Origin: Nakamurella alba
Lineage (GTDB): Bacteria > Actinomycetota > Actinomycetes > Mycobacteriales > Nakamurellaceae
DNA: 64,000 nt
Assembly (NCBI RefSeq): GCF_009707545.1
Contig: NZ_WLYK01000006.1
Coordinates: 248,001 to 312,000 of the forward strand
Reading direction: 5' to 3'
The position numbers and the translations under genes are program-made. The notes beneath the pieces are model-generated. The model saw nothing but the letters and a program-made list of their open reading frames with translations, did not search any database and was not told where the DNA came from. How positions within the stretch are numbered: the first letter of the stretch is position 1; every line of letters starts with the position of its first letter. Below, one piece after another: positions 1-64,000 of this stretch.

Positions 1-481
1 CCGCCTCCAGCGCCTCGTCGGAGCGGTCCACCTCGTCGATCAGCAGGACCACCGGTTCCGGGCTGCGCATGGCGGTCAGCAGCGGCCGTTCGGACAGGAA
101 CCGCTCGGAGAAGAACACGTCGTCCCGGTCGGCGATGCGGTCGACCGCGGACTCGAGATCGGGGGCGTCGCCGACGAGGTCGGCAATCTTCTCCCGCAGG
201 ATCTGGGTGTACAGCAGCTGCTTGCCGTAGTCCCACTCGTAGAGCGCCTTGGACTCGTCCTGGCTCTCGTAGCACTGCAGCCGGACCAGTTCCCGACCGA
301 GCACCGCGGCCAGACTCCGCGCCAGGTCGGTCTTCCCGACGCCGGCCGGGCCCTCGAGCAGCAGCGGCCGGCCGAGCCGGGCGGCCAGGTAGACGGTGGT
401 GGCCAGACGCTCGTCGGCGATGTAGCCGACCTGGTTCAGCCGGGTGAGGACGTCGTCGACGCTCTCGAAGACCGGATCCAT
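1..481 (-). CDS. MoxR/CbbQ-type AAA+ ATPase, 3' end cut by window edge
   Basis: The visible N-terminal 160 residues begin at an ATG (complement of 479-481) preceded by AGGAG. A Walker A motif, GPAGVGKT, lies near residue 40, and a Walker B with sensor-like acid, VVLLIDEVDR, lies near residue 147, close to the left edge. This layout fits MoxR/NorQ/CbbQ AAA+ ATPases, which act as chaperones inserting or activating metal cofactors of partner enzymes. It lies directly downstream of the methanol dehydrogenase gene on the same strand (77 nt gap), so I infer it helps mature or reactivate that enzyme. The C-terminal half and any VWA partner gene are outside the window. Confidence 0.85.
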   Translation of the reverse strand, partial: MDPVFESVDDVLTRLNQVGYIADERLATTVYLAARLGRPLLLEGPAGVGKTDLARSLAAVLGRELVRLQCYESQDESKALYEWDYGKQLLYTQILREKIADLVGDAPDLESAVDRIADRDDVFFSERFLSERPLLTAMRSPEPVVLLIDEVDRSDEALEA

Positions 482-558
482 GCGGGTGCACTCCTGGTGC
501 CGGGCGGTGCCGGGGCCACTTCGGGCCCCGGCACCGCATCGGGTGGGTCAGCGGGCGA

Positions 559-1851
559 TCAGGACAGCAGGTCGTCCAGGTCGCCGTTGTAGCTGTGGTC
601 CACCACCGGACGGACGGAGTCGAAGGTGCACTCCCGCGGGTTCGCGTCGGTGCAGGCGTCACCGAGCACGTGATGCGTGATGTTGTCGATGGTCTCGGCG
701 TCACCGAGCACCTTGGCGTGCGCCTCGTAGTACTTGGTGGGCCCGGTACCCAGGCGGTTCTTCTCGTGGGTGTCCTGGGTGATGTCGGTGAACTTCTCCG
801 GGATGCCGCAGTCGCGCAGCAGCCGGACGGCAGCGCCCACGGCGGCGTCGGCGGCCTGGACCGTGGTCATGCCGCCGATGTCGACGCCCATCGCCTGGGC
901 GATCAGCGCGAACTTCTTGTACTCGGTGGACAGGTTGAACGCCCACACCCGCGGCAGCGCGATCGCGTTGTTCAGGCCGTGGTGGGTGTCGAAGAAGGCG
1001 CTGGTGGCGTGGCTGATCGAGTGGATGATGCCCAGACCGCCGGAGTTGAACGCCTGGGCGGCGATGTACTGCGCGTACATCATGCCCTCGCGGGCGGCCA
1101 GGTCGTAGCCGTTCCAGGTGGCCTTGCGCAGGTGCTCGCCGACGAGTTCGATGCTGCGGATGGCATTCCCGTAGGACGGCTCGAAGTTCAGCCGCGACAC
1201 GAACGGCTCGCTGCCGTGGGCCAGCACGTCGAACCCGCACTGCGCGGTGAAGTGCCGCGGGCAGTCGTAGTAGAGCACCGGGTCGTCGATCGCCAGGGTG
1301 GCCACCGCGGCGTCGTCGAAGGCGACGTACTTGTGCGGCTTGCTCGGGTCGGTCGTGGTGTCGGTGATGACGTAGGCCCACGAGGTCTCGGAGCCGGTGC
1401 CGGCCGTGGTCGAGACCGCGATGTGCGGCGGGTTCTTCGTGTTCTCGCTCTTGTTGAAGCCCTCGAACTCGTTGATGTTGCGACCGTCGTGGGCCACCGC
1501 GATGCGGGCGCCCTTGCAGGCGTCGTGCGAGGAGCCGCCGCCGATGGAGATGAACGAGTCGCAATCGTTCTCCATGTACAGGCGCGCGCCGTCCATGGCG
1601 TTGTAGTCCTTGGGGTTCGACTCCACCTTGTCGTACAGCACGACCTCCAGGCCGTGGTACTTCAGCGACTCGACGATGTTGTGCACGACGTTGGTGCCGC
1701 GCAGGCCGGAGGTCATCACCAGGACCTTGCGGAAGCCGAGCTTCAGCGCCTCCGGCCCGATGATCTCGCTGGACCCCGGGCCCATCAGGGCGCGCGGGAA
1801 CGGGTGGAACTCCTTGATCGGGAAGGGCTTCAGAAGATCGTCGACCTGCAC
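559..1851 (-). CDS. mdo: NDMA-dependent methanol dehydrogenase (iron-containing alcohol dehydrogenase family)
   Basis: 430 residues, the usual size for this group. The start is a GTG preceded by GAGGAG at 6-nt spacing; longer readings have no ribosome site. Visible motifs are the nucleotide-binding GGGSSHD (104-110) and TTAGTGSE (148-155). Metal ligands are D208 and H212 in FDVLAH, H277 in GIIHSISH and H291 in FDTHHG. The PIKEFHPFPRALMG N-terminus is typical of the actinobacterial NDMA-dependent methanol/alcohol oxidoreductases, which hold NAD(P) tightly and use an external acceptor. In mycobacteria that acceptor is thought to be mycofactocin. It probably forms an operon with the AAA ATPase downstream. 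Confidence 0.93.
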   Translation of the reverse strand: MQVDDLLKPFPIKEFHPFPRALMGPGSSEIIGPEALKLGFRKVLVMTSGLRGTNVVHNIVESLKYHGLEVVLYDKVESNPKDYNAMDGARLYMENDCDSFISIGGGSSHDACKGARIAVAHDGRNINEFEGFNKSENTKNPPHIAVSTTAGTGSETSWAYVITDTTTDPSKPHKYVAFDDAAVATLAIDDPVLYYDCPRHFTAQCGFDVLAHGSEPFVSRLNFEPSYGNAIRSIELVGEHLRKATWNGYDLAAREGMMYAQYIAAQAFNSGGLGIIHSISHATSAFFDTHHGLNNAIALPRVWAFNLSTEYKKFALIAQAMGVDIGGMTTVQAADAAVGAAVRLLRDCGIPEKFTDITQDTHEKNRLGTGPTKYYEAHAKVLGDAETIDNITHHVLGDACTDANPRECTFDSVRPVVDHSYNGDLDDLLS

Positions 1852-2031
1852 GGCTGTCTCCTCGGGAAGGTCCGCGGTGGAGGTTCGGCGCCGTCGCCGC
1901 ACCGCGATGCACCCACCGTGTCCGACGTCACCGCCGGGGACCAGACGAGGATCGGTAAACCGTTCGGACGGCCGTCCCGGCCCTGTCCGTTCGGGGAGGT
2001 ACGTCCCGGCCGATCCGGGTACTGACGAGGT

Positions 2032-2604
2032 ATGGGACGGATCGTGGTCAGTTGCGCGACGAGTGTGGACGGGTACCTGGAGGGGCCGGGCGGTGATCTG
2101 TCGCAGATGCCGCTGGACCAGTCGTTCAACGAGCACAACGCCGCACTGGTCGTCGGCGCGGCACGCCTGCTGTACGGCGCGACGACGTACCGCGGGATGG
2201 TCGGCTACTGGCCGAGTCAGTTGGAGAACCCCGACCCCGCCGAGCGTTCCATCGCGCAGCGGATGGCCGACGGCATTCCCATCCTCGTCGTCTCCGATGC
2301 CCTGGGGCCCGACGACACCGGACCCTGGCGCGGGCAGACCACGATCGTCCGCCGCGTCGACGCACATCAGACGGTTGCCGACCTGCGGAACGAAGAGGGC
2401 GACACCGTGGTCTTCGGCAGTCGCACGCTCTGGTCCGACCTGATGGCACACGGCCTGGTCGACGTGATCCACCTGCTGATCGGGCCGAAGGTCGTCGCCG
2501 GCGACACCCCGGCGTTCGCCGGTGTGCCCAGCACCGGTCTGCACCTGCAGGACGTCCGCCGATTCGACAACTCCGAGGCGGTCCTGTTGACCTACAGCTT
2601 GTAG
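2032..2604 (+). CDS. Dihydrofolate reductase-like protein (RibD C-terminal domain family)
   Basis: 190 residues with the pattern of the RibD_C/DHFR-like fold. The N-terminal strand is RIVVSCATSVDGYL, followed by LLYGATTYRGM and a mid-region VVFGSRTLWSDLM nucleotide-binding stretch. The C-terminal strand VDVIHLLIGPKVV is also characteristic. These small proteins are NAD(P)H-binding reductases of unknown substrate, related to the YyaP/YwjB group. A weak GAGGT precedes the ATG closely. The stop codon lies inside the first palindromic operator of the downstream regulator. It is divergent from the methanol dehydrogenase across a 180-nt gap. Confidence 0.85.
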   Translation: MGRIVVSCATSVDGYLEGPGGDLSQMPLDQSFNEHNAALVVGAARLLYGATTYRGMVGYWPSQLENPDPAERSIAQRMADGIPILVVSDALGPDDTGPWRGQTTIVRRVDAHQTVADLRNEEGDTVVFGSRTLWSDLMAHGLVDVIHLLIGPKVVAGDTPAFAGVPSTGLHLQDVRRFDNSEAVLLTYSL

Positions 2605-2628
2605 GTTTTAACCTACGAGCTGTAGGTT
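2590..2628. promoter_or_regulatory. Two tandem palindromic operators of the TetR-family gene
   Basis: Palindrome 1 is ACCTAC (2590-2595), 5-nt spacer, GTAGGT (2601-2606). Palindrome 2 is AACCTAC (2610-2616), 5-nt spacer, GTAGGTT (2622-2628). The centres are 21 bp apart, two helical turns, so two dimers could bind the same DNA face. The first overlaps the upstream stop codon and the second ends 6 nt before the regulator's start codon. Repressor autoregulation is an inference from position and symmetry. Confidence 0.8.
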
Positions 2629-2634
2629 AGGTGC

Positions 2635-3222
2635 ATGCCCCGCAGGAACCTCGACCGCGGTGCGGTCGTGTCTGCGGCCGCCGAGCTCGCCGACCGGGAC
2701 GGATTCGAGGTCCTGAGCGTCTCTGCGCTCGCCCGCCACCTGGACGTCCAACCCGCCAGTCTGTATTCGCACGTCCGCAACCTCGCCGATCTCCAGGCCG
2801 GGGTTCACCAGCTCGCCCTGGCGTCGTTGACCGACACCATCGGCACCGAAGTCGCCGGCTGTTCGGGGAGAGATGCCCTCAACGGCATGGTCGGCGGGTA
2901 CCGGCAGTTCGAGCAGGAGCACCCCGGCCTGTGGGCAGCGCTGCAACGACCGGCATCGGAGGAGACCGCGCGGTCCGCCGGGGCGGTCCGGCTGACCACC
3001 CTCACCGCCGCGGTGCTGCGTGGCTACGGCATCGTCGGCGACGAGATGGTGCACGCGACCAGGTTTCTCGGCGCCACCGTCAACGGTTTCCTGTCCCTGC
3101 AGCGCCACGGCGGGTTCGCCCATCGCCCTGCCGACCAACAGACCTCATGGCTGCGCACTGTCGACGCCCTCGACACCGCTCTGCGCGCCTGGCCCACCAC
3201 CATCGAAGGACCCCGATCATGA
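2635..3222 (+). CDS. TetR/AcrR-family transcriptional regulator
   Basis: 195 residues. The N-terminal helix-turn-helix (about 10-55) reads LDRGAVVSAAAELADRDG and then LSVSALARHLDVQPASLYSH. The C-terminal half resembles the TetR_C/WHG ligand-binding domain. Two palindromes sit immediately upstream, and the ATG is only a few bases downstream of the second, suggesting a short or leaderless transcript that is autorepressed. Its TGA overlaps the ATG of the SGNH hydrolase gene by 4 nt (ATGA). The hydrolase is therefore the likely co-regulated target, and the inducer may be an ester or glycoside-type compound (inference). Confidence 0.92.
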   Translation: MPRRNLDRGAVVSAAAELADRDGFEVLSVSALARHLDVQPASLYSHVRNLADLQAGVHQLALASLTDTIGTEVAGCSGRDALNGMVGGYRQFEQEHPGLWAALQRPASEETARSAGAVRLTTLTAAVLRGYGIVGDEMVHATRFLGATVNGFLSLQRHGGFAHRPADQQTSWLRTVDALDTALRAWPTTIEGPRS

Positions 3223-4364
3223 TCACCACCCCCATCACCGCCGAGCTGCTGCACGGAGTCGCTGATGTCGAGCAGACCGATCGCGGGATCCGCCCGCACC
3301 GGCTGCCGACCTGGGTGCGCGAGCAGTTCCCGGACGGCCAGTTGTTGATGGTCGAGTCACAGCCGTCGGGTGTGCGTCTCGCCGTCCGGACCTCCGCGAC
3401 CCGGCTCGAGCTGGTGCTGCACCCCTCACGTGTCGGCTACCGGGGCGCTCCCCGACCTCGCGGCCGGGTCGACGTGCTGGTCGACAACGTCGTCACCGCA
3501 GCGGATCCGCTGACAGGTGGCGACCTGCTGGAGATCGACCTGCAGACAGGCGCGTCCACCCCGATTCCCGGTCCGCCGCATGTCACCGTCGTCTCCGATC
3601 TGGCCGGCACCGACTCCGTGGTGGAGTTCCTGTTGCCGCACAACGAATCCGTCGAGCTGATCGAGCTGCGATCGGACGCCCCGGTGGAGGCGGTCCGCCA
3701 CGAACGCCGGGTCTGGCTGCACCATGGCAGCTCGATCAGTCACGGATCGAACGCTGTCGGGCCGAGCGAGATCTGGCCCGCGGTCGCCGCCCTCCGCAGC
3801 AACGTGCAGCTGCGGAACCTCGGGTTCGGCGGCAGCGCAGTGGTCGACCCGTTCATGGCGAGGGTCATGCGTGACACCCCGGCCGACGTCATCTCTGTGA
3901 AGCTCGGTATCAACGTGGTGAACCTGGACGGCATGCGGGTCCGCACCTTTGTCCCGGCCGTGCACGGGTTCCTGGACACCATTCGGGACGGGCACCCGAC
4001 CACGCCGCTGCTGCTGGTGTCACCGATCTTCTGCGGGATCCACGAGGACACTCCAGGGCCCGGCGCCTTCGACCCGGCATCCTTCGGGTCCGGCCAGGTG
4101 AAGTTCCTCGCCACCGGCGATCCGGCGGAGGTGGCCGCCGGCAAGCTGACCCTGCAGGTCATCCGGCGCGAGTTGCGCGCCGTGGTCGAGCGCCGCGCGG
4201 ATCCGCACCTGCACTACCTGGACGGCCTCGCGCTCTACGGCGCAGAGGATGCGGAACGCCTGCCGCTGCCCGATGCCCTGCACCCGGACACCCAGACCCA
4301 TCAACTGATCGGCGAGCGGTTCGCCGACCTCGCGTTCGGCCCTTCGGGCCCGTTCGGAGGATGA
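3219..4364 (+). CDS. SGNH/GDSL-family hydrolase
   Basis: 381 residues, starting at the ATG that overlaps the regulator's stop. An N-terminal beta-rich domain (about 1-150) is followed by an SGNH esterase domain. Block I is HGSSISHG with the nucleophile Ser near residue 170, block II is LGFGGSA, block III is GIN in KLGINVVN, and block V is DALHPD near residue 352 supplying Asp and His. Such enzymes remove acyl groups from carbohydrates or lipids; the substrate is unknown. No signal peptide is visible, so it is probably cytoplasmic. It is coupled to the TetR regulator. Confidence 0.88.
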   Translation: MITTPITAELLHGVADVEQTDRGIRPHRLPTWVREQFPDGQLLMVESQPSGVRLAVRTSATRLELVLHPSRVGYRGAPRPRGRVDVLVDNVVTAADPLTGGDLLEIDLQTGASTPIPGPPHVTVVSDLAGTDSVVEFLLPHNESVELIELRSDAPVEAVRHERRVWLHHGSSISHGSNAVGPSEIWPAVAALRSNVQLRNLGFGGSAVVDPFMARVMRDTPADVISVKLGINVVNLDGMRVRTFVPAVHGFLDTIRDGHPTTPLLLVSPIFCGIHEDTPGPGAFDPASFGSGQVKFLATGDPAEVAAGKLTLQVIRRELRAVVERRADPHLHYLDGLALYGAEDAERLPLPDALHPDTQTHQLIGERFADLAFGPSGPFGG

Positions 4365-4407
4365 TGTCCTCGGCCCGCGCCCTGCGGGCAGGAGGAGAGG
4401 TCGTCAC

Positions 4408-4869
4408 ATGTCCTACGCCGTGAACTTCGTCGAGGTGTCCACCGTCGGGCTGGAGTCCTCCCCGGTGGCCGATGCGCTTGCCGGCCTCCGCGCGAACGAG
4501 GCCCGCTACTTCAAGAACAAGTACGACCACGTGTTCACCGTGGAGCCGGCATCCGAGGCCACGGCCGCGGTCGATTGGGTGACCGGGATCCTCAGGAGTG
4601 AAAGGGATCTCGTCATCGCGTCCCCACCGCTGGAGGCGACGGAGTTCGAGGTCGACGGCATCCGCATGGCGTACGTGTTCTACGAGAGCGGGCTGTCGAT
4701 CAACGTGATGTACACGCTCGAGGACGCCGGCAAGCGCGCGGTCGGGTTCAAGCTGTCCGACGGCATGGAGGTGCCGGAGGAGTTGTCGTCCTTCAAGTTC
4801 GCCCGGCAGAAGTCGAAGCTGGCCGGCACGATCCGCGGCTCCTACTTCGTCATCAAGCAGACCCACTGA
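4408..4869 (+). CDS. Hypothetical protein
   Basis: 153 residues preceded by a strong AGGAGAGG ribosome site. I do not recognise a domain. The sequence is soluble and mixed alpha/beta, with N-terminal strand SYAVNFVEVSTVGLES and a C-terminal basic stretch FKFARQKSKLAGTIRG. It has no signal peptide or membrane helix. Its 3' end overlaps the convergent ADP-ribosylglycohydrolase gene by 17 nt. It may be a stand-alone gene, as it is 43 nt after the hydrolase, close enough for co-transcription. Confidence 0.7.
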   Translation: MSYAVNFVEVSTVGLESSPVADALAGLRANEARYFKNKYDHVFTVEPASEATAAVDWVTGILRSERDLVIASPPLEATEFEVDGIRMAYVFYESGLSINVMYTLEDAGKRAVGFKLSDGMEVPEELSSFKFARQKSKLAGTIRGSYFVIKQTH

Positions 4870-5782
4870 CCCCTGTCCGGTGGGCGAGCCGGACGAGGTC
4901 CTCGGCACGCAGGCCAGGCCATCCGTGCAGCATCTCGCGCCACCTGTCCGGAATCGATGCTGCGCCGTAGGTGGCACCGAGCAGTGCGCCGGCGATGGCA
5001 GCGGTCGTGTCGGTGTCGTGCCCGGCCCGGACCGCGGCCTTTATGCCGCGCGGCAGATCGTCGGTGGTGGTGATCGCCCACCACGCCGTCTGCAGCGCAT
5101 GCACCACCCAGCCGTTGTCCGGGAACTGTTGCGGCTCGCCGGTTTCCGCCTGCTTCTTGAGCGGCAACCAGTGGTCGGCCACTGAACTGTCGAGGTGCTG
5201 CAGCACCCGCCACTCCCGGTCCAGTTCGCCGGTCCGCACGGCATCCTCGATGAGCAGCGACCAGATCTGGCAGGCCTCCCCGGCCCTGTTGTCATCGTGC
5301 GTCAGGGCACTGACGCGCAGGGCTGCCTCGGCGGTGGCGGCCGGATCGCCGGGGAAGGCCAGTCCGATCGGTGCCGTCCGCATCAGCGAGCCGTTGCCGC
5401 CGTGGCGTCCCGGGATCGCGGACGCTGCAAGGCTCATCGCTTGTGCAGAAGCAGGTCGTTGCCGGAGCACCTGCCCGGTCATCACGCCGAAGTCCTTCGG
5501 GCCGTCGTCGAACCACCGGACGAAGTTCGCCGCCACCGCGTCCAGTCCGGCGTCGGTCCGGACGTCGATGCCCTCCGCGGTGACCAGCGCGATCGCGACG
5601 GCCATCGAGGTGTCGTCGGTCCACTCGCCCGGCTCGAAGTTGCCGATGCCGCCGCCGATCATGTCGATGACCTGGTCCGGGGTGGGGTGGGTGAACTCGT
5701 AGCCGGCGCCGAGGGCATCGCCCGCGGCCATTCCGAGCAGGGTGCCGGCGGCACGATCCTGTTGTGCTGTCGTGCGTCTCAT
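4853..5782 (-). CDS. ADP-ribosylglycohydrolase family protein
   Basis: 309 residues from the ATG overlapping the upstream gene's TGA (ATGA). It shows the family's metal-binding signatures. They are an N-terminal GMAAGDALGAGYEF near residue 15, WTDDTSM near residue 55, and GHDTDTTAAIAGALLGATYG near residue 270. These Asp/Thr ligands bind two Mg2+ or Mn2+ ions in DraG/ARH-type enzymes, which remove ADP-ribose from proteins or nucleic acids; related members act on other substrates. It is coupled to a DUF1801 gene, which suggests linked expression; the target is unknown. Confidence 0.92.
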   Translation of the reverse strand: MRRTTAQQDRAAGTLLGMAAGDALGAGYEFTHPTPDQVIDMIGGGIGNFEPGEWTDDTSMAVAIALVTAEGIDVRTDAGLDAVAANFVRWFDDGPKDFGVMTGQVLRQRPASAQAMSLAASAIPGRHGGNGSLMRTAPIGLAFPGDPAATAEAALRVSALTHDDNRAGEACQIWSLLIEDAVRTGELDREWRVLQHLDSSVADHWLPLKKQAETGEPQQFPDNGWVVHALQTAWWAITTTDDLPRGIKAAVRAGHDTDTTAAIAGALLGATYGAASIPDRWREMLHGWPGLRAEDLVRLAHRTGVSGSA

Positions 5783-6192
5783 GCGTTGGTCGCGCGGGCT
5801 TCCTCGACGGCATGGGAAATCAGCGCGCGCAGGGCATCGAGATCCACTGCGTCCAGTCGCTTCACGTACAGACAGGCCTTGCCGGATCGGTGCGGTCCGA
5901 GCGCCGCAAGCAGTTCCGGATGGCGCTGGTCGTAGTCGGACGTCAGGTAGACGACCGTCTCCTTCGCCCGCGGCGCGAAGGCCGCGAGCGGCGAGTCCCC
6001 CTCCCGACCGGTGTCGTACCGGTAGTGCACCGACCCGAACCCGACGATGCTCGCTCCCCACATCGTCGGCGGCTCACCGGTGATCTCCTGCATGATCCCG
6101 ATCAGCGTCTCCGCGTCCGCCCGGCGCGCCTCGTCCACCGTCGTCAGGTATTCGTCGACGTCGCGGTCGTTCGGGGCCATGGCAGGTGACAT
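5779..6192 (-). CDS. DUF1801 domain-containing protein
   Basis: About 137 residues. It carries the DUF1801 pattern: DVDEYLTTVDEARRADAETL, then PPTMWGASIVGFGSVHYRY and the C-terminal AVDLDALRALISHAVEEA. Small YdhG-like proteins of this type have no settled function. The start is uncertain: ATG at 6192 (used) or 6180, neither with a clear ribosome site. The stop overlaps the ATG of the ADP-ribosylglycohydrolase by 4 nt, so the two are probably translated together. Confidence 0.85.
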   Translation of the reverse strand: MSPAMAPNDRDVDEYLTTVDEARRADAETLIGIMQEITGEPPTMWGASIVGFGSVHYRYDTGREGDSPLAAFAPRAKETVVYLTSDYDQRHPELLAALGPHRSGKACLYVKRLDAVDLDALRALISHAVEEARATNA

Positions 6193-6317
6193 GCACCGAT
6201 GCTGGCAGCGGTGGCCGGGCCGGTCAACCGGACACGGTCGTGCCACTTTCTGCCCCGAGAGAGGGATCGGACGAATCGGGCATCACGGACAGTCCGGCCC
6301 TCTGCGATGCTGTCCGG

Positions 6318-6611
6318 GTGACCACTGCCGCGATGCCACCCAGGTGGCTCAGCGTTCCCAACCTGCCGGCGGCTGCCGTTCATGTCGTGCTAATGGCGCT
6401 GTCCGCCTCCATCATGGTCGGCGACCTCGACCCCGGCAGGTGGGGGTTCTGGTTCACAGTCGTGCTGTTCTCAGTCCTGTTCACCTGGACTGCCGCCTCT
6501 GCCGTCTACCTGGTCCGCCACCCCGCCGCCCGACGCCGTGGTTGGGGCCGCGCACCCGGTGGCGGTCACCGCCCGAGGAAGTCCCGCCTCCTCGAGGACG
6601 GTCGGGTGTGA
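6318..6611 (+). CDS. Small two-helix membrane protein A
   Basis: 97 residues from a GTG at 6318; an internal ATG at 6333 is a possible shorter start. Two hydrophobic helices (about 17-37 and 46-68) are followed by LVRHPAARRRGW and a basic tail. No known family is recognised. The gene ends in GTGA, overlapping the next gene by 4 nt. The same layout and matching residues recur in that gene's product, so the pair look like tandem duplicates. Upstream strand support is weak because no ribosome site is clear. Confidence 0.55.
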   Translation: MTTAAMPPRWLSVPNLPAAAVHVVLMALSASIMVGDLDPGRWGFWFTVVLFSVLFTWTAASAVYLVRHPAARRRGWGRAPGGGHRPRKSRLLEDGRV

Positions 6612-6862
6612 TCCAGGAACGCAGCCTGCCGGCGGCCGTGGCCGCGCTCGTCGGTGCGATCGTCGGGCTGGTACTCGTCGTCCTCATCGGCGACAGGTGG
6701 GAGCCGCGTTGGCTCGCCTGGTCCGTGGCCGTCGCACTGCTGGTCGTTGTTGTCGTATCGGCGAGCTCGACCGTTCACCTGCTCCGCAATCCTGGTAGCC
6801 GCCGACCGTTGACCTGGTACGCGGCCGCACGGAACTCCCGCGGCGCGGAGGCCCCGGAATGA
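6608..6862 (+). CDS. Small two-helix membrane protein B (paralogue of A)
   Basis: 84 residues starting at the GTG that overlaps the previous stop. The N-terminal SLPAAVAALVGAIVGLVL helix, a GDRWEPRWLAW loop and a second helix are followed by VHLLRNPGSRRPLTW. This matches protein A's LPAA helix, GDLDPGRWGFW loop and VYLVRHPAARRRGW end, which is why I call it a duplicate. The stop overlaps the ATG of the 405-residue gene by 4 nt (ATGA). The three genes therefore form a translationally coupled operon of unknown role. Confidence 0.6.
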   Translation: MIQERSLPAAVAALVGAIVGLVLVVLIGDRWEPRWLAWSVAVALLVVVVVSASSTVHLLRNPGSRRPLTWYAAARNSRGAEAPE

Positions 6863-8076
6863 CGCCGACCCGCAGGCGCAAGATGGTGTCCGTCGACATC
6901 TACATGCTCGAGGGCAGCTCGGTCGAGGTCGGACGTTTCAGCGGCCAGAGCAGGGCGATCCACGTGCTCTACTCGGCGGGACTCGCCGCGTGCCCCACCT
7001 CGATCGCCTCGACGGTGTCCTGGTCGCGGATCTTCATCGGGGAGGTCGGCTACGTCCCGAGGTCGCCGCAGATCGACCACGAGGAGCCCCGTGACAACTT
7101 CGGTTTCAGCGAAGGCATCAGCGCGGACATCGATCCCACGATCCTTGACGCACCCGGGGCGGAGCGGCCGGGGCTGTACCTGCGCTGGCTGCACCGGACG
7201 ATGACCGCCGTGGCACGGCGGCGCGGCTGGGACGAGGAACCACTCGAGTTCGCCGCCCGGTACTGCCTGGAGCGAGGTGTGGTGGCCGTCTTCGACGGGC
7301 CCTCGAAGTCGTCGCCGGACCGGCGCCGGTCGGCATCGGTGCGCCGGGTCATCGATCCGGACGGCTACGAGGACATCGTCCTCCGGGTGCAGGATCGCTC
7401 CAAAGCTGTTGTCGCCGAGGAGGTGCTACCCCGTGAGTCGGTGACGAACGAGATGCGCGCCGACTGGGGTCCCATGAAGAAGAACCTCCGCTGGATCGAC
7501 GCGCACACGATCGAGATCTTCGGCCGGAACTTCGAATATCCCGGGTTCGACTACGAACGCGACGATCTCGCCACTCTCGACCTGTCGACCGGCGTGATTC
7601 CTACCCTACGGATCGACGTCGACTCCATGCCCGCTCCCGTGGAGTCGACCGCACCTGCCTTGTTGCTCGACGTCGATCTCGACACCTCCGATGTCGAGCC
7701 GGCCGCAGTGTCCTCCCCGTTGCCGTTGTTCAACTTCACCGGCGGCGGGCCGACCCAAGGCGAGTACGCGCGGGCGCGCGGGTACTCGACACGGATCACC
7801 GCACTGCTCGGGCAGATGACGTTCGACCCGCGATGGCAGGCCTGGTGGCAGGCGGCGGACCTGCCCAGGGTCGACCTCTCGTACTGGGTGCATGCCGATG
7901 CCACCCGCATCCGGGTGGGCCGTTCCGCACGGCTCATCAACGCCTCGATCGAGCGGCCGATCACCGACGACTGGCTCGATGCGCAGGAGCAGACCGCCGA
8001 GGCAGACGTGCGAGCCTTGATCGCCGAGCTCTGCCGCCGCTTCCCGCTCGGAGCTCCGCCTCCTCTGCCGGCCTGA
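6859..8076 (+). CDS. Hypothetical protein, 405 residues
   Basis: I do not recognise this protein. It is soluble, without signal peptide or membrane helix. Visible elements are an N-terminal SVDIYMLEGSSVEVGRFSG strand region, a central acidic segment around residues 250-280 (VDLDTSDVEP), and a Trp-rich stretch RWQAWWQAADLPRVD near residue 325 before a helical, Arg-rich C-terminus. Codon use matches its neighbours. Coupled translation with two paralogous membrane proteins suggests a membrane-associated complex (inference). Confidence 0.7.
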   Translation: MTPTRRRKMVSVDIYMLEGSSVEVGRFSGQSRAIHVLYSAGLAACPTSIASTVSWSRIFIGEVGYVPRSPQIDHEEPRDNFGFSEGISADIDPTILDAPGAERPGLYLRWLHRTMTAVARRRGWDEEPLEFAARYCLERGVVAVFDGPSKSSPDRRRSASVRRVIDPDGYEDIVLRVQDRSKAVVAEEVLPRESVTNEMRADWGPMKKNLRWIDAHTIEIFGRNFEYPGFDYERDDLATLDLSTGVIPTLRIDVDSMPAPVESTAPALLLDVDLDTSDVEPAAVSSPLPLFNFTGGGPTQGEYARARGYSTRITALLGQMTFDPRWQAWWQAADLPRVDLSYWVHADATRIRVGRSARLINASIERPITDDWLDAQEQTAEADVRALIAELCRRFPLGAPPPLPA

Positions 8077-8508
8077 CATCCCGCCTGTCACTCCTCAAGC
8101 CGGCTCCCGCCTGACGGAGTCGCCCCGCCTGTACACCGGCTGATGCACCCGACGGCTCTCGATCGCGACCTCACCTCGTTGGACCTGGGGTCGTCCGCAA
8201 CCGCACCGCGACGTCATCGACGTCTCGGTCGAGTCCGAGCAAGTCGCGGGCTCGCGTCGGAAGGCGAGAGCGGCTCCGGACGCTCAAGCCGCGGCCCAGT
8301 TGCTGGATTCCGGGCGCCGGCGGAGCGCAGGTTGCCCCATCTTTGGCGCTTGGCCATACGGTCGGCCTTACTCGACGTGCGCTCCGGCCGCGACGTCCGA
8401 TGTTCGCTGCGAGCGAAAAGATCGGGACACACATGTTCGAAATACACCCTAGCCGTGCTAGTATGAGACATGCCTCGGGGTGGGGCAGCAGCAGGAAGGG
8501 GGTCAGCG
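8077..8508. other. 432-nt intergenic region before the 13E12 gene
   Basis: No convincing gene is seen. The reading frame 8143-8466 lacks a ribosome site and any recognisable domain. The last 90 bases hold the promoter of the downstream gene, described separately, and a GGAAGGGGG ribosome site. Confidence 0.6.
8425..8464 (+). promoter_or_regulatory. Putative SOS (LexA) box and promoter of the 13E12 gene
   Basis: ACACATGTTCGA at 8429-8440 matches the last 12 bases of the actinobacterial LexA box TCGAACACATGTTCGA; the outer left half-site (8425-8428) is degenerate. It overlaps a -35-like TTCGAA (8436-8441), 17 bp from a -10-like TAGTAT (8459-8464). Mycobacterial 13E12 genes are known LexA targets, which supports but does not prove SOS control here. 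Confidence 0.5.
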
Positions 8509-10926
8509 ATGAACCGGCGCCGTGCCCGCAAGGACGCCCGCAAGTTCAAGGACCGTCCGATGCCGCCCGCCGATGCCTGCGCCACCACCGCCCTGAAGGC
8601 GTTGACCACCCTGGACCCGACCAAGCTGCACGGCAGCACCCTGGTCGACGGCATCGTCGCCGGGCACCGCGCGATCTCCTACCTGCACGCCCGCATGCAG
8701 CCCTGGCTCGCCGAGCTGCTCTCCCCCGAACTGATCCCCACCGCCGAAGGACTGCTGCGCCACGGCGCCGCCGCCCACGCCGACCACCCCGAAACGATCA
8801 GAGCCGCCGCCGCGCGCCGCACCATGGCCGCCGCTGAGGTCGCCGCCGGACTGGTCGTCTCCCACATCACCGGCGGCAACCACCTGGGCCGCGCCGCTGT
8901 CCTGGTCCAGGACCTCCCCGCCACCCTGGCCATGCTGGAACGCGGCGCCCTGGACATGTACCGCGCCAAGATGATCGCCGAACGCGCCCTGCGCCTGGAC
9001 AACCCCGACCTGATCCCCGCATTCGAACAGCGCGCCCTCGCCCTGGTCCCCGGACGGTCCCCCGGACAGCTCGAGAAACTTCTCGACCGCATCATCATCG
9101 ACCTGCAACCCAAGGCCGAATCCGATGCCGAGGACCGCGCCTACACCGCCCGGCAGACCGGCCGCACCGACCTCGAACACGCCATGTCCCGGTTCTACGC
9201 CGACATCACCACCGAAGCCGCCCTCATGATCGAGAACCTCATCGACATGATCGCCCGCACCCTGGGCGATGACCGCACCCTCCCGCAACGCCGCGCCGAC
9301 GTCCTCGTCGCCATCTTCGACCGCCTCGCCCACGGCGAGACCATCAGCGTCGCCGACATCCTCACCATCGCCGCCGACCTCACCAACAACCCCGACCTCA
9401 TCAACCAGACCAACACCACCTGCGACGGCGACAGCGAGACCAACGCCGCAGACGACGCCATGTCCGGCGCAGCAGAAGACGACATGACCGTCACTGACAC
9501 AGATGCCGCCGACGCCGCAGACACCACTTCGACCGGCAACGATGCAGCCGACGGCGAGGCCGACGCCGCCGACCCGGACGCCGGCAGTGACGGCCACCCG
9601 TCGGCCGACAGCACGGAGCAGGACGCCGACGGTGCCACGGACGCCACCGACACGGACGTCGACAGCCACCGGGCAGCGGCGGAACCCGCCGAGTCGGACA
9701 TCGATGACAGCAACACCCCGTCGGACAGCAAGAACGAGGGCCCGAACGAGAACACCTCGACCGCCGACGGACCCGCCGATCACAACAGCGACCACAGCGG
9801 TGCCACCGACACGCCCACCCCGGGCGTGAACGAGCCGTCCACCACCGATCCCAACGATATGGCGGCCGACGACAGTGTCGACGTCACCGAGGATCCGGCT
9901 TCGCCTGACATCGACACCGAGACCGCCATGCCGAGCGACACCGCCGAATCCGAACCCGAACCGCCGGACGGGCCACCGCCGGCTCATGCCACTGATCAGT
10001 CCGACACCACCGTGCCGGACCGTAGTCCCGAGCCCGAAACATTCACCTCTGCAGATGAATCCGAGCAGCCGGAACCCTCACCACCAGCAGACAATGCCAC
10101 CGACCAGTCCGACACCACCATGCCGGACGACACCAACGACACCGAAACACCCGACACCACAGCTGATCCCGACCAGCCCTACGGGCCGCTGACCCTGGAC
10201 GAGTTCATCGCCGCCGCCGTCCCCTCCGAACGCCGACCCCACCAAGGCTGGAAGCCCATCGCACCGTTCGCTTGCAAGTGCGCAGTCCAGCCCTGCGAGA
10301 TCAAGCTGCACGACCGCGACGGCGAACCCCTGATCAACGACCCCATCGCAACCCGCAAGCTCGACACCCGACCGGCCACCCACCTCGTCCTGACCATGGA
10401 CCTGGACACCTACACCGACCTCGCCCAGCACCCCGGCCACCTCAAGAACTACGGATCCATCTCTCCCGACCTGGCCCGCACCATCGCCGCACAGCTCGCC
10501 TCCGTCCAACTCGTCATCATCGACCCGGCCACCGGCGCACCCCTGGGCGCCTCCGACCGCACCTACACCCCCGGCATCGCACTCGCCCGCAAAGTCCGAC
10601 TGCTCTCACCCACCTGTACCTGGATCGGCTGCAGCAAGCCCGCCGAACGCTGCGACATCGACCACCACATCCCCTACAACCACGACGATCCCACCGCCGG
10701 CGGACCCACCGCCCTGTGGAACACCGAACCCGCCTGCCGCACCCACCACCGGCTGAAAACCCTCACCGGCTGGCGCATCACCCACCACCCCGACCGCACC
10801 GCCACCTTCACCAGCCCGCTGGGCCGCGACACCTACCGCGCCGCACCCGCCATCACCGACCCCACCGAATGGGCCAACAACCGCGCCGCCGACGACGAGG
10901 ACCTCGACGAAGAACCCCCGTTCTGA
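8509..10926 (+). CDS. 13E12-repeat family protein: DUF222 plus HNH endonuclease with a long acidic insert
   Basis: 805 residues; start ATG at 8509 behind GGAAGGGGG. The DUF222 region spans about 20-300. The C-terminal HNH nuclease (about 703-760) has CTWIGCSKPAERCDIDHHIP and then ACRTHHRLKT, so the Cys and His ligands are complete. Between them residues 305-560 are low complexity, rich in Asp, Thr, Ala, Pro and Glu, and include an 11-residue duplication ATDQSDTT(V/M)PD. Typical family members are 400-550 residues, so the insert explains the extra length. The family is repeated and mobile-looking in actinobacterial genomes and its role is unclear; DNA cleavage is inferred from the HNH motif. 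Confidence 0.9.
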   Translation: MNRRRARKDARKFKDRPMPPADACATTALKALTTLDPTKLHGSTLVDGIVAGHRAISYLHARMQPWLAELLSPELIPTAEGLLRHGAAAHADHPETIRAAAARRTMAAAEVAAGLVVSHITGGNHLGRAAVLVQDLPATLAMLERGALDMYRAKMIAERALRLDNPDLIPAFEQRALALVPGRSPGQLEKLLDRIIIDLQPKAESDAEDRAYTARQTGRTDLEHAMSRFYADITTEAALMIENLIDMIARTLGDDRTLPQRRADVLVAIFDRLAHGETISVADILTIAADLTNNPDLINQTNTTCDGDSETNAADDAMSGAAEDDMTVTDTDAADAADTTSTGNDAADGEADAADPDAGSDGHPSADSTEQDADGATDATDTDVDSHRAAAEPAESDIDDSNTPSDSKNEGPNENTSTADGPADHNSDHSGATDTPTPGVNEPSTTDPNDMAADDSVDVTEDPASPDIDTETAMPSDTAESEPEPPDGPPPAHATDQSDTTVPDRSPEPETFTSADESEQPEPSPPADNATDQSDTTMPDDTNDTETPDTTADPDQPYGPLTLDEFIAAAVPSERRPHQGWKPIAPFACKCAVQPCEIKLHDRDGEPLINDPIATRKLDTRPATHLVLTMDLDTYTDLAQHPGHLKNYGSISPDLARTIAAQLASVQLVIIDPATGAPLGASDRTYTPGIALARKVRLLSPTCTWIGCSKPAERCDIDHHIPYNHDDPTAGGPTALWNTEPACRTHHRLKTLTGWRITHHPDRTATFTSPLGRDTYRAAPAITDPTEWANNRAADDEDLDEEPPF
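9988..10128 (+). repeat. Internal direct repeat in the acidic insert of the 13E12 gene
   Basis: A 33-nt unit at 9988-10020 recurs at 10096-10128 with three mismatches, 108 nt apart and in frame. Both copies encode ATDQSDTT followed by V or M and then PD. This suggests the low-complexity insert grows by in-frame duplication. Confidence 0.75.
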
Positions 10927-10953
10927 CCAACGGATCTCGTAAGAGCGGCCGCA

Positions 10954-11496
10954 TCATCGCGCCGGCAGGACCATGTCGACCGTGCCACCAACGGTGACGT
11001 CGATCGGCTGGTCGATCGCGAGGCCCGCGGGTGTCGGGATGGCAGACGTCGTTGGCGCGAGATCGGCGGTGCACGCGGCTGGTCCGCCGTCATCGGGAGG
11101 GGCGACCATACGCACATCGATGCTCAGGGACGTCGGTGACGTAACGGTCACCTCGATCGGCAGGGTCGGGCAGAAGCTGCTGCCCCAGGTGACCAGCAGG
11201 ATCTCCCCGTCGTGGCCCCAGCCGATACGCGCGATGAGCTCGGGCAGAGTCGGCGCCGAGATCTCCGTCAACGGCGCCGCCTCGGAGACTCCGATTCCGG
11301 TAGCCCACGTGGTCGCCACCACACCGCTCGTGTCCAGGGTCGGCACCGGGAGGTCAGGCGCACTGCGTGGAGCCGACTGCGGACCCGAGCCATCCGCCGC
11401 GCCGCTCGGCATCCTTGTCGCACAGGAGGTCAGTCCCACTGCGACACAGGCGATCACAACGACCCACAACATCCGGGTCCCGGTGATTGCCGTCAT
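10954..11496 (-). CDS. Putative lipoprotein
   Basis: 180 residues. An N-terminal signal sequence MLWVVVIACVAVGLTSC ends in a lipobox (LTSC), so the mature protein should be lipid-anchored outside the membrane. The rest is a small secreted domain with two further Cys (SSFCPTLP and PAACTADL) that could pair. I do not recognise the domain. It is convergent with the 13E12 gene, 27 nt away. No ribosome site was needed to decide the start because the signal peptide fixes it. Confidence 0.75.
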   Translation of the reverse strand: MTAITGTRMLWVVVIACVAVGLTSCATRMPSGAADGSGPQSAPRSAPDLPVPTLDTSGVVATTWATGIGVSEAAPLTEISAPTLPELIARIGWGHDGEILLVTWGSSFCPTLPIEVTVTSPTSLSIDVRMVAPPDDGGPAACTADLAPTTSAIPTPAGLAIDQPIDVTVGGTVDMVLPAR

Positions 11497-11644
11497 GAAG
11501 TCCCCCTCACCTCATCGCGGGGGGAGTGAACCACCAACGCGAGCGGCCGCCCCTCCCGCGCACCTTGTTCGGACGGTAGTCGAGCATGCATGACCGTGCC
11601 GGGAAGAATCGATGCGCCCACCGGCGTTGCCCAAGCACCCTGCG

Positions 11645-11688
11645 ACGACGAAGCCCCTCGCCTGGTCACCAGGGAGGGGCTTCGTCGT
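11645..11688 (-). terminator. Hairpin terminator after tRNA-Arg
   Basis: A near-perfect 20-bp stem with one bulged G and a 3-4 nt loop: left arm from ACGACGAAGCCCCTC, right arm its complement ending at 11688. It begins 5 nt beyond the tRNA 3' end on the minus strand. There is no T-tract, which is common in actinobacteria. Confidence 0.7.
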
Positions 11689-11692
11689 GCTG

Positions 11693-11765
11693 TGCGCCCG
11701 GAGGGATTCGAACCCCCAACCTTCTGATCCGTAGTCAGATGCTCTATCCGTTGAGCTACGGGCGC
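11693..11765 (-). tRNA. tRNA-Arg (anticodon ACG)
   Basis: 73 nt on the minus strand. Acceptor arms GCGCCCG and CGGGCGC pair perfectly and A is the discriminator base. The anticodon loop is CTACGGA, giving ACG, and the T loop holds GGTTCGAATCC. CCA is not encoded. ACG is the CGN-reading tRNA whose first base is normally modified to inosine. Confidence 0.95.
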
Positions 11766-11842
11766 ATGTTCAGTTGTGCTGCTGGTACTGCTGTCTCGCC
11801 GGTCCTGCTGTACTGCTCACGGTCACCCGAGGGTGTCCGCCG

Positions 11843-11930
11843 CGGAAGCGGAGGGATTTGAACCCTCGGTGCCCTTGACGAGCACAACACATTAGCAGTG
11901 TGTCCCATTCGGCCGCTCTGGCACGCTTCC
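11843..11930 (-). tRNA. tRNA-Ser (anticodon GCT)
   Basis: 88 nt with the long variable arm typical of tRNA-Ser. The acceptor arms GGAAGCG and CGCTTCC pair, G is the discriminator, and the anticodon loop CTGCTAA gives GCT (AGC/AGT codons). The T loop reads GGTTCAAATCC. It is 78 nt upstream of tRNA-Arg on the same strand and may be co-transcribed. Confidence 0.95.
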
Positions 11931-12015
11931 CAGGGCCACCCCAGGGAGGCCACCGGTCGATGACTCTACCTGTCGCCGGGACCGCGAAGCAAAACGGTTC
12001 GGAGCCGCCCCCTGA

Positions 12016-12948
12016 TCAGGACAAGCAGCTGTCCAGGGACAGCTGGGACAGGTCCAGGTCGCCCTCCTCGGGCGCGCAGCCGACCACCGAGTAGCCGTCG
12101 TCCGCCCAGCCGTAGACCGTCCAGACCGAGTCCCCGTCCGCGCTCTCCACGATCGCCAACCCCGGCTCGCCGTCCAGATCCGCGACCTCGATCAACGGCG
12201 ACGCCGACACGAACCCGCCCGGCGGGCTGACATCGGTCCAGCTGCCGTCCGTCGCCATCGCGTAGGCCGACCCAACCCCGTTGCCGTCCGTCTGCGTCGC
12301 CGTCACCAGGCACCGCCCACCCGAATCGCACGGCAACAGTCCCTGCGGCGGCGTGCGGAACGCCGTCCCGTACGGGATCGCCACGATGGACGCCACCGAA
12401 CCGTCCGTCCGCACCGACACCAGCGCCGCCCGGTTCTGCCCCAGCGACACCAGCGCCGCCGACAGGTCCCCGACCGCGCCCGCGCGAGTGGCCAGCACCG
12501 AGCAATCGGCGCAGTTCGCGAGCCGGACCTCGACGGTCGGCACCGGGTCCGGCTCCGCGGTGGTCTCAGCCGTCGTGGGCTCCGGCTCGGCGGTGGTGGG
12601 CTCGGGCTCCGTCGTCGTCTCCGGCTCTGTGGTGGTCTCGGCCGTGGTCTCGGCCGAGGTTGTTGTCTCCGACACCGACGACGGGGGTGCGCTGCTGGTG
12701 GACTCAGGTACGGAGGACGAGGTGGGCGCGGGCTCGGTGCTGGTCACGGCCCCGTAGCCGGGCACGGTGACGGTGAGCGTGCCGGGCAGCACCGAGGCCA
12801 TCGGGAGCGGCGGCACCGTCTTGATGTCGACCGTGCTGGAGGTGTCCGCGGTGCGCACCGGCACGGTGCACGCCGTCGCCAGCACCGTGGTCAGCACCAC
12901 CAGGGTGGTTCCGACCAGGGCTTTCGTGCGGGCAGCGCGGAGTTTCAC
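12016..12948 (-). CDS. Putative lipoprotein with Thr/Glu/Pro-rich stalk
   Basis: 310 residues from GTG at 12948. The signal peptide (KLRAARTKALVG, then a hydrophobic run to LATAC) ends in a lipobox. Residues about 65-150 are a low-complexity Ser/Thr/Glu/Pro stalk with repeated TTAEPEP and TTTEPE units, probably spanning the cell wall. The C-terminal domain (about 155-310) has four spaced Cys (NCADCS, LPCDSGGRC) and beta-rich sequence such as EVADLDGEPGLAIVE, resembling FG-GAP/beta-propeller-like extracellular domains only loosely. The function is unknown. It is divergent from the aminotransferase gene. Confidence 0.75.
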   Translation of the reverse strand: MKLRAARTKALVGTTLVVLTTVLATACTVPVRTADTSSTVDIKTVPPLPMASVLPGTLTVTVPGYGAVTSTEPAPTSSSVPESTSSAPPSSVSETTTSAETTAETTTEPETTTEPEPTTAEPEPTTAETTAEPDPVPTVEVRLANCADCSVLATRAGAVGDLSAALVSLGQNRAALVSVRTDGSVASIVAIPYGTAFRTPPQGLLPCDSGGRCLVTATQTDGNGVGSAYAMATDGSWTDVSPPGGFVSASPLIEVADLDGEPGLAIVESADGDSVWTVYGWADDGYSVVGCAPEEGDLDLSQLSLDSCLS

Positions 12949-13012
12949 GTCTGTAGTTCCTACACCAGCCGCCGTTCCGATCCGGTCAGGCGGGAGCGGT
13001 AGGTTCAGCACC

Positions 13013-14086
13013 ATGTCCACCGCCCGGATCAGGCCCTCCCTCTCGGCGCTGCCCGCCTATGCCCCCGGCCGCACGGTGCCGGGCGCGATCAAGCTCGCGT
13101 CGAACGAGCTCTCCTACCCGGTGCTGCCGACGGTCGCCGACGCCGTGTCGGAGGTGCTCGGGCACGGCCTGACCGGGCTCAACCGCTACCCCGACAACAA
13201 CGGCACCGCGCTGGTCGAGGTGCTCGCGCAGTATCTGGGCCGACCGGCGGAGAACATCGTCGCCGGGTGCGGGTCCGTCGCGCTCTGCCAGCAGCTGGTG
13301 CAGGTCGCCGCCGACGCCGGCGACGAGGTCGTCTTCGGGTGGCGCAGCTTCGAGGCCTACCCGATCGTCAGCCGGATCGCCGGCGCCACCCCCGTCCCGG
13401 TCCCGGTCACCGCCGACCACCGGCTCGACCTGGATGCGATGGCCGCGGCCGTCACCGAACGCACCCGGCTCGTCTATGTGTGCACCCCGAACAACCCCAC
13501 CGGCACCGTGGTCCACCGGGACGAGCTCGAGCGCTTCCTCGATGCCGTGCCGGACGACGTGCTGGTCGTCGTCGACGAGGCCTACCGCGAGTTCGACACC
13601 GACCCGGACACCCCCGACGGCGTCGAGATCTCCGCCCGCAGGTCCAACGTGCTCGCGCTGCGCACCATGTCCAAGGCCTACGGTCTGGCCGGCCTGCGTG
13701 TGGGTTACGCCGTCGGCGACGCGCAGCTGATCGGTGCGCTCCGTCAGGTCGCGATCCCGTTCGCCCTCAACACCCTCGCCCAGCGCGCCGCCATCGCCGC
13801 GCTCGGTGCCGAGGACGAGTTGCGGCCACGCTGGGCCGAGGTGGTCTCCGAGCGCACCCGTGTCACCGGCGCGCTCCGCGGTCACGGCTACGAGATCCCG
13901 GAATCCCAGGCCAATTTCGTCTGGCTGCCGCTGCGCGAGCGGGCCGCGGACTTCTCCCGGCACTGCGAGGACCACAAGGTGATCGTCCGCGTCTTCCCCG
14001 ACGCCTCCGGTGGGGTGCGGGTGACCATCGGCTCGCCGGACGAGAACGACGCCTTCCTCGCGGCGGCGACCTCCTACCAGGTGTGA
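13013..14086 (+). CDS. pat: Aromatic/histidinol-phosphate aminotransferase (Pat, HisC2-like)
   Basis: 357 residues, class I/II PLP aminotransferase. Motifs: RPSLSALPAYAPGRTVPGAI near the N-terminus, GCGSVALCQQL (phosphate region, about 84-94), PNNPTGT, VVVDEAYREF, and the PLP lysine in TMSKAYGLAGLRVGY near residue 225. The whole pattern closely follows mycobacterial HisC2/Pat, a phenylalanine or histidinol-phosphate aminotransferase. In M. tuberculosis this gene lies near tRNA-Ser/tRNA-Arg genes and upstream of a quinone oxidoreductase and bpa, which are also in this window. The stop overlaps a small membrane-protein gene by 4 nt. Confidence 0.93.
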   Translation: MSTARIRPSLSALPAYAPGRTVPGAIKLASNELSYPVLPTVADAVSEVLGHGLTGLNRYPDNNGTALVEVLAQYLGRPAENIVAGCGSVALCQQLVQVAADAGDEVVFGWRSFEAYPIVSRIAGATPVPVPVTADHRLDLDAMAAAVTERTRLVYVCTPNNPTGTVVHRDELERFLDAVPDDVLVVVDEAYREFDTDPDTPDGVEISARRSNVLALRTMSKAYGLAGLRVGYAVGDAQLIGALRQVAIPFALNTLAQRAAIAALGAEDELRPRWAEVVSERTRVTGALRGHGYEIPESQANFVWLPLRERAADFSRHCEDHKVIVRVFPDASGGVRVTIGSPDENDAFLAAATSYQV

Positions 14087-14346
14087 ACGCCGCCCCGACC
14101 TGGGTGTTCCTGCTGATCGGCGCCGGCCTGCTGCTGATCGCCGCGCCGGCGATGGCTTGGGCAGCCGAGTACGAGGGCCGGCAGAAGCCGCCGCCCCCCG
14201 ACACCGAGCGCCCGTTCCAGATCACCCCGGCTCCACTGGGTGCCGGACGGCACTACCCGCAGGTCGGGCGCACGGTCGGCTGGGTGATCGCAGTGGGCTG
14301 CGCGCTCGGCGGGCTGGGCATCATCGGGTACGCACTGCTCCGCTGA
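14083..14346 (+). CDS. Small two-helix membrane protein
   Basis: 87 residues from the GTG that overlaps the aminotransferase stop (GTGA). The N-terminal helix WVFLLIGAGLLLIAAPAMAW and the C-terminal helix VGWVIAVGCALGGLGIIGYA enclose a Pro-rich cytoplasmic or periplasmic loop (QKPPPPDTERPF). No family is recognised. Translational coupling to pat is the main support for it being real. Confidence 0.65.
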   Translation: MNAAPTWVFLLIGAGLLLIAAPAMAWAAEYEGRQKPPPPDTERPFQITPAPLGAGRHYPQVGRTVGWVIAVGCALGGLGIIGYALLR

Positions 14347-14426
14347 ATCAGGTGGCGGGGATCGGGATACTCCCAGTGGACGGGGACCGGGAGTCGGCTC
14401 CCCGGCGAACCCTGGGAGGACCCACC

Positions 14427-17770
<3,344 letters not shown>

Positions 17771-17817
17771 CGGATCATTCTGGTCCTCGCGCGCCGCCGG
17801 TTCGACCGACAAGGGCA

Positions 17818-17843
17818 TGGCCCGGCTCACGTGAGCCGGGCCA
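17818..17843 (-). terminator. 26-bp perfect palindrome, likely terminator of the sugar operon
   Basis: TGGCCCGGCTCAC followed directly by its reverse complement. It lies 18 nt beyond the stop of the epimerase gene, the last gene of the sugar catabolic operon, and would fold into a strong GC-rich hairpin on either strand. Confidence 0.65.
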
Positions 17844-17860
17844 CACCCCGCACCGATGGA

Positions 17861-18718
17861 TCAGCCCTCGAGACCGGCCTTCGCGAACGCCAGCGCCTTG
17901 GTGGCGAGGTCGACGTTGTCGTCCCACAGGTTGCGCCAGATGGCCAGCGAGTTCGACAGCGTCGGGTGCAGCACGCGCGAGGAGAAGGACTCGAAGGTCA
18001 CGATGCCGTCGTAGTTGACCCCGCGCAGCGCACCGAAGAACTCGGTCCAGTTGATCGAACCGGTGCCGAGGTACCCGCGGTGCGACTCGCCGATGTGCAC
18101 GTAGCCGAGCTTCCCGGCCGCCGATGCCGCCTGGATCGCCTCGGTGAACGAGTGCTCCTCGATGTTCATGTGGTACGTGTCCAGGTGCGCCACGACGTTG
18201 TCGCGGCCCACCCGCTCGATCATCGCCAGCGTCTCCGCCGTCGTGTTGATGATGTTGGTCTCGTACCGGTTGCAGAACTCCAGGCCCAGCTTGATGTCCG
18301 ACTCGGCGGCCTTGTCGGCCAGCCAGGCGATGGTCTCCTCCGAGTTCGCCCGGCCGCGCTCGGTGGCCGGGCCGTTGTACTTGCCGAGCTTGCCGAAGAT
18401 GACGCCACAGAGGATCGACCCGCCGGTGTCCCGGACGATGTTGAGCGCCTTGGCCAGCCGCGCCCGGCCGGCCGCGACGATGTCCGGGTCCTCGCTGGAC
18501 ACGTCGGTGGCGTCGTCCAGCCCGAGCGACCCGGTGGCCTTGAGCCCGTACTCGGCCAGCAACCGGCTGGTCATCGGCACATCGAAGATGTCCGGGTCGA
18601 TGAGCGCCAGCTCGATCAGGTCGTACCCGATGTTCGCCGAGTTCTCCATCGCGTGCCGGGCGTCGGCCTCCGACCAGCTGCCGGTCCAGACCATCGCGTG
18701 GTTGCCATACGTGATCAC
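17861..18718 (-). CDS. Ketose 3-epimerase (D-tagatose/D-psicose 3-epimerase family)
   Basis: 285 residues, AP endonuclease 2-type TIM barrel. It shows the metal ligands of the D-tagatose 3-epimerase family: Glu in LGLEFCNRYE, Asp and His in LDTYHMNIEE, His in YVHIGESHRGYLG, and Glu in IVTFESF. The order and spacing match Agrobacterium D-psicose 3-epimerase well. These enzymes invert C3 of ketoses, and some act on L-ribulose or deoxyketoses. It is the last gene of the sugar operon, which has no classical L-rhamnose isomerase in this window, so it may do the isomerising step on an unusual deoxysugar (inference). Confidence 0.85.
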   Translation of the reverse strand: MITYGNHAMVWTGSWSEADARHAMENSANIGYDLIELALIDPDIFDVPMTSRLLAEYGLKATGSLGLDDATDVSSEDPDIVAAGRARLAKALNIVRDTGGSILCGVIFGKLGKYNGPATERGRANSEETIAWLADKAAESDIKLGLEFCNRYETNIINTTAETLAMIERVGRDNVVAHLDTYHMNIEEHSFTEAIQAASAAGKLGYVHIGESHRGYLGTGSINWTEFFGALRGVNYDGIVTFESFSSRVLHPTLSNSLAIWRNLWDDNVDLATKALAFAKAGLEG

Positions 18719-18796
18719 AGTGAAGCTCTCCTCCTGGTGCGGGTGGTGCGGTGGCTGCCCGGGGCACGACCATCTTGCCGTCCCCCGGGCCGCCCG

Positions 18797-20839
18797 TCAG
18801 CGCATGAACGCCTGCGGGACACCGGAGTCGACCGGGACCAGCAGGCCGGTGGTGATGGGCAGGGTGCCGTTGGTCAGCGCGAGCACCGCCAGGGCGATGT
18901 GCTCCGGCAGCACCTCCTCCTTGAGCACGGTGCGCTGGGCGTAGTACTTGCCCAGGTCCTCCTCGGCCACGCCGTAGGTCTTCGCGCGCGAGGCACCCCA
19001 GCCGCCGGAGAAGATGCCGGAGCCGCGCACCACGCCGTCCGGGTTGATGCCGTTGACCCGCACGCCGTACTCGCCGAGCTCGGCGGCCAGCAGCCGGACC
19101 ATGTGTGCCTGTGCGGCCTTCGCGGAGGAGTACGCGATGTTGTTCGGCCCGGCGAAGACCGAGTTCTTCGAGCAGATGTTGATGATGTCGCCGCCCAGAC
19201 CCTGTGCCTTCAACGCCGCCTCGGCGGCCTTGGTCACCAGGAACGACCCGCGGGGCATGATCGAGTACTGGAGATCCCAGTCCTCCAGGGTGGTGTCGGT
19301 GACCGACCCGGCCCGGGTGATGCCGGCGTTGTTGACGATCAGGTCGATGCCGCCGAAAGCCACGACACCGGCGGCGATCCCGGCCTTCACCTGGTCGAAG
19401 TCGGTGACGTTGATGGCCACTGCGACGGCCTTGTCCGGACCGCCCAGCTCCTCCGCGACCTTCTCCGCGCCGTCGGCGTTCACATCGGCGATGATCACGT
19501 TGGCGCCGTGCTCGGCCAGCACCTGCACGGTGGCCAGGCCGATGCCGGAGGCACCCCCGGTGACCAGCGCGATCCGGCCGGCCAGTGCCTTCGGGGCCGG
19601 GCGCCGCTTGAGCTTGTCCTCCTCCAGTTGCCAGTACTCGACGTCGAACTTGTCCGCCTCGCTGACCGGGGCGTAGCGGGACACGCCCTCGGCGCCGCGC
19701 ATCACGTTGATGGCGTTGACGTAGAACTCGCCGGCCACCCGGGCGGTCTGCTTGTCCGCGCCGAACGAGAACATGCCCACGCCGGGCACCAGCACGATGG
19801 CCGGGTCGGCGCCGCGGATCGCCGGGCTCTCCGGGGTCGCGTGCCGGTCGTAGTAGGCCTGGTACTCGGTGCGGTACTCGGCGTGCAGCTCGGCGAGCCG
19901 GGCCGCGACCTCGTCGATCGGCGCGTCCACCGCGGTGTCCAGCAGCAGCGGGCGGACCTTGGTCCGCAGGAAGTGGTCCGGGCAGGAGGTGCCGAGAGCG
20001 ACGAGCTGCGGCAGCTTCTCGCGGGACAGGAAGTCCAGCACCACGTCCGAGTCGGTGAAGTGCCCGACCTGGCGGCGGTCCGCGGAGGCGATGCCGCGCA
20101 GGTGCGGGAACAGCTCCGCCGCGCGGGCCCGGCGGGCCGCCGGGTCCAGCGCCTCGTGCCCGGCCACCACCGGGCCGAACGGCTCGGCGACCGACTGCGC
20201 GTCCAGGTACTCCTGCGCCTGCCGGATGATCTGCAGCGAGCGGGCCTCGACCTCGTCGCTGGTCTCGCCCCAGGCGGTCAGCCCGTGGCCGCCGAGCACC
20301 GCACCGATGACACCGGGCTGCGCGGACAGCTCGCGCATGGCCTTCCCGAGCTCCCAGCCCGGCCGCTTCCACGGCACCCAACCGACGGTGCCGCCCCAGA
20401 TCTTCTGCACCAGTTCCTCGCCGTCGGCCGCGCAGGCCAGCGCGATCACCGAGTCCGGGTGCAGGTGGTCGACGTGGTCGAAGTCGACCAGGCCGTGCAT
20501 CGGGGTGTCGATGGAGGGGGTGGCGCCGCCGGTCCCGAACGAGCAGAACGGGAACAGGCCGACCATCTCGTCCTCGTGCTCGACGCCGCGGTACACCGCG
20601 TCCAGGCCGAGCAGCCGGTCGCGCTCCAGCACCGCCAGGCCGGTGGCCTTGAGGGTGCCGAGGTCACCGCCGGACCCCTTCACGTAGAGCAGTTCGGTCT
20701 CGGTGCCGGTGGCCGGGTTGACCTGCGTGACCTTCGCCGAGGTGTTGCCGCCGCCGTAGTTGGTCACCGTGGCGTCGGAGCCGAGCCGGTTGGAGCGGGC
20801 GATCAGCTCGGCCACACCGGCGGGGAGTTCTTCCGTCAT
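18797..20839 (-). CDS. Bifunctional rhamnulose-1-phosphate aldolase / lactaldehyde dehydrogenase-type SDR (RhaEW-like)
   Basis: 680 residues with two domains. Residues about 1-410 form a class II aldolase with zinc-binding HVDHLHPDS and GHGLTAWG. Residues about 430-680 form an SDR with TGGASGIG, NNAG and the catalytic YSSAK. This is the architecture of RhaEW/YuxG, which splits L-rhamnulose-1-phosphate to dihydroxyacetone phosphate and L-lactaldehyde and oxidises the latter to lactate. The ATG at 20839 follows AAAGGAACGACGAAG-type purine-rich sequence. It lies 40 nt downstream of another class II aldolase gene in the same operon. Confidence 0.92.
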   Translation of the reverse strand: MTEELPAGVAELIARSNRLGSDATVTNYGGGNTSAKVTQVNPATGTETELLYVKGSGGDLGTLKATGLAVLERDRLLGLDAVYRGVEHEDEMVGLFPFCSFGTGGATPSIDTPMHGLVDFDHVDHLHPDSVIALACAADGEELVQKIWGGTVGWVPWKRPGWELGKAMRELSAQPGVIGAVLGGHGLTAWGETSDEVEARSLQIIRQAQEYLDAQSVAEPFGPVVAGHEALDPAARRARAAELFPHLRGIASADRRQVGHFTDSDVVLDFLSREKLPQLVALGTSCPDHFLRTKVRPLLLDTAVDAPIDEVAARLAELHAEYRTEYQAYYDRHATPESPAIRGADPAIVLVPGVGMFSFGADKQTARVAGEFYVNAINVMRGAEGVSRYAPVSEADKFDVEYWQLEEDKLKRRPAPKALAGRIALVTGGASGIGLATVQVLAEHGANVIIADVNADGAEKVAEELGGPDKAVAVAINVTDFDQVKAGIAAGVVAFGGIDLIVNNAGITRAGSVTDTTLEDWDLQYSIMPRGSFLVTKAAEAALKAQGLGGDIINICSKNSVFAGPNNIAYSSAKAAQAHMVRLLAAELGEYGVRVNGINPDGVVRGSGIFSGGWGASRAKTYGVAEEDLGKYYAQRTVLKEEVLPEHIALAVLALTNGTLPITTGLLVPVDSGVPQAFMR

Positions 20840-20879
20840 CTTCTTCGTCGTTCCTTCTTCGATGGTGGTGCGAGGGGGT

Positions 20880-21668
20880 TCAGAACCGGGACTCGGCGAG
20901 ATTGCCGCGCCGCTCGGCGATGTCGTCACGGGCGAAGAACTTCTCCACCGACGCGCGGGACAGCGGGGCGACGCCGCCGACGGCGTACGCGGACGCCCGG
21001 ACCCGGGCACCCTTCACCGCCATGGCCGAGATGCCCTCCACCCCACCGGCGGTCGGTGCGGTGGCGACGATGCCGTGGTTGCCCAGCAGCACCAGCTGCG
21101 GCAGCTCACCGGTCTCGGCGACCCGCTGCGCCACCGCCTCGTAGTAGAGCCGGCCCAGGTCAATCCCGGGCGAGGCGTAGGGCACGTACAACGGCCGGCC
21201 GATGACGACGGCCTCGTCCGAGTAGACCCAGTCCTCCCACGCCGTGGCCGCGTGCACCGAGGCCAGCAGGCCCACCACATCGGTGGGATGCGTGTGCCCG
21301 ACGTACAACTCGGGCGAACCCTCCGGCTTGAGCGCGTGCATCACCACGTGCACCAGCGCCTCGATCGAACCGCGGCGGCGCTTCCCGCCGACCTCGCCGG
21401 CGTCCAGCGCCTCGGTGAGCGCGGTCTGCGTGCTCGCCGGGTCCTTCGCCAGCTCGATGAGCGGCCCGGTGTCGACCACCACGAAGTCCTCGGCGGTGAC
21501 CGACGCGAGATTGGAGCCGGACGCCTTCACCACGACGCGGCCGTCGGGCAGGGTGCGGGAGGTGTTGCCCTCGGCCAGGATCACCAGGTCCCGGCCGGGT
21601 TCGCCCAGGGCGTGGGAGAGGGCGACGAGGTCCTCGGAGACCAGGTCGGGTGCGTGTACTGCGGTCAT
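20880..21668 (-). CDS. Class II aldolase/adducin-family protein
   Basis: 262 residues. Motifs: AEGNTSRTL (phosphate-binding loop, about 32-40), KASGSNLA, zinc-binding HTHPTDVV near residue 124 and LGNHGIV near residue 196. The start ATG has GAAGGACGG at good spacing. The family includes fuculose- and rhamnulose-phosphate aldolases and ribulose-phosphate 4-epimerases. With RhaEW immediately downstream, the operon carries two aldolases. This one may handle a second sugar phosphate or epimerise it. Confidence 0.85.
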   Translation of the reverse strand: MTAVHAPDLVSEDLVALSHALGEPGRDLVILAEGNTSRTLPDGRVVVKASGSNLASVTAEDFVVVDTGPLIELAKDPASTQTALTEALDAGEVGGKRRRGSIEALVHVVMHALKPEGSPELYVGHTHPTDVVGLLASVHAATAWEDWVYSDEAVVIGRPLYVPYASPGIDLGRLYYEAVAQRVAETGELPQLVLLGNHGIVATAPTAGGVEGISAMAVKGARVRASAYAVGGVAPLSRASVEKFFARDDIAERRGNLAESRF

Positions 21669-21723
21669 GACCGTCCTTCGATCGATATGGCGGGCCACGC
21701 TGCCCCTGTCCGGAACGGCGCCC

Positions 21724-22803
21724 TCATCGGGCGCCCCCGTATCTGCGGTTGGTGAGGCCGTTCAGCAGCGCGGCGAACACCAGCACGGCACCCAGGGCGA
21801 GCAGCTGGTACTGCGCGCCCTCGTTGCCGACGAAGTAGAGCAGGATCCCGGCGTTGAGCCAGACGATCAGCAGGGTGGCCAGCACGATGCCGCTGACCCG
21901 GCCGATGCCGCCGGTGATCGCGACGCCGCCGAGCACCGCGATGGTGATCGCCGGCAGCGCCATGCCGTTGCCGGAGGTGCCGGCATCCGGCCGCGCCGAG
22001 GCGAACTGGGCCACCGTCACCACGGCCACCAGACCGGACACCACGCCGGCGAAGACGTAGGCCTTGAAACGGGTGTCGCGCACGTTGATGCCGGACCACT
22101 GGGCCGCGACGTCGTTGGTGCCGATCGCGTAGAGCCGGCGGCCGTAGGTGGTGCGGGCCAGCAGCAGCCAGGTGACGACCACCGTCGGCAGCAGGAAGGT
22201 GAACAGGCCCAGCGGGAAGTTCGGCAGGTAGCTGCCGATCACCGGCAGCTCCACCGAGCGGGCGGTGGAGTACAGGTCCTGGATCGCCGGGGTGCTGATC
22301 GGGCTCTGGTTGTTGATCACGATCGCGATCGACTTGTACGCGTAGTACGTGGCGAGCGTGGTGATCAGCGCCGGGAACCCGACGACGGAGACCAGGAAGC
22401 CGTTGACCGCGCCGAGCAGACCGCCGACCACGGCGGCCAGGATCACCGAGATCCACAGCGTCCAGCCCCATTCGCCGTAGGCGAAGCCGAAGATCATGCC
22501 GGCCAGCGAGACGATCGCGCCGACCGAGAGGTCGATGCCGCCACGGCCCGACAGGATGACCACCAGCTCGGCCAGCCCGAGCATGGCCAGCGGCACCGCG
22601 TTGATCAGCGAGGAGGCCATGTAGTCGGTGGAGTACTCGGCGGTCAGGTAGTCGTTCGCCGACAGGTAGAACATCACCAGCACGACGACCACGATGAGGA
22701 TCGCCAGCAGCACGATGCGCTGGGTCAGCAGCGCCCGGACCAGCCTGGCGCCCACGGACTCCCGGGCCGCACCGGGCGCCTTGTCCACGACGGGGGTGCT
22801 CAC
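21724..22803 (-). CDS. Sugar ABC transporter permease (RhaQ-type)
   Basis: 359 residues, BPD_transp_2 family with about 10 membrane helices. The signature is ELVVILSGRGGIDLSVGAIVSLAGM, with a C-terminal LGGVAITGGIGRVSG that contacts the ATPase. Its GTG overlaps the TGA of the preceding permease by 4 nt, so the two are coupled and probably form a heterodimer. It is part of a CUT2 importer for a deoxysugar or pentose. Confidence 0.93.
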   Translation of the reverse strand: MSTPVVDKAPGAARESVGARLVRALLTQRIVLLAILIVVVVLVMFYLSANDYLTAEYSTDYMASSLINAVPLAMLGLAELVVILSGRGGIDLSVGAIVSLAGMIFGFAYGEWGWTLWISVILAAVVGGLLGAVNGFLVSVVGFPALITTLATYYAYKSIAIVINNQSPISTPAIQDLYSTARSVELPVIGSYLPNFPLGLFTFLLPTVVVTWLLLARTTYGRRLYAIGTNDVAAQWSGINVRDTRFKAYVFAGVVSGLVAVVTVAQFASARPDAGTSGNGMALPAITIAVLGGVAITGGIGRVSGIVLATLLIVWLNAGILLYFVGNEGAQYQLLALGAVLVFAALLNGLTNRRYGGAR

Positions 22804-23825
22804 TTGGACCTCCTGGTCCGCTGCCGGAGCAGGTCCGCCCCGACGGCGAGGATGATGAAGATGCCGACGAACAGGTCCGACAGCTGGGAGCTCCAGCGGA
22901 GCTGGGTGACGCCGGAGGTCACCGTCTGCACCAGCAGCGCCCCGAGCACGGTGCCCAGCACCGATCCCCGGCCGCCCATGATCGACGTGCCGCCGATGAC
23001 GACCGCCGCGATCACCGCGAGTTCCTTGCCGATGCCGATGGACTGGTCGAGGCTGCTGGTGCCCTGCGCGATGACGAAGCAGGAGCCGAGACCGACCAGC
23101 AGGCCCGTGATCACGTAGGCCAGCAGCACCCGGCGCTGCACCCGCACCCCGGCCAGCCGGGCCGCCTGGGCGTCGCCGCCGATCGCGTAGAAGTGCCGAC
23201 CGCCGGCGGTGTGCCGCAGGTACCACCAGGCGATCGCGGCGATGACCACCATGATCACGAAGGAGTGCGGGATGCCGAGCGTCCGGCCGTTGACCCCGCG
23301 GCCGAAGACGTCGAAGGTGGACGGGATGCCGTTGATGGTCTTGGAGTCGAAGATGCGCAGGCCGATGAACTGGAACAGGTTGGCCGTGCCGAAGGTGATG
23401 ATGATGGCGTGCACCCGCCCGTAGGCGATCAGCACACCGTTGAGCAGGCCCAGCAGGCCACCCACCACCATCGACAGGAGCACCGCCGGGACCAGCGGGA
23501 TCCCGGTGTCCACCATGGTTTTCGCGGTGACCACCGAGCACACCATGATCGCGCCGCCGACCGAGACGTCGATGCCGCCGGTGATGATGATGATCGTCAT
23601 GCCGACGCCCATCAGCGCGATCGGCGCCATCGCCACCAGGATCGACTGGATCGAGCCGGGGCTGAGGAAGCCGGCGGTGGAGAAGTACAGCGCCACCCAC
23701 AGCACGATGATCACGCCGAGCAGCACCACCTCCTGACCGGAGACGGCGGACGGCAGCACCCGCTGCCGGATCGTCGGGGTCAGTGACTCCCCCGCCGGGG
23801 GGCTCGGCTTCATCGTGGTGCTCAT
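22800..23825 (-). CDS. Sugar ABC transporter permease (RhaP-type)
   Basis: 341 residues, CUT2-type permease. The signature is IIIITGGIDVSVGGAIMVCSVV, and VVIGGTSIMGGRGSVLGTVLG is near the C-terminus. It overlaps by 4 nt on both sides (ATGA with the ATPase upstream, GTGA with the second permease downstream). This places it in the middle of a strictly coupled transporter unit. Confidence 0.93.
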   Translation of the reverse strand: MSTTMKPSPPAGESLTPTIRQRVLPSAVSGQEVVLLGVIIVLWVALYFSTAGFLSPGSIQSILVAMAPIALMGVGMTIIIITGGIDVSVGGAIMVCSVVTAKTMVDTGIPLVPAVLLSMVVGGLLGLLNGVLIAYGRVHAIIITFGTANLFQFIGLRIFDSKTINGIPSTFDVFGRGVNGRTLGIPHSFVIMVVIAAIAWWYLRHTAGGRHFYAIGGDAQAARLAGVRVQRRVLLAYVITGLLVGLGSCFVIAQGTSSLDQSIGIGKELAVIAAVVIGGTSIMGGRGSVLGTVLGALLVQTVTSGVTQLRWSSQLSDLFVGIFIILAVGADLLRQRTRRSK

Positions 23826-25378
23826 GCTGACTTCTCCTCTACATTCCCGGCAGCATCCACGGCGCCGGCGGCGGCGGCGAGCACGTCCACCTGGGTCGCG
23901 TCGGGGCCGAACTCGACGGTCGTGGTGCCGCCGCGGACCACCTGCAAGCGGTCCGAGATGCGCAGCGCCTCCGGCAGGTCCGAGGTCACCACCAGCACCG
24001 CGGTGCCGGCCTCGGCGAGCTCGGTGATGATCCGGTGGATCTCCTCCTTGGCGCCGACGTCCACCCCCTGGGTGGGCTCGGCCAGCACCAGCAGGTCCGG
24101 CCGCTCGACGAGTTGCCGTGCCAGCACCACCTTCTGGGCGTTGCCGCCGGACATGGCGCCGATGAACTGCCGCTCGCTGGGCGTCTTCACCGCGAGCCGC
24201 TTGATCATCGACCGGGCCACCTCGCGCTCCTTGCCGCGGTTCATCCAGCCGAAGCGGGACAGCAGCGGCAGGTGACCGGCCGAGATGTTGAAAGAGATCG
24301 GCTGGAACGAGAACATGCCCTCCAGCTTGCGGTTGGCCGGCAGCAGCGCGATGCCCAGCTTCTGCGCCTCGCGCGGCGAGCGCGGGTTGATCACCTTGCC
24401 ACCCAGCAGGATCCGGCCCGCATCGGCCCGGTCCATACCCCAGATGGTGGCGGCGATCTCGGACACGCCGGAGCCGACGAGACCGTACAGACCGACGATC
24501 TCGCCCGCCTTCACACTCACGTCGACGTCGTGGAACTTGCCGGTGACACCGAGCCCCTCGAGCTGCAGCACCGGAGTGCCGTCCGGCACCACCCGCTCGC
24601 CGCGCTCGTCGTTCAGGATGCCGCCGACCATGAGCTCGGCGATCTGCCGCACCGACAGGTCGCCGATCGGGTACGTCCCGATGGTCTGCCCGTCGCGCAT
24701 GACGGTGACCTCCTGGGCGATCCGGAACAGCTCGTCCAGCCGGTGCGAGATGTAGATGACGGCGACGCCGGAGGAGGTGAGCCGCCGGACGACCCGGAAC
24801 AGCACCTCGATCTCGGCGTCGGTGAGGATGGCGGAGGGCTCGTCGAGGATGAGCACCTTGGCGTTGCCGGCCAGCGCCTTCGCGATCGAGACCTGTTGCT
24901 GCTCCGCGATGGACAGCGACCCGACGGTGGCGGTGGCGTACTTGGCCGGCAACTCGAGCAGGCCCAGCAGCTCGACCACCTTCGCGTTCTGCGCCGCCCA
25001 GTCGATGCGGCCGCCCTTGCGGATCTCCCGGCCGGTGAAGATGTTCTCCGACACGGTGAGCTCGGCGAAGAGCTGCGGCTCCTGGTAGACGGTGGCGATG
25101 CCCAGCCCCAGCGCCTGCACGGTGGAGGTGATCTCGACCGGGGCGCCCTCGAACTCCAGGGTGCCGGTGTCCGCGGACTCGGCGCCCGCGATGATCTTGA
25201 TGAGAGTGGACTTCCCGGCGCCGTTCTCGCCCACCAGGGCGTGCACGGTGCCGGCCTTGACGGTGATGTCCGCGTTGCGGATGGCCCGGACGGCGCCGAA
25301 GCGCTTGGAGATGCCGGTCAGGTGCAGCCTGGCCAGGCCGGAATCCGGCTGGGCCGGGGATTCCCCGGATTCGCTCAT
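23822..25378 (-). CDS. Sugar ABC transporter ATP-binding protein, two-domain (RhaT/RbsA-type)
   Basis: 518 residues, two ATPase domains. The first has intact Walker A GENGAGKST, signature LSIAEQQQVSI and Walker B VLILDEPSA. The second has a degenerate Walker A (GLVGSGVSE) but a normal signature MSGGNAQKVVLAR, as is usual for RbsA-type CUT2 ATPases. The ATG lies 78 nt after the binding-protein gene, across a 14-bp hairpin. It powers sugar import. Confidence 0.95.
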   Translation of the reverse strand: MSESGESPAQPDSGLARLHLTGISKRFGAVRAIRNADITVKAGTVHALVGENGAGKSTLIKIIAGAESADTGTLEFEGAPVEITSTVQALGLGIATVYQEPQLFAELTVSENIFTGREIRKGGRIDWAAQNAKVVELLGLLELPAKYATATVGSLSIAEQQQVSIAKALAGNAKVLILDEPSAILTDAEIEVLFRVVRRLTSSGVAVIYISHRLDELFRIAQEVTVMRDGQTIGTYPIGDLSVRQIAELMVGGILNDERGERVVPDGTPVLQLEGLGVTGKFHDVDVSVKAGEIVGLYGLVGSGVSEIAATIWGMDRADAGRILLGGKVINPRSPREAQKLGIALLPANRKLEGMFSFQPISFNISAGHLPLLSRFGWMNRGKEREVARSMIKRLAVKTPSERQFIGAMSGGNAQKVVLARQLVERPDLLVLAEPTQGVDVGAKEEIHRIITELAEAGTAVLVVTSDLPEALRISDRLQVVRGGTTTVEFGPDATQVDVLAAAAGAVDAAGNVEEKSA

Positions 25379-25416
25379 GGTGTCACTTCCTCGGTGGTGC
25401 CGGCGCGGGATGCGAT

Positions 25417-25449
25417 GCCCCGGGAGCCCGGCGTGCGGGCTCCCGGGGC
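25417..25449 (-). promoter_or_regulatory. Intra-operon 14-bp perfect hairpin after the binding-protein gene
   Basis: GCCCCGGGAGCCCG (25417-25430), 5-nt loop, exact complement (25436-25449). It starts 7 nt beyond the binding protein's stop codon and ends 38 nt before the ATPase start. A partial terminator or mRNA-stabilising hairpin here would give more binding protein than membrane components, as in other ABC operons (inference). Confidence 0.75.
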
Positions 25450-25456
25450 GGATGAC

Positions 25457-26590
25457 TCAGTAGTCGAAGTCGTCCACGTTGTCCTTGGTGATCTGCAGGG
25501 CGGGGCCCAGCAGCAGGGTCTTCGTGGCGTCGTCGTACTCGACGGCCGGCAGGTCCGCCGACACGTCGTTGGTGGCCCCGAACGTCTTGCCCTCGGCCAG
25601 CTGCACGCCCGCCCAGGCGGTCAGGAAGCCGAGGTTCTCCACGTTCCACAGGATGGAGGCCGAGGAGGAGCCGTCCTCCAGGTAGGGCTTCATCGACTGC
25701 GGGGTGCCCAGCCCCACGGTGAAGACCTGCCCGATCTTGCCCGCGTCCTTGACCGCCTGCGCGACACCCGGTGCGGAGGAGGTGCACTCGCCGACCAGAC
25801 CGGTCAGGTCCGGGTTGGCGTTCATCAGGTCGGTCGCCATCTGCGTCGCCTTGGCCTGGTCCTCACCGGCGTAGACGATGTCGACGATCTCGGCGTCCGG
25901 GTACTTCTCCGCGGTGTAGGCCTGCTGCACCTTGATCCAGGCGTTCAGGTTCTCCGCGGTCTGCCCGCAGGACACGATGGCGTACTTGCCCTTGCCGCCC
26001 ATGGCGCCCAGCAGCGCGTCGGTGAGGCCTTGCCCGATGCCCTCGACCGATGCCTGGTTGACGAACACCTCGCGCACCGAGTTCGGTGCGTCGGTGTCCG
26101 AGGTGGCGACCTTGATCCCGGCGTCCGCGGCTTCCTTCAGCAGCGGGGCCATCGAATCGGGGTCGTTCGGGGCGACGATCAGCGCGTCGACCTTCTGCTG
26201 GATGTACGACCGGACGATGTCGGCCTGGGCCGCGGCGTCGGCGCTGGTCGGTCCCTGGTACAGCCAGGTCAGACCCGGGATGGCGGCCTCGGCCGCCTTC
26301 CCGCCGGCGTTCATCGCCTCGAAGTACGGGATGCCCTGCAGCTTCGGCACGAACGCCACCGTGTAGCTGCCGTCGCCTCCGGTGCTCGACTCGCTCGCGG
26401 ACCCGCCGGTCTCCGTCGGGGCCTCGCTCGAGCTGTTGCCGCCGGCCGGCGAGGTCGCCGCCGCCGTGGTGGTCCCCGCGGCCGGCGGGACGGTGGTGGT
26501 GCTGTCGTTCTTCTTGGTGCAGGCGGACAACGTCAGTGCGGCCGCGAGGCCGACTGCGATGACAGCCGTGACTTTCCGGGGAGATCGCAC
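25457..26590 (-). CDS. Sugar-binding lipoprotein of CUT2 ABC importer (RhaS-type)
   Basis: 377 residues. The signal peptide ends in the lipobox LTLSAC; a Ser/Thr/Gly-rich linker (about 25-72) tethers a periplasmic-binding domain of the ribose-binding type. Typical elements are VAFVPKLQGIPYFEAMNAGG, DALIVAPNDPDSMAPLLKEA and TSDTDAPNS. It captures the sugar and hands it to the two permeases encoded downstream. A 117-nt leader with a 19-bp palindrome separates it from the kinase gene. Confidence 0.93.
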   Translation of the reverse strand: MRSPRKVTAVIAVGLAAALTLSACTKKNDSTTTVPPAAGTTTAAATSPAGGNSSSEAPTETGGSASESSTGGDGSYTVAFVPKLQGIPYFEAMNAGGKAAEAAIPGLTWLYQGPTSADAAAQADIVRSYIQQKVDALIVAPNDPDSMAPLLKEAADAGIKVATSDTDAPNSVREVFVNQASVEGIGQGLTDALLGAMGGKGKYAIVSCGQTAENLNAWIKVQQAYTAEKYPDAEIVDIVYAGEDQAKATQMATDLMNANPDLTGLVGECTSSAPGVAQAVKDAGKIGQVFTVGLGTPQSMKPYLEDGSSSASILWNVENLGFLTAWAGVQLAEGKTFGATNDVSADLPAVEYDDATKTLLLGPALQITKDNVDDFDY

Positions 26591-26641
26591 GGATCCCTAC
26601 CTTCCTCACCGGCGACCGCCGTGGTCGCTCGCTGGAAGGTC

Positions 26642-26660
26642 CCGCACCACCGTGGTGCGG
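26642..26660 (-). promoter_or_regulatory. 19-bp palindrome upstream of the binding-protein gene
   Basis: CCGCACCAC, one central base, GTGGTGCGG. It lies about 50 nt upstream of the binding-protein start in a 117-nt gap. It could be an operator or an mRNA hairpin allowing separate expression of the transporter part; the sequence alone does not decide. Confidence 0.5.
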
Positions 26661-26707
26661 AACCGAACGGAACCGGCATCGGCCGGTCCCGGTCATGCTG
26701 GAACCTG

Positions 26708-28213
26708 CTAGGGCGCAACAGGTTCGGTCTCAGGTGCCGCGGGGCGGGACCGGAGCGCATTGAAGCGCTCCAACGCCTCGTCCCAGCCGTCGCCGGCGGC
26801 AGGGGTGTAGCCGACCATCGTGGTGCCGGCCGCGATGGCCTCGCGGATCTCCGCCGGGCCGTCGAACTCGCCGAGCGCGGCGAGCTGGACCGCGGCGTTG
26901 CCCAGCGCCGTGGCCTCCACCGGTCCGCAGCGCACCGGCAGGCCGGTGGCGTCGGCGGTGAGCTGGGAGAGCAGCTCGTGGTTGGACCCGCCGCCGACGA
27001 TGGACACCGACGGCGGCCGCACCCCGATCACCGCGGCGATGTCGTCGACGACCACCCGGTAGGACAGCGCCAGCGAGTCGATGACACACCTGGCCACCGC
27101 GCCCACCGTCGCCGGCACCGGGAAACCGTTGCGGCGGCAGTACTCCCGGATCCGTGCCGGCATGTCGCCCGGCTGCAGGAACACCTGGTCGTCCGGGTTG
27201 ATCACGCTGACCAGGCCCGGCTCCCGGGCGGCCAGCGCGGCGAGCTCGGGGTAGGTGTACGCGGTGCCCTCGCGCTCCCACTGCCGCCGGCACTCCTGCA
27301 GGATCCACAGCCCCATGACGTTGCGCAGCAGCCGGATCGTGCCGGCGTAGCCGCCCTCGTTGGTCAGGTTGACGGCCTTGGACAGCTCGGTGATCACCGG
27401 GGCCGGCGTCTCCACACCGGCCAGCGACCAGGTGCCGGAGGAGATGTACAGCCCGTGCGGATCGGTCAGCGGGGCACCGACCACGGCGCTCGCGGTGTCG
27501 TGTCCCGGCGGCAGCACCACCCGCGCGCCGGCCAGTGCGCCGGTGGCGAGATCGCCGACCAGCGGCCCGACGTCGGTCCCCGGCGCGGCCACCTCGGGCA
27601 GCATGTGGGTGGGCACGCCGAGCTCGTCGAGCAGCTCGGTGGCCCACCGGCCGGCCGCCATGTCGTAGGCACCCGAGGTGGAGACGGCGGTGTACTCGGA
27701 GACCAGCGAGCCGGACAGCCTGTGGTGGAACACATCCGGCATCATCAGCAGGGTTTTCGCCGCGGCCAGCCGTTCCGGCGCCTGCCGGGCGTCGGCCATC
27801 AACGCGAAGAGGGTGTTGATCGACATCAGCTGCACGCCGGTCGCGCCGTACAGCCGGTCGGCACCGAGGGCGCGCAGCGCGTCCTCGAACGGCGGGATGT
27901 TCCGGCCGTCGCGGTAGCTCACCGGGGCGTCCACCAGTTCGCCGTCGGCGTTCAGCAGACCGTAGTCCACACCCCAGGTGTCGACGCCGATGGCATCGAT
28001 CGGGGTGCCGTTGCCGGCGAGACCGCCGATGCCGGCGGAGATGTGGGACCAGAGATCGTCGATGTCCCAGCGCAGCAGACCCTGTCGGTGCGACGGGGTG
28101 TTGGCGAAGCGGGAGACCACGTCCAGCTCGAAGCGGCTGCCGTCGAAGGAGACGGTGGTGACCCGGCCGCTCTCGGCACCCAGGTCGACCGCGACGACGG
28201 TGCGGCCGGTCAC
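26708..28213 (-). CDS. rhaB: Rhamnulokinase-type FGGY carbohydrate kinase
   Basis: 501 residues, FGGY kinase. The N-terminal phosphate-binding motif VAVDLGAESGRVT is the rhamnulokinase variant. IGVDTWGVDYGLL and the catalytic Asp region follow, then PPGHDTASAVVG and SSGTWSLAG, and near the C-terminus SIVGGGSNHELLSQLTADATG. It phosphorylates L-rhamnulose (or a related deoxyketose) using ATP. The GTG start overlaps the regulator's TGA by 4 nt, so regulator and kinase are coupled. Confidence 0.92.
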   Translation of the reverse strand: MTGRTVVAVDLGAESGRVTTVSFDGSRFELDVVSRFANTPSHRQGLLRWDIDDLWSHISAGIGGLAGNGTPIDAIGVDTWGVDYGLLNADGELVDAPVSYRDGRNIPPFEDALRALGADRLYGATGVQLMSINTLFALMADARQAPERLAAAKTLLMMPDVFHHRLSGSLVSEYTAVSTSGAYDMAAGRWATELLDELGVPTHMLPEVAAPGTDVGPLVGDLATGALAGARVVLPPGHDTASAVVGAPLTDPHGLYISSGTWSLAGVETPAPVITELSKAVNLTNEGGYAGTIRLLRNVMGLWILQECRRQWEREGTAYTYPELAALAAREPGLVSVINPDDQVFLQPGDMPARIREYCRRNGFPVPATVGAVARCVIDSLALSYRVVVDDIAAVIGVRPPSVSIVGGGSNHELLSQLTADATGLPVRCGPVEATALGNAAVQLAALGEFDGPAEIREAIAAGTTMVGYTPAAGDGWDEALERFNALRSRPAAPETEPVAP

Positions 28214-29028
28214 CGGGCCACCTGCAGGGTCGCCACGTGGCCGGCCGGTGCGCCACCGACGGGCACGGTGTGCACCGGGACGCCGAGCTCGGCCCACTCC
28301 GAGACCACCTCGGGGCCGACCGCGTCGTCGGTGACCATCGCGTCGATCGAGGAGACCGGGGCGAAGGAGTGCAGACCGAAGCCGCCCACCTTGGAGGAGT
28401 CGAACAAGCCGTAGACCTTTCCGCACGCGACTGCCATGAACTGCTTGGTCTGCGCCTCTTCCGAGGAGAGGTCCATCAGACCGTGGGTGGTGGAGATGCC
28501 GATCGTCCCGAAGAAGCCCTTGTCGATCCGACCGCGCCCGGCGAGCACGTCGCCGATCGGGCCGACCATCGATCCGGAGGCCCGCCGCAGCACGCCGCCC
28601 GGCATCAGCACCATCGCGGAGGACTGCTCCATCAGCAGCAGCGCCAGCCGCAGGCCGTTGGTGATGACGACCAGGTCCCGCCGGTCCAGCAGCTCGTGGC
28701 CGAGGAAGTAGCAGGTGGTCGACGAGTCCATGGCGATGACGTCGCCGTGCCGGATCATCGGGGCGACCGCCGCGGCGATGGCCTTCTTCGCCTCGCGGGA
28801 GTGCCGCAGCCGCATCTCGAACGCACCCTCGTCGCTGGATCCGACGCTGACCGCACCGCCGCGGACCCGGCGCAGCAGCGACCGGCGCTCCAGCCCGTCG
28901 AGGTCCTTGCGGATGGTGACGGTGGAGACGCCGAAGGACCGGGCCAGGTCGTTGACCACCACGCGCCCGGTCGACCCGAGCTCGAGCAGGATGGCCTGCT
29001 CGCGCGCGAACTCGTCCAGTGACGGCAC
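28210..29028 (-). CDS. DeoR-family transcriptional regulator of the sugar operon
   Basis: 272 residues from a GTG with AGGAGG at 6-7 nt. The N-terminal DeoR helix-turn-helix (about 8-58) includes RVVVNDLARSFGVSTVTIRK and LLRRVRGGAV. The sugar-phosphate-sensing domain has AMDSSTTCYFLG, the MVGPIGD loop and GISTTHGLMD. It is the first gene of the sugar operon and probably represses it until a phosphorylated sugar accumulates. Several TTTCG repeats lie upstream, typical DeoR-family operator elements. Confidence 0.93.
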   Translation of the reverse strand: MPSLDEFAREQAILLELGSTGRVVVNDLARSFGVSTVTIRKDLDGLERRSLLRRVRGGAVSVGSSDEGAFEMRLRHSREAKKAIAAAVAPMIRHGDVIAMDSSTTCYFLGHELLDRRDLVVITNGLRLALLLMEQSSAMVLMPGGVLRRASGSMVGPIGDVLAGRGRIDKGFFGTIGISTTHGLMDLSSEEAQTKQFMAVACGKVYGLFDSSKVGGFGLHSFAPVSSIDAMVTDDAVGPEVVSEWAELGVPVHTVPVGGAPAGHVATLQVAR

Positions 29029-29579
29029 GGCGATCCTCCTCGATCCGGACCCGATCGATGTCGGGGGTGTTTCCGAGTGCAGCGGGTCACAACCGGGAAC
29101 GAAGAGCAACGTAAGCCGGGGTGGAAGTCACGTCAAGCCGGGACAGAGAAACGGAAGTGAACGGGTTTCGGTCATGGACCTGCAAACTTGCGTTTGTCCG
29201 ACCGGTCCACCCTGACGAGCAACCGTTCGCCCGACTTCCGCCGCACCGTCCGGCTTTCGATCTGCCTTCGCGAGTAGTTTCGTTGAGGCGCTTTCCGCTT
29301 TCGCAAGTGGCGTCACCTGCACGGTGTCCTGCGGGACAATCGCCGAGGCACCGGACACAGCTCTGAACACAGGGGGAACACGGGGAGGAATGAACTGCTC
29401 GCTCGCGGTTATTCCTCTCGTGGGGCGTGGCGCAACGATCGGCGGCGGCGTCACGGTGAAGGATCAGGCGGACCACTCACCCGTCGGTGCGTCACTGCCG
29501 ACCCATCTGCCGATCGCCCCGGACCGAACCACGTGCCGAGCAGCACCTGAAGATCCGTACGACGCACGAGGAGTTCCAC
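29029..29579. other. 551-nt divergent intergenic region
   Basis: It lies between the DeoR gene (minus) and the FAD oxidoreductase gene (plus). I see no convincing gene; a frame starting at 29391 has no family resemblance. The region contains the TTTCG repeats described separately and an inverted repeat CAAAC-TTGC-GTTTG at 29183-29196. Promoters for both directions should be here. Confidence 0.6.
29166..29303 (-). promoter_or_regulatory. Cluster of TTTCG repeats, candidate DeoR operators
   Basis: TTTCG occurs at 29166-29170, 29255-29259, 29278-29282 and 29299-29303, with a TTTCC at 29292-29296 giving a direct repeat GCTTTCCGCTTTCG. DeoR-family repressors such as AgaR bind direct repeats of CTTTC/TTTCG. 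The cluster is 140-275 nt upstream of the DeoR start. Confidence 0.45.
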
Positions 29580-30860
29580 GTGAGTGCAGTGTCCGACGAG
29601 ACCCGCCGGCCCCGGGTGGCCGTCATCGGCAGCGGGGTCGCCGGCCTGACCGCTGCCTACCTCCTGCAACGGCGCTACGACGTGCACCTCTTCGAGGCCG
29701 ACGACCGCCTCGGCGGGCACGCGCACACCCACGACGTCATCACCTCGGCCGGGCACGTGGCCGGCCTCGATTCCGGCTTCCTGGTGCACAACCGGCGCAC
29801 CTACCCGCAGCTGCTCCGGTTGTTCGGCGAGCTCGCGGTGCCGACCCAGGACTCCGAGATGTCGATGAGCGTGGTGTGCGAGGGCTGCGGCCTGGAATAC
29901 GCCGGCGCCAAGGGCCTGACCGGCCTGTTCGCCCAGGCCCGGTCCGCGGTGCGGCCTCGCTACCTGGGCATGCTCGCGCAGGTGAAGCGGTTCCATCGGG
30001 TGGCCCGGAAGGTGCTCGACGACCCGACCGACCACCGGACGCTCGGGCAGTTCATCGACGACCACAACTTCGGCCGGTACTTCGCCCACCACTTCCTGCT
30101 CCCGGTCGTCTCCTGTGTCTGGTCCTGCGGGTTCGACGGGGCGCGCAGCTACCCGGCGCGGTACCTGTTCACCTTCCTCGACCACCACGGCATGCTCTCG
30201 GTCACCGGGTCGCCGCAGTGGCGCACCGTGGTGGGTGGCTCGCGCACCTACGTCCAGCGGGCGGTCAAGGAGCTGAGCGGGGTGCTGACGTCGACGCCGG
30301 TGCGGGCGTTGCACCGGCACGCCGACGGGGTCGAGGTGCGCGACGAGGGCGACCAGCTGCACCGGGCCGACCACGTGGTGGTGGCCACCCACCCGGATCA
30401 GGCACTGCAGCTGCTCGCGGATCCGAGCGACGAGGAGCGCCGGCTGCTCGGCTCCTTCGAGTACCTGACCTCCACCACCCTCCTGCACACCGACGCCTCA
30501 CTGCTGCCGCGCACGTCCGGCGCGAAGGCGTCGTGGAACTACCGGATGGCCGGCTGTGACTCCGACGACCGGGCGGTCCGTGTCAGCTACCACCTGAACC
30601 GGCTGCAGCGGATCGAGGACGACACCGACTACCTGGTCACGCTCAACGACGACGGCCGGATCGACCGTGGCCGGGTACTGGCCGAGATGACCTACGCCCA
30701 TCCCACCTACACGGTGGAATCCGTTGCGGCACAGCAGGAACTGGGCACGCTCAACGACGGCCGGACCGCCTTCGCCGGCGCCTGGCAGGGCTGGGGCTTC
30801 CACGAGGACGGCTGCGCCTCCGGCGTCCGCGCCGCCGAGTCGCTGGGCGTGCACTGGTGA
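29580..30860 (+). CDS. FAD-dependent oxidoreductase (amine-oxidase/phytoene-desaturase type)
   Basis: 426 residues from GTG at 29580 with AGGAG at 6 nt. The N-terminal Rossmann motif is VAVIGSGVAGLTAAYLL followed by the acidic FEADDRLGGHAHT. C-terminally, TAFAGAWQGWGFHEDGCASG is the FAD-contact motif of this group. Homologues sit next to DUF1365 and cyclopropane-fatty-acid synthase genes and are linked to fatty acid tail modification. Here only the DUF1365 gene follows, overlapping by 4 nt. Confidence 0.9.
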   Translation: MSAVSDETRRPRVAVIGSGVAGLTAAYLLQRRYDVHLFEADDRLGGHAHTHDVITSAGHVAGLDSGFLVHNRRTYPQLLRLFGELAVPTQDSEMSMSVVCEGCGLEYAGAKGLTGLFAQARSAVRPRYLGMLAQVKRFHRVARKVLDDPTDHRTLGQFIDDHNFGRYFAHHFLLPVVSCVWSCGFDGARSYPARYLFTFLDHHGMLSVTGSPQWRTVVGGSRTYVQRAVKELSGVLTSTPVRALHRHADGVEVRDEGDQLHRADHVVVATHPDQALQLLADPSDEERRLLGSFEYLTSTTLLHTDASLLPRTSGAKASWNYRMAGCDSDDRAVRVSYHLNRLQRIEDDTDYLVTLNDDGRIDRGRVLAEMTYAHPTYTVESVAAQQELGTLNDGRTAFAGAWQGWGFHEDGCASGVRAAESLGVHW

Positions 30861-31639
30861 GTGCGCTCCCGGTCGGGACCTCCGGACCGGGCCCGCACCT
30901 CTCGCTGGTCCGGGCCCCGGAGCCGGCGACGCTGTACGACTGCGAGGTCCGGCACACCCGGAACACCACCGCGAAGCGGGCCTTCCACTACTCGACGAGC
31001 TACTGGCTCGTCGACGTCGACCGGATGCCGCGCCTGCCCCGGGTGCTGCGGCCGCTGGCCCGTTTCCGGCCGTCGGACCACCTCGGCGATCCGGCCTGCA
31101 GCATCGCCGACAACGCGCGGGCCCGGCTGGCGCAGGACGGGATCGAGGCCGACCGGATCCTGCTGCTGACCTGCCCGCGCACCGCCGGCCACGTGTTCAA
31201 CCCGCTGTCGGTGTTCTACTGCTTCGCCGGTGCGGACCTGGTCGCGGTGCTGGCCGAGGTGCACAACACCTACCACGGACGTCACGTCTACCTGCTGCGA
31301 CCGGACGAGGCGGGCCGCGACTCCGTCGAGAAGGGCTTCTACGTCTCGCCCTTCCTCCCGATGGGTGGTCGCTACCTGATGCGGACGCCGCCGCCCGGGG
31401 ACCGGTTGCAGGTGTCCATCGCCCTGCGCCGCGGGGACACCACACCGTTCGTCGCCACCCTCACCGGCACCGGGCGTCCGGCGACCACCGGTGCCGTCGT
31501 CCGCAGCCTCCTGCGCTGGCCGCTGAACACCCTGCGCACGTCCGCACTGATCCGCTGGCAGGGCATCCGGCTGTGGCTGCGGGGGATCCCCGTCCAGCCG
31601 CGTCCGGCGGATGCATCCGGTGACGAAACCGCCCGCTGA
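30857..31639 (+). CDS. DUF1365 family protein
   Basis: 260 residues from the GTG overlapping the oxidoreductase stop. It has the DUF1365 pattern: CEVRHTRNTTAKRAFHYSTS, then CPRTAGHVFNPLSVFYCF, VLAEVHNTYHGRH and EKGFYVSPFLPMGG. The family is nearly always paired with the upstream FAD enzyme and often with a fatty acid methyltransferase. It may act in making modified membrane fatty acids. No methyltransferase gene is present nearby. Confidence 0.92.
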   Translation: MSALPVGTSGPGPHLSLVRAPEPATLYDCEVRHTRNTTAKRAFHYSTSYWLVDVDRMPRLPRVLRPLARFRPSDHLGDPACSIADNARARLAQDGIEADRILLLTCPRTAGHVFNPLSVFYCFAGADLVAVLAEVHNTYHGRHVYLLRPDEAGRDSVEKGFYVSPFLPMGGRYLMRTPPPGDRLQVSIALRRGDTTPFVATLTGTGRPATTGAVVRSLLRWPLNTLRTSALIRWQGIRLWLRGIPVQPRPADASGDETAR

Positions 31640-31776
31640 CCTGGCGTTCCCCGGTCGACGGCGCCGCCCGGACGGGTACTCGTCATGATCCACTGCGCCG
31701 AACGGGTCTGATCGCGCCGTCCTGATCGCTGCGCCTCCCGCGCGGGTTGTCGGAGGTCTAGATTCGGCAGGAACCC

Positions 31777-34499
31777 GTGCGAATCAGTCACACGATCGGA
31801 CCAGGTCACGAATCGGACAGGTCGGCGGAACGACGTGGTTCCGGCGGCCCTCCGGAGAGGACGGCCGCTGTGGTGGGCGCAGCCGCCGTCGTCGTGCCGT
31901 TGGCGGTGCTCCTCGGGCTCGCCGCGATCACCCTGCTGGTCGCCCGGCGCGTTCCCGGTCTGCCGCGGTCGGCGGTCGCGATCGCCGTCTGCTGGGAGGT
32001 CGGGCTGCTCGGCGCGGACGCGGTCGCCTGGTCCGCCGCGCTGCACGGTGCAGATCCCCTGACCTCGTTCGGCGATGTCGCCGTCGTCGAGGAGCTGCCG
32101 GCGCTGCTGACCGTGGCTGCCACCCTGCTGCTGGCCGTCCGCCTGCACCAGAACTGGATGCGCGCGGTGGCCGACGCCTGGCTGCTCGCCGGGACCGTCG
32201 CACTGCTCGTCTGGACCGTGCTGCTCGCCGTGCAGCCGGACCTGTCCCCGGCCCTGCTGCTCGGCGCCCTCGGCCAGATGGCGCTGGCGTACTGGCTGCT
32301 GGTGTGGGTGCTGACCGTGCGGCCGGGACTGGCGCCGCCGGTGGCGCACCCACCGCTGCCGGCCGGCACCGTCCAGCCCGCGCCACATCCCTCGCTGCGG
32401 AACGCCGGCACCTTGCTGGTGGGAGTGACCGGGATCCGGGCGCTGGCGACCACCAAGATCCTGATCGGACTCGCCACCGGCAGCGGCTTCCTGCTGTGGA
32501 GCGCACTGGTCCTGCTGGTGCTGTCGCACGTCTGGCTGCTGATCGAGGGAGCGGCCCTGCTCGGGCCGCTGCTGCGGCGGACGACGCCACGGCAGATCGG
32601 GTCGTCGTGGCTGCCGCTGCAACTGCCGTACGCCGTGGTCCTGGTGCTCGGGACCGCGATCGCCGTGCTGTGGTTCACCGTGCCGTCGGCCGCCGACGCC
32701 GCCGGCTTCGTGCTCGCCGGTCTGGTCCTGCTGGTGCTGGCCGCGGGCCACATGCTCACCGCCGCGCACAACGAGCGGCTGTTGCGCACGATGGGCGACC
32801 GGGAACGGCACTTCCGTTCGCTGGTGCGGGACGCCACCGAGGTCATCGGGCTGTGCACCGCGGACGGCCGGATCGAGTACCTCTCGCCGCGGGCCAGGGC
32901 CGTGCTCGGCATCAGCCCGGTCGACGCGGTCGGGACATCGCTGTCCGACCTGCTCGGCCTGCCCGCGGCGGTGGTCGACTCCGAGCTGGAGATGCTGCTG
33001 GCCGACGGCGGGGTGACCGTGCTGGACAGCAGCCCCCGGGGTCACCGCGGGTGCATCTGGAGACCGTGGTGTCGGTGCGCTCCGACCGCCTGGTCTGCAC
33101 CATCCGGGACGTCACCGAACGGGTCGAGCTGCAACGCCGGCTGCACGACCTCGCCTACGTCGACCAGTTGACCGGACTGCCGAACCGCGCCTCGCTCATC
33201 CTGCGGACCAGGGAGGCGGTGCTGGCCGGCCCCTGCGCGCTGCTCTTCCTCGACCTCGACGGCTTCAAGCGGGTGAACGACGGCGGTGGGCACGCGATCG
33301 GTGACGAGGTGCTCGTCGAGGTGGGCCGCCGGTTGTCGGCATCGGTGCGGGACGGACAGGTCGCCGGCCGGCTCGGCGGCGACGAGTTCCTGGTGATCGT
33401 CCCGGACGTCGGCAGCACCGATGTCGACGAGCTCGCCGGGCGACTGGTCACGCTGATCCGGATGCCCTACGAGACCGGGTCGGGCACCTTCGTGATCGGG
33501 GTCAGCATCGGCGTCGCCACCCGGGAGGAACAGCTGCCGGGCACGGACGAACCGCCGGAGCACATGGCCGACGAGCTGGTCCGGCACGCCGACATCGCCG
33601 CCTACGAGGCGAAGCGCAACCAGGACGGCTGGCGACACTTCCGTCCGGCGCTGCTGTCCACCGCCGTCGCCCGCTTCGAGCAGGACGCCGAGATGGGTGC
33701 CGCTCTCGCCGCCAACCGGGTGTTCCTGATGTTCCAGCCTGTCGTGGATCTGCTGACGCTGCAGGTGGTCTCGGCGGAGGCGCTGCTGCGCTGGCGGACC
33801 ACGAACGGATCGTTGCGCGGCCCGAACAGCCTGCTGGAGTTCGCGGCGCGGACCGGCCAGTCACCGGCACTGCTGCTCCGGGTGCTCGACCGTGCCCTGG
33901 CCGGCTGCACGAGATGGCCCACGGCTGTCCAGCTCTCGATCAACCTGACCCCGGCGCAGCTGCACCAACCGGACCTGCCCGACTCGGTGGCGGCGGCGCT
34001 GGCCCGGCACCGGATCACGCCCGGGCGGCTGATCCTGGAGATCACCGAGGACACCCTGGTCCGGGACATGGAGCGCACCCTCGCCGTGGTCGCCCAGTTG
34101 CGGGCCATCGGGGTGCAGGTCGCGGTGGACCAGTTCGGATCCGGATCGTCCTCGCTGACGCACCTGCTCGACCTGCCGCTGGACCAGCTCAAGATCGACC
34201 GCTCGCTGATCCAGCGGGTCGACACCTCCGTCCAGGCAGCGGAACTCGTCACCGGCATCCTGCGACTGGCCCACACCTGGAACCTGCCGGTGGTGGCCGA
34301 GGGCATCGAACGCACGGGCCAGCGGAACCGGCTGCTGGAGATGTCCTGCCGGTTCGGCCAGGGCTTCCTCTTCGCGCCGGCGCTGGAGTCCGACGAGCTC
34401 GCCGCGATGGCGCACCAGGAACTGGCACCGCCGGGGCGGATGCCCACCCAGCGGGCAGCCGGCAGCTTCGGGCCGGGACGGCAGCGACCGCCGCAGTAG
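31777..34499 (+). pseudogene. Membrane PAS-GGDEF-EAL protein interrupted by a -1 frameshift
   Basis: The first part (31777 to about 33037, GTG start behind AGGA) encodes about 8 membrane helices and a PAS-like domain (LVRDATEVIGLCTADGRI). The second part (about 33037-34499, -1 frame) encodes the end of the PAS domain, a GGDEF domain (GRLGGDEFLVIVPD, no RxxD inhibitory site) and an EAL domain (SAEALLRW, NLTP, EITEDT, EGIE). The EAL metal motif reads VDQFGSG rather than DDFGTG. The frames join at CCCCCGGGG (33033-33041): adding one C restores one 907-residue-class protein. It may be a true mutation, slippage or a sequencing error. Confidence 0.75.
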
Positions 34500-34505
34500 C
34501 TCGGC

Positions 34506-35192
34506 TCAGTCGTGCTGCCGCCCGGTGGCCCAGCTGCCGCGGACATGCCGCAGGTGCCGGCGCATCAGGTCCTCGGCGCCGGTCCGGTCACCGGCCAGCA
34601 CCAGGTCGAGCAGTTCATGGTGCTCACGAGCGGAGTCGAGCAGGGCCGCGGTGCCGACCAGCGTCTCCAGGCCGTAGAGCCGGCTGCGGGCCCGGAGCTC
34701 GCCGACGGTACGGGTCAGCAATCGGTTCCCGGCCAGCTCCAGCAGCCCGAGGTGGAAGTCCCGGTCGGACTCGACGTAACCGGTGAGATCCCCCTCCCCG
34801 GCGGTCACCACGATCTGCTCGGCGAGGTCACGGAGCTGCTCCGCCTCCGCGCGTCGGTCGCCGGTGGCGACCAGGCCGACGGCCGGCACCTCGATGAGTT
34901 CGCGCAGCTGGGTGATCTCGTCCAGCTCGGCGTCGTCGATCTCCCGGATCCGGAAACCCTTGTTGCGCACGGCTTCCACCAGACCCTCACGGGCCAGCTC
35001 CAGCATCGCCTCGCGCACCGGCGTCGCGGAGACGCCGAGCTGCTCGGCCAGCTGCGGTGCGGAGTACAGCACACCGGGACGGAGGCGCCCGGAGACGATC
35101 CCGCCGCGCAGGTCCGCCAGCGCCGACTGCCGCAGGCTCGGCCGGTCCGGCAGCGAGTGCAACTCCGGGCGTGCGGTGGCGGGTCCCGTCAT
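34506..35192 (-). CDS. GntR-family regulator (FadR/VanR type) of the hydroxyproline cluster
   Basis: 228 residues. The N-terminal winged helix includes LRPGVLYSAPQLAEQLGVSA and PVREAMLELAREGLVE; the C-terminal FCD domain has the metal or ligand-binding pattern with DRDFHLGLLELAGN and EHHELLDLVLAGD. The ATG overlaps the dehydrogenase stop by one base (TGATG). As the last gene of the hydroxyproline operon it is likely the local repressor sensing a pathway intermediate. Confidence 0.9.
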   Translation of the reverse strand: MTGPATARPELHSLPDRPSLRQSALADLRGGIVSGRLRPGVLYSAPQLAEQLGVSATPVREAMLELAREGLVEAVRNKGFRIREIDDAELDEITQLRELIEVPAVGLVATGDRRAEAEQLRDLAEQIVVTAGEGDLTGYVESDRDFHLGLLELAGNRLLTRTVGELRARSRLYGLETLVGTAALLDSAREHHELLDLVLAGDRTGAEDLMRRHLRHVRGSWATGRQHD

Positions 35193-36574
35193 CAGCCCGC
35201 CTGCAGCGTGACGGTGTGCACCGAGGTGTAGAACTCGGCCGCCGCCTTGCCCTGCTCGCGACCACCTGTGCTGGACTGCTTCTCGCCGCCGAACGGCAGG
35301 TAGAAGTCCACCCCGCTGGTCGGTGCGTTGATCTTCACCATGCCCGCCTCCAGCCGGTCCGCGACCTGCAGGGCGGCCCCGATGTCCCGTGTGTACACGG
35401 CTCCGACCAGACCGTAGCGCACCCGGTTCGCCTCGGCGATGGCCTCGTCCAGTGTGTCGACCGAGCTGAGCGTGCAGATCGGCCCGAACACCTCGTCGGT
35501 GGCCAGCAGATGATGGGCCGGGACGTTCTCGACCACCGTCGGTGCCACGAAATAGCCGTCGTCGGAGGTCTTCTCGCCACCGGTGACGACGGTCGCGCCC
35601 GCGGCGACGGCGCTTGCCGCGGCGGCGACCACCTTGTCGACGGCGCCCGCGTCGATGACCGGGCCCACTGCGACCGAGGCACCGCTCGGGTCGCCCGCGG
35701 CGAGTTCGCCCACGGCGGTGAGCAGGGCGGCGCGGAACGGCGCCGGATCCCCGACCACCACGACCCGCTTGGTCGCGGTGCACTTCTGGCCGGCGAAACC
35801 CATGGCAGCGGCGGCGATCGACCGCGCGGCGACGGTCAGGTCGGCGTCGGGCAGCACGATGGCCGGGTTCTGCCCGCCCATCTCGGCCTGCACCGGGATG
35901 TTGCGCGCGGTCGCCGCGGCGACCACCTTGCCGCCGGTGGCGCCGGAGCCGGTGAAGGAGACGACGTCGGCGTGCTCGATGACCGCCTGGCCGGTGGCGC
36001 CCTCGCCGGGCAGCACCTGGAACACCCCGGCCGGCAGCACACCGTCCAGCAGCTCGGCCAGCCGCAGTGCGCACGCGGTGGCCGGCGGGGCCGGCTTCAG
36101 CAGCACGGCATTGCCGAAAGCCAGTGCGGGAGCTGCCTTCCAGAGCGGGATGGCGATCGGGAAGTTCCACGGGGTGATCAGGCCGGCCACCCCGTGCGGG
36201 CGCCGCCGGGTGTACAGCAGGGTGCCGGCCGGGCCGTCGTGCACCGCGCCGACCGGGTCGTACGGCTGCTGGGCGTAGTACCGCAGGATGGCTACCGCAC
36301 GGCCGATCTCGCCCGCCGCCTCGCCGGCCGGCTTGCCGACCTCACGGACGACCAGGGCCGCCAGTTCGCCGGCCGCTGCGGCCACGGCGTCGGCGGCTGC
36401 CGACAGCGCCGCCGACCGGGCGGCCGGGCCGCTCGCCGCCCAGGCGGACTGTGCCTTCCTGGCCACGGCCGCCGCCTCCGCCACCTCCTCCGGGGTGACA
36501 TCCGCGACCGTGACGACGATGTCGTCGGGGCGCTGGGGGGAGACGCTGATGATGTCCGGCATGCGGTCGCTCAC
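35192..36574 (-). CDS. 2,5-dioxovalerate (2-oxoglutarate semialdehyde) dehydrogenase
   Basis: 460 residues, aldehyde dehydrogenase family. Motifs: TPWNFPIAIPLWKAAPAL, SFTGSGATGGKV, the general base Glu in VQAEMGGQNP, and the catalytic Cys in GFAGQKCTATKR. EMGGQN is typical of 2-oxoglutarate semialdehyde dehydrogenases. It makes 2-oxoglutarate, the end product of hydroxyproline breakdown. The start is taken as GTG at 36574, 2 nt after the upstream stop; ATG at 36562 is the alternative. Confidence 0.92.
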   Translation of the reverse strand: MSDRMPDIISVSPQRPDDIVVTVADVTPEEVAEAAAVARKAQSAWAASGPAARSAALSAAADAVAAAAGELAALVVREVGKPAGEAAGEIGRAVAILRYYAQQPYDPVGAVHDGPAGTLLYTRRRPHGVAGLITPWNFPIAIPLWKAAPALAFGNAVLLKPAPPATACALRLAELLDGVLPAGVFQVLPGEGATGQAVIEHADVVSFTGSGATGGKVVAAATARNIPVQAEMGGQNPAIVLPDADLTVAARSIAAAAMGFAGQKCTATKRVVVVGDPAPFRAALLTAVGELAAGDPSGASVAVGPVIDAGAVDKVVAAAASAVAAGATVVTGGEKTSDDGYFVAPTVVENVPAHHLLATDEVFGPICTLSSVDTLDEAIAEANRVRYGLVGAVYTRDIGAALQVADRLEAGMVKINAPTSGVDFYLPFGGEKQSSTGGREQGKAAAEFYTSVHTVTLQAG

Positions 36575-36576
36575 AA

Positions 36577-37578
36577 TCAGAAGGTGAAGCCCTCGGGGAA
36601 GGGGTCGGTCGGGTCGAGCATGTACTGGGCGGTGCCGGTGATCCAGGCGCGGCCGGTGATCGTCGGTACGACTGCCGGGATGCCACCCACCTCCGCGGTG
36701 TCCACCAGCCGCCCGATGAAGTGGGTGCCGATGAACGACTCGTTGTCGAAGTCGGTGTGCAGCGGCAGTTCCCCGCGGGCGTGCAACTGCGCCATCCGGG
36801 CGCTGGTGCCGGTGCCGCAGGGGCTGCGGTCGAACCAGCCCGGATGGATCGCCATGGCGTGCCGGGAGTGCCGGGCGTCGGAACCGGGCGCGGCGAAGTA
36901 GACGTGGTGGCAACCGGCGATCGTGTCGTTCTCCGGGTGCACCGGGTACGCCGCGGCATTGATGACGTCCATCATCGCCAGGCCCGCCTGCAGGATCTCC
37001 TGCTGCGCCTTGCGGTCGTAGGGCAGGCCGAACTGCGCGAGATCGGTGATGGCGTAGAAGTTCCCGCCGAAGGACAGGTCGTAGGCGACCTCTCCGAAGC
37101 CCGGCACCTCGATCCGCTGGTCCAGCGCGACCGGGAAGGAGGGCACGTTGCGGATCGTGACGCTGCGCGCCTTGCCGTCCTGCACGGCGACCTCGGCCAC
37201 CACCAGCCCGGCCGGGGTGTCCAGCCGGACGGTGGTCACCGGCTCGGTGACCGGCACCATGCCGGTCTCCACCAGCACGGTGGCGACACCGATGGTGCCG
37301 TGCCCGCACATCGGCAGGCAGCCGGACACCTCGATGTACAGCACGCCCCAGTCGGCGTCCGGCCGGGTCGGCGGCTGCAGGATCGCGCCGGACATCGAGG
37401 CGTGACCGCGCGGCTCGCACATCAGGAACGTGCGCAGCCCGTCCATGTGCTCCATGAAGTACGTGCGGCGCTCCGCCATGGTGGCACCCGGGATCGGCGC
37501 GACACCGCCGGTGATCACCCGGGTGGGCATGCCCTCGGTGTGCGAGTCCACGGCGTGCAGGACACGGGTGCTGCGCAT
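36577..37578 (-). CDS. 4-hydroxyproline 2-epimerase (proline racemase family)
   Basis: 333 residues. Both catalytic cysteines are present: C91 in MCGHGTIG and C254 in SPCGTGTSA. The Cys/Cys pair marks true epimerases, not the Ser/Thr dehydratase variants. It converts trans-4-hydroxy-L-proline to cis-4-hydroxy-D-proline, the first catabolic step. It lies between the deaminase and dehydrogenase genes of the same pathway. Confidence 0.93.
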   Translation of the reverse strand: MRSTRVLHAVDSHTEGMPTRVITGGVAPIPGATMAERRTYFMEHMDGLRTFLMCEPRGHASMSGAILQPPTRPDADWGVLYIEVSGCLPMCGHGTIGVATVLVETGMVPVTEPVTTVRLDTPAGLVVAEVAVQDGKARSVTIRNVPSFPVALDQRIEVPGFGEVAYDLSFGGNFYAITDLAQFGLPYDRKAQQEILQAGLAMMDVINAAAYPVHPENDTIAGCHHVYFAAPGSDARHSRHAMAIHPGWFDRSPCGTGTSARMAQLHARGELPLHTDFDNESFIGTHFIGRLVDTAEVGGIPAVVPTITGRAWITGTAQYMLDPTDPFPEGFTF

Positions 37579-37636
37579 GAAGCCGCCCTTCCGGCTGGAA
37601 CGTGACTGCTGGGTTCCTACTGCTGGAGCTACAGGA

Positions 37637-38530
37637 TCAACGGTAACCGGCGGCGACCGCGGCCTCGGTCGCCTTGCGCACCGCGGCCTCCTGGGCCGGG
37701 TTCAGCGGCGAGCGCGGCGGGCGGCAGGGACCACCGAAGCGGCCGACGATGTCCATGGACAGCTTGATGGCCTGGACGAACTCGGTCTTGGAATCCCAGC
37801 GCAGCAACGGGTGCAGGTCGCGGTACAGCGGCAGCGCGGTGGCCAGGTCGCCGGCGGCGGCGGAGCGGAACAGCTCGACGCAGGCCTGCGGGAAGGCGTT
37901 CGGGTAGCCGGAGATCCAGCCCGGGGAACCGGCGACCGCCAGCTCCAGGGCGACGTCGTCCGATCCGGCCAGCACGTCGAGATCGGGTGCCAGTTCCTTG
38001 ATCTCGTAGTACCGGCGGACGTCGCCGGTGAACTCCTTGACGGCCACGATCAGACCCTCGGCGTGCAGCTGGGCGAGCAGCTCGGGGACCAGGTCGACCT
38101 TGGTGTCGAACGGGTTGTTGTAGGCGACCACCGGGACACCGACGGCGGCGACGGTGCGGAAGTGGTCGACCACCGCGTCCCGATCGGCGCGGTAGGTGTT
38201 CGGGGGCAGCAGCATGACGGCCGGGCAGCCCAGCTCGCCGGCGGCCTCGGTGGCGCGGACGGCCTGGTCGGACCCGTAGCCGGCGACACCCGGCATGACG
38301 ACGAAGCCTTCGGGCGAGGCGTCGACGGCGGCCTTGACCACGGCGGTGCGCTGGGCGTCGCTCAGCTGCTGGTACTCACCGAGGGAGCCGTTGGGGACCA
38401 CGCCGTCGCAGCCGTTCGCGGCCAGCCAGGCGACGTGCTCGGCGAAGCGGTCCAGGTCCGGCTCGGGCCGGTCGCTGGCGGTCCAGGGCAGCGCGGTGGC
38501 GACGAGGACGCCGTGCCAGGGGGTGGTCAT
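37637..38530 (-). CDS. 1-pyrroline-4-hydroxy-2-carboxylate deaminase (DapA family)
   Basis: 297 residues, DHDPS/NAL-type TIM barrel. The Schiff-base lysine is K165 in VAVKEFTGD and the catalytic Tyr is Y137 in AYNNPFDT; NGSLGEYQQL is the substrate loop. In hydroxyproline clusters this family member deaminates and dehydrates the pyrroline product to 2-oxoglutarate semialdehyde. Neighbouring genes supply its substrate and use its product. The 140-nt leader holds a motif shared with the dehydrogenase promoter. Confidence 0.9.
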   Translation of the reverse strand: MTTPWHGVLVATALPWTASDRPEPDLDRFAEHVAWLAANGCDGVVPNGSLGEYQQLSDAQRTAVVKAAVDASPEGFVVMPGVAGYGSDQAVRATEAAGELGCPAVMLLPPNTYRADRDAVVDHFRTVAAVGVPVVAYNNPFDTKVDLVPELLAQLHAEGLIVAVKEFTGDVRRYYEIKELAPDLDVLAGSDDVALELAVAGSPGWISGYPNAFPQACVELFRSAAAGDLATALPLYRDLHPLLRWDSKTEFVQAIKLSMDIVGRFGGPCRPPRSPLNPAQEAAVRKATEAAVAAGYR

Positions 38531-38631
38531 CGCGGACTCCTGTGGGGCTCGGGGTGGCCGGTCGTCCGGCCGGGGTCTGTGGTTGTTCTCCGCGGCCGGA
38601 CCAGTGGGCCCTACCTGCGGTGATGCCAGTA

Positions 38632-38647
38632 CAATATCACATGACAC
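38632..38647. promoter_or_regulatory. Shared 16-nt motif, copy 1 (candidate GntR operator)
   Basis: CAATATCACATGACAC, 102-117 nt upstream of the deaminase start. It matches 14 of 16 bases of the copy upstream of the dehydrogenase beta gene. It overlaps a wider inverted repeat GTGAT-N11-ATCAC at 38620-38640. Confidence 0.55.
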
Positions 38648-38671
38648 TGCGGTGGCAAGGGGTCGCCCGGA

Positions 38672-40096
38672 CTATTTCTGCGGTGCTTGCTGCGCTCCGG
38701 CGGCCAGCACGCCGAGCGGGACGGTGGCCGCCAGCGGCCGGCGGGCGAGCATCGCGGCGTCGGCGGTGCTGCCGGTCGCCCGGGTGACCAGTGCTGCGGT
38801 GGCCCGGCCGCAGATCCGCCCCTGGCACCAGCCCATCCCGGCGCGGCAGAGCAGTTTCGCGGTGCGCTGATCGGCGGCGCCGAGGTCGATCGCCTCGGCC
38901 AGGTCGCCGGCGGTGACCTCCTCGCACCGGCAGATCACCGTGTCGTCGGTGAGCGCGTCCATCCAGCCGACCGGTTCCGGGTAGACCTCCTGGAGTGCAC
39001 GGGCGAAGCGGCGCAACCGTTCCCGGCGGCGCACCAGTCGTCGTGGTGCGGGAGCGTCCCGGCCGGCGGCGCGGGCGGCGGCCAGGCCGGCCAGCGTGCC
39101 CTCGACGACAGCCAGCGGCGCCCCACCGACGCCGGTGGCCTCTCCCGCGACCCAGACCCCGGGCAGATCGGTGCGCTGATCGGCGTCGACCGCGACGACC
39201 GCGGACCCGTCCGGATCAGTCGCCGTCGCACAGCCCAGGGACAACGCCAGTTCGGTGGCCGGCGAGAACCCCATCCCCACTGCCACGGCATCGGTCTCGA
39301 TCCGCCGTTCGGTCCCGGGCCGGATCCCGCCGGCGGAGTCCAAGCGGACGGTGGTGACCGCGGTGACCCGCTCGTCCCCGTGCGCGCGGACCACCATGGA
39401 CCGTTGCACGAAGGGCACCCGGTGCCGGACCAGCGCGGCCAGGTACTCGGCACCCTCGGCGAGTTTGCCGACCTGCGGCAGCGCGGCCGGCAGGTGGCGG
39501 CGCCAGCCGACCGCCGACCCGGCGTCGTGCACGCCGACCACCGTCACCCCACGGTGCAGCAGCCCGACCGCGACGGGCAGCAGGAAAGGGCCGGTCCCGG
39601 CGACCAGTACCCGGTCGGCGATGCGCACGCCCTGGCCCTTCAGCAGCGACTGGGCGGCCCCGGCGGTCACCACCCCGGGCAGGTCCCACCCCGGGAACGG
39701 CACCGTGCGGTCGTGGCTGCCGGTCGCGAGAACAACACCGGCGGCGGGGATCTCGACCCCGACCGGGTCCGCGGCGGAGCGGTCGACCGCGTGCACGGCG
39801 AACCGGTCACCGTCGCTCCGCGGCGCGGTCACGGTCCAGACGTGGTGCTGCGGCAGGTAGCTGATCCGGCGGGAGGCGCGGTGCCGGTCCAGCTCCCGGG
39901 TGAGCCGGCGGAAGGTGTCCAGGTCGTGGTGCAGGTCGGCGTCCAGGTCGATGCCCGGCGCGCGGTGCCGGTAGAACTGGCCACCCGGCCGGTGCCCGGC
40001 GTCGACGAGCGCGACCGAGAGGCCTTGTCCGGCAGCGGCCACCGCGGCGGCGAGCCCGGCCGGGCCGGCCCCGACCACCACCAGATCAGCCTGCAT
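38672..40096 (-). CDS. D-hydroxyproline dehydrogenase, FAD/NAD-binding subunit with BFD iron-sulfur domain
   Basis: 474 residues. The N-terminal dinucleotide motif is VVVGAGPAGLAAAVAA, a second is VLVAGTGPFLLPVAVG, and GVWVAGEATGVGG is the FAD C-terminal motif. A C-terminal BFD-like [2Fe-2S] domain has CRCEE and CRAGMGWCQGRICG. This matches the alpha subunit of the three-part dehydrogenases for D-hydroxyproline, opines and similar amines. It overlaps the ferredoxin-like gene by 11 nt. Confidence 0.9.
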   Translation of the reverse strand: MQADLVVVGAGPAGLAAAVAAAGQGLSVALVDAGHRPGGQFYRHRAPGIDLDADLHHDLDTFRRLTRELDRHRASRRISYLPQHHVWTVTAPRSDGDRFAVHAVDRSAADPVGVEIPAAGVVLATGSHDRTVPFPGWDLPGVVTAGAAQSLLKGQGVRIADRVLVAGTGPFLLPVAVGLLHRGVTVVGVHDAGSAVGWRRHLPAALPQVGKLAEGAEYLAALVRHRVPFVQRSMVVRAHGDERVTAVTTVRLDSAGGIRPGTERRIETDAVAVGMGFSPATELALSLGCATATDPDGSAVVAVDADQRTDLPGVWVAGEATGVGGAPLAVVEGTLAGLAAARAAGRDAPAPRRLVRRRERLRRFARALQEVYPEPVGWMDALTDDTVICRCEEVTAGDLAEAIDLGAADQRTAKLLCRAGMGWCQGRICGRATAALVTRATGSTADAAMLARRPLAATVPLGVLAAGAQQAPQK

Positions 40097-40343
40097 GGCC
40101 GTTGCCGATCTGGGTGGCGACCTGCATGCCGTCAGCGGCGGGGACGAGGCAGGCCCGCTGGTTCGGCCGGCCGTCGATGGTGATCAGGCAGTCCTGGCAG
40201 ACCCCGATCCCGCAGTAGAGGCCGCGCGGGCGGTTGCCGAACCGGGTGCGCCGCCAGGACAGCACGCCGGTGGCGATCAGGGCGGCACCGACGGACTGCT
40301 CGGGCTCGAACGGCACCGGCCGGCCGGCGAAGGTGAAGCTCAT
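40086..40343 (-). CDS. D-hydroxyproline dehydrogenase, small [2Fe-2S] subunit
   Basis: 85 residues. Four Cys bind a plant-type [2Fe-2S] cluster: C44, C49, C52 (YCGIGVCQDC) and C65 (NQRAC). It passes electrons between the two FAD subunits of the complex. It overlaps both neighbours: 11 nt with the alpha gene and 4 nt with the beta gene, so all three subunits are made together. Confidence 0.92.
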   Translation of the reverse strand: MSFTFAGRPVPFEPEQSVGAALIATGVLSWRRTRFGNRPRGLYCGIGVCQDCLITIDGRPNQRACLVPAADGMQVATQIGNGHAG

Positions 40344-41488
40344 ACGGGGACCTCAGCGAATCGGTCGGCGCGGAAGTGGGACGGATCGACCGCCGGCGCG
40401 GCGCCGGTGATCGCTGCGGTGATGAGTTCGGCGGTGGCCGGGGCGAGCCCGATGCCTGCCCCTTCGTGGCCGCAGGCGTGCAGCAGTCCCTCGACCCGCG
40501 GGTCCGGGCCGATGACCGGCAGGTGGTCCGGGCAGTACGGCCGGAACCCGTGGTAGGTGCGGATCAGGTCGACGCCGGCGAGCACCGGGAAGAGCCGGAC
40601 CGCTTGTGCGGCAAGGCGTTGCACCGCGGTGACGGACAAGCGGTGGTCGAAGCCGACCCGCTCCCGGCTGGCGCCGATCAGGATGGTTCCGGACTTCGTG
40701 CCCTCCACCACCAGCGAGGTCTCCAGCCCGGCATCACCGGAGGCGACATTGGCGACGTAGTCGGCGGTGTACACCTTGCGCCGCACCAGGTTCGGCAGCG
40801 GCTCGGTGACGAGGACGAAGCCCCGCCGGGGCAGCACCGGGATCGGGGCGCCGAGCTTCGCGGCCACCTCGCCGGCCCAGGTGCCGGTCGCGTTGACGAC
40901 GTACCGGGCCGGAATGTCCCCCTTGGTCGTTCGCACACCGGTGATCCGGCCGGGGCCGCCCAGCGGTCCCAGCACCTCGGCCCCGTTGATCGTCCGGGAT
41001 CCACGGGAAGCGGCCAGCCGCAACAGGTGTGCGGCAGTGAGCATCGGCTGCACCTGCATGTCCTGCGGGTAGAGGATGCCGCCGGGCAGCCCGTCGGCCA
41101 GGTGCGGCTCCAGCTCGTGCAGCCCGTCCGGGCCGACCTTCTGCACCTGCACGCCGCTCGCCCGCTGGCCGTCGGCGAAGGTCTCCAGCAGCGCCAGCTG
41201 CTCCGGCTCGCGGACCACCACCAGGCCGCCCTTGAACTCCGCCTCGATGGTCTCCGCGCCCAGCTCGGCGACGATCCCGTCCCACAGCACCCGGGAGCGG
41301 AGCGCGAGATCCAGCTCGGCGCCGGCCCCCTTGTCCGAGACCAGGATGTTGCCCTCGCCGCTGCCCGTGGTCCCGGCGGTCGGTCCGGTGCGGTCGACCA
41401 CCACCACCGTCAGGCCGGCCGCGGTCAGCGCCGCCGCCGTCGCGGCGCCCACGATCCCCGCGCCGATCACCAGGACGTCCGCCACCAT
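40340..41488 (-). CDS. D-hydroxyproline dehydrogenase, FAD-dependent DadA-like catalytic subunit
   Basis: 382 residues, DAO family. FAD motif VLVIGAGIVGAATAAAL at the N-terminus, GTTGSGEGNILVSDKG following, and near the C-terminus YHGFRPYCPDHLPVIGP and CGHEGAGIGLAPATAELI. It oxidises cis-4-hydroxy-D-proline to the pyrroline. It is the first gene of the block; its 44-nt leader runs into the motif shared with the deaminase leader. Sarcosine, opine or D-proline oxidation would give a similar sequence, but the epimerase and deaminase favour hydroxyproline. Confidence 0.88.
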   Translation of the reverse strand: MVADVLVIGAGIVGAATAAALTAAGLTVVVVDRTGPTAGTTGSGEGNILVSDKGAGAELDLALRSRVLWDGIVAELGAETIEAEFKGGLVVVREPEQLALLETFADGQRASGVQVQKVGPDGLHELEPHLADGLPGGILYPQDMQVQPMLTAAHLLRLAASRGSRTINGAEVLGPLGGPGRITGVRTTKGDIPARYVVNATGTWAGEVAAKLGAPIPVLPRRGFVLVTEPLPNLVRRKVYTADYVANVASGDAGLETSLVVEGTKSGTILIGASRERVGFDHRLSVTAVQRLAAQAVRLFPVLAGVDLIRTYHGFRPYCPDHLPVIGPDPRVEGLLHACGHEGAGIGLAPATAELITAAITGAAPAVDPSHFRADRFAEVPV

Positions 41489-41522
41489 GGTGAGGAAGTA
41501 TGGCAGCGGTGGCGGCTCTGTG

Positions 41523-41538
41523 CAATGTCACATCACAC
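41523..41538. promoter_or_regulatory. Shared 16-nt motif, copy 2 (candidate GntR operator)
   Basis: CAATGTCACATCACAC, 35-50 nt upstream of the dehydrogenase beta start and overlapping the stop codon of the GNAT gene. Minus-strand consensus of both copies is GTGTSATGTGAYATTG. Confidence 0.55.
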
Positions 41539-42195
41539 GATGCCGAAGGTGGGGCGGCAGGGGGCGAAACCCTCGACGCCGAGCTCCCAGACCGGCCGGC
41601 GGAAGTCGCGCGGGGTGAGCAGCAGCCGCTGGTCGGTCGCGCGCTCGCCGGGTCGGCGCTGGATCACGCGAGTGCCGTCCGGCAGGTAGCCGAGCTTCTC
41701 CGAGACCCGCAGCGAGCGCGGGTTGTCGGTGAAGGCGCTGCTCTCGGCGCGCACCGCGCCGAGCTGGTCGAAGGCGAAGAGCAGCACAGCAGCACGCATC
41801 TCGCTGCCGATGCCGCGCCCCTGGAACGGCAGGCCCAGCCAGGAGCCGGTGGACACGGAGCGGGTGACGGCGAAGTCGGTGGCCATCAGCTCCTGGGTGC
41901 CGGCCAGCTCGCCGTCGATGCGCACCGCGAAGTTCACCGACCAGCGCTCCGGCACCGACGCCGCCCGCGCCTGCCAGTGGTAGCGCAGGGTGTTGGCCAC
42001 CAGCTCGGCGTCCGGCGCATCCGTCCAGGGCATCAGGAACGGCATCTCGGCGGGATCGTGCACACCACCGCGGACCAGGTCGATCAGCTCGGCCAGGTCG
42101 TCGTCGCACAGCGGGCGCAGCTCGAGGCGCGGAGTGCGCAGCAGCAGGCCGAACACCGGCCACAGTCGGACCAGGGTCTCCCGCGAGCTCTGCAC
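41533..42195 (-). CDS. GNAT N-acetyltransferase (RimJ/RimL type)
   Basis: 220 residues from GTG at 42195 (GGAGG 9 nt upstream). The start LLRTPRLELRPLCDDDLAEL is typical of Acetyltransf_3 proteins, and the acetyl-CoA loop LPFQGRGIGSEMRAAVL is intact. A C-terminal extension LTPRDFRRPVWELGVEG resembles actinobacterial members acting on small molecules or protein N-termini. The acceptor is unknown. The hydroxyproline operon begins just downstream. Confidence 0.9.
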   Translation of the reverse strand: MQSSRETLVRLWPVFGLLLRTPRLELRPLCDDDLAELIDLVRGGVHDPAEMPFLMPWTDAPDAELVANTLRYHWQARAASVPERWSVNFAVRIDGELAGTQELMATDFAVTRSVSTGSWLGLPFQGRGIGSEMRAAVLLFAFDQLGAVRAESSAFTDNPRSLRVSEKLGYLPDGTRVIQRRPGERATDQRLLLTPRDFRRPVWELGVEGFAPCRPTFGIV

Positions 42196-42249
42196 GGCCC
42201 CAGCCTCCCAGCCCGACCCGTCCCGGCGCGCCCTGTTTACCCTCGGAGC

Positions 42250-43266
42250 ATGCTCGCCGTCGTCGTGGACCAGCCCGGAGGACCGGAACAGCTGCGCATC
42301 GCCGAGGTGCCGGATCCGGTGCCCGGTCCGGGCGAGGTGCTGCTGGATGTCGCGGCGACCGCCGTCAACCGCGCCGACCTGCTGCAGCGGCAGGGTCACT
42401 ACCCGCCGCCCCCGGGGGCATCGGAGATCCTCGGTCTCGAATGTGCCGGCACCGTCGCCGCTCTCGGCGCCGGCGTCACCGGTTGGTCGGTCGGGGACGC
42501 GGTGTGCGCACTGCTGGCCGGCGGCGGCTACGCCCAGCGGGTCGCGGTGCCGGTCACCCAGCTGCTGCCGGTTCCGGACGGCCTTACCCTCGAGCAGGCC
42601 GCCGCGCTGCCCGAGGTGACCTGCACGGTGTGGTCGAACCTGGTGCTGGTCGGCGGTCTGCGTCGCGGGCAGTGGTTGCTGGTGCACGGCGGCGCCTCCG
42701 GCATTGGCACCATGGCGATCCAGGTGGGCCTGCTGCTCGGTGCCCGGGTGATCGTCACCGCGTCCCGGCCGGACGCGCTGCAGGAGTGCCTGGCACTCGG
42801 CGCCGAGGCCGCGATCAACTACACCGAGGAGGACTTCGTCGAGCGGGTCCGGGACATCACCGGCGGGCACGGCGCCGATCTGGTGCTCGATCTGGTCGGC
42901 GCGAAGTACCTGGCCCGCAACATCGCCGCGCTCGCCGACGGCGGCCGGATCGTGGTGATCGGCATGCAGGGCGGCGCGAAGGCCGAGCTCGACCTGGGCG
43001 CCCTGCTGCAGATCCGCGGGTCGGTCACCGCCACCGCCCTGCGCACCCGGCCGCTCGTCGGGCCGGGGTCCAAGGCCGAGGTGATCGACGCGGTCCGCCG
43101 CGATCTGTGGCCGGCGATCGCCGACGGCCGGGTGCGCCCGGTGATCGACGAGGTGGTCCCGCTGGTGGAGATCGCCGCCGCGCACGCGCGGCTCGCGGAG
43201 GGCGGACATGTTGGCAAGATCGTGGTGACACTGCCCGGTCCGGGTACCGGCACGAGCACGAGTTGA
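42250..43266 (+). CDS. NAD(P)H quinone oxidoreductase (PIG3 family)
   Basis: 338 residues, zinc-free medium-chain dehydrogenase. Motifs: TAVNRADLLQRQGHYPPPPG (quinone oxidoreductase signature), LGLECAGTVAALG, and the NADPH loop LVHGGASGIGTMAIQ near residue 150. It reduces quinones or enones with NADPH. In M. tuberculosis a homologue (Rv3777) lies close to bpa (Rv3780), and bpa is the next gene here too. Confidence 0.93.
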   Translation: MLAVVVDQPGGPEQLRIAEVPDPVPGPGEVLLDVAATAVNRADLLQRQGHYPPPPGASEILGLECAGTVAALGAGVTGWSVGDAVCALLAGGGYAQRVAVPVTQLLPVPDGLTLEQAAALPEVTCTVWSNLVLVGGLRRGQWLLVHGGASGIGTMAIQVGLLLGARVIVTASRPDALQECLALGAEAAINYTEEDFVERVRDITGGHGADLVLDLVGAKYLARNIAALADGGRIVVIGMQGGAKAELDLGALLQIRGSVTATALRTRPLVGPGSKAEVIDAVRRDLWPAIADGRVRPVIDEVVPLVEIAAAHARLAEGGHVGKIVVTLPGPGTGTSTS

Positions 43267-43287
43267 AGTGAGCTGGAGGAGAACGGC

Positions 43288-43833
43288 ATGGCGGAGCAGG
43301 AGGGCCACCGCGTGGTGGTCATCGGACCGGACGGTTCACCGGTCGGGATGGCGGACGTCCCGCAGGGTCGGGCCGACCAGGACGACGACGCGCACGGCCC
43401 GAGCGCCGCGGAGCTCGTCGGCGAGCCGGCGAAGGTCATGCGCATCGGCACCATGATCAAGCAGTTGCTCGAGGAGGTCCGGGCCGCGCCGCTGGACGAG
43501 GCCAGCCGGGTCAGGCTGAAGGAGATCCACGCCCGGTCGATCACCGAGCTGGAGGCGGGTCTCACGCCGGAGCTGCGCGACGAGCTGGAGCGGCTGTCGC
43601 TGCCGTTCACCGAGGACTCGGTGCCCAGCGACGCGGAACTGCGGATCGCCCAGGCCCAGCTCGTCGGCTGGCTGGAGGGTGTCTTCCACGGCCTGCAGAC
43701 GGCCCTGGTGGCGCAGCAGATGGCGGCCCGTGCCCAGCTCGAGCAGATGCGCCGTGGCGCTCTCCCGCCGGGTGTCGGCGTGGAGGGCCAGGGTGGCGGC
43801 GGGACCGGTTCGGGGACCGGCCAGTACCTCTAG
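43288..43833 (+). CDS. bpa: Bacterial proteasome activator Bpa
   Basis: 181 residues. A short basic-acidic N-terminus leads into a helical core, EPAKVMRIGTMIKQLLEEVR through LRIAQAQLVGWLEGVFHGLQTALVAQQM, which forms the four-helix bundle ring. The protein ends in GQYL, the HbYX-like tail that docks into the 20S proteasome alpha ring. Bpa opens the actinobacterial proteasome gate without ATP and helps degrade unfolded proteins. GAGGAG lies upstream of the ATG, which is 21 nt after the oxidoreductase gene. Confidence 0.97.
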   Translation: MAEQEGHRVVVIGPDGSPVGMADVPQGRADQDDDAHGPSAAELVGEPAKVMRIGTMIKQLLEEVRAAPLDEASRVRLKEIHARSITELEAGLTPELRDELERLSLPFTEDSVPSDAELRIAQAQLVGWLEGVFHGLQTALVAQQMAARAQLEQMRRGALPPGVGVEGQGGGGTGSGTGQYL

Positions 43834-43843
43834 CAGTCGACGG

Positions 43844-44998
43844 TCAGGCCGCACCGGCGGCGGAGCCGGCGAACTCGCGGACCTGGTTGCGGCCACCTGT
43901 CTTGGCCAGGTAGAGCGCCTGGTCCGCCTCGCGGACGAGCTCGCCGAGCTCCGCCTCCGGGTCGACGAGGATCCGCGCCTCCATGCTCGACACCCCGGCG
44001 GAGACGGTGACCGCCAGCTCAGGGAACTGCCGGGCGCAGCTGGTGACGATCTCCTGCCGCAGGCGCTCGGCGCCCTCCGCCGCCTGCCGCACGGTGCGCA
44101 CCGGTGCGAGCACCAGCAGCTCCTCGCCGCCGGTGCGGATGATCAGGTCGGTGCGGCGGGTCCGGGTGGACAGGGTGGCCGCCACCCGGCGGAGCACGGC
44201 GTCGCCGACGTCGTGGCCGTGGTTGTCGTTGACCTTCTTGAAGTGATCGAGGTCGAGCAGGATGGCGGCGACCCGGTCGCCGGTCATCGCGGCGCCTGCG
44301 AACAGCGCCGGTGCCCGGTCCAGCATCCCGCGCCGGTTGTACAGCGCGGTGAGCGGATCGATCTGCGCGTGCTGGCTGGCCACCTCGAGCAGTCCGCGGA
44401 TGCGCCGGACCAGGAAGGCGATCACCAGCATGACCGTGACCAGGATCCCGACCCGCACACCGACCTGGATGACCGTCTGCACCGGCGAGAGGTCCTGGCC
44501 CCGGATGGCCAGCCAGATGCCGAGCGTCACCAGCACCACCGGCGGCACCAGCGCGGTCCCCTTCAGGTACCAGGCCGCGGCCAGGATCGGGAACATCATC
44601 AGCAGCGGCGAGGCGGAGATCCGCGGCTGGCTCGAGGAGATCGAGATGAAGATGTAGAGCACGAAGCTCAGGTTGATGATCACCAGCACCATCAGGTGGC
44701 CGGCCCGGCGGCGCACGAACATCAGCCCGGCGATCACGAACGAGGCGGCCACGCAGGCGATGTAGACCCAGCGGAACCCGTCGGTCCGCACGGATCCGGG
44801 GACGAGACCGTTGATCACGCCGATCAGCCCGCTCAGCGTGTGCAGCAGGCCGAGCACCTTCCAGGCGCCGGGCTCCTGCCGTTTCGTGTCGCCGGAGGGT
44901 ACGAGGGAACCCAGGATCACCTGCGGCAGGCCGTGGACCGATGTCTCCTGACGCCATACCGCCGATCGGGTGGGTTTGACCGGTGCGGACACGGTCAT
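43844..44998 (-). CDS. Membrane-bound diguanylate cyclase
   Basis: 384 residues. Six or so membrane helices (about 45-200) precede a GGDEF domain. The active-site motif is GGEEL at 290-294 (Leu in place of Phe) and an inhibitory RxxD site is present at 281-284, exactly five residues before it, so c-di-GMP product inhibition is expected. Metal-site DLDHFKKVND is intact. The chosen ATG at 44998 excludes a 50-residue upstream extension. It is convergent with bpa, 10 nt away. Confidence 0.9.
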   Translation of the reverse strand: MTVSAPVKPTRSAVWRQETSVHGLPQVILGSLVPSGDTKRQEPGAWKVLGLLHTLSGLIGVINGLVPGSVRTDGFRWVYIACVAASFVIAGLMFVRRRAGHLMVLVIINLSFVLYIFISISSSQPRISASPLLMMFPILAAAWYLKGTALVPPVVLVTLGIWLAIRGQDLSPVQTVIQVGVRVGILVTVMLVIAFLVRRIRGLLEVASQHAQIDPLTALYNRRGMLDRAPALFAGAAMTGDRVAAILLDLDHFKKVNDNHGHDVGDAVLRRVAATLSTRTRRTDLIIRTGGEELLVLAPVRTVRQAAEGAERLRQEIVTSCARQFPELAVTVSAGVSSMEARILVDPEAELGELVREADQALYLAKTGGRNQVREFAGSAAGAA

Positions 44999-45153
44999 CA
45001 CACTAATGCGTGAAGCCGGAAAATCCAGTGCCCACGATCGAATCGATTGAGCGTTCTTTGTCACCTCAGCGTGACGGCTCGCCACGCTCCGTCTTCCCAC
45101 CGCAGTTCCGGGCTCTGGCCGGAACCGCTGTTCCTGGTACAAAATCATCGATC

Positions 45154-46506
45154 ATGGGCGCCCTGGACCGCGATCGACTCCGACAGCTGACCCGACGGGA
45201 GGATGCCCGGTTCCTCGCCACCCACGTCCGGTCGGGTGAATTGTCCCGATCGGCCACACATCTGCTCGGCGGGGTCCCGATGTCCTGGATGGTCAAGTGG
45301 CCCGGCGCGCATCCGGTCTACGTCGAGTCGGCGTCCGGCGCGCACTTCACCGACGTCGACGGCAACTCCTACGTCGATCTCTGCCTGGGCGACACCGGGG
45401 CGATGGCCGGACACTCCCCTGCGGCGACGATGGCCGCGGTCCGGGCCCAGCTCGACCGCGGCATCACCACGATGCTGCCGTCGGCCGCCGCTCTGGACGT
45501 CTCGGCCGAACTCGCCCGGCACTTCGGGCTGCCGAGCTGGCAGTTCACCCTCACCGCCACCGACGCCAACCGGCACGCACTGCGTTACGCCCGGGCACTG
45601 ACCGGCCGGGGCAAGGTGGTCGTGCACGACTGGTGCTACCACGGCTCGGTCGACGAGACCTTCGCCGTGCTGGACGGTTCCGGGGCGACAATCGACCGGC
45701 CGTCCAGTATCGGGCCGGCCGTCCCGGTCGGGGTGACCACGGTCGTGGTGGAGTTCAACGACCTGGCCGGGCTGGAGACCGCGCTGGCCACCGGCGAGAT
45801 CGCCGCGGTGCTGATGGAGCCGGCGCTGACCAACATCGGCATCGTGCTGCCGGATCCCGGCTACCTGGCCGGCGTGCGCGAGCTGACCCGGAAGTACGGG
45901 ACGCTGCTGATCATCGACGAGACGCACACGCTGTGCGCCGGTCCGGGCGGGAGCACCGCGGCCGAGGGCCTGGAGCCCGACGTCCTGGTGGTCGGCAAAT
46001 CGATCGGCGGCGGGATCCCGTGCGCGGCCTTCGGTCTGAGCGCGGAGGTGGCCGCCCGCATCGAGCGCCTGGTCCGGCTGGAGGACATCGACGTCGGCGG
46101 GATCGGCGGCACCCTCGCCGGCAACCCGCTCTCCAGCGCCGCCATGGCGGCCACCCTGCGGGAGGTGCTCACCGACGACGCCTTCGGGCGGATGACCGAC
46201 CTCGCGGTCCGCTGGACCGCAGGGGTGCAGGCGGCGATCGACGAGGTCGGGGCGCCCTGGCACGTGACCCGGCTGGGCTGCCGCGCGGAGTACGGCTTCT
46301 CGCGGGACCTGCCGCGCAACGGCGCCGAAGCCGCCGCGTCCGACGACTTCGAGCTGCAGCAGTACGTGCACCTGTACGCGCTGAACCGGGGCTTCCTGCT
46401 CACCCCGTTCCACAACATGGCGCTGATGTGCCCGGCCACGACGGGGGCGGACGTCGACGCCCATACGGAGATGTTCGGCCCGATGATGCAGGAGCTGTTC
46501 GCATGA
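45154..46506 (+). CDS. Class III PLP aminotransferase (glutamate-1-semialdehyde aminomutase-like)
   Basis: 450 residues from ATG at 45154; a frame open from about 45010 has no better start. Motifs: VYVESASGAHFTDVDGNSYVD (N-terminal), DWCYHGSVDET, LLIIDETHTL with the pyridine-N Asp, and the Schiff-base Lys in VVGKSIGGGIPCAAFG. The phosphate-cup region reads TATDANRHALRYAR. Homologues are annotated as aspartate aminotransferase family or transaminase without a known substrate. It is divergent from the diguanylate cyclase gene. Confidence 0.9.
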   Translation: MGALDRDRLRQLTRREDARFLATHVRSGELSRSATHLLGGVPMSWMVKWPGAHPVYVESASGAHFTDVDGNSYVDLCLGDTGAMAGHSPAATMAAVRAQLDRGITTMLPSAAALDVSAELARHFGLPSWQFTLTATDANRHALRYARALTGRGKVVVHDWCYHGSVDETFAVLDGSGATIDRPSSIGPAVPVGVTTVVVEFNDLAGLETALATGEIAAVLMEPALTNIGIVLPDPGYLAGVRELTRKYGTLLIIDETHTLCAGPGGSTAAEGLEPDVLVVGKSIGGGIPCAAFGLSAEVAARIERLVRLEDIDVGGIGGTLAGNPLSSAAMAATLREVLTDDAFGRMTDLAVRWTAGVQAAIDEVGAPWHVTRLGCRAEYGFSRDLPRNGAEAAASDDFELQQYVHLYALNRGFLLTPFHNMALMCPATTGADVDAHTEMFGPMMQELFA

Positions 46507-46537
46507 TTCCTCTACAGAAGTCCCGGACCTGCGGGAA

Positions 46538-46563
46538 GTTTCGCAGGGAGAAGAATCGGGCAT
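46538..46563 (+). promoter_or_regulatory. SigF/SigB-like promoter before a small membrane-protein gene
   Basis: GTTT at 46538-46541 and GGGCAT at 46558-46563 are separated by exactly 16 bp, close to the actinobacterial stress-sigma consensus GTTT-N15-17-GGGTAT. It is 10 nt before the downstream ATG. Confidence 0.5.
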
Positions 46564-46572
46564 CAACGGGAC

Positions 46573-46728
46573 ATGTTGCTCGCCATCGTCCTCATCATCC
46601 TGGCCATCGTCCTGTTCGGGGTCGGCTTCATCGCGAAGCTGGCCTGGTGGGCGTTCGTGATCGCCGCGATCATCTTCGTCGCGGGCCTGATCGCCGGCGC
46701 CTTCCGGCGCGGCAAGTCGCGCGTCTGA
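46573..46728 (+). CDS. Small hydrophobic membrane protein, 51 residues
   Basis: The protein is nearly all membrane helix: LLAIVLIILAIVLFGVGFIA, a Trp-rich turn KLAWWAFVI, then a second helix to a basic tail FRRGKSRV. The layout resembles short stress-induced hydrophobic peptides of actinobacteria. The SigF/SigB-like promoter just upstream supports a stress role. The ribosome site is weak, so it may be read from a very short leader. I do not recognise a named family. Confidence 0.65.
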   Translation: MLLAIVLIILAIVLFGVGFIAKLAWWAFVIAAIIFVAGLIAGAFRRGKSRV

Positions 46729-46756
46729 CCTCATCCCGCTCGGCCGTGGGCGTCCG

Positions 46757-47386
46757 GTGCGGATAGCACTGAACGTCCTCGGCCGGCTGGTCGAGACCGC
46801 CCTGATCGTGCTCGGGGTGCTGGTCGTCGTCTGGGAGGAGGACGACCAGCTCCTCGAGTTCCTGCTGTGGTGGATGCTGCTGGCCTTCGCCTACATCCTG
46901 GTCGGCGGGCTGGTGCTGCGGTCCACCCGGCACCGGTCGGTGGCACTGCAGGCGCACGCCCACCGGCTGCGGCTGGCCTTCCCATTCGCTCTCATCACCA
47001 GCATGGTCGGACTGACCGTCGGACTGCACATCGCGTGGTCCGACCAGGACACCGACCTCGACGCCGCGATCAACTTCTTCGGCGGCATCACCATGGTGTT
47101 CTCCTGGCTGTTGCTGCACTCCGGCTACGCCCGCCGCTACGCCCAGCTGCTCACCCGGCACGGGGGTGGGCTGCGCTTCCCGGTCGACGACGACGGGAAG
47201 GCGATCACCCCGACCCCGGTCGACCTGCTCTACTTCGCCTTCGGGATCGGGGCGACCTTCTCCACCTCCGACGTGCAGGTCACCAGCACGCCGATGCGCT
47301 GGCACGTGATGACCCAGTCGATCCTGAGCTTCTTCTACAACGCGGCCGTGGTCGCCTTCGCGATCACCGTGCTGCGCGGGACCTGA
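46757..47386 (+). CDS. DUF1345 family membrane protein
   Basis: 209 residues with about five membrane helices, starting at GTG. The DUF1345 signature is clear: FSWLLLHSGYARRYAQLL and YFAFGIGATFSTSDVQVTST followed by RWHVMTQSILSFFYNA. The family's function is not known. It lies 28 nt after the small hydrophobic gene on the same strand, so the two may be co-transcribed. It is convergent with the agmatinase fusion gene. Confidence 0.9.
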   Translation: MRIALNVLGRLVETALIVLGVLVVVWEEDDQLLEFLLWWMLLAFAYILVGGLVLRSTRHRSVALQAHAHRLRLAFPFALITSMVGLTVGLHIAWSDQDTDLDAAINFFGGITMVFSWLLLHSGYARRYAQLLTRHGGGLRFPVDDDGKAITPTPVDLLYFAFGIGATFSTSDVQVTSTPMRWHVMTQSILSFFYNAAVVAFAITVLRGT

Positions 47387-47389
47387 CTG

Positions 47390-49810
47390 CTACAGGGATC
47401 TCTCGTGGGCCCCGGCGGTCGGGCTCTTCGCCGCCAGTTGCCCTCGCACCGGACGGTCGACCGGACCGGCGAGGGTCGCCTCCTGCAGGCTCTGCAGCGC
47501 GGCCGGTCCGTCCACCAGGGCCGTGCCGCCGCCCTCGATCGCGTCCGCACCCTGCTCGCGCAGCGCCCACGGGGTGCCGTACTCACCGAGCAGCTCCAGG
47601 AACGGCACGGCGTCGAACGCCTCGGGCCCGAGCACGCCCGCGCCGGACCAGATGCCCTTCGCGATCAATTCCATGGCGATGACCGGGCAGACCGCGGTCT
47701 GCCAGACCACCGCCTGGGAGTTGTACTCGCGCATCGACCACCGGTTGTCGACCACGTGGTACAGGTACACCTCGCGCGGCCGGCCGTCCTTGCCGAGCCC
47801 GCGGACCCAGGTGCCGGCGCAGGTCTTGCCGTGCATCTTGTCGCCGAGCGTGGCCGGGTCGGGCAGCAGCGCGGCGATGACGTCGCGCGGCGAGACGGTG
47901 ACGCTGCCGACCTGCATCGGCTCGGCCGAGTCGATGCCGAGTTTGCGCTGCAGCTTCAGCATCTCGATGAACTCCTGGCCGAGTCCGTACTTGAAGGTGA
48001 CCCGGCCGACGTCGAGCCAGCGGGGGACCAGCAGCACCTCCTCGTGCTCGACGTTCACGCACTCGATCGGCCCGATGCCCTCCGGGAAGTCGAACACCTC
48101 CGGCTCGGAGAACGGGGCCGTGGTGAAGTGGCCGCGCGCCTTCTCGTAGACGATCGGCGGGTTCAGGCACTCCTCGATGGTGGTCCAGATGGAGAAGGTC
48201 GGCGCGAAGTCGTAGCCCTCGACCTCGAGGTTGCCACCGTCCCGGACACCGATCTCGTCGATCCGGGAGAACAGGTGGTCCGCGGCGTAACGGGCGAACA
48301 CGTCGGCCAGCCCGGGCTCGACACCCATGCCCACCAGGGCGATCCGGCCCGCGGCCTGCCACTCGCCGTCCAGCGCGAACTGCTCGTCCCCGAGCATCAC
48401 GCCGGGCACGTTGTACGGGTCGCTGGGGTGCGGGTGCGACAGCGACATCGCCATGTCCAGGTAGTGCGACCTCGCCCGCAGTGCTGCGGTGAACAGCGGC
48501 ATGACGAACCGCGGGTCGGTGGCGTTGAGCAGCACGTCGCAGCGGTGCATCTCCAGCAGGTTCGCCACCGCCTCCACGTCGGTGGCATCGACCTGGGCGG
48601 CGAGAAAGCGTCCGTCGCCGGACATCTCGACCGCCTGCCGGGCGCGGCCGAGGTCGTAGTCGGCGACCACCAACGCCTCGATGTACTCCCGGCGGGCCGC
48701 CGTGGCGACCACGGCGGAGCCGACACCGCCGGCGCCGACCAGCAGCACCCGGAGCTTGCCCTCCGCGGAGCGCACGGGCTTCGCCGACCGGCCGGCGAGC
48801 ACCGGGGTCGACTCGTCCCACCGGGTACCGGCGGCGAGATCGGCTCGCCGGCGGGCGATCCCGCCCAATGTCTCCAGCACCACGCGGTTGCCGAGCAGGG
48901 CGGTGACGTCGGCATGGTCGTACGGCGGAGCCACCTCGACGATCTCCATGCCGACCAGCGGGGTGTCCCGGCCGATCGCCCGGACGGCGTCCAGCAGCTC
49001 GCGCGCGGTCAGCCCGCCGGGCTCCGGGGTGCCGGTGCCCGGCGCCATACCCGGGTCCACCACGTCGATGTCGACCGAGAGGAAGACGCCGTCGACGTCC
49101 TCGCAGGCCTTCGCGATCACCTCGGCGATGACCTCGTCGAGGCCGCGGCGGCGGATCTCCGCCATCTCGTAGCCGCGCATGCCCTGGTCGGCCATCCAGG
49201 CCAGCTCCGGCGGCTCCGGCCAGTAGCCGCGCAGCCCGACCTGGAAGAACTTGTGCCCGGGCACGGCGCCGGACTCGATCACCCGGCGCATCGGGAGTCC
49301 GTGCCCGTACAGGGATCCGAACTGGATGTCGCCGGTGTCGGCGTGCGCGTCGAAGTGGATGACCGAGATCCGGCCGTAGCCGTAGACCTCGGCCAGGCCG
49401 GTGATGTCGGCCATCGCGATGGTGTGGTCGCCGCCGAGGATCACCGGGATCTTGCCGGCGCCGGCCAGCTGCTCGATGACCCGCTGCAGGCTCTGCAGCG
49501 AGCGGATGGTCTCGGTCGGCGCCATCTCGACGTCACCGGCGTCCACCACGCCGAGATCGCCGAGCGGGTCGACCCGCAGCGACAGGTGCGGGCGGGACCC
49601 GGTGTGCTCCGAGTAGTCGCAGACCCGGATCGCCATCGGGCCCATCCGGGCGCCGGCCCGGTAGGAGGTCCCCGCGTCGTACGGGGCGCCGACGATCACG
49701 CAGGTGGCGTCGGCGTAGGAGACGGGATCGGACAGATCGCAGCGGGGCACACCGGTGAACGTGACATCGGGGCCGTACATTGCGCCGTAGCGCGCCATGG
49801 GAGTGTTCAC
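47390..49810 (-). CDS. Fusion protein: agmatinase-type ureohydrolase plus saccharopine dehydrogenase-like domain
   Basis: 806 residues from GTG at 49810 (GAGGAC 9 nt upstream; ATG at 49798 is possible). Residues 15-320 are a complete ureohydrolase: manganese ligands H129 in GGDHT, D154/H156/D158 in DAHAD, and D247/D249 in SVDIDVVDPGMAPGTG. A linker (about 325-352) leads to a saccharopine dehydrogenase-like domain with NAD(P) motif LLVGAGGVGSA at 356-366, HYLDMAMS-type active-site region and a long C-terminal domain. Agmatinase gives putrescine and urea; the second domain could reductively couple or oxidise a polyamine product, as carboxynorspermidine dehydrogenases do. The reaction is inferred only. 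Confidence 0.9.
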   Translation of the reverse strand: MNTPMARYGAMYGPDVTFTGVPRCDLSDPVSYADATCVIVGAPYDAGTSYRAGARMGPMAIRVCDYSEHTGSRPHLSLRVDPLGDLGVVDAGDVEMAPTETIRSLQSLQRVIEQLAGAGKIPVILGGDHTIAMADITGLAEVYGYGRISVIHFDAHADTGDIQFGSLYGHGLPMRRVIESGAVPGHKFFQVGLRGYWPEPPELAWMADQGMRGYEMAEIRRRGLDEVIAEVIAKACEDVDGVFLSVDIDVVDPGMAPGTGTPEPGGLTARELLDAVRAIGRDTPLVGMEIVEVAPPYDHADVTALLGNRVVLETLGGIARRRADLAAGTRWDESTPVLAGRSAKPVRSAEGKLRVLLVGAGGVGSAVVATAARREYIEALVVADYDLGRARQAVEMSGDGRFLAAQVDATDVEAVANLLEMHRCDVLLNATDPRFVMPLFTAALRARSHYLDMAMSLSHPHPSDPYNVPGVMLGDEQFALDGEWQAAGRIALVGMGVEPGLADVFARYAADHLFSRIDEIGVRDGGNLEVEGYDFAPTFSIWTTIEECLNPPIVYEKARGHFTTAPFSEPEVFDFPEGIGPIECVNVEHEEVLLVPRWLDVGRVTFKYGLGQEFIEMLKLQRKLGIDSAEPMQVGSVTVSPRDVIAALLPDPATLGDKMHGKTCAGTWVRGLGKDGRPREVYLYHVVDNRWSMREYNSQAVVWQTAVCPVIAMELIAKGIWSGAGVLGPEAFDAVPFLELLGEYGTPWALREQGADAIEGGGTALVDGPAALQSLQEATLAGPVDRPVRGQLAAKSPTAGAHERSL

Positions 49811-49979
49811 TCTCTTGTTCGTCCTCGGCCCTGGGGTTGTGTCGTCGGGCCGCGTCGACCGGTGGCAGCGGTCGACCTCCTCAGCTTCCCCGGTCCCCTC
49901 GCGTTCGGGCAAGTGTCACCGGCGGTTCGCACCGGATCGGCAACCGGTCCGCAACGAACCGGCAGCGGGGCGCAACGAC

Positions 49980-51410
49980 TCAGCTGTCGAAGCCGAGGCC
50001 GAAGCGGTCGAGGGCGCGGAGCCAGAGGTTGCGGTGCCCGGCCCGGGCGTCCGCCCGGGCCACCGACCAGCGGGTCAGGTTGACCACGCCGGAGCGCAGC
50101 GGCTCCGGCGGGAACGGCACCGGCTTGCCGCGGATCGTGGACAGGCTGGTGAGCTCGGTGCGCTCGCCGGACAGCAGGTCGAGCATGACCTGGGCGCCGA
50201 ACCGGGTGGAGCCGACGCCGAGTCCGGTGTAGCCGACCGCGTAGGTGACCCGGCCGCCGTGGCCGGTGCCGAAGAACGGGAAGAACCGGGAGCAGGTGTC
50301 GATCACCCCGCCCCAGGTGTGGGTGAACCGCAGCCCCTCCAGCTGCGGGAAGGTCTGGAAGAAGTGGTCGGCCAGCAGCCGGAAGGTCTCCGGACGCTGG
50401 TCCAGCGACGGGTCGATCCGGTTGCCGTAGTGGTAGATCGCGTCGTAGCCGCCCCAGAGGATGCAGTTGTCCTCGGTGAGACGGTAGTAGTGGAACAGGT
50501 TCCCGGCGTCGCCGACGCCCTGTCGGTTGCCCCAGCCGATCGTCTTCAGCTGCGCCTCGGACAGCGGCTCGGTGGCCATCGCGTAGTCGTAGACCGGGAT
50601 CACGTACGGCCGCACCCGCTTGAGCAGCGAGGGGAAGGCGTTGGTGCCCAACGCCACCCGGTCCGCACGCAGCTCGCCGTGCGGGGTGGTCAGCAGCATG
50701 TCCCGGCCGTCCCGGACCATCGAGGTGACCGGGGTGTTCTCGTGGATCCGGACGCCGAGCGACCGGCACGCCTCGGCCAGTCCCCAGACCAGTCGGGCCG
50801 GGTCGACGAGCACAGTCTTGTCCTTGCCCCACACGGCGCCGAGGTAGGTCGGCGAGTTCACCTGGGCGCGGGTGGCGTCGGTGTCGAGAAGTTCGGCGTC
50901 GTCACCGAAGTCGAGCATCCGTTCGTAGTCGGCGGCCAGGTCGCCGATCTGGTAGCTCTCGGTGGCCACCCGCAGCTCACCGGTGCGCTCCAGCTTGCAG
51001 TCGATCGCGAAGTCCTCGATGGTCTTCACGATGCCGGCCAGGTTGGCCCGGCCGAGTCGTTCCAGCCGCGGCATGTCCTCCGGGTACCAGTCCATGCCGT
51101 TGGCCTGGCCGTGGGTGAGCGAGGCGGAGCAGAATCCGCCGTTGCGGCCGGACGCGGCCCAGCCGATGGTCTTCCCCTCGAGCAGCACCACCTCGCGGGA
51201 CGGGTCCTCCTGCTTGGCCAGCAACGCCGTCCAGAGTCCGGAGTAGCCACCGCCGACGACGGCGAGATCGGTGCGGGCACTGCCGGTCAGCGGTTCCTGC
51301 GGGTCGGGGGCGTCGACGTCGTCCAGCCACCAGCAGAGCGGCTCGGCGTCGGCGAGGGAGGTGCGGATGGAGCGGGCCCGAGAACGACCGCCGGGCGACA
51401 GCGGGGACAT
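49980..51410 (-). CDS. FAD-dependent amine oxidoreductase (PuuB-like), copy 1
   Basis: 476 residues, DAO family. FAD motif LAVVGGGYSGLWTALLA near residue 50, followed by the family's ASGRNGGFCS, and a C-terminal YAVGYTGLGVGSTRFGA contact motif. It resembles gamma-glutamylputrescine oxidase and related polyamine oxidases, giving an aldehyde and ammonia. It lies between the aldehyde dehydrogenase and the agmatinase fusion gene on the same strand. No PuuA-type glutamate-putrescine ligase is in the window, so free or acetylated amines may be the substrate. Confidence 0.88.
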   Translation of the reverse strand: MSPLSPGGRSRARSIRTSLADAEPLCWWLDDVDAPDPQEPLTGSARTDLAVVGGGYSGLWTALLAKQEDPSREVVLLEGKTIGWAASGRNGGFCSASLTHGQANGMDWYPEDMPRLERLGRANLAGIVKTIEDFAIDCKLERTGELRVATESYQIGDLAADYERMLDFGDDAELLDTDATRAQVNSPTYLGAVWGKDKTVLVDPARLVWGLAEACRSLGVRIHENTPVTSMVRDGRDMLLTTPHGELRADRVALGTNAFPSLLKRVRPYVIPVYDYAMATEPLSEAQLKTIGWGNRQGVGDAGNLFHYYRLTEDNCILWGGYDAIYHYGNRIDPSLDQRPETFRLLADHFFQTFPQLEGLRFTHTWGGVIDTCSRFFPFFGTGHGGRVTYAVGYTGLGVGSTRFGAQVMLDLLSGERTELTSLSTIRGKPVPFPPEPLRSGVVNLTRWSVARADARAGHRNLWLRALDRFGLGFDS

Positions 51411-51510
51411 GAGGAGTGCCTTTCCAGGGGCGGACGGGAGGACGGCTCGTGGGGACGTCCGGCCACCGGGAGGTATCGCTCACAGGTGCGGGACGTCCGG
51501 GACGGAACCG

Positions 51511-52995
51511 TCAGTCGGGGACGCCGAACACGGTGCGGTGCCAGGACTTCCGGCCGATGCCGGTGCGGTCCATCGCGACGTGCTTGATCTGGGTGTACTC
51601 CTGCAGCGAGTAGACCGACATGTCCTTGCCGAAGCCGCTGGCGCCGTAGCCGCCGTGCGGCATCTCCGACCAGATCGGGATGTGGTCGTTGAGCCAGACC
51701 GTACCGGCCCGCAGCTCCGCGGACGCCCGCAGGGCGGTGTGCACGTTCGTGGTCCAGGCCGAGGCGGCCAGTCCGTACGGGCTGTCGTTGGCGAGATCCA
51801 GTCCCTCGTCGACGGTGTCGAAGCCGATGACGGTCAGCACCGGTCCGAAGACCTCGTCCTGCACGATCGGGTCGCCCTGGGCCACGTCGGTGATCAGGGT
51901 CGGCCGGTGCCAGAACCCGCCGGCCAGCTCCCCATCGGGCAGCGCACCCGGCGCGATGATCCGGGCGCCACGGGATCCCGCCGCCGCCACCATCCCGGCC
52001 ACCTTGTCCCGGTGCCGGGCCGAGGACAGCGGACCCAGGTCGGTCGCCGGGTCGTCCGGGGATCCGAGCACGATCGAGCCGTACAGGTCGGCGACGCCGG
52101 CCACGAACTCCTCCAGCAGCGAGACGTGCACGTAGGCACGGGTCGCCGCGGTGCAGTCCTGGCCGGTGTTGATCAGCGACCCGGCCACCGCGCCGTGCAC
52201 GGCGGCCTCGAGGTCGGCGTCGGCGAACACCACGAACGGTGCCTTGCCGCCGAGTTCCAGGTGCACCCGGGCCGCGCGTGCCGAGCAGGCGGCCATCACG
52301 CCGCGCCCCACCACCGTCGAGCCGGTGAAGGACACCATCGCGACGTCCGGGTGCGACACCAACGTCTGCCCGGCGTCGGCGCCGGTGCCGGCCAGCACCT
52401 GGATCACGTCCGCGGGAAAGCCTGCGGCAGTGGCGCACTCGGCCATCAGCACCGCGGTGAGCGGGGTGATCTCGGCCGGCTTGAGCACGATGGTGTTACC
52501 CGCGGCCACCGCCGGCAGGATCTTCCAGGCCGCCATCTGCAGCGGGTAGTTCCACGGGGCGATCGAGCCGACGACACCGATCGGCTCCCGCCGGATCGAC
52601 GAGGTGTGGTCCGCCGAGTACTCGCCGGTCGCCGCACCCTCCAGCACCCGTGCGGCGCCGGCGAAGAACGAGGTGTTGTCGATGGTGCCGGGCACGTCGA
52701 AGCCGGTGGCCAGCTTGGCCGGCTTGCCGGTCTGCGCCGACTCCACGGTGGCGAGTTCGGCTTCCCGGGACCGCATCTCGCCCGCCAGGCCGAGCAGCAG
52801 CTCCGAGCGCTCGGCCGGGGTGGTGCGGGACCAGGACCGGAAGGCGGCCTTCGACCGGGCGACGGCCGCGTCCACGTCGGCCGCCGTGGCGAGCGGGTAG
52901 TCGGCGACCACACCGCCGGTGGTCGGGTCCAGGATCTCGAAGCGCTCGCCGGACCCACCCACGGGCAGCCCGGTGACCGGGACGGTCGCGGTCAT
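51511..52995 (-). CDS. 4-aminobutyraldehyde (gamma-aminobutyraldehyde) dehydrogenase
   Basis: 494 residues. Aldehyde dehydrogenase motifs: IAPWNYPLQMAAWKILPA, SFTGSTVVGRG, general base Glu in HLELGGKAP and the catalytic Cys in NTGQDCTAATR. The sequence follows the PatD/Prr group that oxidises aminobutyraldehyde to 4-aminobutyrate. The ATG overlaps a 51-residue gene by 4 nt, tying it to the transporter operon. Confidence 0.92.
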   Translation of the reverse strand: MTATVPVTGLPVGGSGERFEILDPTTGGVVADYPLATAADVDAAVARSKAAFRSWSRTTPAERSELLLGLAGEMRSREAELATVESAQTGKPAKLATGFDVPGTIDNTSFFAGAARVLEGAATGEYSADHTSSIRREPIGVVGSIAPWNYPLQMAAWKILPAVAAGNTIVLKPAEITPLTAVLMAECATAAGFPADVIQVLAGTGADAGQTLVSHPDVAMVSFTGSTVVGRGVMAACSARAARVHLELGGKAPFVVFADADLEAAVHGAVAGSLINTGQDCTAATRAYVHVSLLEEFVAGVADLYGSIVLGSPDDPATDLGPLSSARHRDKVAGMVAAAGSRGARIIAPGALPDGELAGGFWHRPTLITDVAQGDPIVQDEVFGPVLTVIGFDTVDEGLDLANDSPYGLAASAWTTNVHTALRASAELRAGTVWLNDHIPIWSEMPHGGYGASGFGKDMSVYSLQEYTQIKHVAMDRTGIGRKSWHRTVFGVPD

Positions 52996-53147
52996 CGTGA
53001 TCCCCGATCGGGCTTGCGGCGGAACTCGTCCCGCTTGTCCTGCTCCTCCTGCCGGCGGCCCCAGATCTCCTGGAAGCGCCGCGCCGCGAACGGGGCGATC
53101 GCGATGATCACCAGTCCGGCGACGATGGAGATGGTGCCACCGTTCAC
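52992..53147 (-). CDS. 51-residue single-helix membrane protein inside the polyamine operon
   Basis: One hydrophobic helix (SIVAGLVIIAIAPFAA, about 7-22) precedes a strongly charged tail (RRFQEIWGRRQEEQDKRDEF). Its GTG overlaps the potC stop (GTGA) and its TGA overlaps the dehydrogenase ATG (ATGA), so it is fixed in the operon by coupling on both sides. No family is recognised. It might be a transporter accessory subunit or anchor the dehydrogenase at the membrane (inference). Confidence 0.75.
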   Translation of the reverse strand: MNGGTISIVAGLVIIAIAPFAARRFQEIWGRRQEEQDKRDEFRRKPDRGSR

Positions 53148-53998
53148 CGGTTCCTCCGGGCGGTGATCATCCGGCCGGCGACGGTGAAGAGCAGCGCGAT
53201 GACCAGCATGGCCGTGCCGACGACGTTGATCTCCGGCGGGATCGCCTTGCGCGAGGCGCCCCAGACGAACATCGGGAAGGTGACCTCGGAGCCGGAATTG
53301 AAGTTGGTGATGATGAAGTCGTCGAAGGACAGCGCGAACGACAGCATCGCGGCGCCGGCGATGCCGGGGACGATCAGCGGGAAGGTGATGCGCCAGAACG
53401 TCTGCCAGCGGTTGGCGTAGAGGTCCTGGGCCGCCTGCTCGAGTCTCGGGTCCAGGCCGACCAGCCGCGCCTTGACGGTCACCACGACGAAGCTGAAGCA
53501 GAACATGGTGTGCGCGATCCAGATGGTGGTCTGGCCGAGCGGGATGCCCATGTTGACGAACAGCACCAGCAGCGACGAGCCGGCGACGACCTCGGGGGTG
53601 GCCATCGGCACGAAGATCAGCACGTTGGCCAGTGCCTTGCCGCGGAACTCGTGGCGCACCAGGCCGAAGGCGGCGAGCGTCCCGAGGATCGTCGCGGCGA
53701 TGGTCGACAGCACGGCGATCTTGATGCTGAGCAGCAGCGAGTCGCACAGGCCCTCGATGCCGCAGACGTTGCCCCAGTGGTCGAGGGTGAAACCGGCCCA
53801 GGTGTAGTTGAAGTCGCCGGCCGGGTCGTTGAACGAGAACACGATGACGACGGCGATCGGCACGAACATGTAGATGAGCGCCAGGATCCCGAAGAAGGTC
53901 ACCAGGTGGTCGCGGATCCACCGGCCGGCGCCGGACGGCGGGCGGGCGGTGGTGGGCGCCGGCGGGGTCGCGGTCGGCGGCTTGGTGAGGGTTGCCAT
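53144..53998 (-). CDS. potC: Spermidine/putrescine ABC transporter permease PotC
   Basis: 284 residues, six membrane helices after a Pro/Thr-rich N-terminus. The ATPase-contact EAA-like loop reads LEQAAQDLYANRWQTFWRIT, ending FPLIVPGI. VIVFSFNDP near residue 53 is typical of PotC. The start ATG overlaps the potB stop by one base (TGATG). It pairs with PotB to form the import channel. Confidence 0.93.
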   Translation of the reverse strand: MATLTKPPTATPPAPTTARPPSGAGRWIRDHLVTFFGILALIYMFVPIAVVIVFSFNDPAGDFNYTWAGFTLDHWGNVCGIEGLCDSLLLSIKIAVLSTIAATILGTLAAFGLVRHEFRGKALANVLIFVPMATPEVVAGSSLLVLFVNMGIPLGQTTIWIAHTMFCFSFVVVTVKARLVGLDPRLEQAAQDLYANRWQTFWRITFPLIVPGIAGAAMLSFALSFDDFIITNFNSGSEVTFPMFVWGASRKAIPPEINVVGTAMLVIALLFTVAGRMITARRNR

Positions 53999-54939
53999 CA
54001 GACCAGTTCCTCCGTGCCGGCGCGCCGGACGTAGTAGATGACCAGCACCACGATCGCCACCATCAGCGAGATGGACAGCGCGGCCGCGTGGCTGTAGTCA
54101 CGGACCCGCAGGAACAGCGCGTCGATCACGTTGCCCGACATGGATTCCCGCATCGACCCGAGAAAGGTGGCGTTGACGTAGTCACCGGCCGCGGGGATGA
54201 AGGTGAGCAGCGTCCCGGACACCACACCCGGCAGCGACAGCGGCCAGGTGATCTTCCAGAACGAGGTCCACGAGCTGGCGTAGAGGTCGCCGGCCGCCTG
54301 CAGCAGGTTGCGGTCCTGCTTCTCCAGCGACGCGTACAGCGGCAGCGTCATGAAGGGCAGGAAGTTGTAGGTCAGACCCATGATCACCGCGAGCGGCGTG
54401 GCCAGGATGCGCTGGTCGTTGGTCAGCCCGATCAGGTCGGTGATGCTCAGGAAGCCGATGCCGCGCAGGAACGAGGTGAAGGCACCCTCGTCGGCCAGGA
54501 TCGTGGTCCAGGCCAGGGTCCGGATCAGGAAACTGGTGAGGAACGGCGCGATGATCAGCACCAGCAGGAACGGCCGGACCTTGCTGCTCACCTTGAAGGC
54601 GATCGTGTAGGCCAGCGGGTAGGCGATCAGGATCGTCAGGATCGTGGCCAGACCGGCGTAGACGAAGGACCGCAGGAACTGCGGCCAGTACTCGGTCCAG
54701 ACGTCCCAGTAGTTCGAGAAGGACCAGGTGAAGGTGTAGCCCTCCTCCAGGCCGCCGCTGGTGAGCGAGGAGTTCACCAGCGACAGGATCGGCAGCACGA
54801 AGAAGACGATCAGCGCGAGACCGCCGGGCAGCAGCAGGAAGTACGGTGTCAGCTTCTTCGAGACCGGGGTCGCCCGGTCGGGCAGCGGGGTCTGCGGCTC
54901 CTGCGGTTCCGAGGCGGCCAGCGGTGCCGCGGCGGTCAC
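53998..54939 (-). CDS. potB: Spermidine/putrescine ABC transporter permease PotB
   Basis: 313 residues from a GTG overlapping the potA stop by 4 nt. A hydrophilic N-terminus (about 30 residues) precedes six membrane helices. The EAA-like loop is LLQAAGDLYASSWTSFWKIT, ending WPLSLPGV. It forms the membrane channel with PotC and contacts PotA. Confidence 0.93.
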   Translation of the reverse strand: MTAAAPLAASEPQEPQTPLPDRATPVSKKLTPYFLLLPGGLALIVFFVLPILSLVNSSLTSGGLEEGYTFTWSFSNYWDVWTEYWPQFLRSFVYAGLATILTILIAYPLAYTIAFKVSSKVRPFLLVLIIAPFLTSFLIRTLAWTTILADEGAFTSFLRGIGFLSITDLIGLTNDQRILATPLAVIMGLTYNFLPFMTLPLYASLEKQDRNLLQAAGDLYASSWTSFWKITWPLSLPGVVSGTLLTFIPAAGDYVNATFLGSMRESMSGNVIDALFLRVRDYSHAAALSISLMVAIVVLVIYYVRRAGTEELV

Positions 54940-56102
54940 GAGGCCACCTCGGCCGCTTCGGCTTCCTTCCACGCGCCCTCGTGCAGACCGAAGGTGTGCT
55001 CGGGATGCCAGTACACGCTGACCTTCTCGCCCACCCGGTGCAGTTCCGTCGCAGAGTTCTGCGAGAAGACCGCGATCTCCTCCTCGGCATCGGCCAGCGC
55101 CCGGACGACGTACTGGGTGGAGACGCCGATGAAGGAGGCGTCGATGATCTCGCCGTCCACCGCGTTCATCCCGGCCGGCGCCTGGCCCAGCGCCGCGATC
55201 TGGATCTTCTCCGGCCGCACGCCGGCCTCGACCGACACCCCGCTGGCCGCCATCCGCTTGGCCGGCATCGCCAGCTGGACCCCGTGGAAGTCGACCTTCA
55301 CCACGTCCGCGTCGCGCGAGATCACGTTCACCGACAGCAGGTTCGTCTGGCCGAGGAAGCCGGCGACGAAAGCGGTGCGCGGGTTCTCGTAGAGGTCGAC
55401 CGGCGCGCCCATCTGCTCGACCTTGCCCTTGTTCAGCACGGCGATGGTGTCGGCCATGGTCATGGCCTCCTCCTGGTCGTGCGTGACGTGGATGAAGGTG
55501 ATGCCGACCTCGGTCTGGATCCGCTTGAGCTCCAGCTGCATCTGCCGGCGCAGCTTGAGATCCAGGGCGCCGAGCGGCTCGTCGAGCAGCAGCACCTTGG
55601 GCTTGTTGACCAGCGCCCGGACCACCGCGATGCGCTGCTGCTGGCCGCCGGAGAGCTGGGTGGGCCGGCGCTTGGCCAGGTGCTGCATCTCCACCAGCTC
55701 GAGCATCTCGTTGACCCGCCGGTCGATGTCGGACTCCTTGCGCCGGCGCAGGCCGAACGCGATGTTCTCGAAGATCGTCATGTGCGGGAAGAGCGCGTAG
55801 CTCTGGAACACGGTGTTGACCGGCCGCTGGTACGGGCGCTTGTGGGCGATGTCCTCACCGCCGATGAGGATCTGGCCGGCCGAGGGCTCCTCGAGCCCGG
55901 CGACCATCCGCAACGTGGTGGTCTTGCCGCACCCGGACGGGCCCAGCAGTGCGTAGAAACGCCCCTCGGGCACGTCGAGGTCGATGCCGTCCACGGCGCG
56001 GAAGTTGCCGTAGTGCTTGTGCAGACCGCGGATCTGCAGACCGCCGGAGTCCGACGGTGAGGTACCGGTGGTGGTCCGTCCCTCGCTCGAGATGGTGCTC
56101 AT
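54936..56102 (-). CDS. potA: Spermidine/putrescine ABC transporter ATPase PotA
   Basis: 388 residues. Walker A GPSGCGKTTT near residue 55, signature LSGGQQQRIAV, Walker B VLLLDEPLGALD, and the H-loop THDQEEA are intact. The C-terminal third is a TOBE-type regulatory domain. The gene follows potD by 4 nt and overlaps potB. It powers polyamine uptake. Confidence 0.95.
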   Translation of the reverse strand: MSTISSEGRTTTGTSPSDSGGLQIRGLHKHYGNFRAVDGIDLDVPEGRFYALLGPSGCGKTTTLRMVAGLEEPSAGQILIGGEDIAHKRPYQRPVNTVFQSYALFPHMTIFENIAFGLRRRKESDIDRRVNEMLELVEMQHLAKRRPTQLSGGQQQRIAVVRALVNKPKVLLLDEPLGALDLKLRRQMQLELKRIQTEVGITFIHVTHDQEEAMTMADTIAVLNKGKVEQMGAPVDLYENPRTAFVAGFLGQTNLLSVNVISRDADVVKVDFHGVQLAMPAKRMAASGVSVEAGVRPEKIQIAALGQAPAGMNAVDGEIIDASFIGVSTQYVVRALADAEEEIAVFSQNSATELHRVGEKVSVYWHPEHTFGLHEGAWKEAEAAEVAS

Positions 56103-56106
56103 CCGA

Positions 56107-57336
56107 TCAGGCTCCCGTCAGCTTGGCAAAGGCACGATTGCATCGGTTCTCCTGCTCCTCGGACAGGCCCATGAACACATGGGCCTTCGCCAGGTCCTCC
56201 TCGGTCGGGAAGACCAGCGGATCCTCCAGGATGTCCGGGTCGATCTCCTCCATCGCCTCCGCGGTCCCGTCCACCGGGGAGATGTAGTTGATCCAGGCCT
56301 CGGCCTGCGCGGCGATCTCCGGCTGGTAGTAGAAGTTGATCAACTTCTCGGCGTTCTCCTTGTGCGGGCTGCGCACCGGCACCACGAAGTTGTCGCTCCA
56401 GAGCGTGCAGCCCGCGTCCGGGATGATGAACTGCAGGTCCGGGTTGTCGGCCTGCAGGCTGACCACGTCACCGGTCCAGCCGACGCACGCGGCGACGTTG
56501 CCCTGCACCAGGTCGGCGCCGTAGTCGTTGCCGGTGAACCGGCGGATCTGCCCGGAGTCGACCGCGTCCTGCAGTTTGCCGATCGCCTGGTCGAACTGGC
56601 TGTCGGTGAAGTTGGCGGGGTCGAAACCCATGTCCAGCAGCACCAGGCCGACGGTGTCCCGCATCTCGGTGAGCAGGGTGACCTTGCCGCGCAGCGCGGG
56701 ATCGGTGAGCAGCTGGTCCATGGACGTGATCTCGCGGCCGCCGGTGGCGGCGGGGTTCACCGCGATGCCGCCGAGGCCGGACTGCCAGGTCATCGAGTAC
56801 TTGCGGCCCGGGTCGTACGAGACCTGGGTGAGGTCCTCCCGCATGTTGGCGAAGTTGGGGATCTTCGAGTGGTCGAGCTCGACGACGAAGCCGAGCCGGA
56901 TCAGCTTGGCGACCATCCAGTCGGTGACCACGAAGACGTCCGCCGCGATCGCCTGTCCGCCGGTGAGCTGTGGCTGGATCTTGGCGAAGTAGCTGTCGTT
57001 GTCGTTGACGTCCTCGGTGTAGGTGACGGTGATGCCGGTCTCGTCCTGGAACTTCTCCAGCGTGGTCGGCTCCGCCTCGCCCTCGGCCGCCGCCTCCTCG
57101 TCCGGGGTGTCGATGTAGAACGGCCAGTTCGCCCAGTTCAGCGTCATGTCGGTGGCCGAGGTGTCGGTCACCGGCTGGTACCCGCTGACCCCGATGCCCG
57201 GGATGCTGCACGCCGCCAGCAGCGCGGACATGCCCGCGGCCCCGGCACCGCGGAACAGCGAACGCCGGGAGATGCCCCGCGGGAGCCTCCGCGGGCCCGC
57301 ACCTGAAGGACCGAGCAGGGGATGCGGACCTGTCAC
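56107..57336 (-). CDS. potD: Polyamine-binding lipoprotein PotD (Tat-type signal)
   Basis: 409 residues from GTG at 57336 with GGGAGG at 6-7 nt. A twin-arginine signal (ISRRSLFRG) and a lipobox (LLAAC) mean export by Tat and lipid anchoring. The binding domain shows NWANWPFYIDTP, FQDETGITVTYTEDVNDND and the C-terminal YYQPEIAAQAEAWINYISPV typical of PotD/PotF. It captures extracellular polyamines. It is the first gene of the minus-strand operon. Confidence 0.93.
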   Translation of the reverse strand: MTGPHPLLGPSGAGPRRLPRGISRRSLFRGAGAAGMSALLAACSIPGIGVSGYQPVTDTSATDMTLNWANWPFYIDTPDEEAAAEGEAEPTTLEKFQDETGITVTYTEDVNDNDSYFAKIQPQLTGGQAIAADVFVVTDWMVAKLIRLGFVVELDHSKIPNFANMREDLTQVSYDPGRKYSMTWQSGLGGIAVNPAATGGREITSMDQLLTDPALRGKVTLLTEMRDTVGLVLLDMGFDPANFTDSQFDQAIGKLQDAVDSGQIRRFTGNDYGADLVQGNVAACVGWTGDVVSLQADNPDLQFIIPDAGCTLWSDNFVVPVRSPHKENAEKLINFYYQPEIAAQAEAWINYISPVDGTAEAMEEIDPDILEDPLVFPTEEDLAKAHVFMGLSEEQENRCNRAFAKLTGA

Positions 57337-57679
57337 AAGTGGCCTCCCGGCGATCGTGCGCGAACGGTTTGGTGCTCTCGGTGCATGTCGGTGCAGTGTC
57401 GGTGCCATCGGCGCGGGCCAGACCTCGTCCCGGACCGGCCGATCCTGACACCGGCGGGACACCGCAGCAAGGACCGGCCTGCGTCACGACCGTCACCGAT
57501 CAACGGCAACGGCGTCGGCACAGGTGCCGTCGGCGGTCGGGAGCACTCCCGGCCGCTCCCACGGTTATCGCAGCCGTGGAACACATCGGCAAGCGTTTCC
57601 GTGTTCCAGAATTGTTTCGACGACGGATCCCGTCACCCGGATGGCCTGCGACCGCTTGCCTCGGCCCGGTCGGAGGGCC
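57337..57679. other. 343-nt divergent promoter region of the polyamine locus
   Basis: Between potD (minus) and the Lrp/AsnC gene (plus). No gene is seen. It holds a 32-bp inverted repeat (57577-57608), described separately, close to the regulator's start. Promoters for both arms of the polyamine locus should be here. Confidence 0.6.
57577..57608. promoter_or_regulatory. Inverted repeat, candidate Lrp/AsnC operator
   Basis: TGGAACAC (57577-57584), 16-nt spacer, GTGTTCCA (57601-57608): perfect 8-bp arms. It lies about 72-103 nt before the regulator's start and between two divergent arms of the polyamine locus. Binding by the adjacent regulator is inferred. Confidence 0.55.
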
Positions 57680-58219
57680 ATGATCGGGGCCATGCCTCGG
57701 CAGTCCCTGGTCCAGCGCACGGCCGAACACCGGGCCGTCCGCGCAGAGGGGCACGGCGGGCACGGTGAGGCCGGGTCGCTCGACGACGTGTCGAAGGCGA
57801 TCATCGAGCAACTGCAGCAGGACGGCCGCCGTCCCTACGCCACCATCGCCGCCGCCGTCGGATTGTCCGAGGCGGCGGTCCGGCAGCGGGTGGCCAGGCT
57901 CGTCGGTTCCGGCGTGGTGCAGATCGTGGCGGTCACCGATCCGGTCCAGGTGGGGTTCACCCGACAGGCGATGATCGGCATCCGCACCGAGGGCAACCTG
58001 GACCCGATCGTCGCCACCCTCAAGGAGATGGACGAGGTCGACTACGTGGTGGTCACCGCGGGCAGTTTCGACATCCTGGTCGAGGTGGTGTGCGAGGACG
58101 ACGACCACCTGCTGGGCCTGCTCAACCATCACATCCGGACGATCCCCGGGGTGCGGTCCACCGAGTCCTTCGTTTACCTCAAGCTCGCCAAGCAGACCTA
58201 CACCTGGGGCACCCGATGA
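57680..58219 (+). CDS. Lrp/AsnC-family regulator of the polyamine locus
   Basis: 179 residues (start ATG 57680; 57692 is equally possible). The N-terminal helix-turn-helix includes IIEQLQQDGRRPYATIAAAV and GLSEAAVRQRVARLVGSGVV. The RAM ligand-binding domain follows, with VAVTDPVQVGFTRQAMIGIR and YVVVTAGSFDILVEVVCEDD. It is divergent from potD and upstream of the aminotransferase, so it probably controls both arms in response to a polyamine or amino acid. Confidence 0.88.
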   Translation: MIGAMPRQSLVQRTAEHRAVRAEGHGGHGEAGSLDDVSKAIIEQLQQDGRRPYATIAAAVGLSEAAVRQRVARLVGSGVVQIVAVTDPVQVGFTRQAMIGIRTEGNLDPIVATLKEMDEVDYVVVTAGSFDILVEVVCEDDDHLLGLLNHHIRTIPGVRSTESFVYLKLAKQTYTWGTR

Positions 58220-58545
58220 TCACCTGCCGGAAGCTGCTGCACGCGGGGGCCCCGACTCGGGTCGGCCTGCGGGCGGACTCCTGCCCGCGGTGCGACGTCC
58301 CGGGCCTGCCGCGGCTCTGCGCGGTCCCCGGCGCCCACCGGCTCGCCTGTCGCTCCGGCCGCGGCGCGCGGCCGGGACCCCGGGCCGCGGGCCGACCACC
58401 CGAGCAGGCCGTCCCGGAACCGGGTACGCGCCCGGCCGCCGATCGCACCCTGCCCCCCACCGAACCTCCCGGCGCCGGACCGTCCGGCTCCGACTCCCGC
58501 CCTGATCCGCAGGGCCCCGACCAGCACGAAGGAACGAGCAGATGA
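58216..58545 (+). CDS. Doubtful 109-residue ORF bridging regulator and aminotransferase
   Basis: It overlaps the regulator's TGA (ATGA) and the aminotransferase ATG (ATGA), which is the only support. The product is Pro/Arg/Gly-rich with a CPRC pair near residue 24 and no recognisable domain, as expected of random high-GC sequence. The interval may instead be a structured leader of the aminotransferase mRNA. Confidence 0.2.
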   Translation: MITCRKLLHAGAPTRVGLRADSCPRCDVPGLPRLCAVPGAHRLACRSGRGARPGPRAAGRPPEQAVPEPGTRPAADRTLPPTEPPGAGPSGSDSRPDPQGPDQHEGTSR

Positions 58546-59909
58546 CTGCCGGCACGGCCGACAAGAAGGCCACCGACCACCTCTGGATGCACTTCACCCG
58601 GATGTCGACGTTCGACGACCATCCGGTCCCCGTCATCGAACGTGGTGAGGGCGCCTACATCTGGGACTCCAACGGCAAGAAGTACATGGACGCGCTGTCC
58701 GGCCTCTTCGTCGTCCAGGCCGGGCACGGCCGCACCGAGATCGCCCAGGCGATGGCCGAGCAGGCCGGCAAGCTGGCGTTCTTCCCGGTGTGGGCGCACG
58801 CGCACCCGGCCGCCATCGAGCTCGCCGAGCGGATGGCCGCGCTGGCCCCGGGCGACCTGAACAAGATCTTCTTCTCCTCCGGCGGCGGCGAGTCGGTGGA
58901 GACCGCCTGGAAGGTGGCCAAGCAGTACTTCAAGCTGATCGGGAAACCGATGAAGCACAAGGTGATCTCGCGGACGATCGCCTACCACGGCACCACCCAG
59001 GGTGCACTGTCGATCACCGGCGTGCCGCCGTTCAAGCAGGTCTTCGAGCCGCTGGTGCCGGGCACCGCGCGGGTGCCGAACACCAACTTCTACCGGGCGC
59101 CGGAGTTCGTCGCGCACGACGAGAAGGTCTTCGGCCGTTGGGCCGCCGACCGCGTCGAGGAGGCCATCCTGCAGGAAGGCCCGGACACCGTCGCCGCCGT
59201 CTTCGTGGAGCCGGTGCAGAACGCCGGCGGGTGCTTCCCGCCGCCGCCCGGCTACTTCGAGCGACTGCGCGAGATCTGCGACACCTACGACGTTCTCCTG
59301 GTCTCCGACGAGGTGATCTGCGCCTACGGGCGGCTGGGCACCATGTTCGGTGCGGAGAAGTACGGCTACCAGCCCGACATCATCACCAGTGCCAAGGGTC
59401 TCACCTCCGGCTACTCCCCGCTCGGCGCGGCGATCATCTCCGACCGCATCTACGAGCCGTTCGGCAAGGGCGACACCATCTTCCCGCACGGCTACACCTT
59501 CGGCGGCCACCCGGTGTCCTGCGCCGCGGCGCTGAAGAACCTCGAGATCTTCGAGCGGGAGGACCTGCTGGGCAACGTCTCCCGCAACGAGAACGCCTTC
59601 CGGTCCACCCTGGAGAAGCTGCTCGACCTGCCGATCGTCGGCGACGTGCGCGGCGACGGGTACTTCTACGGCATCGAGCTGGTGAAGGACAAGAACACCC
59701 GGGAGTCCTTCGACGCCGGCGACTCCGAGCGGATCCTCCGCGGGTTCGTCTCGCCGACGCTGTTCGAGCACGGGCTGTACTGCCGCGCCGACGACCGGGG
59801 CGACCCGGTGGTCCAGGTGGCCCCGCCGCTGATCTGCGGCCAGGCGGAGTTCGACGAGATGGAGCAGATCCTGCGGGACGTGCTCACCGAGGCCTGGAAG
59901 CTGGTCTGA
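58542..59909 (+). CDS. Putrescine-type class III aminotransferase (SpuC-like)
   Basis: 455 residues; ATG at 58542 after GAAGGAACGAG. PLP aminotransferase motifs: FSSGGGESVETAWKVAKQY, YHGTTQGALSITG, LLVSDEVICAYGR and the Schiff-base Lys in SAKGLTSGYSPLGA. The order matches SpuC putrescine/diaminopropane:pyruvate aminotransferases, which give 4-aminobutyraldehyde. The aldehyde dehydrogenase encoded on the other arm would take the product on. Confidence 0.92.
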   Translation: MTAGTADKKATDHLWMHFTRMSTFDDHPVPVIERGEGAYIWDSNGKKYMDALSGLFVVQAGHGRTEIAQAMAEQAGKLAFFPVWAHAHPAAIELAERMAALAPGDLNKIFFSSGGGESVETAWKVAKQYFKLIGKPMKHKVISRTIAYHGTTQGALSITGVPPFKQVFEPLVPGTARVPNTNFYRAPEFVAHDEKVFGRWAADRVEEAILQEGPDTVAAVFVEPVQNAGGCFPPPPGYFERLREICDTYDVLLVSDEVICAYGRLGTMFGAEKYGYQPDIITSAKGLTSGYSPLGAAIISDRIYEPFGKGDTIFPHGYTFGGHPVSCAAALKNLEIFEREDLLGNVSRNENAFRSTLEKLLDLPIVGDVRGDGYFYGIELVKDKNTRESFDAGDSERILRGFVSPTLFEHGLYCRADDRGDPVVQVAPPLICGQAEFDEMEQILRDVLTEAWKLV

Positions 59910-59923
59910 TCCCTCCTGTGCCC

Positions 59924-61327
59924 ATGGGACCTGCTGTGCCGGAACGGATGCCGGGGTCGTACAGCGGGGTGAGCCTGTGGCTCGACCGGCTGGACGACCC
60001 GCTGGACCCCCGGCCGCCGCTGCCCGGCGATCGCGACGTGGACGTCGCGATCGTCGGCGGCGGGTACACCGGCCTGTGGACCGCGTTCCACCTCCGGCGC
60101 GCGGATCCCGGCCTGCGGATCGCGGTGCTGGAACGACGGATCGCCGGGTTCGGCGCGTCCGGCCGCAACGGCGGCTGGTGCTCGGACCTTTTCCCGGCCT
60201 CCTGGGACAAGATCGCCCGGTACGGCGGGCGGGACTCCGCGCTGCGGATGAAGGCCGCGATGCGGGACTCGATCGACGAGGTCGGGCGCAGCATCGTCGA
60301 TCTCGGGATCGACTGCGGCTTCCACCGGGGCGGGACCGTGGCGCCGGCCCGCAGCCCGGCGCAGTTGCAGCGGGCGCGGGCAGAGGTCGAGCACGCCCGC
60401 CAGTGGGGTGACGGCGAGGACGACCTCCGCCTGCTCGACGCCGCCGCGGTCGCCGACATCACCTCCATGTCAGGCGTTCTCGGCGGTACTTTCACACCGC
60501 ACTGCGCGGCTCTGGATCCCGGCGCCCTGGTCCGCGGGCTGGCCGCGCACGTGGCCGCCGACGGCACCGACCTGTTCGAGGAGACGGCGGTGCGTGAGAT
60601 CCGGCCGCACCGCGTGGTGACCGACCACGGCACCGTGCGGGCCGAGGTCGTCGTCCGGGCCACCGAGGCGTACACCGCCGAATTGCCAGGCCACCGCAGG
60701 GATCTCGCCCCGGTCTACTCGTTGGTGGTGGCCACCGAACCGCTGCCGGAGGACGTGCTGGCGGCGGTCGGGCTGGTGGACCGGCCGACCTTCACCGATC
60801 ACCGGCACATGATCTGCTACGGCCAGCGCACCGCCGACGGGCGCATCGTGTTCGGCGGTCGCGGCGCGCCGTACCACCTCGGCTCCCGCATCCGCACGCC
60901 CTACGACCGGGTGCCGTCGGTGTTCTCGGACCTGCGCCGGACGCTGCTCGAGATGTACCCGGTCCTGCAGGGCGTGCGGTTCACCCACGCCTGGGGCGGC
61001 CCGCTGGGCATCCCGCGGGACTGGCACGCCGGCGTCGGGTACGACGCCTCCACCGGGTTCGCCTGGGCCGGAGGCTATGTCGGCGACGGCGTGTCCACGG
61101 CCAACCTGGCCGGACGGACGCTGGCCGACCTCATCACCGGCGCGGACAGCGACCTCACCACGCTGCCGTGGGTCGGTCACCGGTCCCGCCGTTGGGAGCC
61201 GGAACCGCTGCGCTACCTCGGCATCAACGGCGGGCTGCAGGTGATGTCCGCCGCCGACCGGGCAGAGGCCCGCACCGGCCGGCCGTCGGCGTTGGCCGAC
61301 CGGTTCTCCCGGTTGATCGGCGGCTGA
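59924..61327 (+). CDS. FAD-dependent amine oxidoreductase (PuuB-like), copy 2
   Basis: About 467 residues. FAD motif VAIVGGGYTGLWTAFHL, then FGASGRNGGWCSD; C-terminal WAGGYVGDGVSTANLAG. It is a paralogue of the enzyme at 49980-51410, sharing GGGY(S/T)GLWTA and ASGRNGG(F/W)CS. The start is uncertain (GTG 59918, ATG 59924, GTG 59936 or ATG 59948). It follows the aminotransferase by 14 nt and should act on a polyamine or an aminated derivative. Confidence 0.85.
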   Translation: MGPAVPERMPGSYSGVSLWLDRLDDPLDPRPPLPGDRDVDVAIVGGGYTGLWTAFHLRRADPGLRIAVLERRIAGFGASGRNGGWCSDLFPASWDKIARYGGRDSALRMKAAMRDSIDEVGRSIVDLGIDCGFHRGGTVAPARSPAQLQRARAEVEHARQWGDGEDDLRLLDAAAVADITSMSGVLGGTFTPHCAALDPGALVRGLAAHVAADGTDLFEETAVREIRPHRVVTDHGTVRAEVVVRATEAYTAELPGHRRDLAPVYSLVVATEPLPEDVLAAVGLVDRPTFTDHRHMICYGQRTADGRIVFGGRGAPYHLGSRIRTPYDRVPSVFSDLRRTLLEMYPVLQGVRFTHAWGGPLGIPRDWHAGVGYDASTGFAWAGGYVGDGVSTANLAGRTLADLITGADSDLTTLPWVGHRSRRWEPEPLRYLGINGGLQVMSAADRAEARTGRPSALADRFSRLIGG

Positions 61328-61360
61328 ACACCGAACCACCGGTCAGCCTGCATTCCGGAG

Positions 61361-61540
61361 TCAGCCGCCGAGCGGCGGCGGCATCGTCGGGTCCGGCTCC
61401 GGCACGGTCGGATCCGGGAACGGACCGCCGGGGCTCGGATCCGCGGGCGGTGGCTCCAGCGGGACCGGCGGGCGCTCCGGGCTCGGCACGGACGGATCGG
61501 GGCCGGGGGTGTCCGGGGTCGGTGGCGTCGGGATCGTCAT
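61361..61540 (-). CDS. Small proline-rich protein, 59 residues
   Basis: The product is about 40% Pro with Asp, Gly and Glu (TIPTPPTPDTPGPDPSVPSP at the start). A GGGGAA stretch lies about 9 nt before the ATG. Similar short Pro-rich ORFs recur in actinobacteria with unknown role. No other gene occupies the gap, but composition alone could produce this frame. Confidence 0.4.
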   Translation of the reverse strand: MTIPTPPTPDTPGPDPSVPSPERPPVPLEPPPADPSPGGPFPDPTVPEPDPTMPPPLGG

Positions 61541-61608
61541 GCAGGTGCGGTTCCCCGGGCCCGGTCCGCCGAACCCGGCGCGGCGTCCGCCGTCGGCGGA
61601 CGGTGCAA

Positions 61609-61821
61609 TCAGCTGCTGCCGGTGCGCTGGCGCGGGATGCGGCGGGTGAGGTCGTGCTCGGAGCGGCGGGACCGGAAGAGCTCACCCCAGCGATTACCGG
61701 ACAGACGGTCGTCCGCGGACAGATCGGTGCCCGGATCGCCGGCCGGGTCGTCGGCGACCTCGGCATCAACGGGAGCGATCCCGAACCGCCGCAGATACTC
61801 CATGCAGATGACCCCCGTCAT
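61609..61821 (-). CDS. Small hypothetical protein, 70 residues
   Basis: MTGVICMEYLRRFGI begins a short soluble protein, with an acidic middle DAEVADDPAGDPGTDLSADD and a basic end. A second ATG at 61803 could be the true start. No domain is recognised. Support is limited to an open frame between two opposing genes. Confidence 0.35.
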   Translation of the reverse strand: MTGVICMEYLRRFGIAPVDAEVADDPAGDPGTDLSADDRLSGNRWGELFRSRRSEHDLTRRIPRQRTGSS

Positions 61822-61959
61822 GCACCGTCGGAACCGCTTGGGCGCACCTGAGGTGAGTCTGTCGACCCTGACCCGGTGCGGCTCAGACACTACCCCTGTC
61901 GTGGCCGGTCAGCTGCCGCGCGGCGTCACGGAACGCTGTCGGCGGCCACACCGAAGGAG

Positions 61960-62796
61960 TCAGAACCACCGTTCGAGAACAGCGGCAACACCGTCGTGAT
62001 AGTGCTCCGGTGCGATCTCCGTCGCGATGGCCCGCACGTCCGGGTGACCGCCCGCCATCGCTACCCCTCGCCCGGCCCAACGCAACATCTCCAGGTCGTT
62101 GGGCATGTCGCCGAAGGCGACCACCTCCGCCGGGTCGATCCCCCAGTCCCCGGCCAACCGGTCCAGTGCGGAACCCTTGCTGACCCCGGCCGCCGCGATC
62201 TCGAGCAGACCCTCGTCGGTGGACCAGGTGATGCTGACGTCAGGGTTGCCGGTGGCGTGCGCGGCCTCGGCCAGGGTGCGGCTGTCCACGCCTCCACGCA
62301 CCAGCATCTTCGCGGCGGGGTCGGCGAGCAGGGCGGCGCGGTCGGCGGTCTGGAACTCGCCGAACTCCCACGGGTGGTCGTAGTGGGCCTCCGCCCAGCA
62401 GGACCGGATCGTGGTACCCAGCCGCTCGACCGCCAGCGCCAGCGGGTCGGTGCGCAACTCCAGCGCGGACACGAAGTCCTGCATCACCTGCGGCACCAAC
62501 GGGCTGGCCGCCACCAGTTCGCCGGCCTGCACGTCGTAGACCACCGCGCCGTTCATGCAGACAGCGATGCCGGTGAAGCCGGCCTCGATCACCGGGTCCA
62601 GCCACCAGATCGGCCGGCCGGTGGCGATGACGACGCGGGCGCCGGCGGACTCGGCCCGGGCCAGCGCGTCGGCGTTCCGCTTGCTCACCCGTGCGCCGGT
62701 CTCGTCCAGCAGGGTGCCGTCCATGTCGCAGACCACCATCCGGGGCGGCGTGGTGGGTCCGGCGTTCGACGGGGCGGCGGGAGGTGCGAAGGTCAC
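61960..62796 (-). CDS. Cof-type HAD hydrolase (sugar-phosphate phosphatase)
   Basis: 278 residues. HAD motif I is CDMDGTLLDE, motif II IATGRP, motif III the Lys in VSKGSALDRL, and motif IV AFGDMPNDLEML. The cap domain lies between motifs II and III. Family members dephosphorylate sugar phosphates or flavins. The start is taken as GTG at 62796; no ribosome site is clear. It is divergent from the GNAT gene. Confidence 0.9.
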   Translation of the reverse strand: MTFAPPAAPSNAGPTTPPRMVVCDMDGTLLDETGARVSKRNADALARAESAGARVVIATGRPIWWLDPVIEAGFTGIAVCMNGAVVYDVQAGELVAASPLVPQVMQDFVSALELRTDPLALAVERLGTTIRSCWAEAHYDHPWEFGEFQTADRAALLADPAAKMLVRGGVDSRTLAEAAHATGNPDVSITWSTDEGLLEIAAAGVSKGSALDRLAGDWGIDPAEVVAFGDMPNDLEMLRWAGRGVAMAGGHPDVRAIATEIAPEHYHDGVAAVLERWF

Positions 62797-62875
62797 CCGA
62801 CCATTCTGCGGCAGCCCCGGGCCGGGGCCGTCCATCGCCGGGTGACGGGGAGGTGAACCGCGCTACCCTCCCGGC

Positions 62876-63400
62876 ATGTTGACCGGGGACAACGTGGTGC
62901 TGCGGCCGCCCGCGGCGGCCGACGCCGATGCGCTCTACGAGCTGGCGGCGGACCTGGACTCCTGGGAGGAGCGGGTCGGCCAACCGCCGCGGGCGCTGAC
63001 CCGGGAACTCTTCGACGAGCGGTTCGACACGGCGCAGCGCGACCGCGGGGCGGACCAGGTCTTCGTCATCGAGTCCGAGGGGCTCGTGGCCGGGCAGTGC
63101 GAGCTCTTCGGCGTCGACCACCTGGCCCGGGTCTCCGAGGTCGGCATCGCGCTGCTGGCCCGCGCCCGCGGCCGGGGGCTGGGCACCGACGCCATGCGGG
63201 TGCTCGTCGAGTTCGCCTTCACCCGCCTCAACCTGCACCGCGTCCACCTCTCGGTGCTCGCCGACAACGCCGCCGCCGTCCGCAGCTACCTCCGCGTCGG
63301 CTTCGTCCAGGAGGGCCGCCGCCGGGAGAGCGCCTGGGTCCGCGGGCAGTACGTCGACGAGATCCTGATGGGCCTGCTGCGGTCCGAGTGGGCGGGCTGA
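62876..63400 (+). CDS. GNAT N-acetyltransferase
   Basis: 174 residues, Acetyltransf_3 type. The acetyl-CoA loop is ARGRGLGTDAMRVLVEFAF, followed by LNLHRVHLSVLADNAAAVRSY and the usual C-terminal GFVQEGRRRESAWVRGQY, which is typical of ribosomal-protein or diamine acetyltransferases. The acceptor is not evident. Spermidine acetylation is possible given the polyamine locus nearby but is speculative. Confidence 0.9.
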   Translation: MLTGDNVVLRPPAAADADALYELAADLDSWEERVGQPPRALTRELFDERFDTAQRDRGADQVFVIESEGLVAGQCELFGVDHLARVSEVGIALLARARGRGLGTDAMRVLVEFAFTRLNLHRVHLSVLADNAAAVRSYLRVGFVQEGRRRESAWVRGQYVDEILMGLLRSEWAG

Positions 63401-63446
63401 CTCCGGTCGTCCGCCCGCCGGAGTTCCGGCAGTTCCAGCGGGAACG

Positions 63447-64000
63447 TCAGGCACCCAGCTCCGGCACCTGCGCGGTGAGGCCGGCGAGGAGGGTGTCGAG
63501 GCCGAATGTCCAGAAGTGGTCGGGGGCCAGGGCGCTGCCGCGGGCCGCGCCGGCGGCGGCGCCGATCCGGACGGCGCGCGGGTAGGCGTCGGGGTCGAGC
63601 ACCTCGGCCAGCAACGGCCCGGCTGCCGCCCACCACTGCTCGTCGGAGGCGCCGGACTCGGCCTCGGCCGCGCTCGTAGCGACCTCCAGCCGGACCGCGG
63701 AGCGGACAAAGGCGAGCACCTGCTGGAGCACGTCGTCACAGACCACGTCGTCGATACCGAGTCCGTCGAAGGCCGCCAGCTCGTGGTCGTACTTCGCCGT
63801 GGCCCCGGGGCCGAGGGTCGGCCGGCCGGGATGCACCATCGCGAGCCACGGATGGGCGCGGAGCATCTCCCGGTTCGAGTCGGCGACGGCACGCAACCGG
63901 TCCACCCCACGCCGTTGCCCGAGCGGTGGCCGCGGCATCTCCAGCTCGATCAGATCGATCATCAGGTCGAGCAGTTCGGCCCGCCCGGGCACGTAGGTGT
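63447..64000 (-). CDS. TetR-family regulator, N-terminus cut by window edge
   Basis: The visible 184 or so residues begin inside the end of the helix-turn-helix (YVPGRAELLDLMIDLI at the window edge) and continue into a C-terminal domain of the TetR_C tetracycline-repressor type, with HPWLAMVHPGRPTLGPGATA and DDVLQQVLAFVRSAV. The true start lies beyond base 64000. It is convergent with the GNAT gene. Confidence 0.85.
   Translation of the reverse strand, partial: TYVPGRAELLDLMIDLIELEMPRPPLGQRRGVDRLRAVADSNREMLRAHPWLAMVHPGRPTLGPGATAKYDHELAAFDGLGIDDVVCDDVLQQVLAFVRSAVRLEVATSAAEAESGASDEQWWAAAGPLLAEVLDPDAYPRAVRIGAAAGAARGSALAPDHFWTFGLDTLLAGLTAQVPELGA

Follow-up and report, generated by a model that had tools for sequence, protein, structure and literature searches.

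A ureohydrolase fused to a carboxy(nor)spermidine dehydrogenase-like domain in a polyamine operon of Nakamurella alba

What metabolic role might a single polypeptide play when it joins a ureohydrolase to a saccharopine dehydrogenase-like enzyme within a polyamine operon? This question is raised by a gene in the window, i.e., the whole stretch of 64,000 nucleotides from a Nakamurella alba contig that was analyzed here.

The fusion gene and its recurrence in Nakamurella

Translation of the minus strand gave a single 802-amino acid frame without internal stop, from an ATG at position 49798 to a stop at 47390 (Table 1). The initial annotation had placed an uninterrupted frame at 47390-49810; its continuity was borne out, but its upper end lay 12 bases too high. 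The Arginase, Sacchrp_dh_NADP and Sacchrp_dh_C domains all scored above their Pfam cut-offs. The start codon is supported by agreement among the N-termini of relatives, six of the eight fused proteins beginning MARYGxMYGPD and the other two (G012 and G014) MSDRIMFGPD, while the terminal HERSL has similar counterparts in three other fusions and in four lone ureohydrolases. An AlphaFold model of the fusion had a pTM of 0.59, and its domain arrangement was left out of our conclusions. An inverted repeat directly 5' of the start codon (49799-49814) was rejected as an operator, its core being present in none of the 100-base segments that precede the gene in 11 relatives.

Table 1. Positions in the window of the fusion gene, its domains and neighboring genes.
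Feature	Position	Strand	Basis
Fusion gene, ureohydrolase + CASDH-like dehydrogenase, 802 aa	47390..49798	-	translation, Pfam, genus genomes
Ureohydrolase domain (Arginase, residues 32-311, E 1.1e-83)	48866..49705	-	Pfam
Inter-domain linker, residues 312-349 (helix end, then low-confidence loop 333-342)	48752..48865	-	
Cofactor-binding domain (Sacchrp_dh_NADP, residues 351-488), includes D380	48335..48748	-	Pfam
Catalytic/dimerisation domain (Sacchrp_dh_C, residues 492-741), includes E543, H585-E586-E587	47576..48325	-	Pfam
C-terminal tail, low-confidence, residues 754-802, ends HERSL	47393..47539	-	
Second class III aminotransferase (NF005453 above cut-off), convergent with fusion	45154..46506	+	
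FAD-dependent oxidoreductase (DAO fold), next upstream of fusion	49980..51410	-	
Aminobutyraldehyde-dehydrogenase-type ALDH (NF010000, 657.8 bits, cut-off 615)	51511..52995	-	
PotC-like polyamine ABC permease	53144..53998	-	
PotB-like polyamine ABC permease, start uncertain	53998..54972	-	
PotA-like polyamine ABC ATPase (TIGR01187, 390.9, cut-off 355.6)	54936..56102	-	
PotD-like binding protein, start uncertain, below cut-off	56107..57462	-	
Lrp/AsnC-type regulator, divergent, start uncertain	57524..58219	+	Pfam
Class III aminotransferase (NF005102 above cut-off)	58542..59909	+	
Second FAD-dependent oxidoreductase	59924..61327	+	

The genus, in which there are named Nakamurella species, was represented by 17 genomes. 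The same fused architecture was found in eight of these, the proteins being full-length and 74-86% identical. Because full-length fusions recur in this way, with the junction shared by eight genomes and no stop between the halves, a sequencing or assembly error joining two genes is so improbable that it was discarded, even though the MAG BP_174 (L123) does carry the two genes unfused, in tandem and in one frame. A match spanning residues 1-750 in that MAG was itself rejected as a fusion, as it comprised two same-frame genes with stops between them; putative second fusions, of the dehydrogenase with a C-terminal partner in L053, L057, L059 and L078, were rejected because the matches ran across stops.

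Outside the fusion genomes the halves are separate genes, in keeping with the earlier statement that the two domains are normally separate proteins. Adjacent unfused pairs were found elsewhere in either gene order, and 8 of the 9 that were measured lay no more than 134 nt apart (start codons picked by script). The dehydrogenase precedes the ureohydrolase with a 4-nt overlap in L032, L048 and L051, and follows it after a 4-nt gap in L050 and with a 1-nt overlap in L081. Fused dehydrogenase domains formed one clade with 100/100 support in a tree of 41 rows. In four Nakamurella genomes a ureohydrolase of the fusion clade stands without the second domain; these lone enzymes may be fusions after loss of that domain.

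Gene context of the fusion and of related dehydrogenases

The fusion gene belongs to a co-directional run of PotD-, PotA-, PotB- and PotC-like genes, an aldehyde dehydrogenase (ALDH) and an FAD oxidoreductase, with an Lrp-type regulator, a class III aminotransferase and a second FAD oxidoreductase in the opposite direction. The import genes, aminotransferase, ALDH and two FAD oxidoreductases that had been taken to mark a polyamine operon were all present nearby, and together they make up an operon for uptake and breakdown. Only PotA among the four Pot genes cleared a polyamine NCBIfam cut-off, and although two oxidases do lie nearby, the label "PuuB-like" fits them poorly, their best match, TIGR03329 (cut-off 632.8), scoring 220.8 and 226.9 bits. 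Homologues of the aminotransferase beside the regulator occurred in 17/17 genus genomes and those of the oxidoreductase next to the fusion in all eight fusion genomes (11/17 overall); a homologue of the convergent aminotransferase was also found close to fusions L034, L035, L038 and L039. One relative within the genus (G003) carries the operon with neither half of the fusion, which is therefore dispensable for the operon. Given an AdoMet decarboxylase match in the same genome as the window, spermidine may also be made there.

Beyond the genus, 40 hand-picked 20-kb dehydrogenase loci held at least three Pot subunits in 12 cases, an aminotransferase in 17, a ureohydrolase in 10 and any of these in 18; all context loci (15 genus, 20 order, 20 phylum) were hand-picked from match lists, and their shares cannot be read as frequencies. 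In the order and phylum searches at most two candidates per genome were scored, and the results apply among the matches listed. In loci of named genomes, taken from the best 80 matches, the polyamine link was thin: a ureohydrolase was found in 6/79, PotD in 5/79 and an aminotransferase in 5/79, falling to 2/75, 1/75 and 2/75 (within ~10 kb) once four Nakamurella-type loci were set aside. In Streptosporangium canum (L154), the dehydrogenase comes after a class III aminotransferase, an MMSDH-family dehydrogenase and a YdcS-like binding protein, an arrangement that would suit a C3 product. The MMSDH-family gene scored 719.8 bits with TIGR01722 (cut-off 448.5) and the binding protein 180.2 bits, short of its cut-off of 725. 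A TetR-like gene, labeled by inspection and without an NCBIfam match, lay directly before the dehydrogenase in 22 of 110 loci, i.e., those of 114 with a called dehydrogenase gene, some genomes being represented twice (e.g., L053/L149, L055/L143). Names of neighbor clusters are based on representatives or close members.

Sequence features of the two halves

The proposed kinship of the second half with carboxy(nor)spermidine dehydrogenases (CASDHs) was upheld, these being its nearest solved relatives. By fold it matched 4ina, 8h4z and 8deb with TM-scores by target of 0.89-0.91 (0.86-0.92 across the CASDH-type chains listed), and the top four profile matches were CASDH-type; 4ina and 4rl6 are judged to be CASDHs in the available part of PMC10413350. 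The same part gives E188, H228, E229 and E230 as active-site residues of B. fragilis CASDH. These correspond to E543, H585, E586 and E587 here and were kept in 46/46 dehydrogenase sequences (45 chosen rows plus the window protein; 5 of the 46 fused) and in 4/4 CASDH-type chains. The dehydrogenase thus shares with CASDH (EC 1.5.1.43; PDB 8deb, 8h4z) the whole-domain fold, the H-E-E triad and Glu188, at 25-30% identity. In contrast, the NADP-site residues S34, R35, T36 and K39 of CASDH are not kept in this clade: S34 corresponds to D380 and is Asp in 46/46, R35 is replaced by Tyr in 28 and retained as Arg in one, T36 gives way to Asp in 39 and Glu in three with Thr in none, and K39 is Arg in 41 and Lys in four. 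CASDH E183/R187 are likewise replaced by W538/E542, while Ser144 of the proposed proton relay corresponds to Ala498, in a column with Ser in 36, Ala in nine and Thr in one of the 46, and Thr in three and Ser in one of the four CASDH-type chains. Because Asp replaces the cofactor-site Ser throughout, NAD is the predicted cofactor of the clade. Since the first CASDH activity used NADH or NADPH (PMC10413350, in part), NAD does not fix the direction of the reaction. Two conserved basic residues specific to the dehydrogenase, R430 and K603, could bind a carboxylate, which spermidine lacks.

In the first half, all manganese ligands were present, as had been claimed: H125, D150, H152, D154, D243 and D245, which we take, the DAHxD motif excepted, to be the usual ligands by position, are invariant in 8/8 fused proteins. 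That motif is named in PMC8125230. Judged from sequence, this half is likely to be an agmatinase rather than, e.g., a guanidinobutyrase: TIGR01230 agmatinase was above its cut-off (185.4 vs. 174.3 bits), and the operon context is that of polyamines. That it is instead a guanidino-acid hydrolase, converting 4-guanidinobutyrate to GABA, is unlikely but has to be taken seriously. Proclavaminate amidinohydrolase, guanidinases, guanidinobutyrase and guanidinopropionase scored 168.3-177.7 bits against 143.4 for E. coli agmatinase, the NF002564 agmatinase subfamily was below its cut-off (210 vs. 302 bits), and the column of the agmatine-binding Trp68 of E. coli SpeB holds Thr in the MAFFT alignment, where the loop is uncertainly aligned. 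By our count the HMMER alignment pairs R69 with R72 of GbuA, a possible carboxylate contact, but the MAFFT alignment does not, so that this point depends on the alignment. The question is independent of how the dehydrogenase is read, and its likelihood is not to be added to those given below. A guanidinase (GdmH) was rejected, the motif being DAHAD here and D-R-H-V-D in 7esr and 9fek.

Proposed role and relation to known systems

We tentatively favor a catabolic fusion, in which both halves would feed putrescine/GABA breakdown and an NAD-linked dehydrogenase would oxidize a secondary amine, e.g., spermidine. The two-enzyme protein would be an addition to an otherwise ordinary actinobacterial operon for polyamine uptake and breakdown. 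Its N-terminal half would split urea off a guanidino compound, most likely agmatine, which gives putrescine, and its C-terminal half, from a conserved actinobacterial CASDH-like clade apparently switched to NAD, would most likely act oxidatively. The first candidate reaction is spermidine + NAD+ + H2O to putrescine + 3-aminopropanal + NADH, with carboxylated spermidine derivatives the next candidate substrates. Oxidizing a secondary amine with NAD runs uphill, however, and requires a pull. Also weighing against this reading are the thin polyamine link in the named genomes, R430 and K603, Ala498 at the relay position, the AdoMet decarboxylase match and the G003 operon with neither half. The halves would be side entries meeting at putrescine and its aldehydes, which the aminotransferase, FAD oxidase and ALDH of the operon would convert to GABA or beta-alanine. 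Through the covalent link, two enzymes that several relatives encode adjacently are made together; it is not evidence for substrate channeling.

The initial annotation had proposed that agmatine is converted to putrescine and channeled into an oxidation or a reductive coupling, the latter as in CASDHs with aspartate semialdehyde. We consider the coupling, a biosynthetic route, improbable, although the nearest solved relatives are CASDHs, the four active-site residues are kept and putrescine is a CASDH substrate (PMC10413350, in part). The nspC/CASDC partner decarboxylase had a match in 0/17 genus genomes and 39 weak matches, none above cut-off, in 397 order genomes, in a search whose controls gave matches in 6/14 and exceeded the cut-off in one. 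Furthermore, the carboxyspermidine dehydrogenase equivalog NF043000 (cut-off 800) reached 180.4 bits, the cofactor site is altered, the neighbors are those of uptake and oxidation, and the AdoMet decarboxylase match is a hint that spermidine is made in the usual way. The halves are separate elsewhere, and the four relatives with a lone fusion-clade ureohydrolase also speak against coupling. None of these points is by itself decisive on direction.

Two other readings concern the substrate. Isoputreanine is carboxynorspermidine minus its alpha-amino group, and this general chemical likeness, together with the conserved R430 and K603 and the neighbors of the dehydrogenase (aminotransferase plus ALDH at several loci, an MMSDH-type enzyme at others), would suit cleavage of a carboxylated intermediate of the putreanine or isoputreanine type into a diamine and a semialdehyde. 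The intermediate would arise when the aminotransferase or oxidase, together with the ALDH, oxidizes one end of spermidine. We regard this reading as quite unlikely: the two Glu residues to which the positioning of ASA in CASDH is ascribed, E188 and E229, are retained, and no such bacterial step was found in the part of the putreanine literature covered. It is distinctly unlikely that the substrate is no polyamine at all but another N-substituted amino acid, with the polyamine link local to some lineages. The few polyamine genes within ~10 kb of the 75 named loci outside Nakamurella (best 80 matches) and the recurrent TetR-like gene point that way; the recurrence of genes for polyamine transport, an aminotransferase and a ureohydrolase near the dehydrogenase in the order and phylum loci, albeit hand-picked ones, points the other.

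A conserved relative of a biosynthetic dehydrogenase, predicted to be of NAD type, present across the phylum sample and with no partner above cut-off in the order, is a candidate for a catabolic step that is still missing. In several lineages it lies beside polyamine transporters, and the fusion physically ties it to agmatine hydrolysis. A bolder version, which is rather unlikely, is that the clade represents an undescribed, Actinomycetota-wide NAD-dependent family that cleaves polyamines, derived from the CASDH fold by cofactor switch and reversed direction and opening a flavin-free breakdown of spermidine; in Nakamurella it would be welded to an agmatinase, so that spermidine and agmatine both yield putrescine. 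Labeling such genes "saccharopine dehydrogenase" may be wrong, and so may deducing carboxyspermidine synthesis from their presence. In the literature searched, which included PMC13293326 and PMC9772407 and few subscription papers, no report was found of an agmatinase-dehydrogenase fusion nor, in queries made other than by enzyme name, of a comparable spermidine dehydrogenase that depends on NAD.

Amongst known systems, CASDH itself differs in its partner decarboxylase, which here had no match in the genus and none above cut-off in the order, and in the catabolic operon of the present dehydrogenase. The CAPADH route reportedly has a ureohydrolase as its last step. According to PMC11999265, agmatine chemistry is combined with a homologue of CASDH in this aminopropylagmatine route to spermidine as well, but the route needs a decarboxylase (CAPADC), for which we found no candidate in the 17 genus genomes and none above cut-off in the 397 order genomes. 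More distant are lysine 6-dehydrogenase (3abi), with a TM-score by target of 0.84-0.85, and saccharopine dehydrogenase (2axq), with one of 0.66; identity was 15-17%, and neither appeared among the profile matches at E 0.01. The available part of PMC10413350 describes the H-E-E triad as missing from families related to CASDH, and its presence in 46/46 sequences sets the dehydrogenase apart from saccharopine reductase, lysine 6-dehydrogenase and homospermidine synthase as described there.

SpeB, GbuA and proclavaminate amidinohydrolase share the Arginase fold and Mn ligands with the first half but have no fused C-terminal domain, and the W-E-H-N loop of SpeB is H-[TD]-G-[SA]-R-P in all eleven aligned clade members of the fusion ureohydrolase. 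The operon resembles SCO5655-SCO5671 of Streptomyces coelicolor in its Lrp/AsnC regulator, PatA-type aminotransferase, aminobutyraldehyde dehydrogenase and polyamine ABC transporter (PMC9397018, in part). That review, as far as available, describes actinobacterial polyamine use by gamma-glutamylation and aminotransfer, and the word "saccharopine" is missing from its main text. Finally, a polyamine enzyme is naturally joined to an arginase-type domain in the Fusobacterium ornithine decarboxylase-arginase/agmatinase fusion as well; its arginase-type domain is called unlikely to be active (PMC8503589, in part), whereas the Nakamurella fusion has another partner and retains its Mn ligands.

The fused protein and its distribution in the genus

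That a ureohydrolase and a saccharopine-dehydrogenase-type enzyme form a single polypeptide, as the initial annotation proposed, was borne out by the open frame, by Pfam and by recurrence in the genus. Pfam placed an arginase-family domain at residues 32-311 and saccharopine-dehydrogenase domains at residues 351-488 and 492-741, all above cut-off. Six of the eight fused proteins open with MARYGxMYGPD, so translation probably begins at the ATG at 49798. The other seven share 74-86% identity with the window protein. The manganese ligands, described at the outset as complete, are indeed identical in all eight, part of these positions being ones that we take to be ligands. In an AlphaFold2 model (63 sequences), pLDDT was mostly >90 in the dehydrogenase domain and lower in the ureohydrolase, with several loops <50; whole-model pTM was 0.59, and the placing of the domains relative to each other is not to be trusted.

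Coordinates of the features discussed (C-numbers, contigs of the N. alba genome)
Feature	Location	Strand	Remark
Fusion gene	49798-47390	minus	802 aa, stop-free by translation
H-x-R-x-L-like tail	47393-47539		short; also in lone ureohydrolases L041, L043, L045, L046
NF005453-type transaminase	45154-46506	plus	recurs by fusion, pair or dehydrogenase (L034, L035, L038, L039, L056, L106)
Second catabolic cluster (likely)	35192-41488	minus
DAO-type protein	40340-41488	minus	in likely hydroxyproline cluster
AdoMet decarboxylase match	C6:433006-433326
OKR_DC-type match	C1:1882762-1883592
Orn_Arg_deC-type match	C1:1479114-1479896
Orn_Arg_deC-type match	C16:24185-24994

Full-length fusions occur in eight of the 17 genus genomes (N. 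alba and its relatives G002, G004, G010, G011, G012, G013 and G014), and the halves as two separate genes in three (G005, G009 and G015, the last a draft of ~400 contigs, 88% complete). G006 has a ureohydrolase-clade gene alone and G016 a dehydrogenase alone; neither half was found in G001, G003, G007 and G008, three of which hold remoter arginase-family matches (28-42% identity). Fusions among the best 80 matches in named genomes, i.e., those of N. silvestris (L121), N. endophytica (L124) and two MAGs, overlap these eight. Among the matches listed, with at most two candidates per genome scored, the same eight were the full-length matches in 397 genomes of the order, and N. alba had the only full-length fusion in 396 genomes of the phylum. 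Both enzyme types are known, and their fusion is a variant at the level of the genus.

Nine unfused pairs were measured, with start codons picked by script. The dehydrogenase gene precedes that of the ureohydrolase with a 4-nt overlap in three (L032, L048, L051) and at 10 nt (L017) and 79 nt (L116); the reverse order occurs with a 1-nt overlap (L081) and at 4 nt (L050), 134 nt (L060) and 1853 nt (L061). The recurrence of both orders argues for shared use of the two enzymes over a fixed arrangement. At L052 the separate genes lie ~13 kb from each other, and at L123 both halves share one frame with stop codons in between.

The eight fused dehydrogenase domains form one clade (support 100/100; 41-row tree), which excludes the lone dehydrogenase of G016 and the unfused ones of G005, G009 and G015. 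In a 23-row tree, the lone ureohydrolases of G005, G006, G009 and G015 join six fused ones in a 10-row clade (100/99) with unsettled internal branching, and the fused pair G012/G014 sits beside it. Most simply read, the two genes fused once and some lines then lost the dehydrogenase part; a different dehydrogenase is present in three of those lines. The four lone ureohydrolases end in HERPL, ETRAL, HERSL and HERAL. Beyond the dehydrogenase domain, the last residues in four of the eight fusions are HERSL, HTRAL, HSRAL and HSRAL; this tail may be a signal or a remnant of domain loss. The common tail is short, and two independent joinings may have happened instead. Whichever origin holds, the physical link is dispensable for either half.

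Relatives of the two halves

The ureohydrolase half scored 11 bits above the cut-off of the TIGR01230 agmatinase model and below that of NF002564, also an agmatinase model. Proclavaminate amidinohydrolase, guanidinases, guanidinobutyrase and guanidinopropionase ranked ahead of E. coli agmatinase among solved structures. Guanidinases carry DRHVD where this half has DAHAD; DAHxD is named as a ureohydrolase motif in a portion of PMC8125230. The loop holding Trp68 in SpeB and Arg72 in GbuA (excerpts of PMC8125230, PMC9772407) reads H-[TD]-G-[SA]-R-P in 11 aligned clade members, with the match of its Arg to Arg72 varying with the alignment. Agmatine would be the first guess as substrate, and 4-guanidinobutyrate the second.

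The nearest solved relatives of the dehydrogenase half by sequence were 4ina, 4rl6 and the carboxyspermidine dehydrogenases (CASDHs) of B. fragilis (8deb) and H. pylori (8h4z); entries of these four proteins also filled the first 14 rows of a fold search, with lysine dehydrogenase 3abi ranking later. The NF043000 carboxynorspermidine synthase equivalog was not reached (180.4, cut-off 800). According to an excerpt of Lee et al. (PMC10413350), the B. fragilis active site comprises Glu188, Glu229 and His228, with a His228-Glu230-Ser144 relay; the cofactor phosphate is contacted by Thr36, by Lys39, by an Arg printed as Arg45 and by a water that Thr36 and Ser34 bind, Arg35 touches the adenine, and the rate with NADH did not exceed the detection limit. 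In 46 chosen actinobacterial dehydrogenases, E188, H228, E229 and E230 were each kept in 46/46. The relay Ser144 was Ser in 36 and Ala in nine, among them the window protein, and the E183/R187 pattern near Glu188 became W/E. At the cofactor site, Ser34 was replaced by Asp in all 46, Arg35 by Tyr in 28, Thr36 by Asp in 39 and Lys39 by Arg in 41. Preference for NAD is classically marked by an acidic residue closing the second strand. This actinobacterial CASDH relative, predicted to be of NAD type, is a more interesting object than the fusion.

The suggested polyamine route stood only in part: the operon and the CASDH kinship agree with it, but support is lacking for channelling into a reductive coupling. 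The partner decarboxylase had no match in the 17 genus genomes and none above cut-off in 397 order genomes (weak matches in 39), in a search where six of 14 controls gave a match, one above cut-off. The biosynthetic pathway is therefore interrupted at its second step, as is the carboxyaminopropylagmatine variant described in part of PMC11999265. The N. alba genome holds one AdoMet decarboxylase, one OKR_DC and two Orn_Arg_deC matches, which may contribute to making polyamines.

Gene neighborhoods and a candidate reaction

On the minus strand, PotD, PotA, PotB, PotC, an aldehyde dehydrogenase (ALDH) and an FAD oxidoreductase accompany the fusion; the divergent genes encode a regulator of the Lrp type, an aminotransferase and another FAD oxidoreductase. 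Homologues of the aminotransferase occur in 17/17 genus genomes (E 1e-150), and of the first oxidoreductase in 11/17, including all eight with the fusion. Since G003 (L203) has the operon without the fusion or either half, and G008 (L204) the oxidoreductase without Pot genes nearby, the fusion is accessory to the operon.

The likely second catabolic cluster in the window encodes an ALDH, a DHDPS-type lyase, FAD proteins and a protein resembling 4-hydroxyproline epimerase, which scored 350 bits with NF010578 and so fell short of the cut-off of 376; several labels are by inspection. Its DAO-type protein probably serves hydroxyproline use and is best left out of the polyamine set.

Outside the genus, at least three Pot subunits lay near the dehydrogenase in 12 of 40 hand-picked loci, nine of these also with the ureohydrolase; the aminotransferase was near it in 17, the ALDH in 11, the ureohydrolase in 10 and the oxidoreductase in five, and any of Pot, aminotransferase or ureohydrolase in 18. 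By contrast, 75 named loci outside Nakamurella-type records (from the best 80 matches) gave two ureohydrolases, one PotD, two aminotransferases and three oxidoreductases. The dehydrogenase has different neighbors there: clusters from 110 loci contained class III aminotransferases (35), MMSDH-type dehydrogenases (19), APC-type permeases (19), binding proteins (28, of which 25 directly before the dehydrogenase) and TetR-like regulators (24, of which 22 directly before it); the APC-type and TetR-like proteins had no NCBIfam match and were labeled by inspection. Proteins of L154, close in sequence to cluster representatives, scored 719.8 (MMSDH, cut-off 448.5) and 180.2 (YdcS for the binding protein, below the cut-off of 725); a GABA transaminase at L183 scored 596.6 (cut-off 506.65). 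The recurrent theme is amine and semialdehyde catabolism, and a C3 semialdehyde would suit spermidine cut at the aminopropyl side.

At L154 (Streptosporangium canum) and L126 (Planobispora siamensis), the dehydrogenase is flanked by an oligopeptide-type ABC transporter and, on its opposite side, by the binding protein, aminotransferase and MMSDH-type dehydrogenase. An acetyl-CoA hydrolase/CoA-transferase-like gene (labeled by inspection) directly follows the CASDH-like gene at L057, L058 and L059 (genus g7). A 63% homologue of this dehydrogenase in a MAG labeled Chloroflexi (L155) may reflect transfer or a wrong label.

From the residue pattern and gene context we infer the cofactor, direction and substrate of the dehydrogenase, whose candidate reaction is an NAD-linked secondary-amine cleavage. 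PotABCD would import polyamines and agmatine, and the first half of the fusion would yield putrescine (or GABA). In the second, with NAD+, His585 (with Glu587) would act as base and Glu543/Glu586 would grip an ammonium group as hydride leaves the carbon adjoining the secondary nitrogen; imine hydrolysis would then give an amine and an aldehyde, with the aminotransferase, oxidase and ALDH performing the last steps. In gene content, the operon resembles the polyamine loci of S. coelicolor as described in part of PMC9397018.
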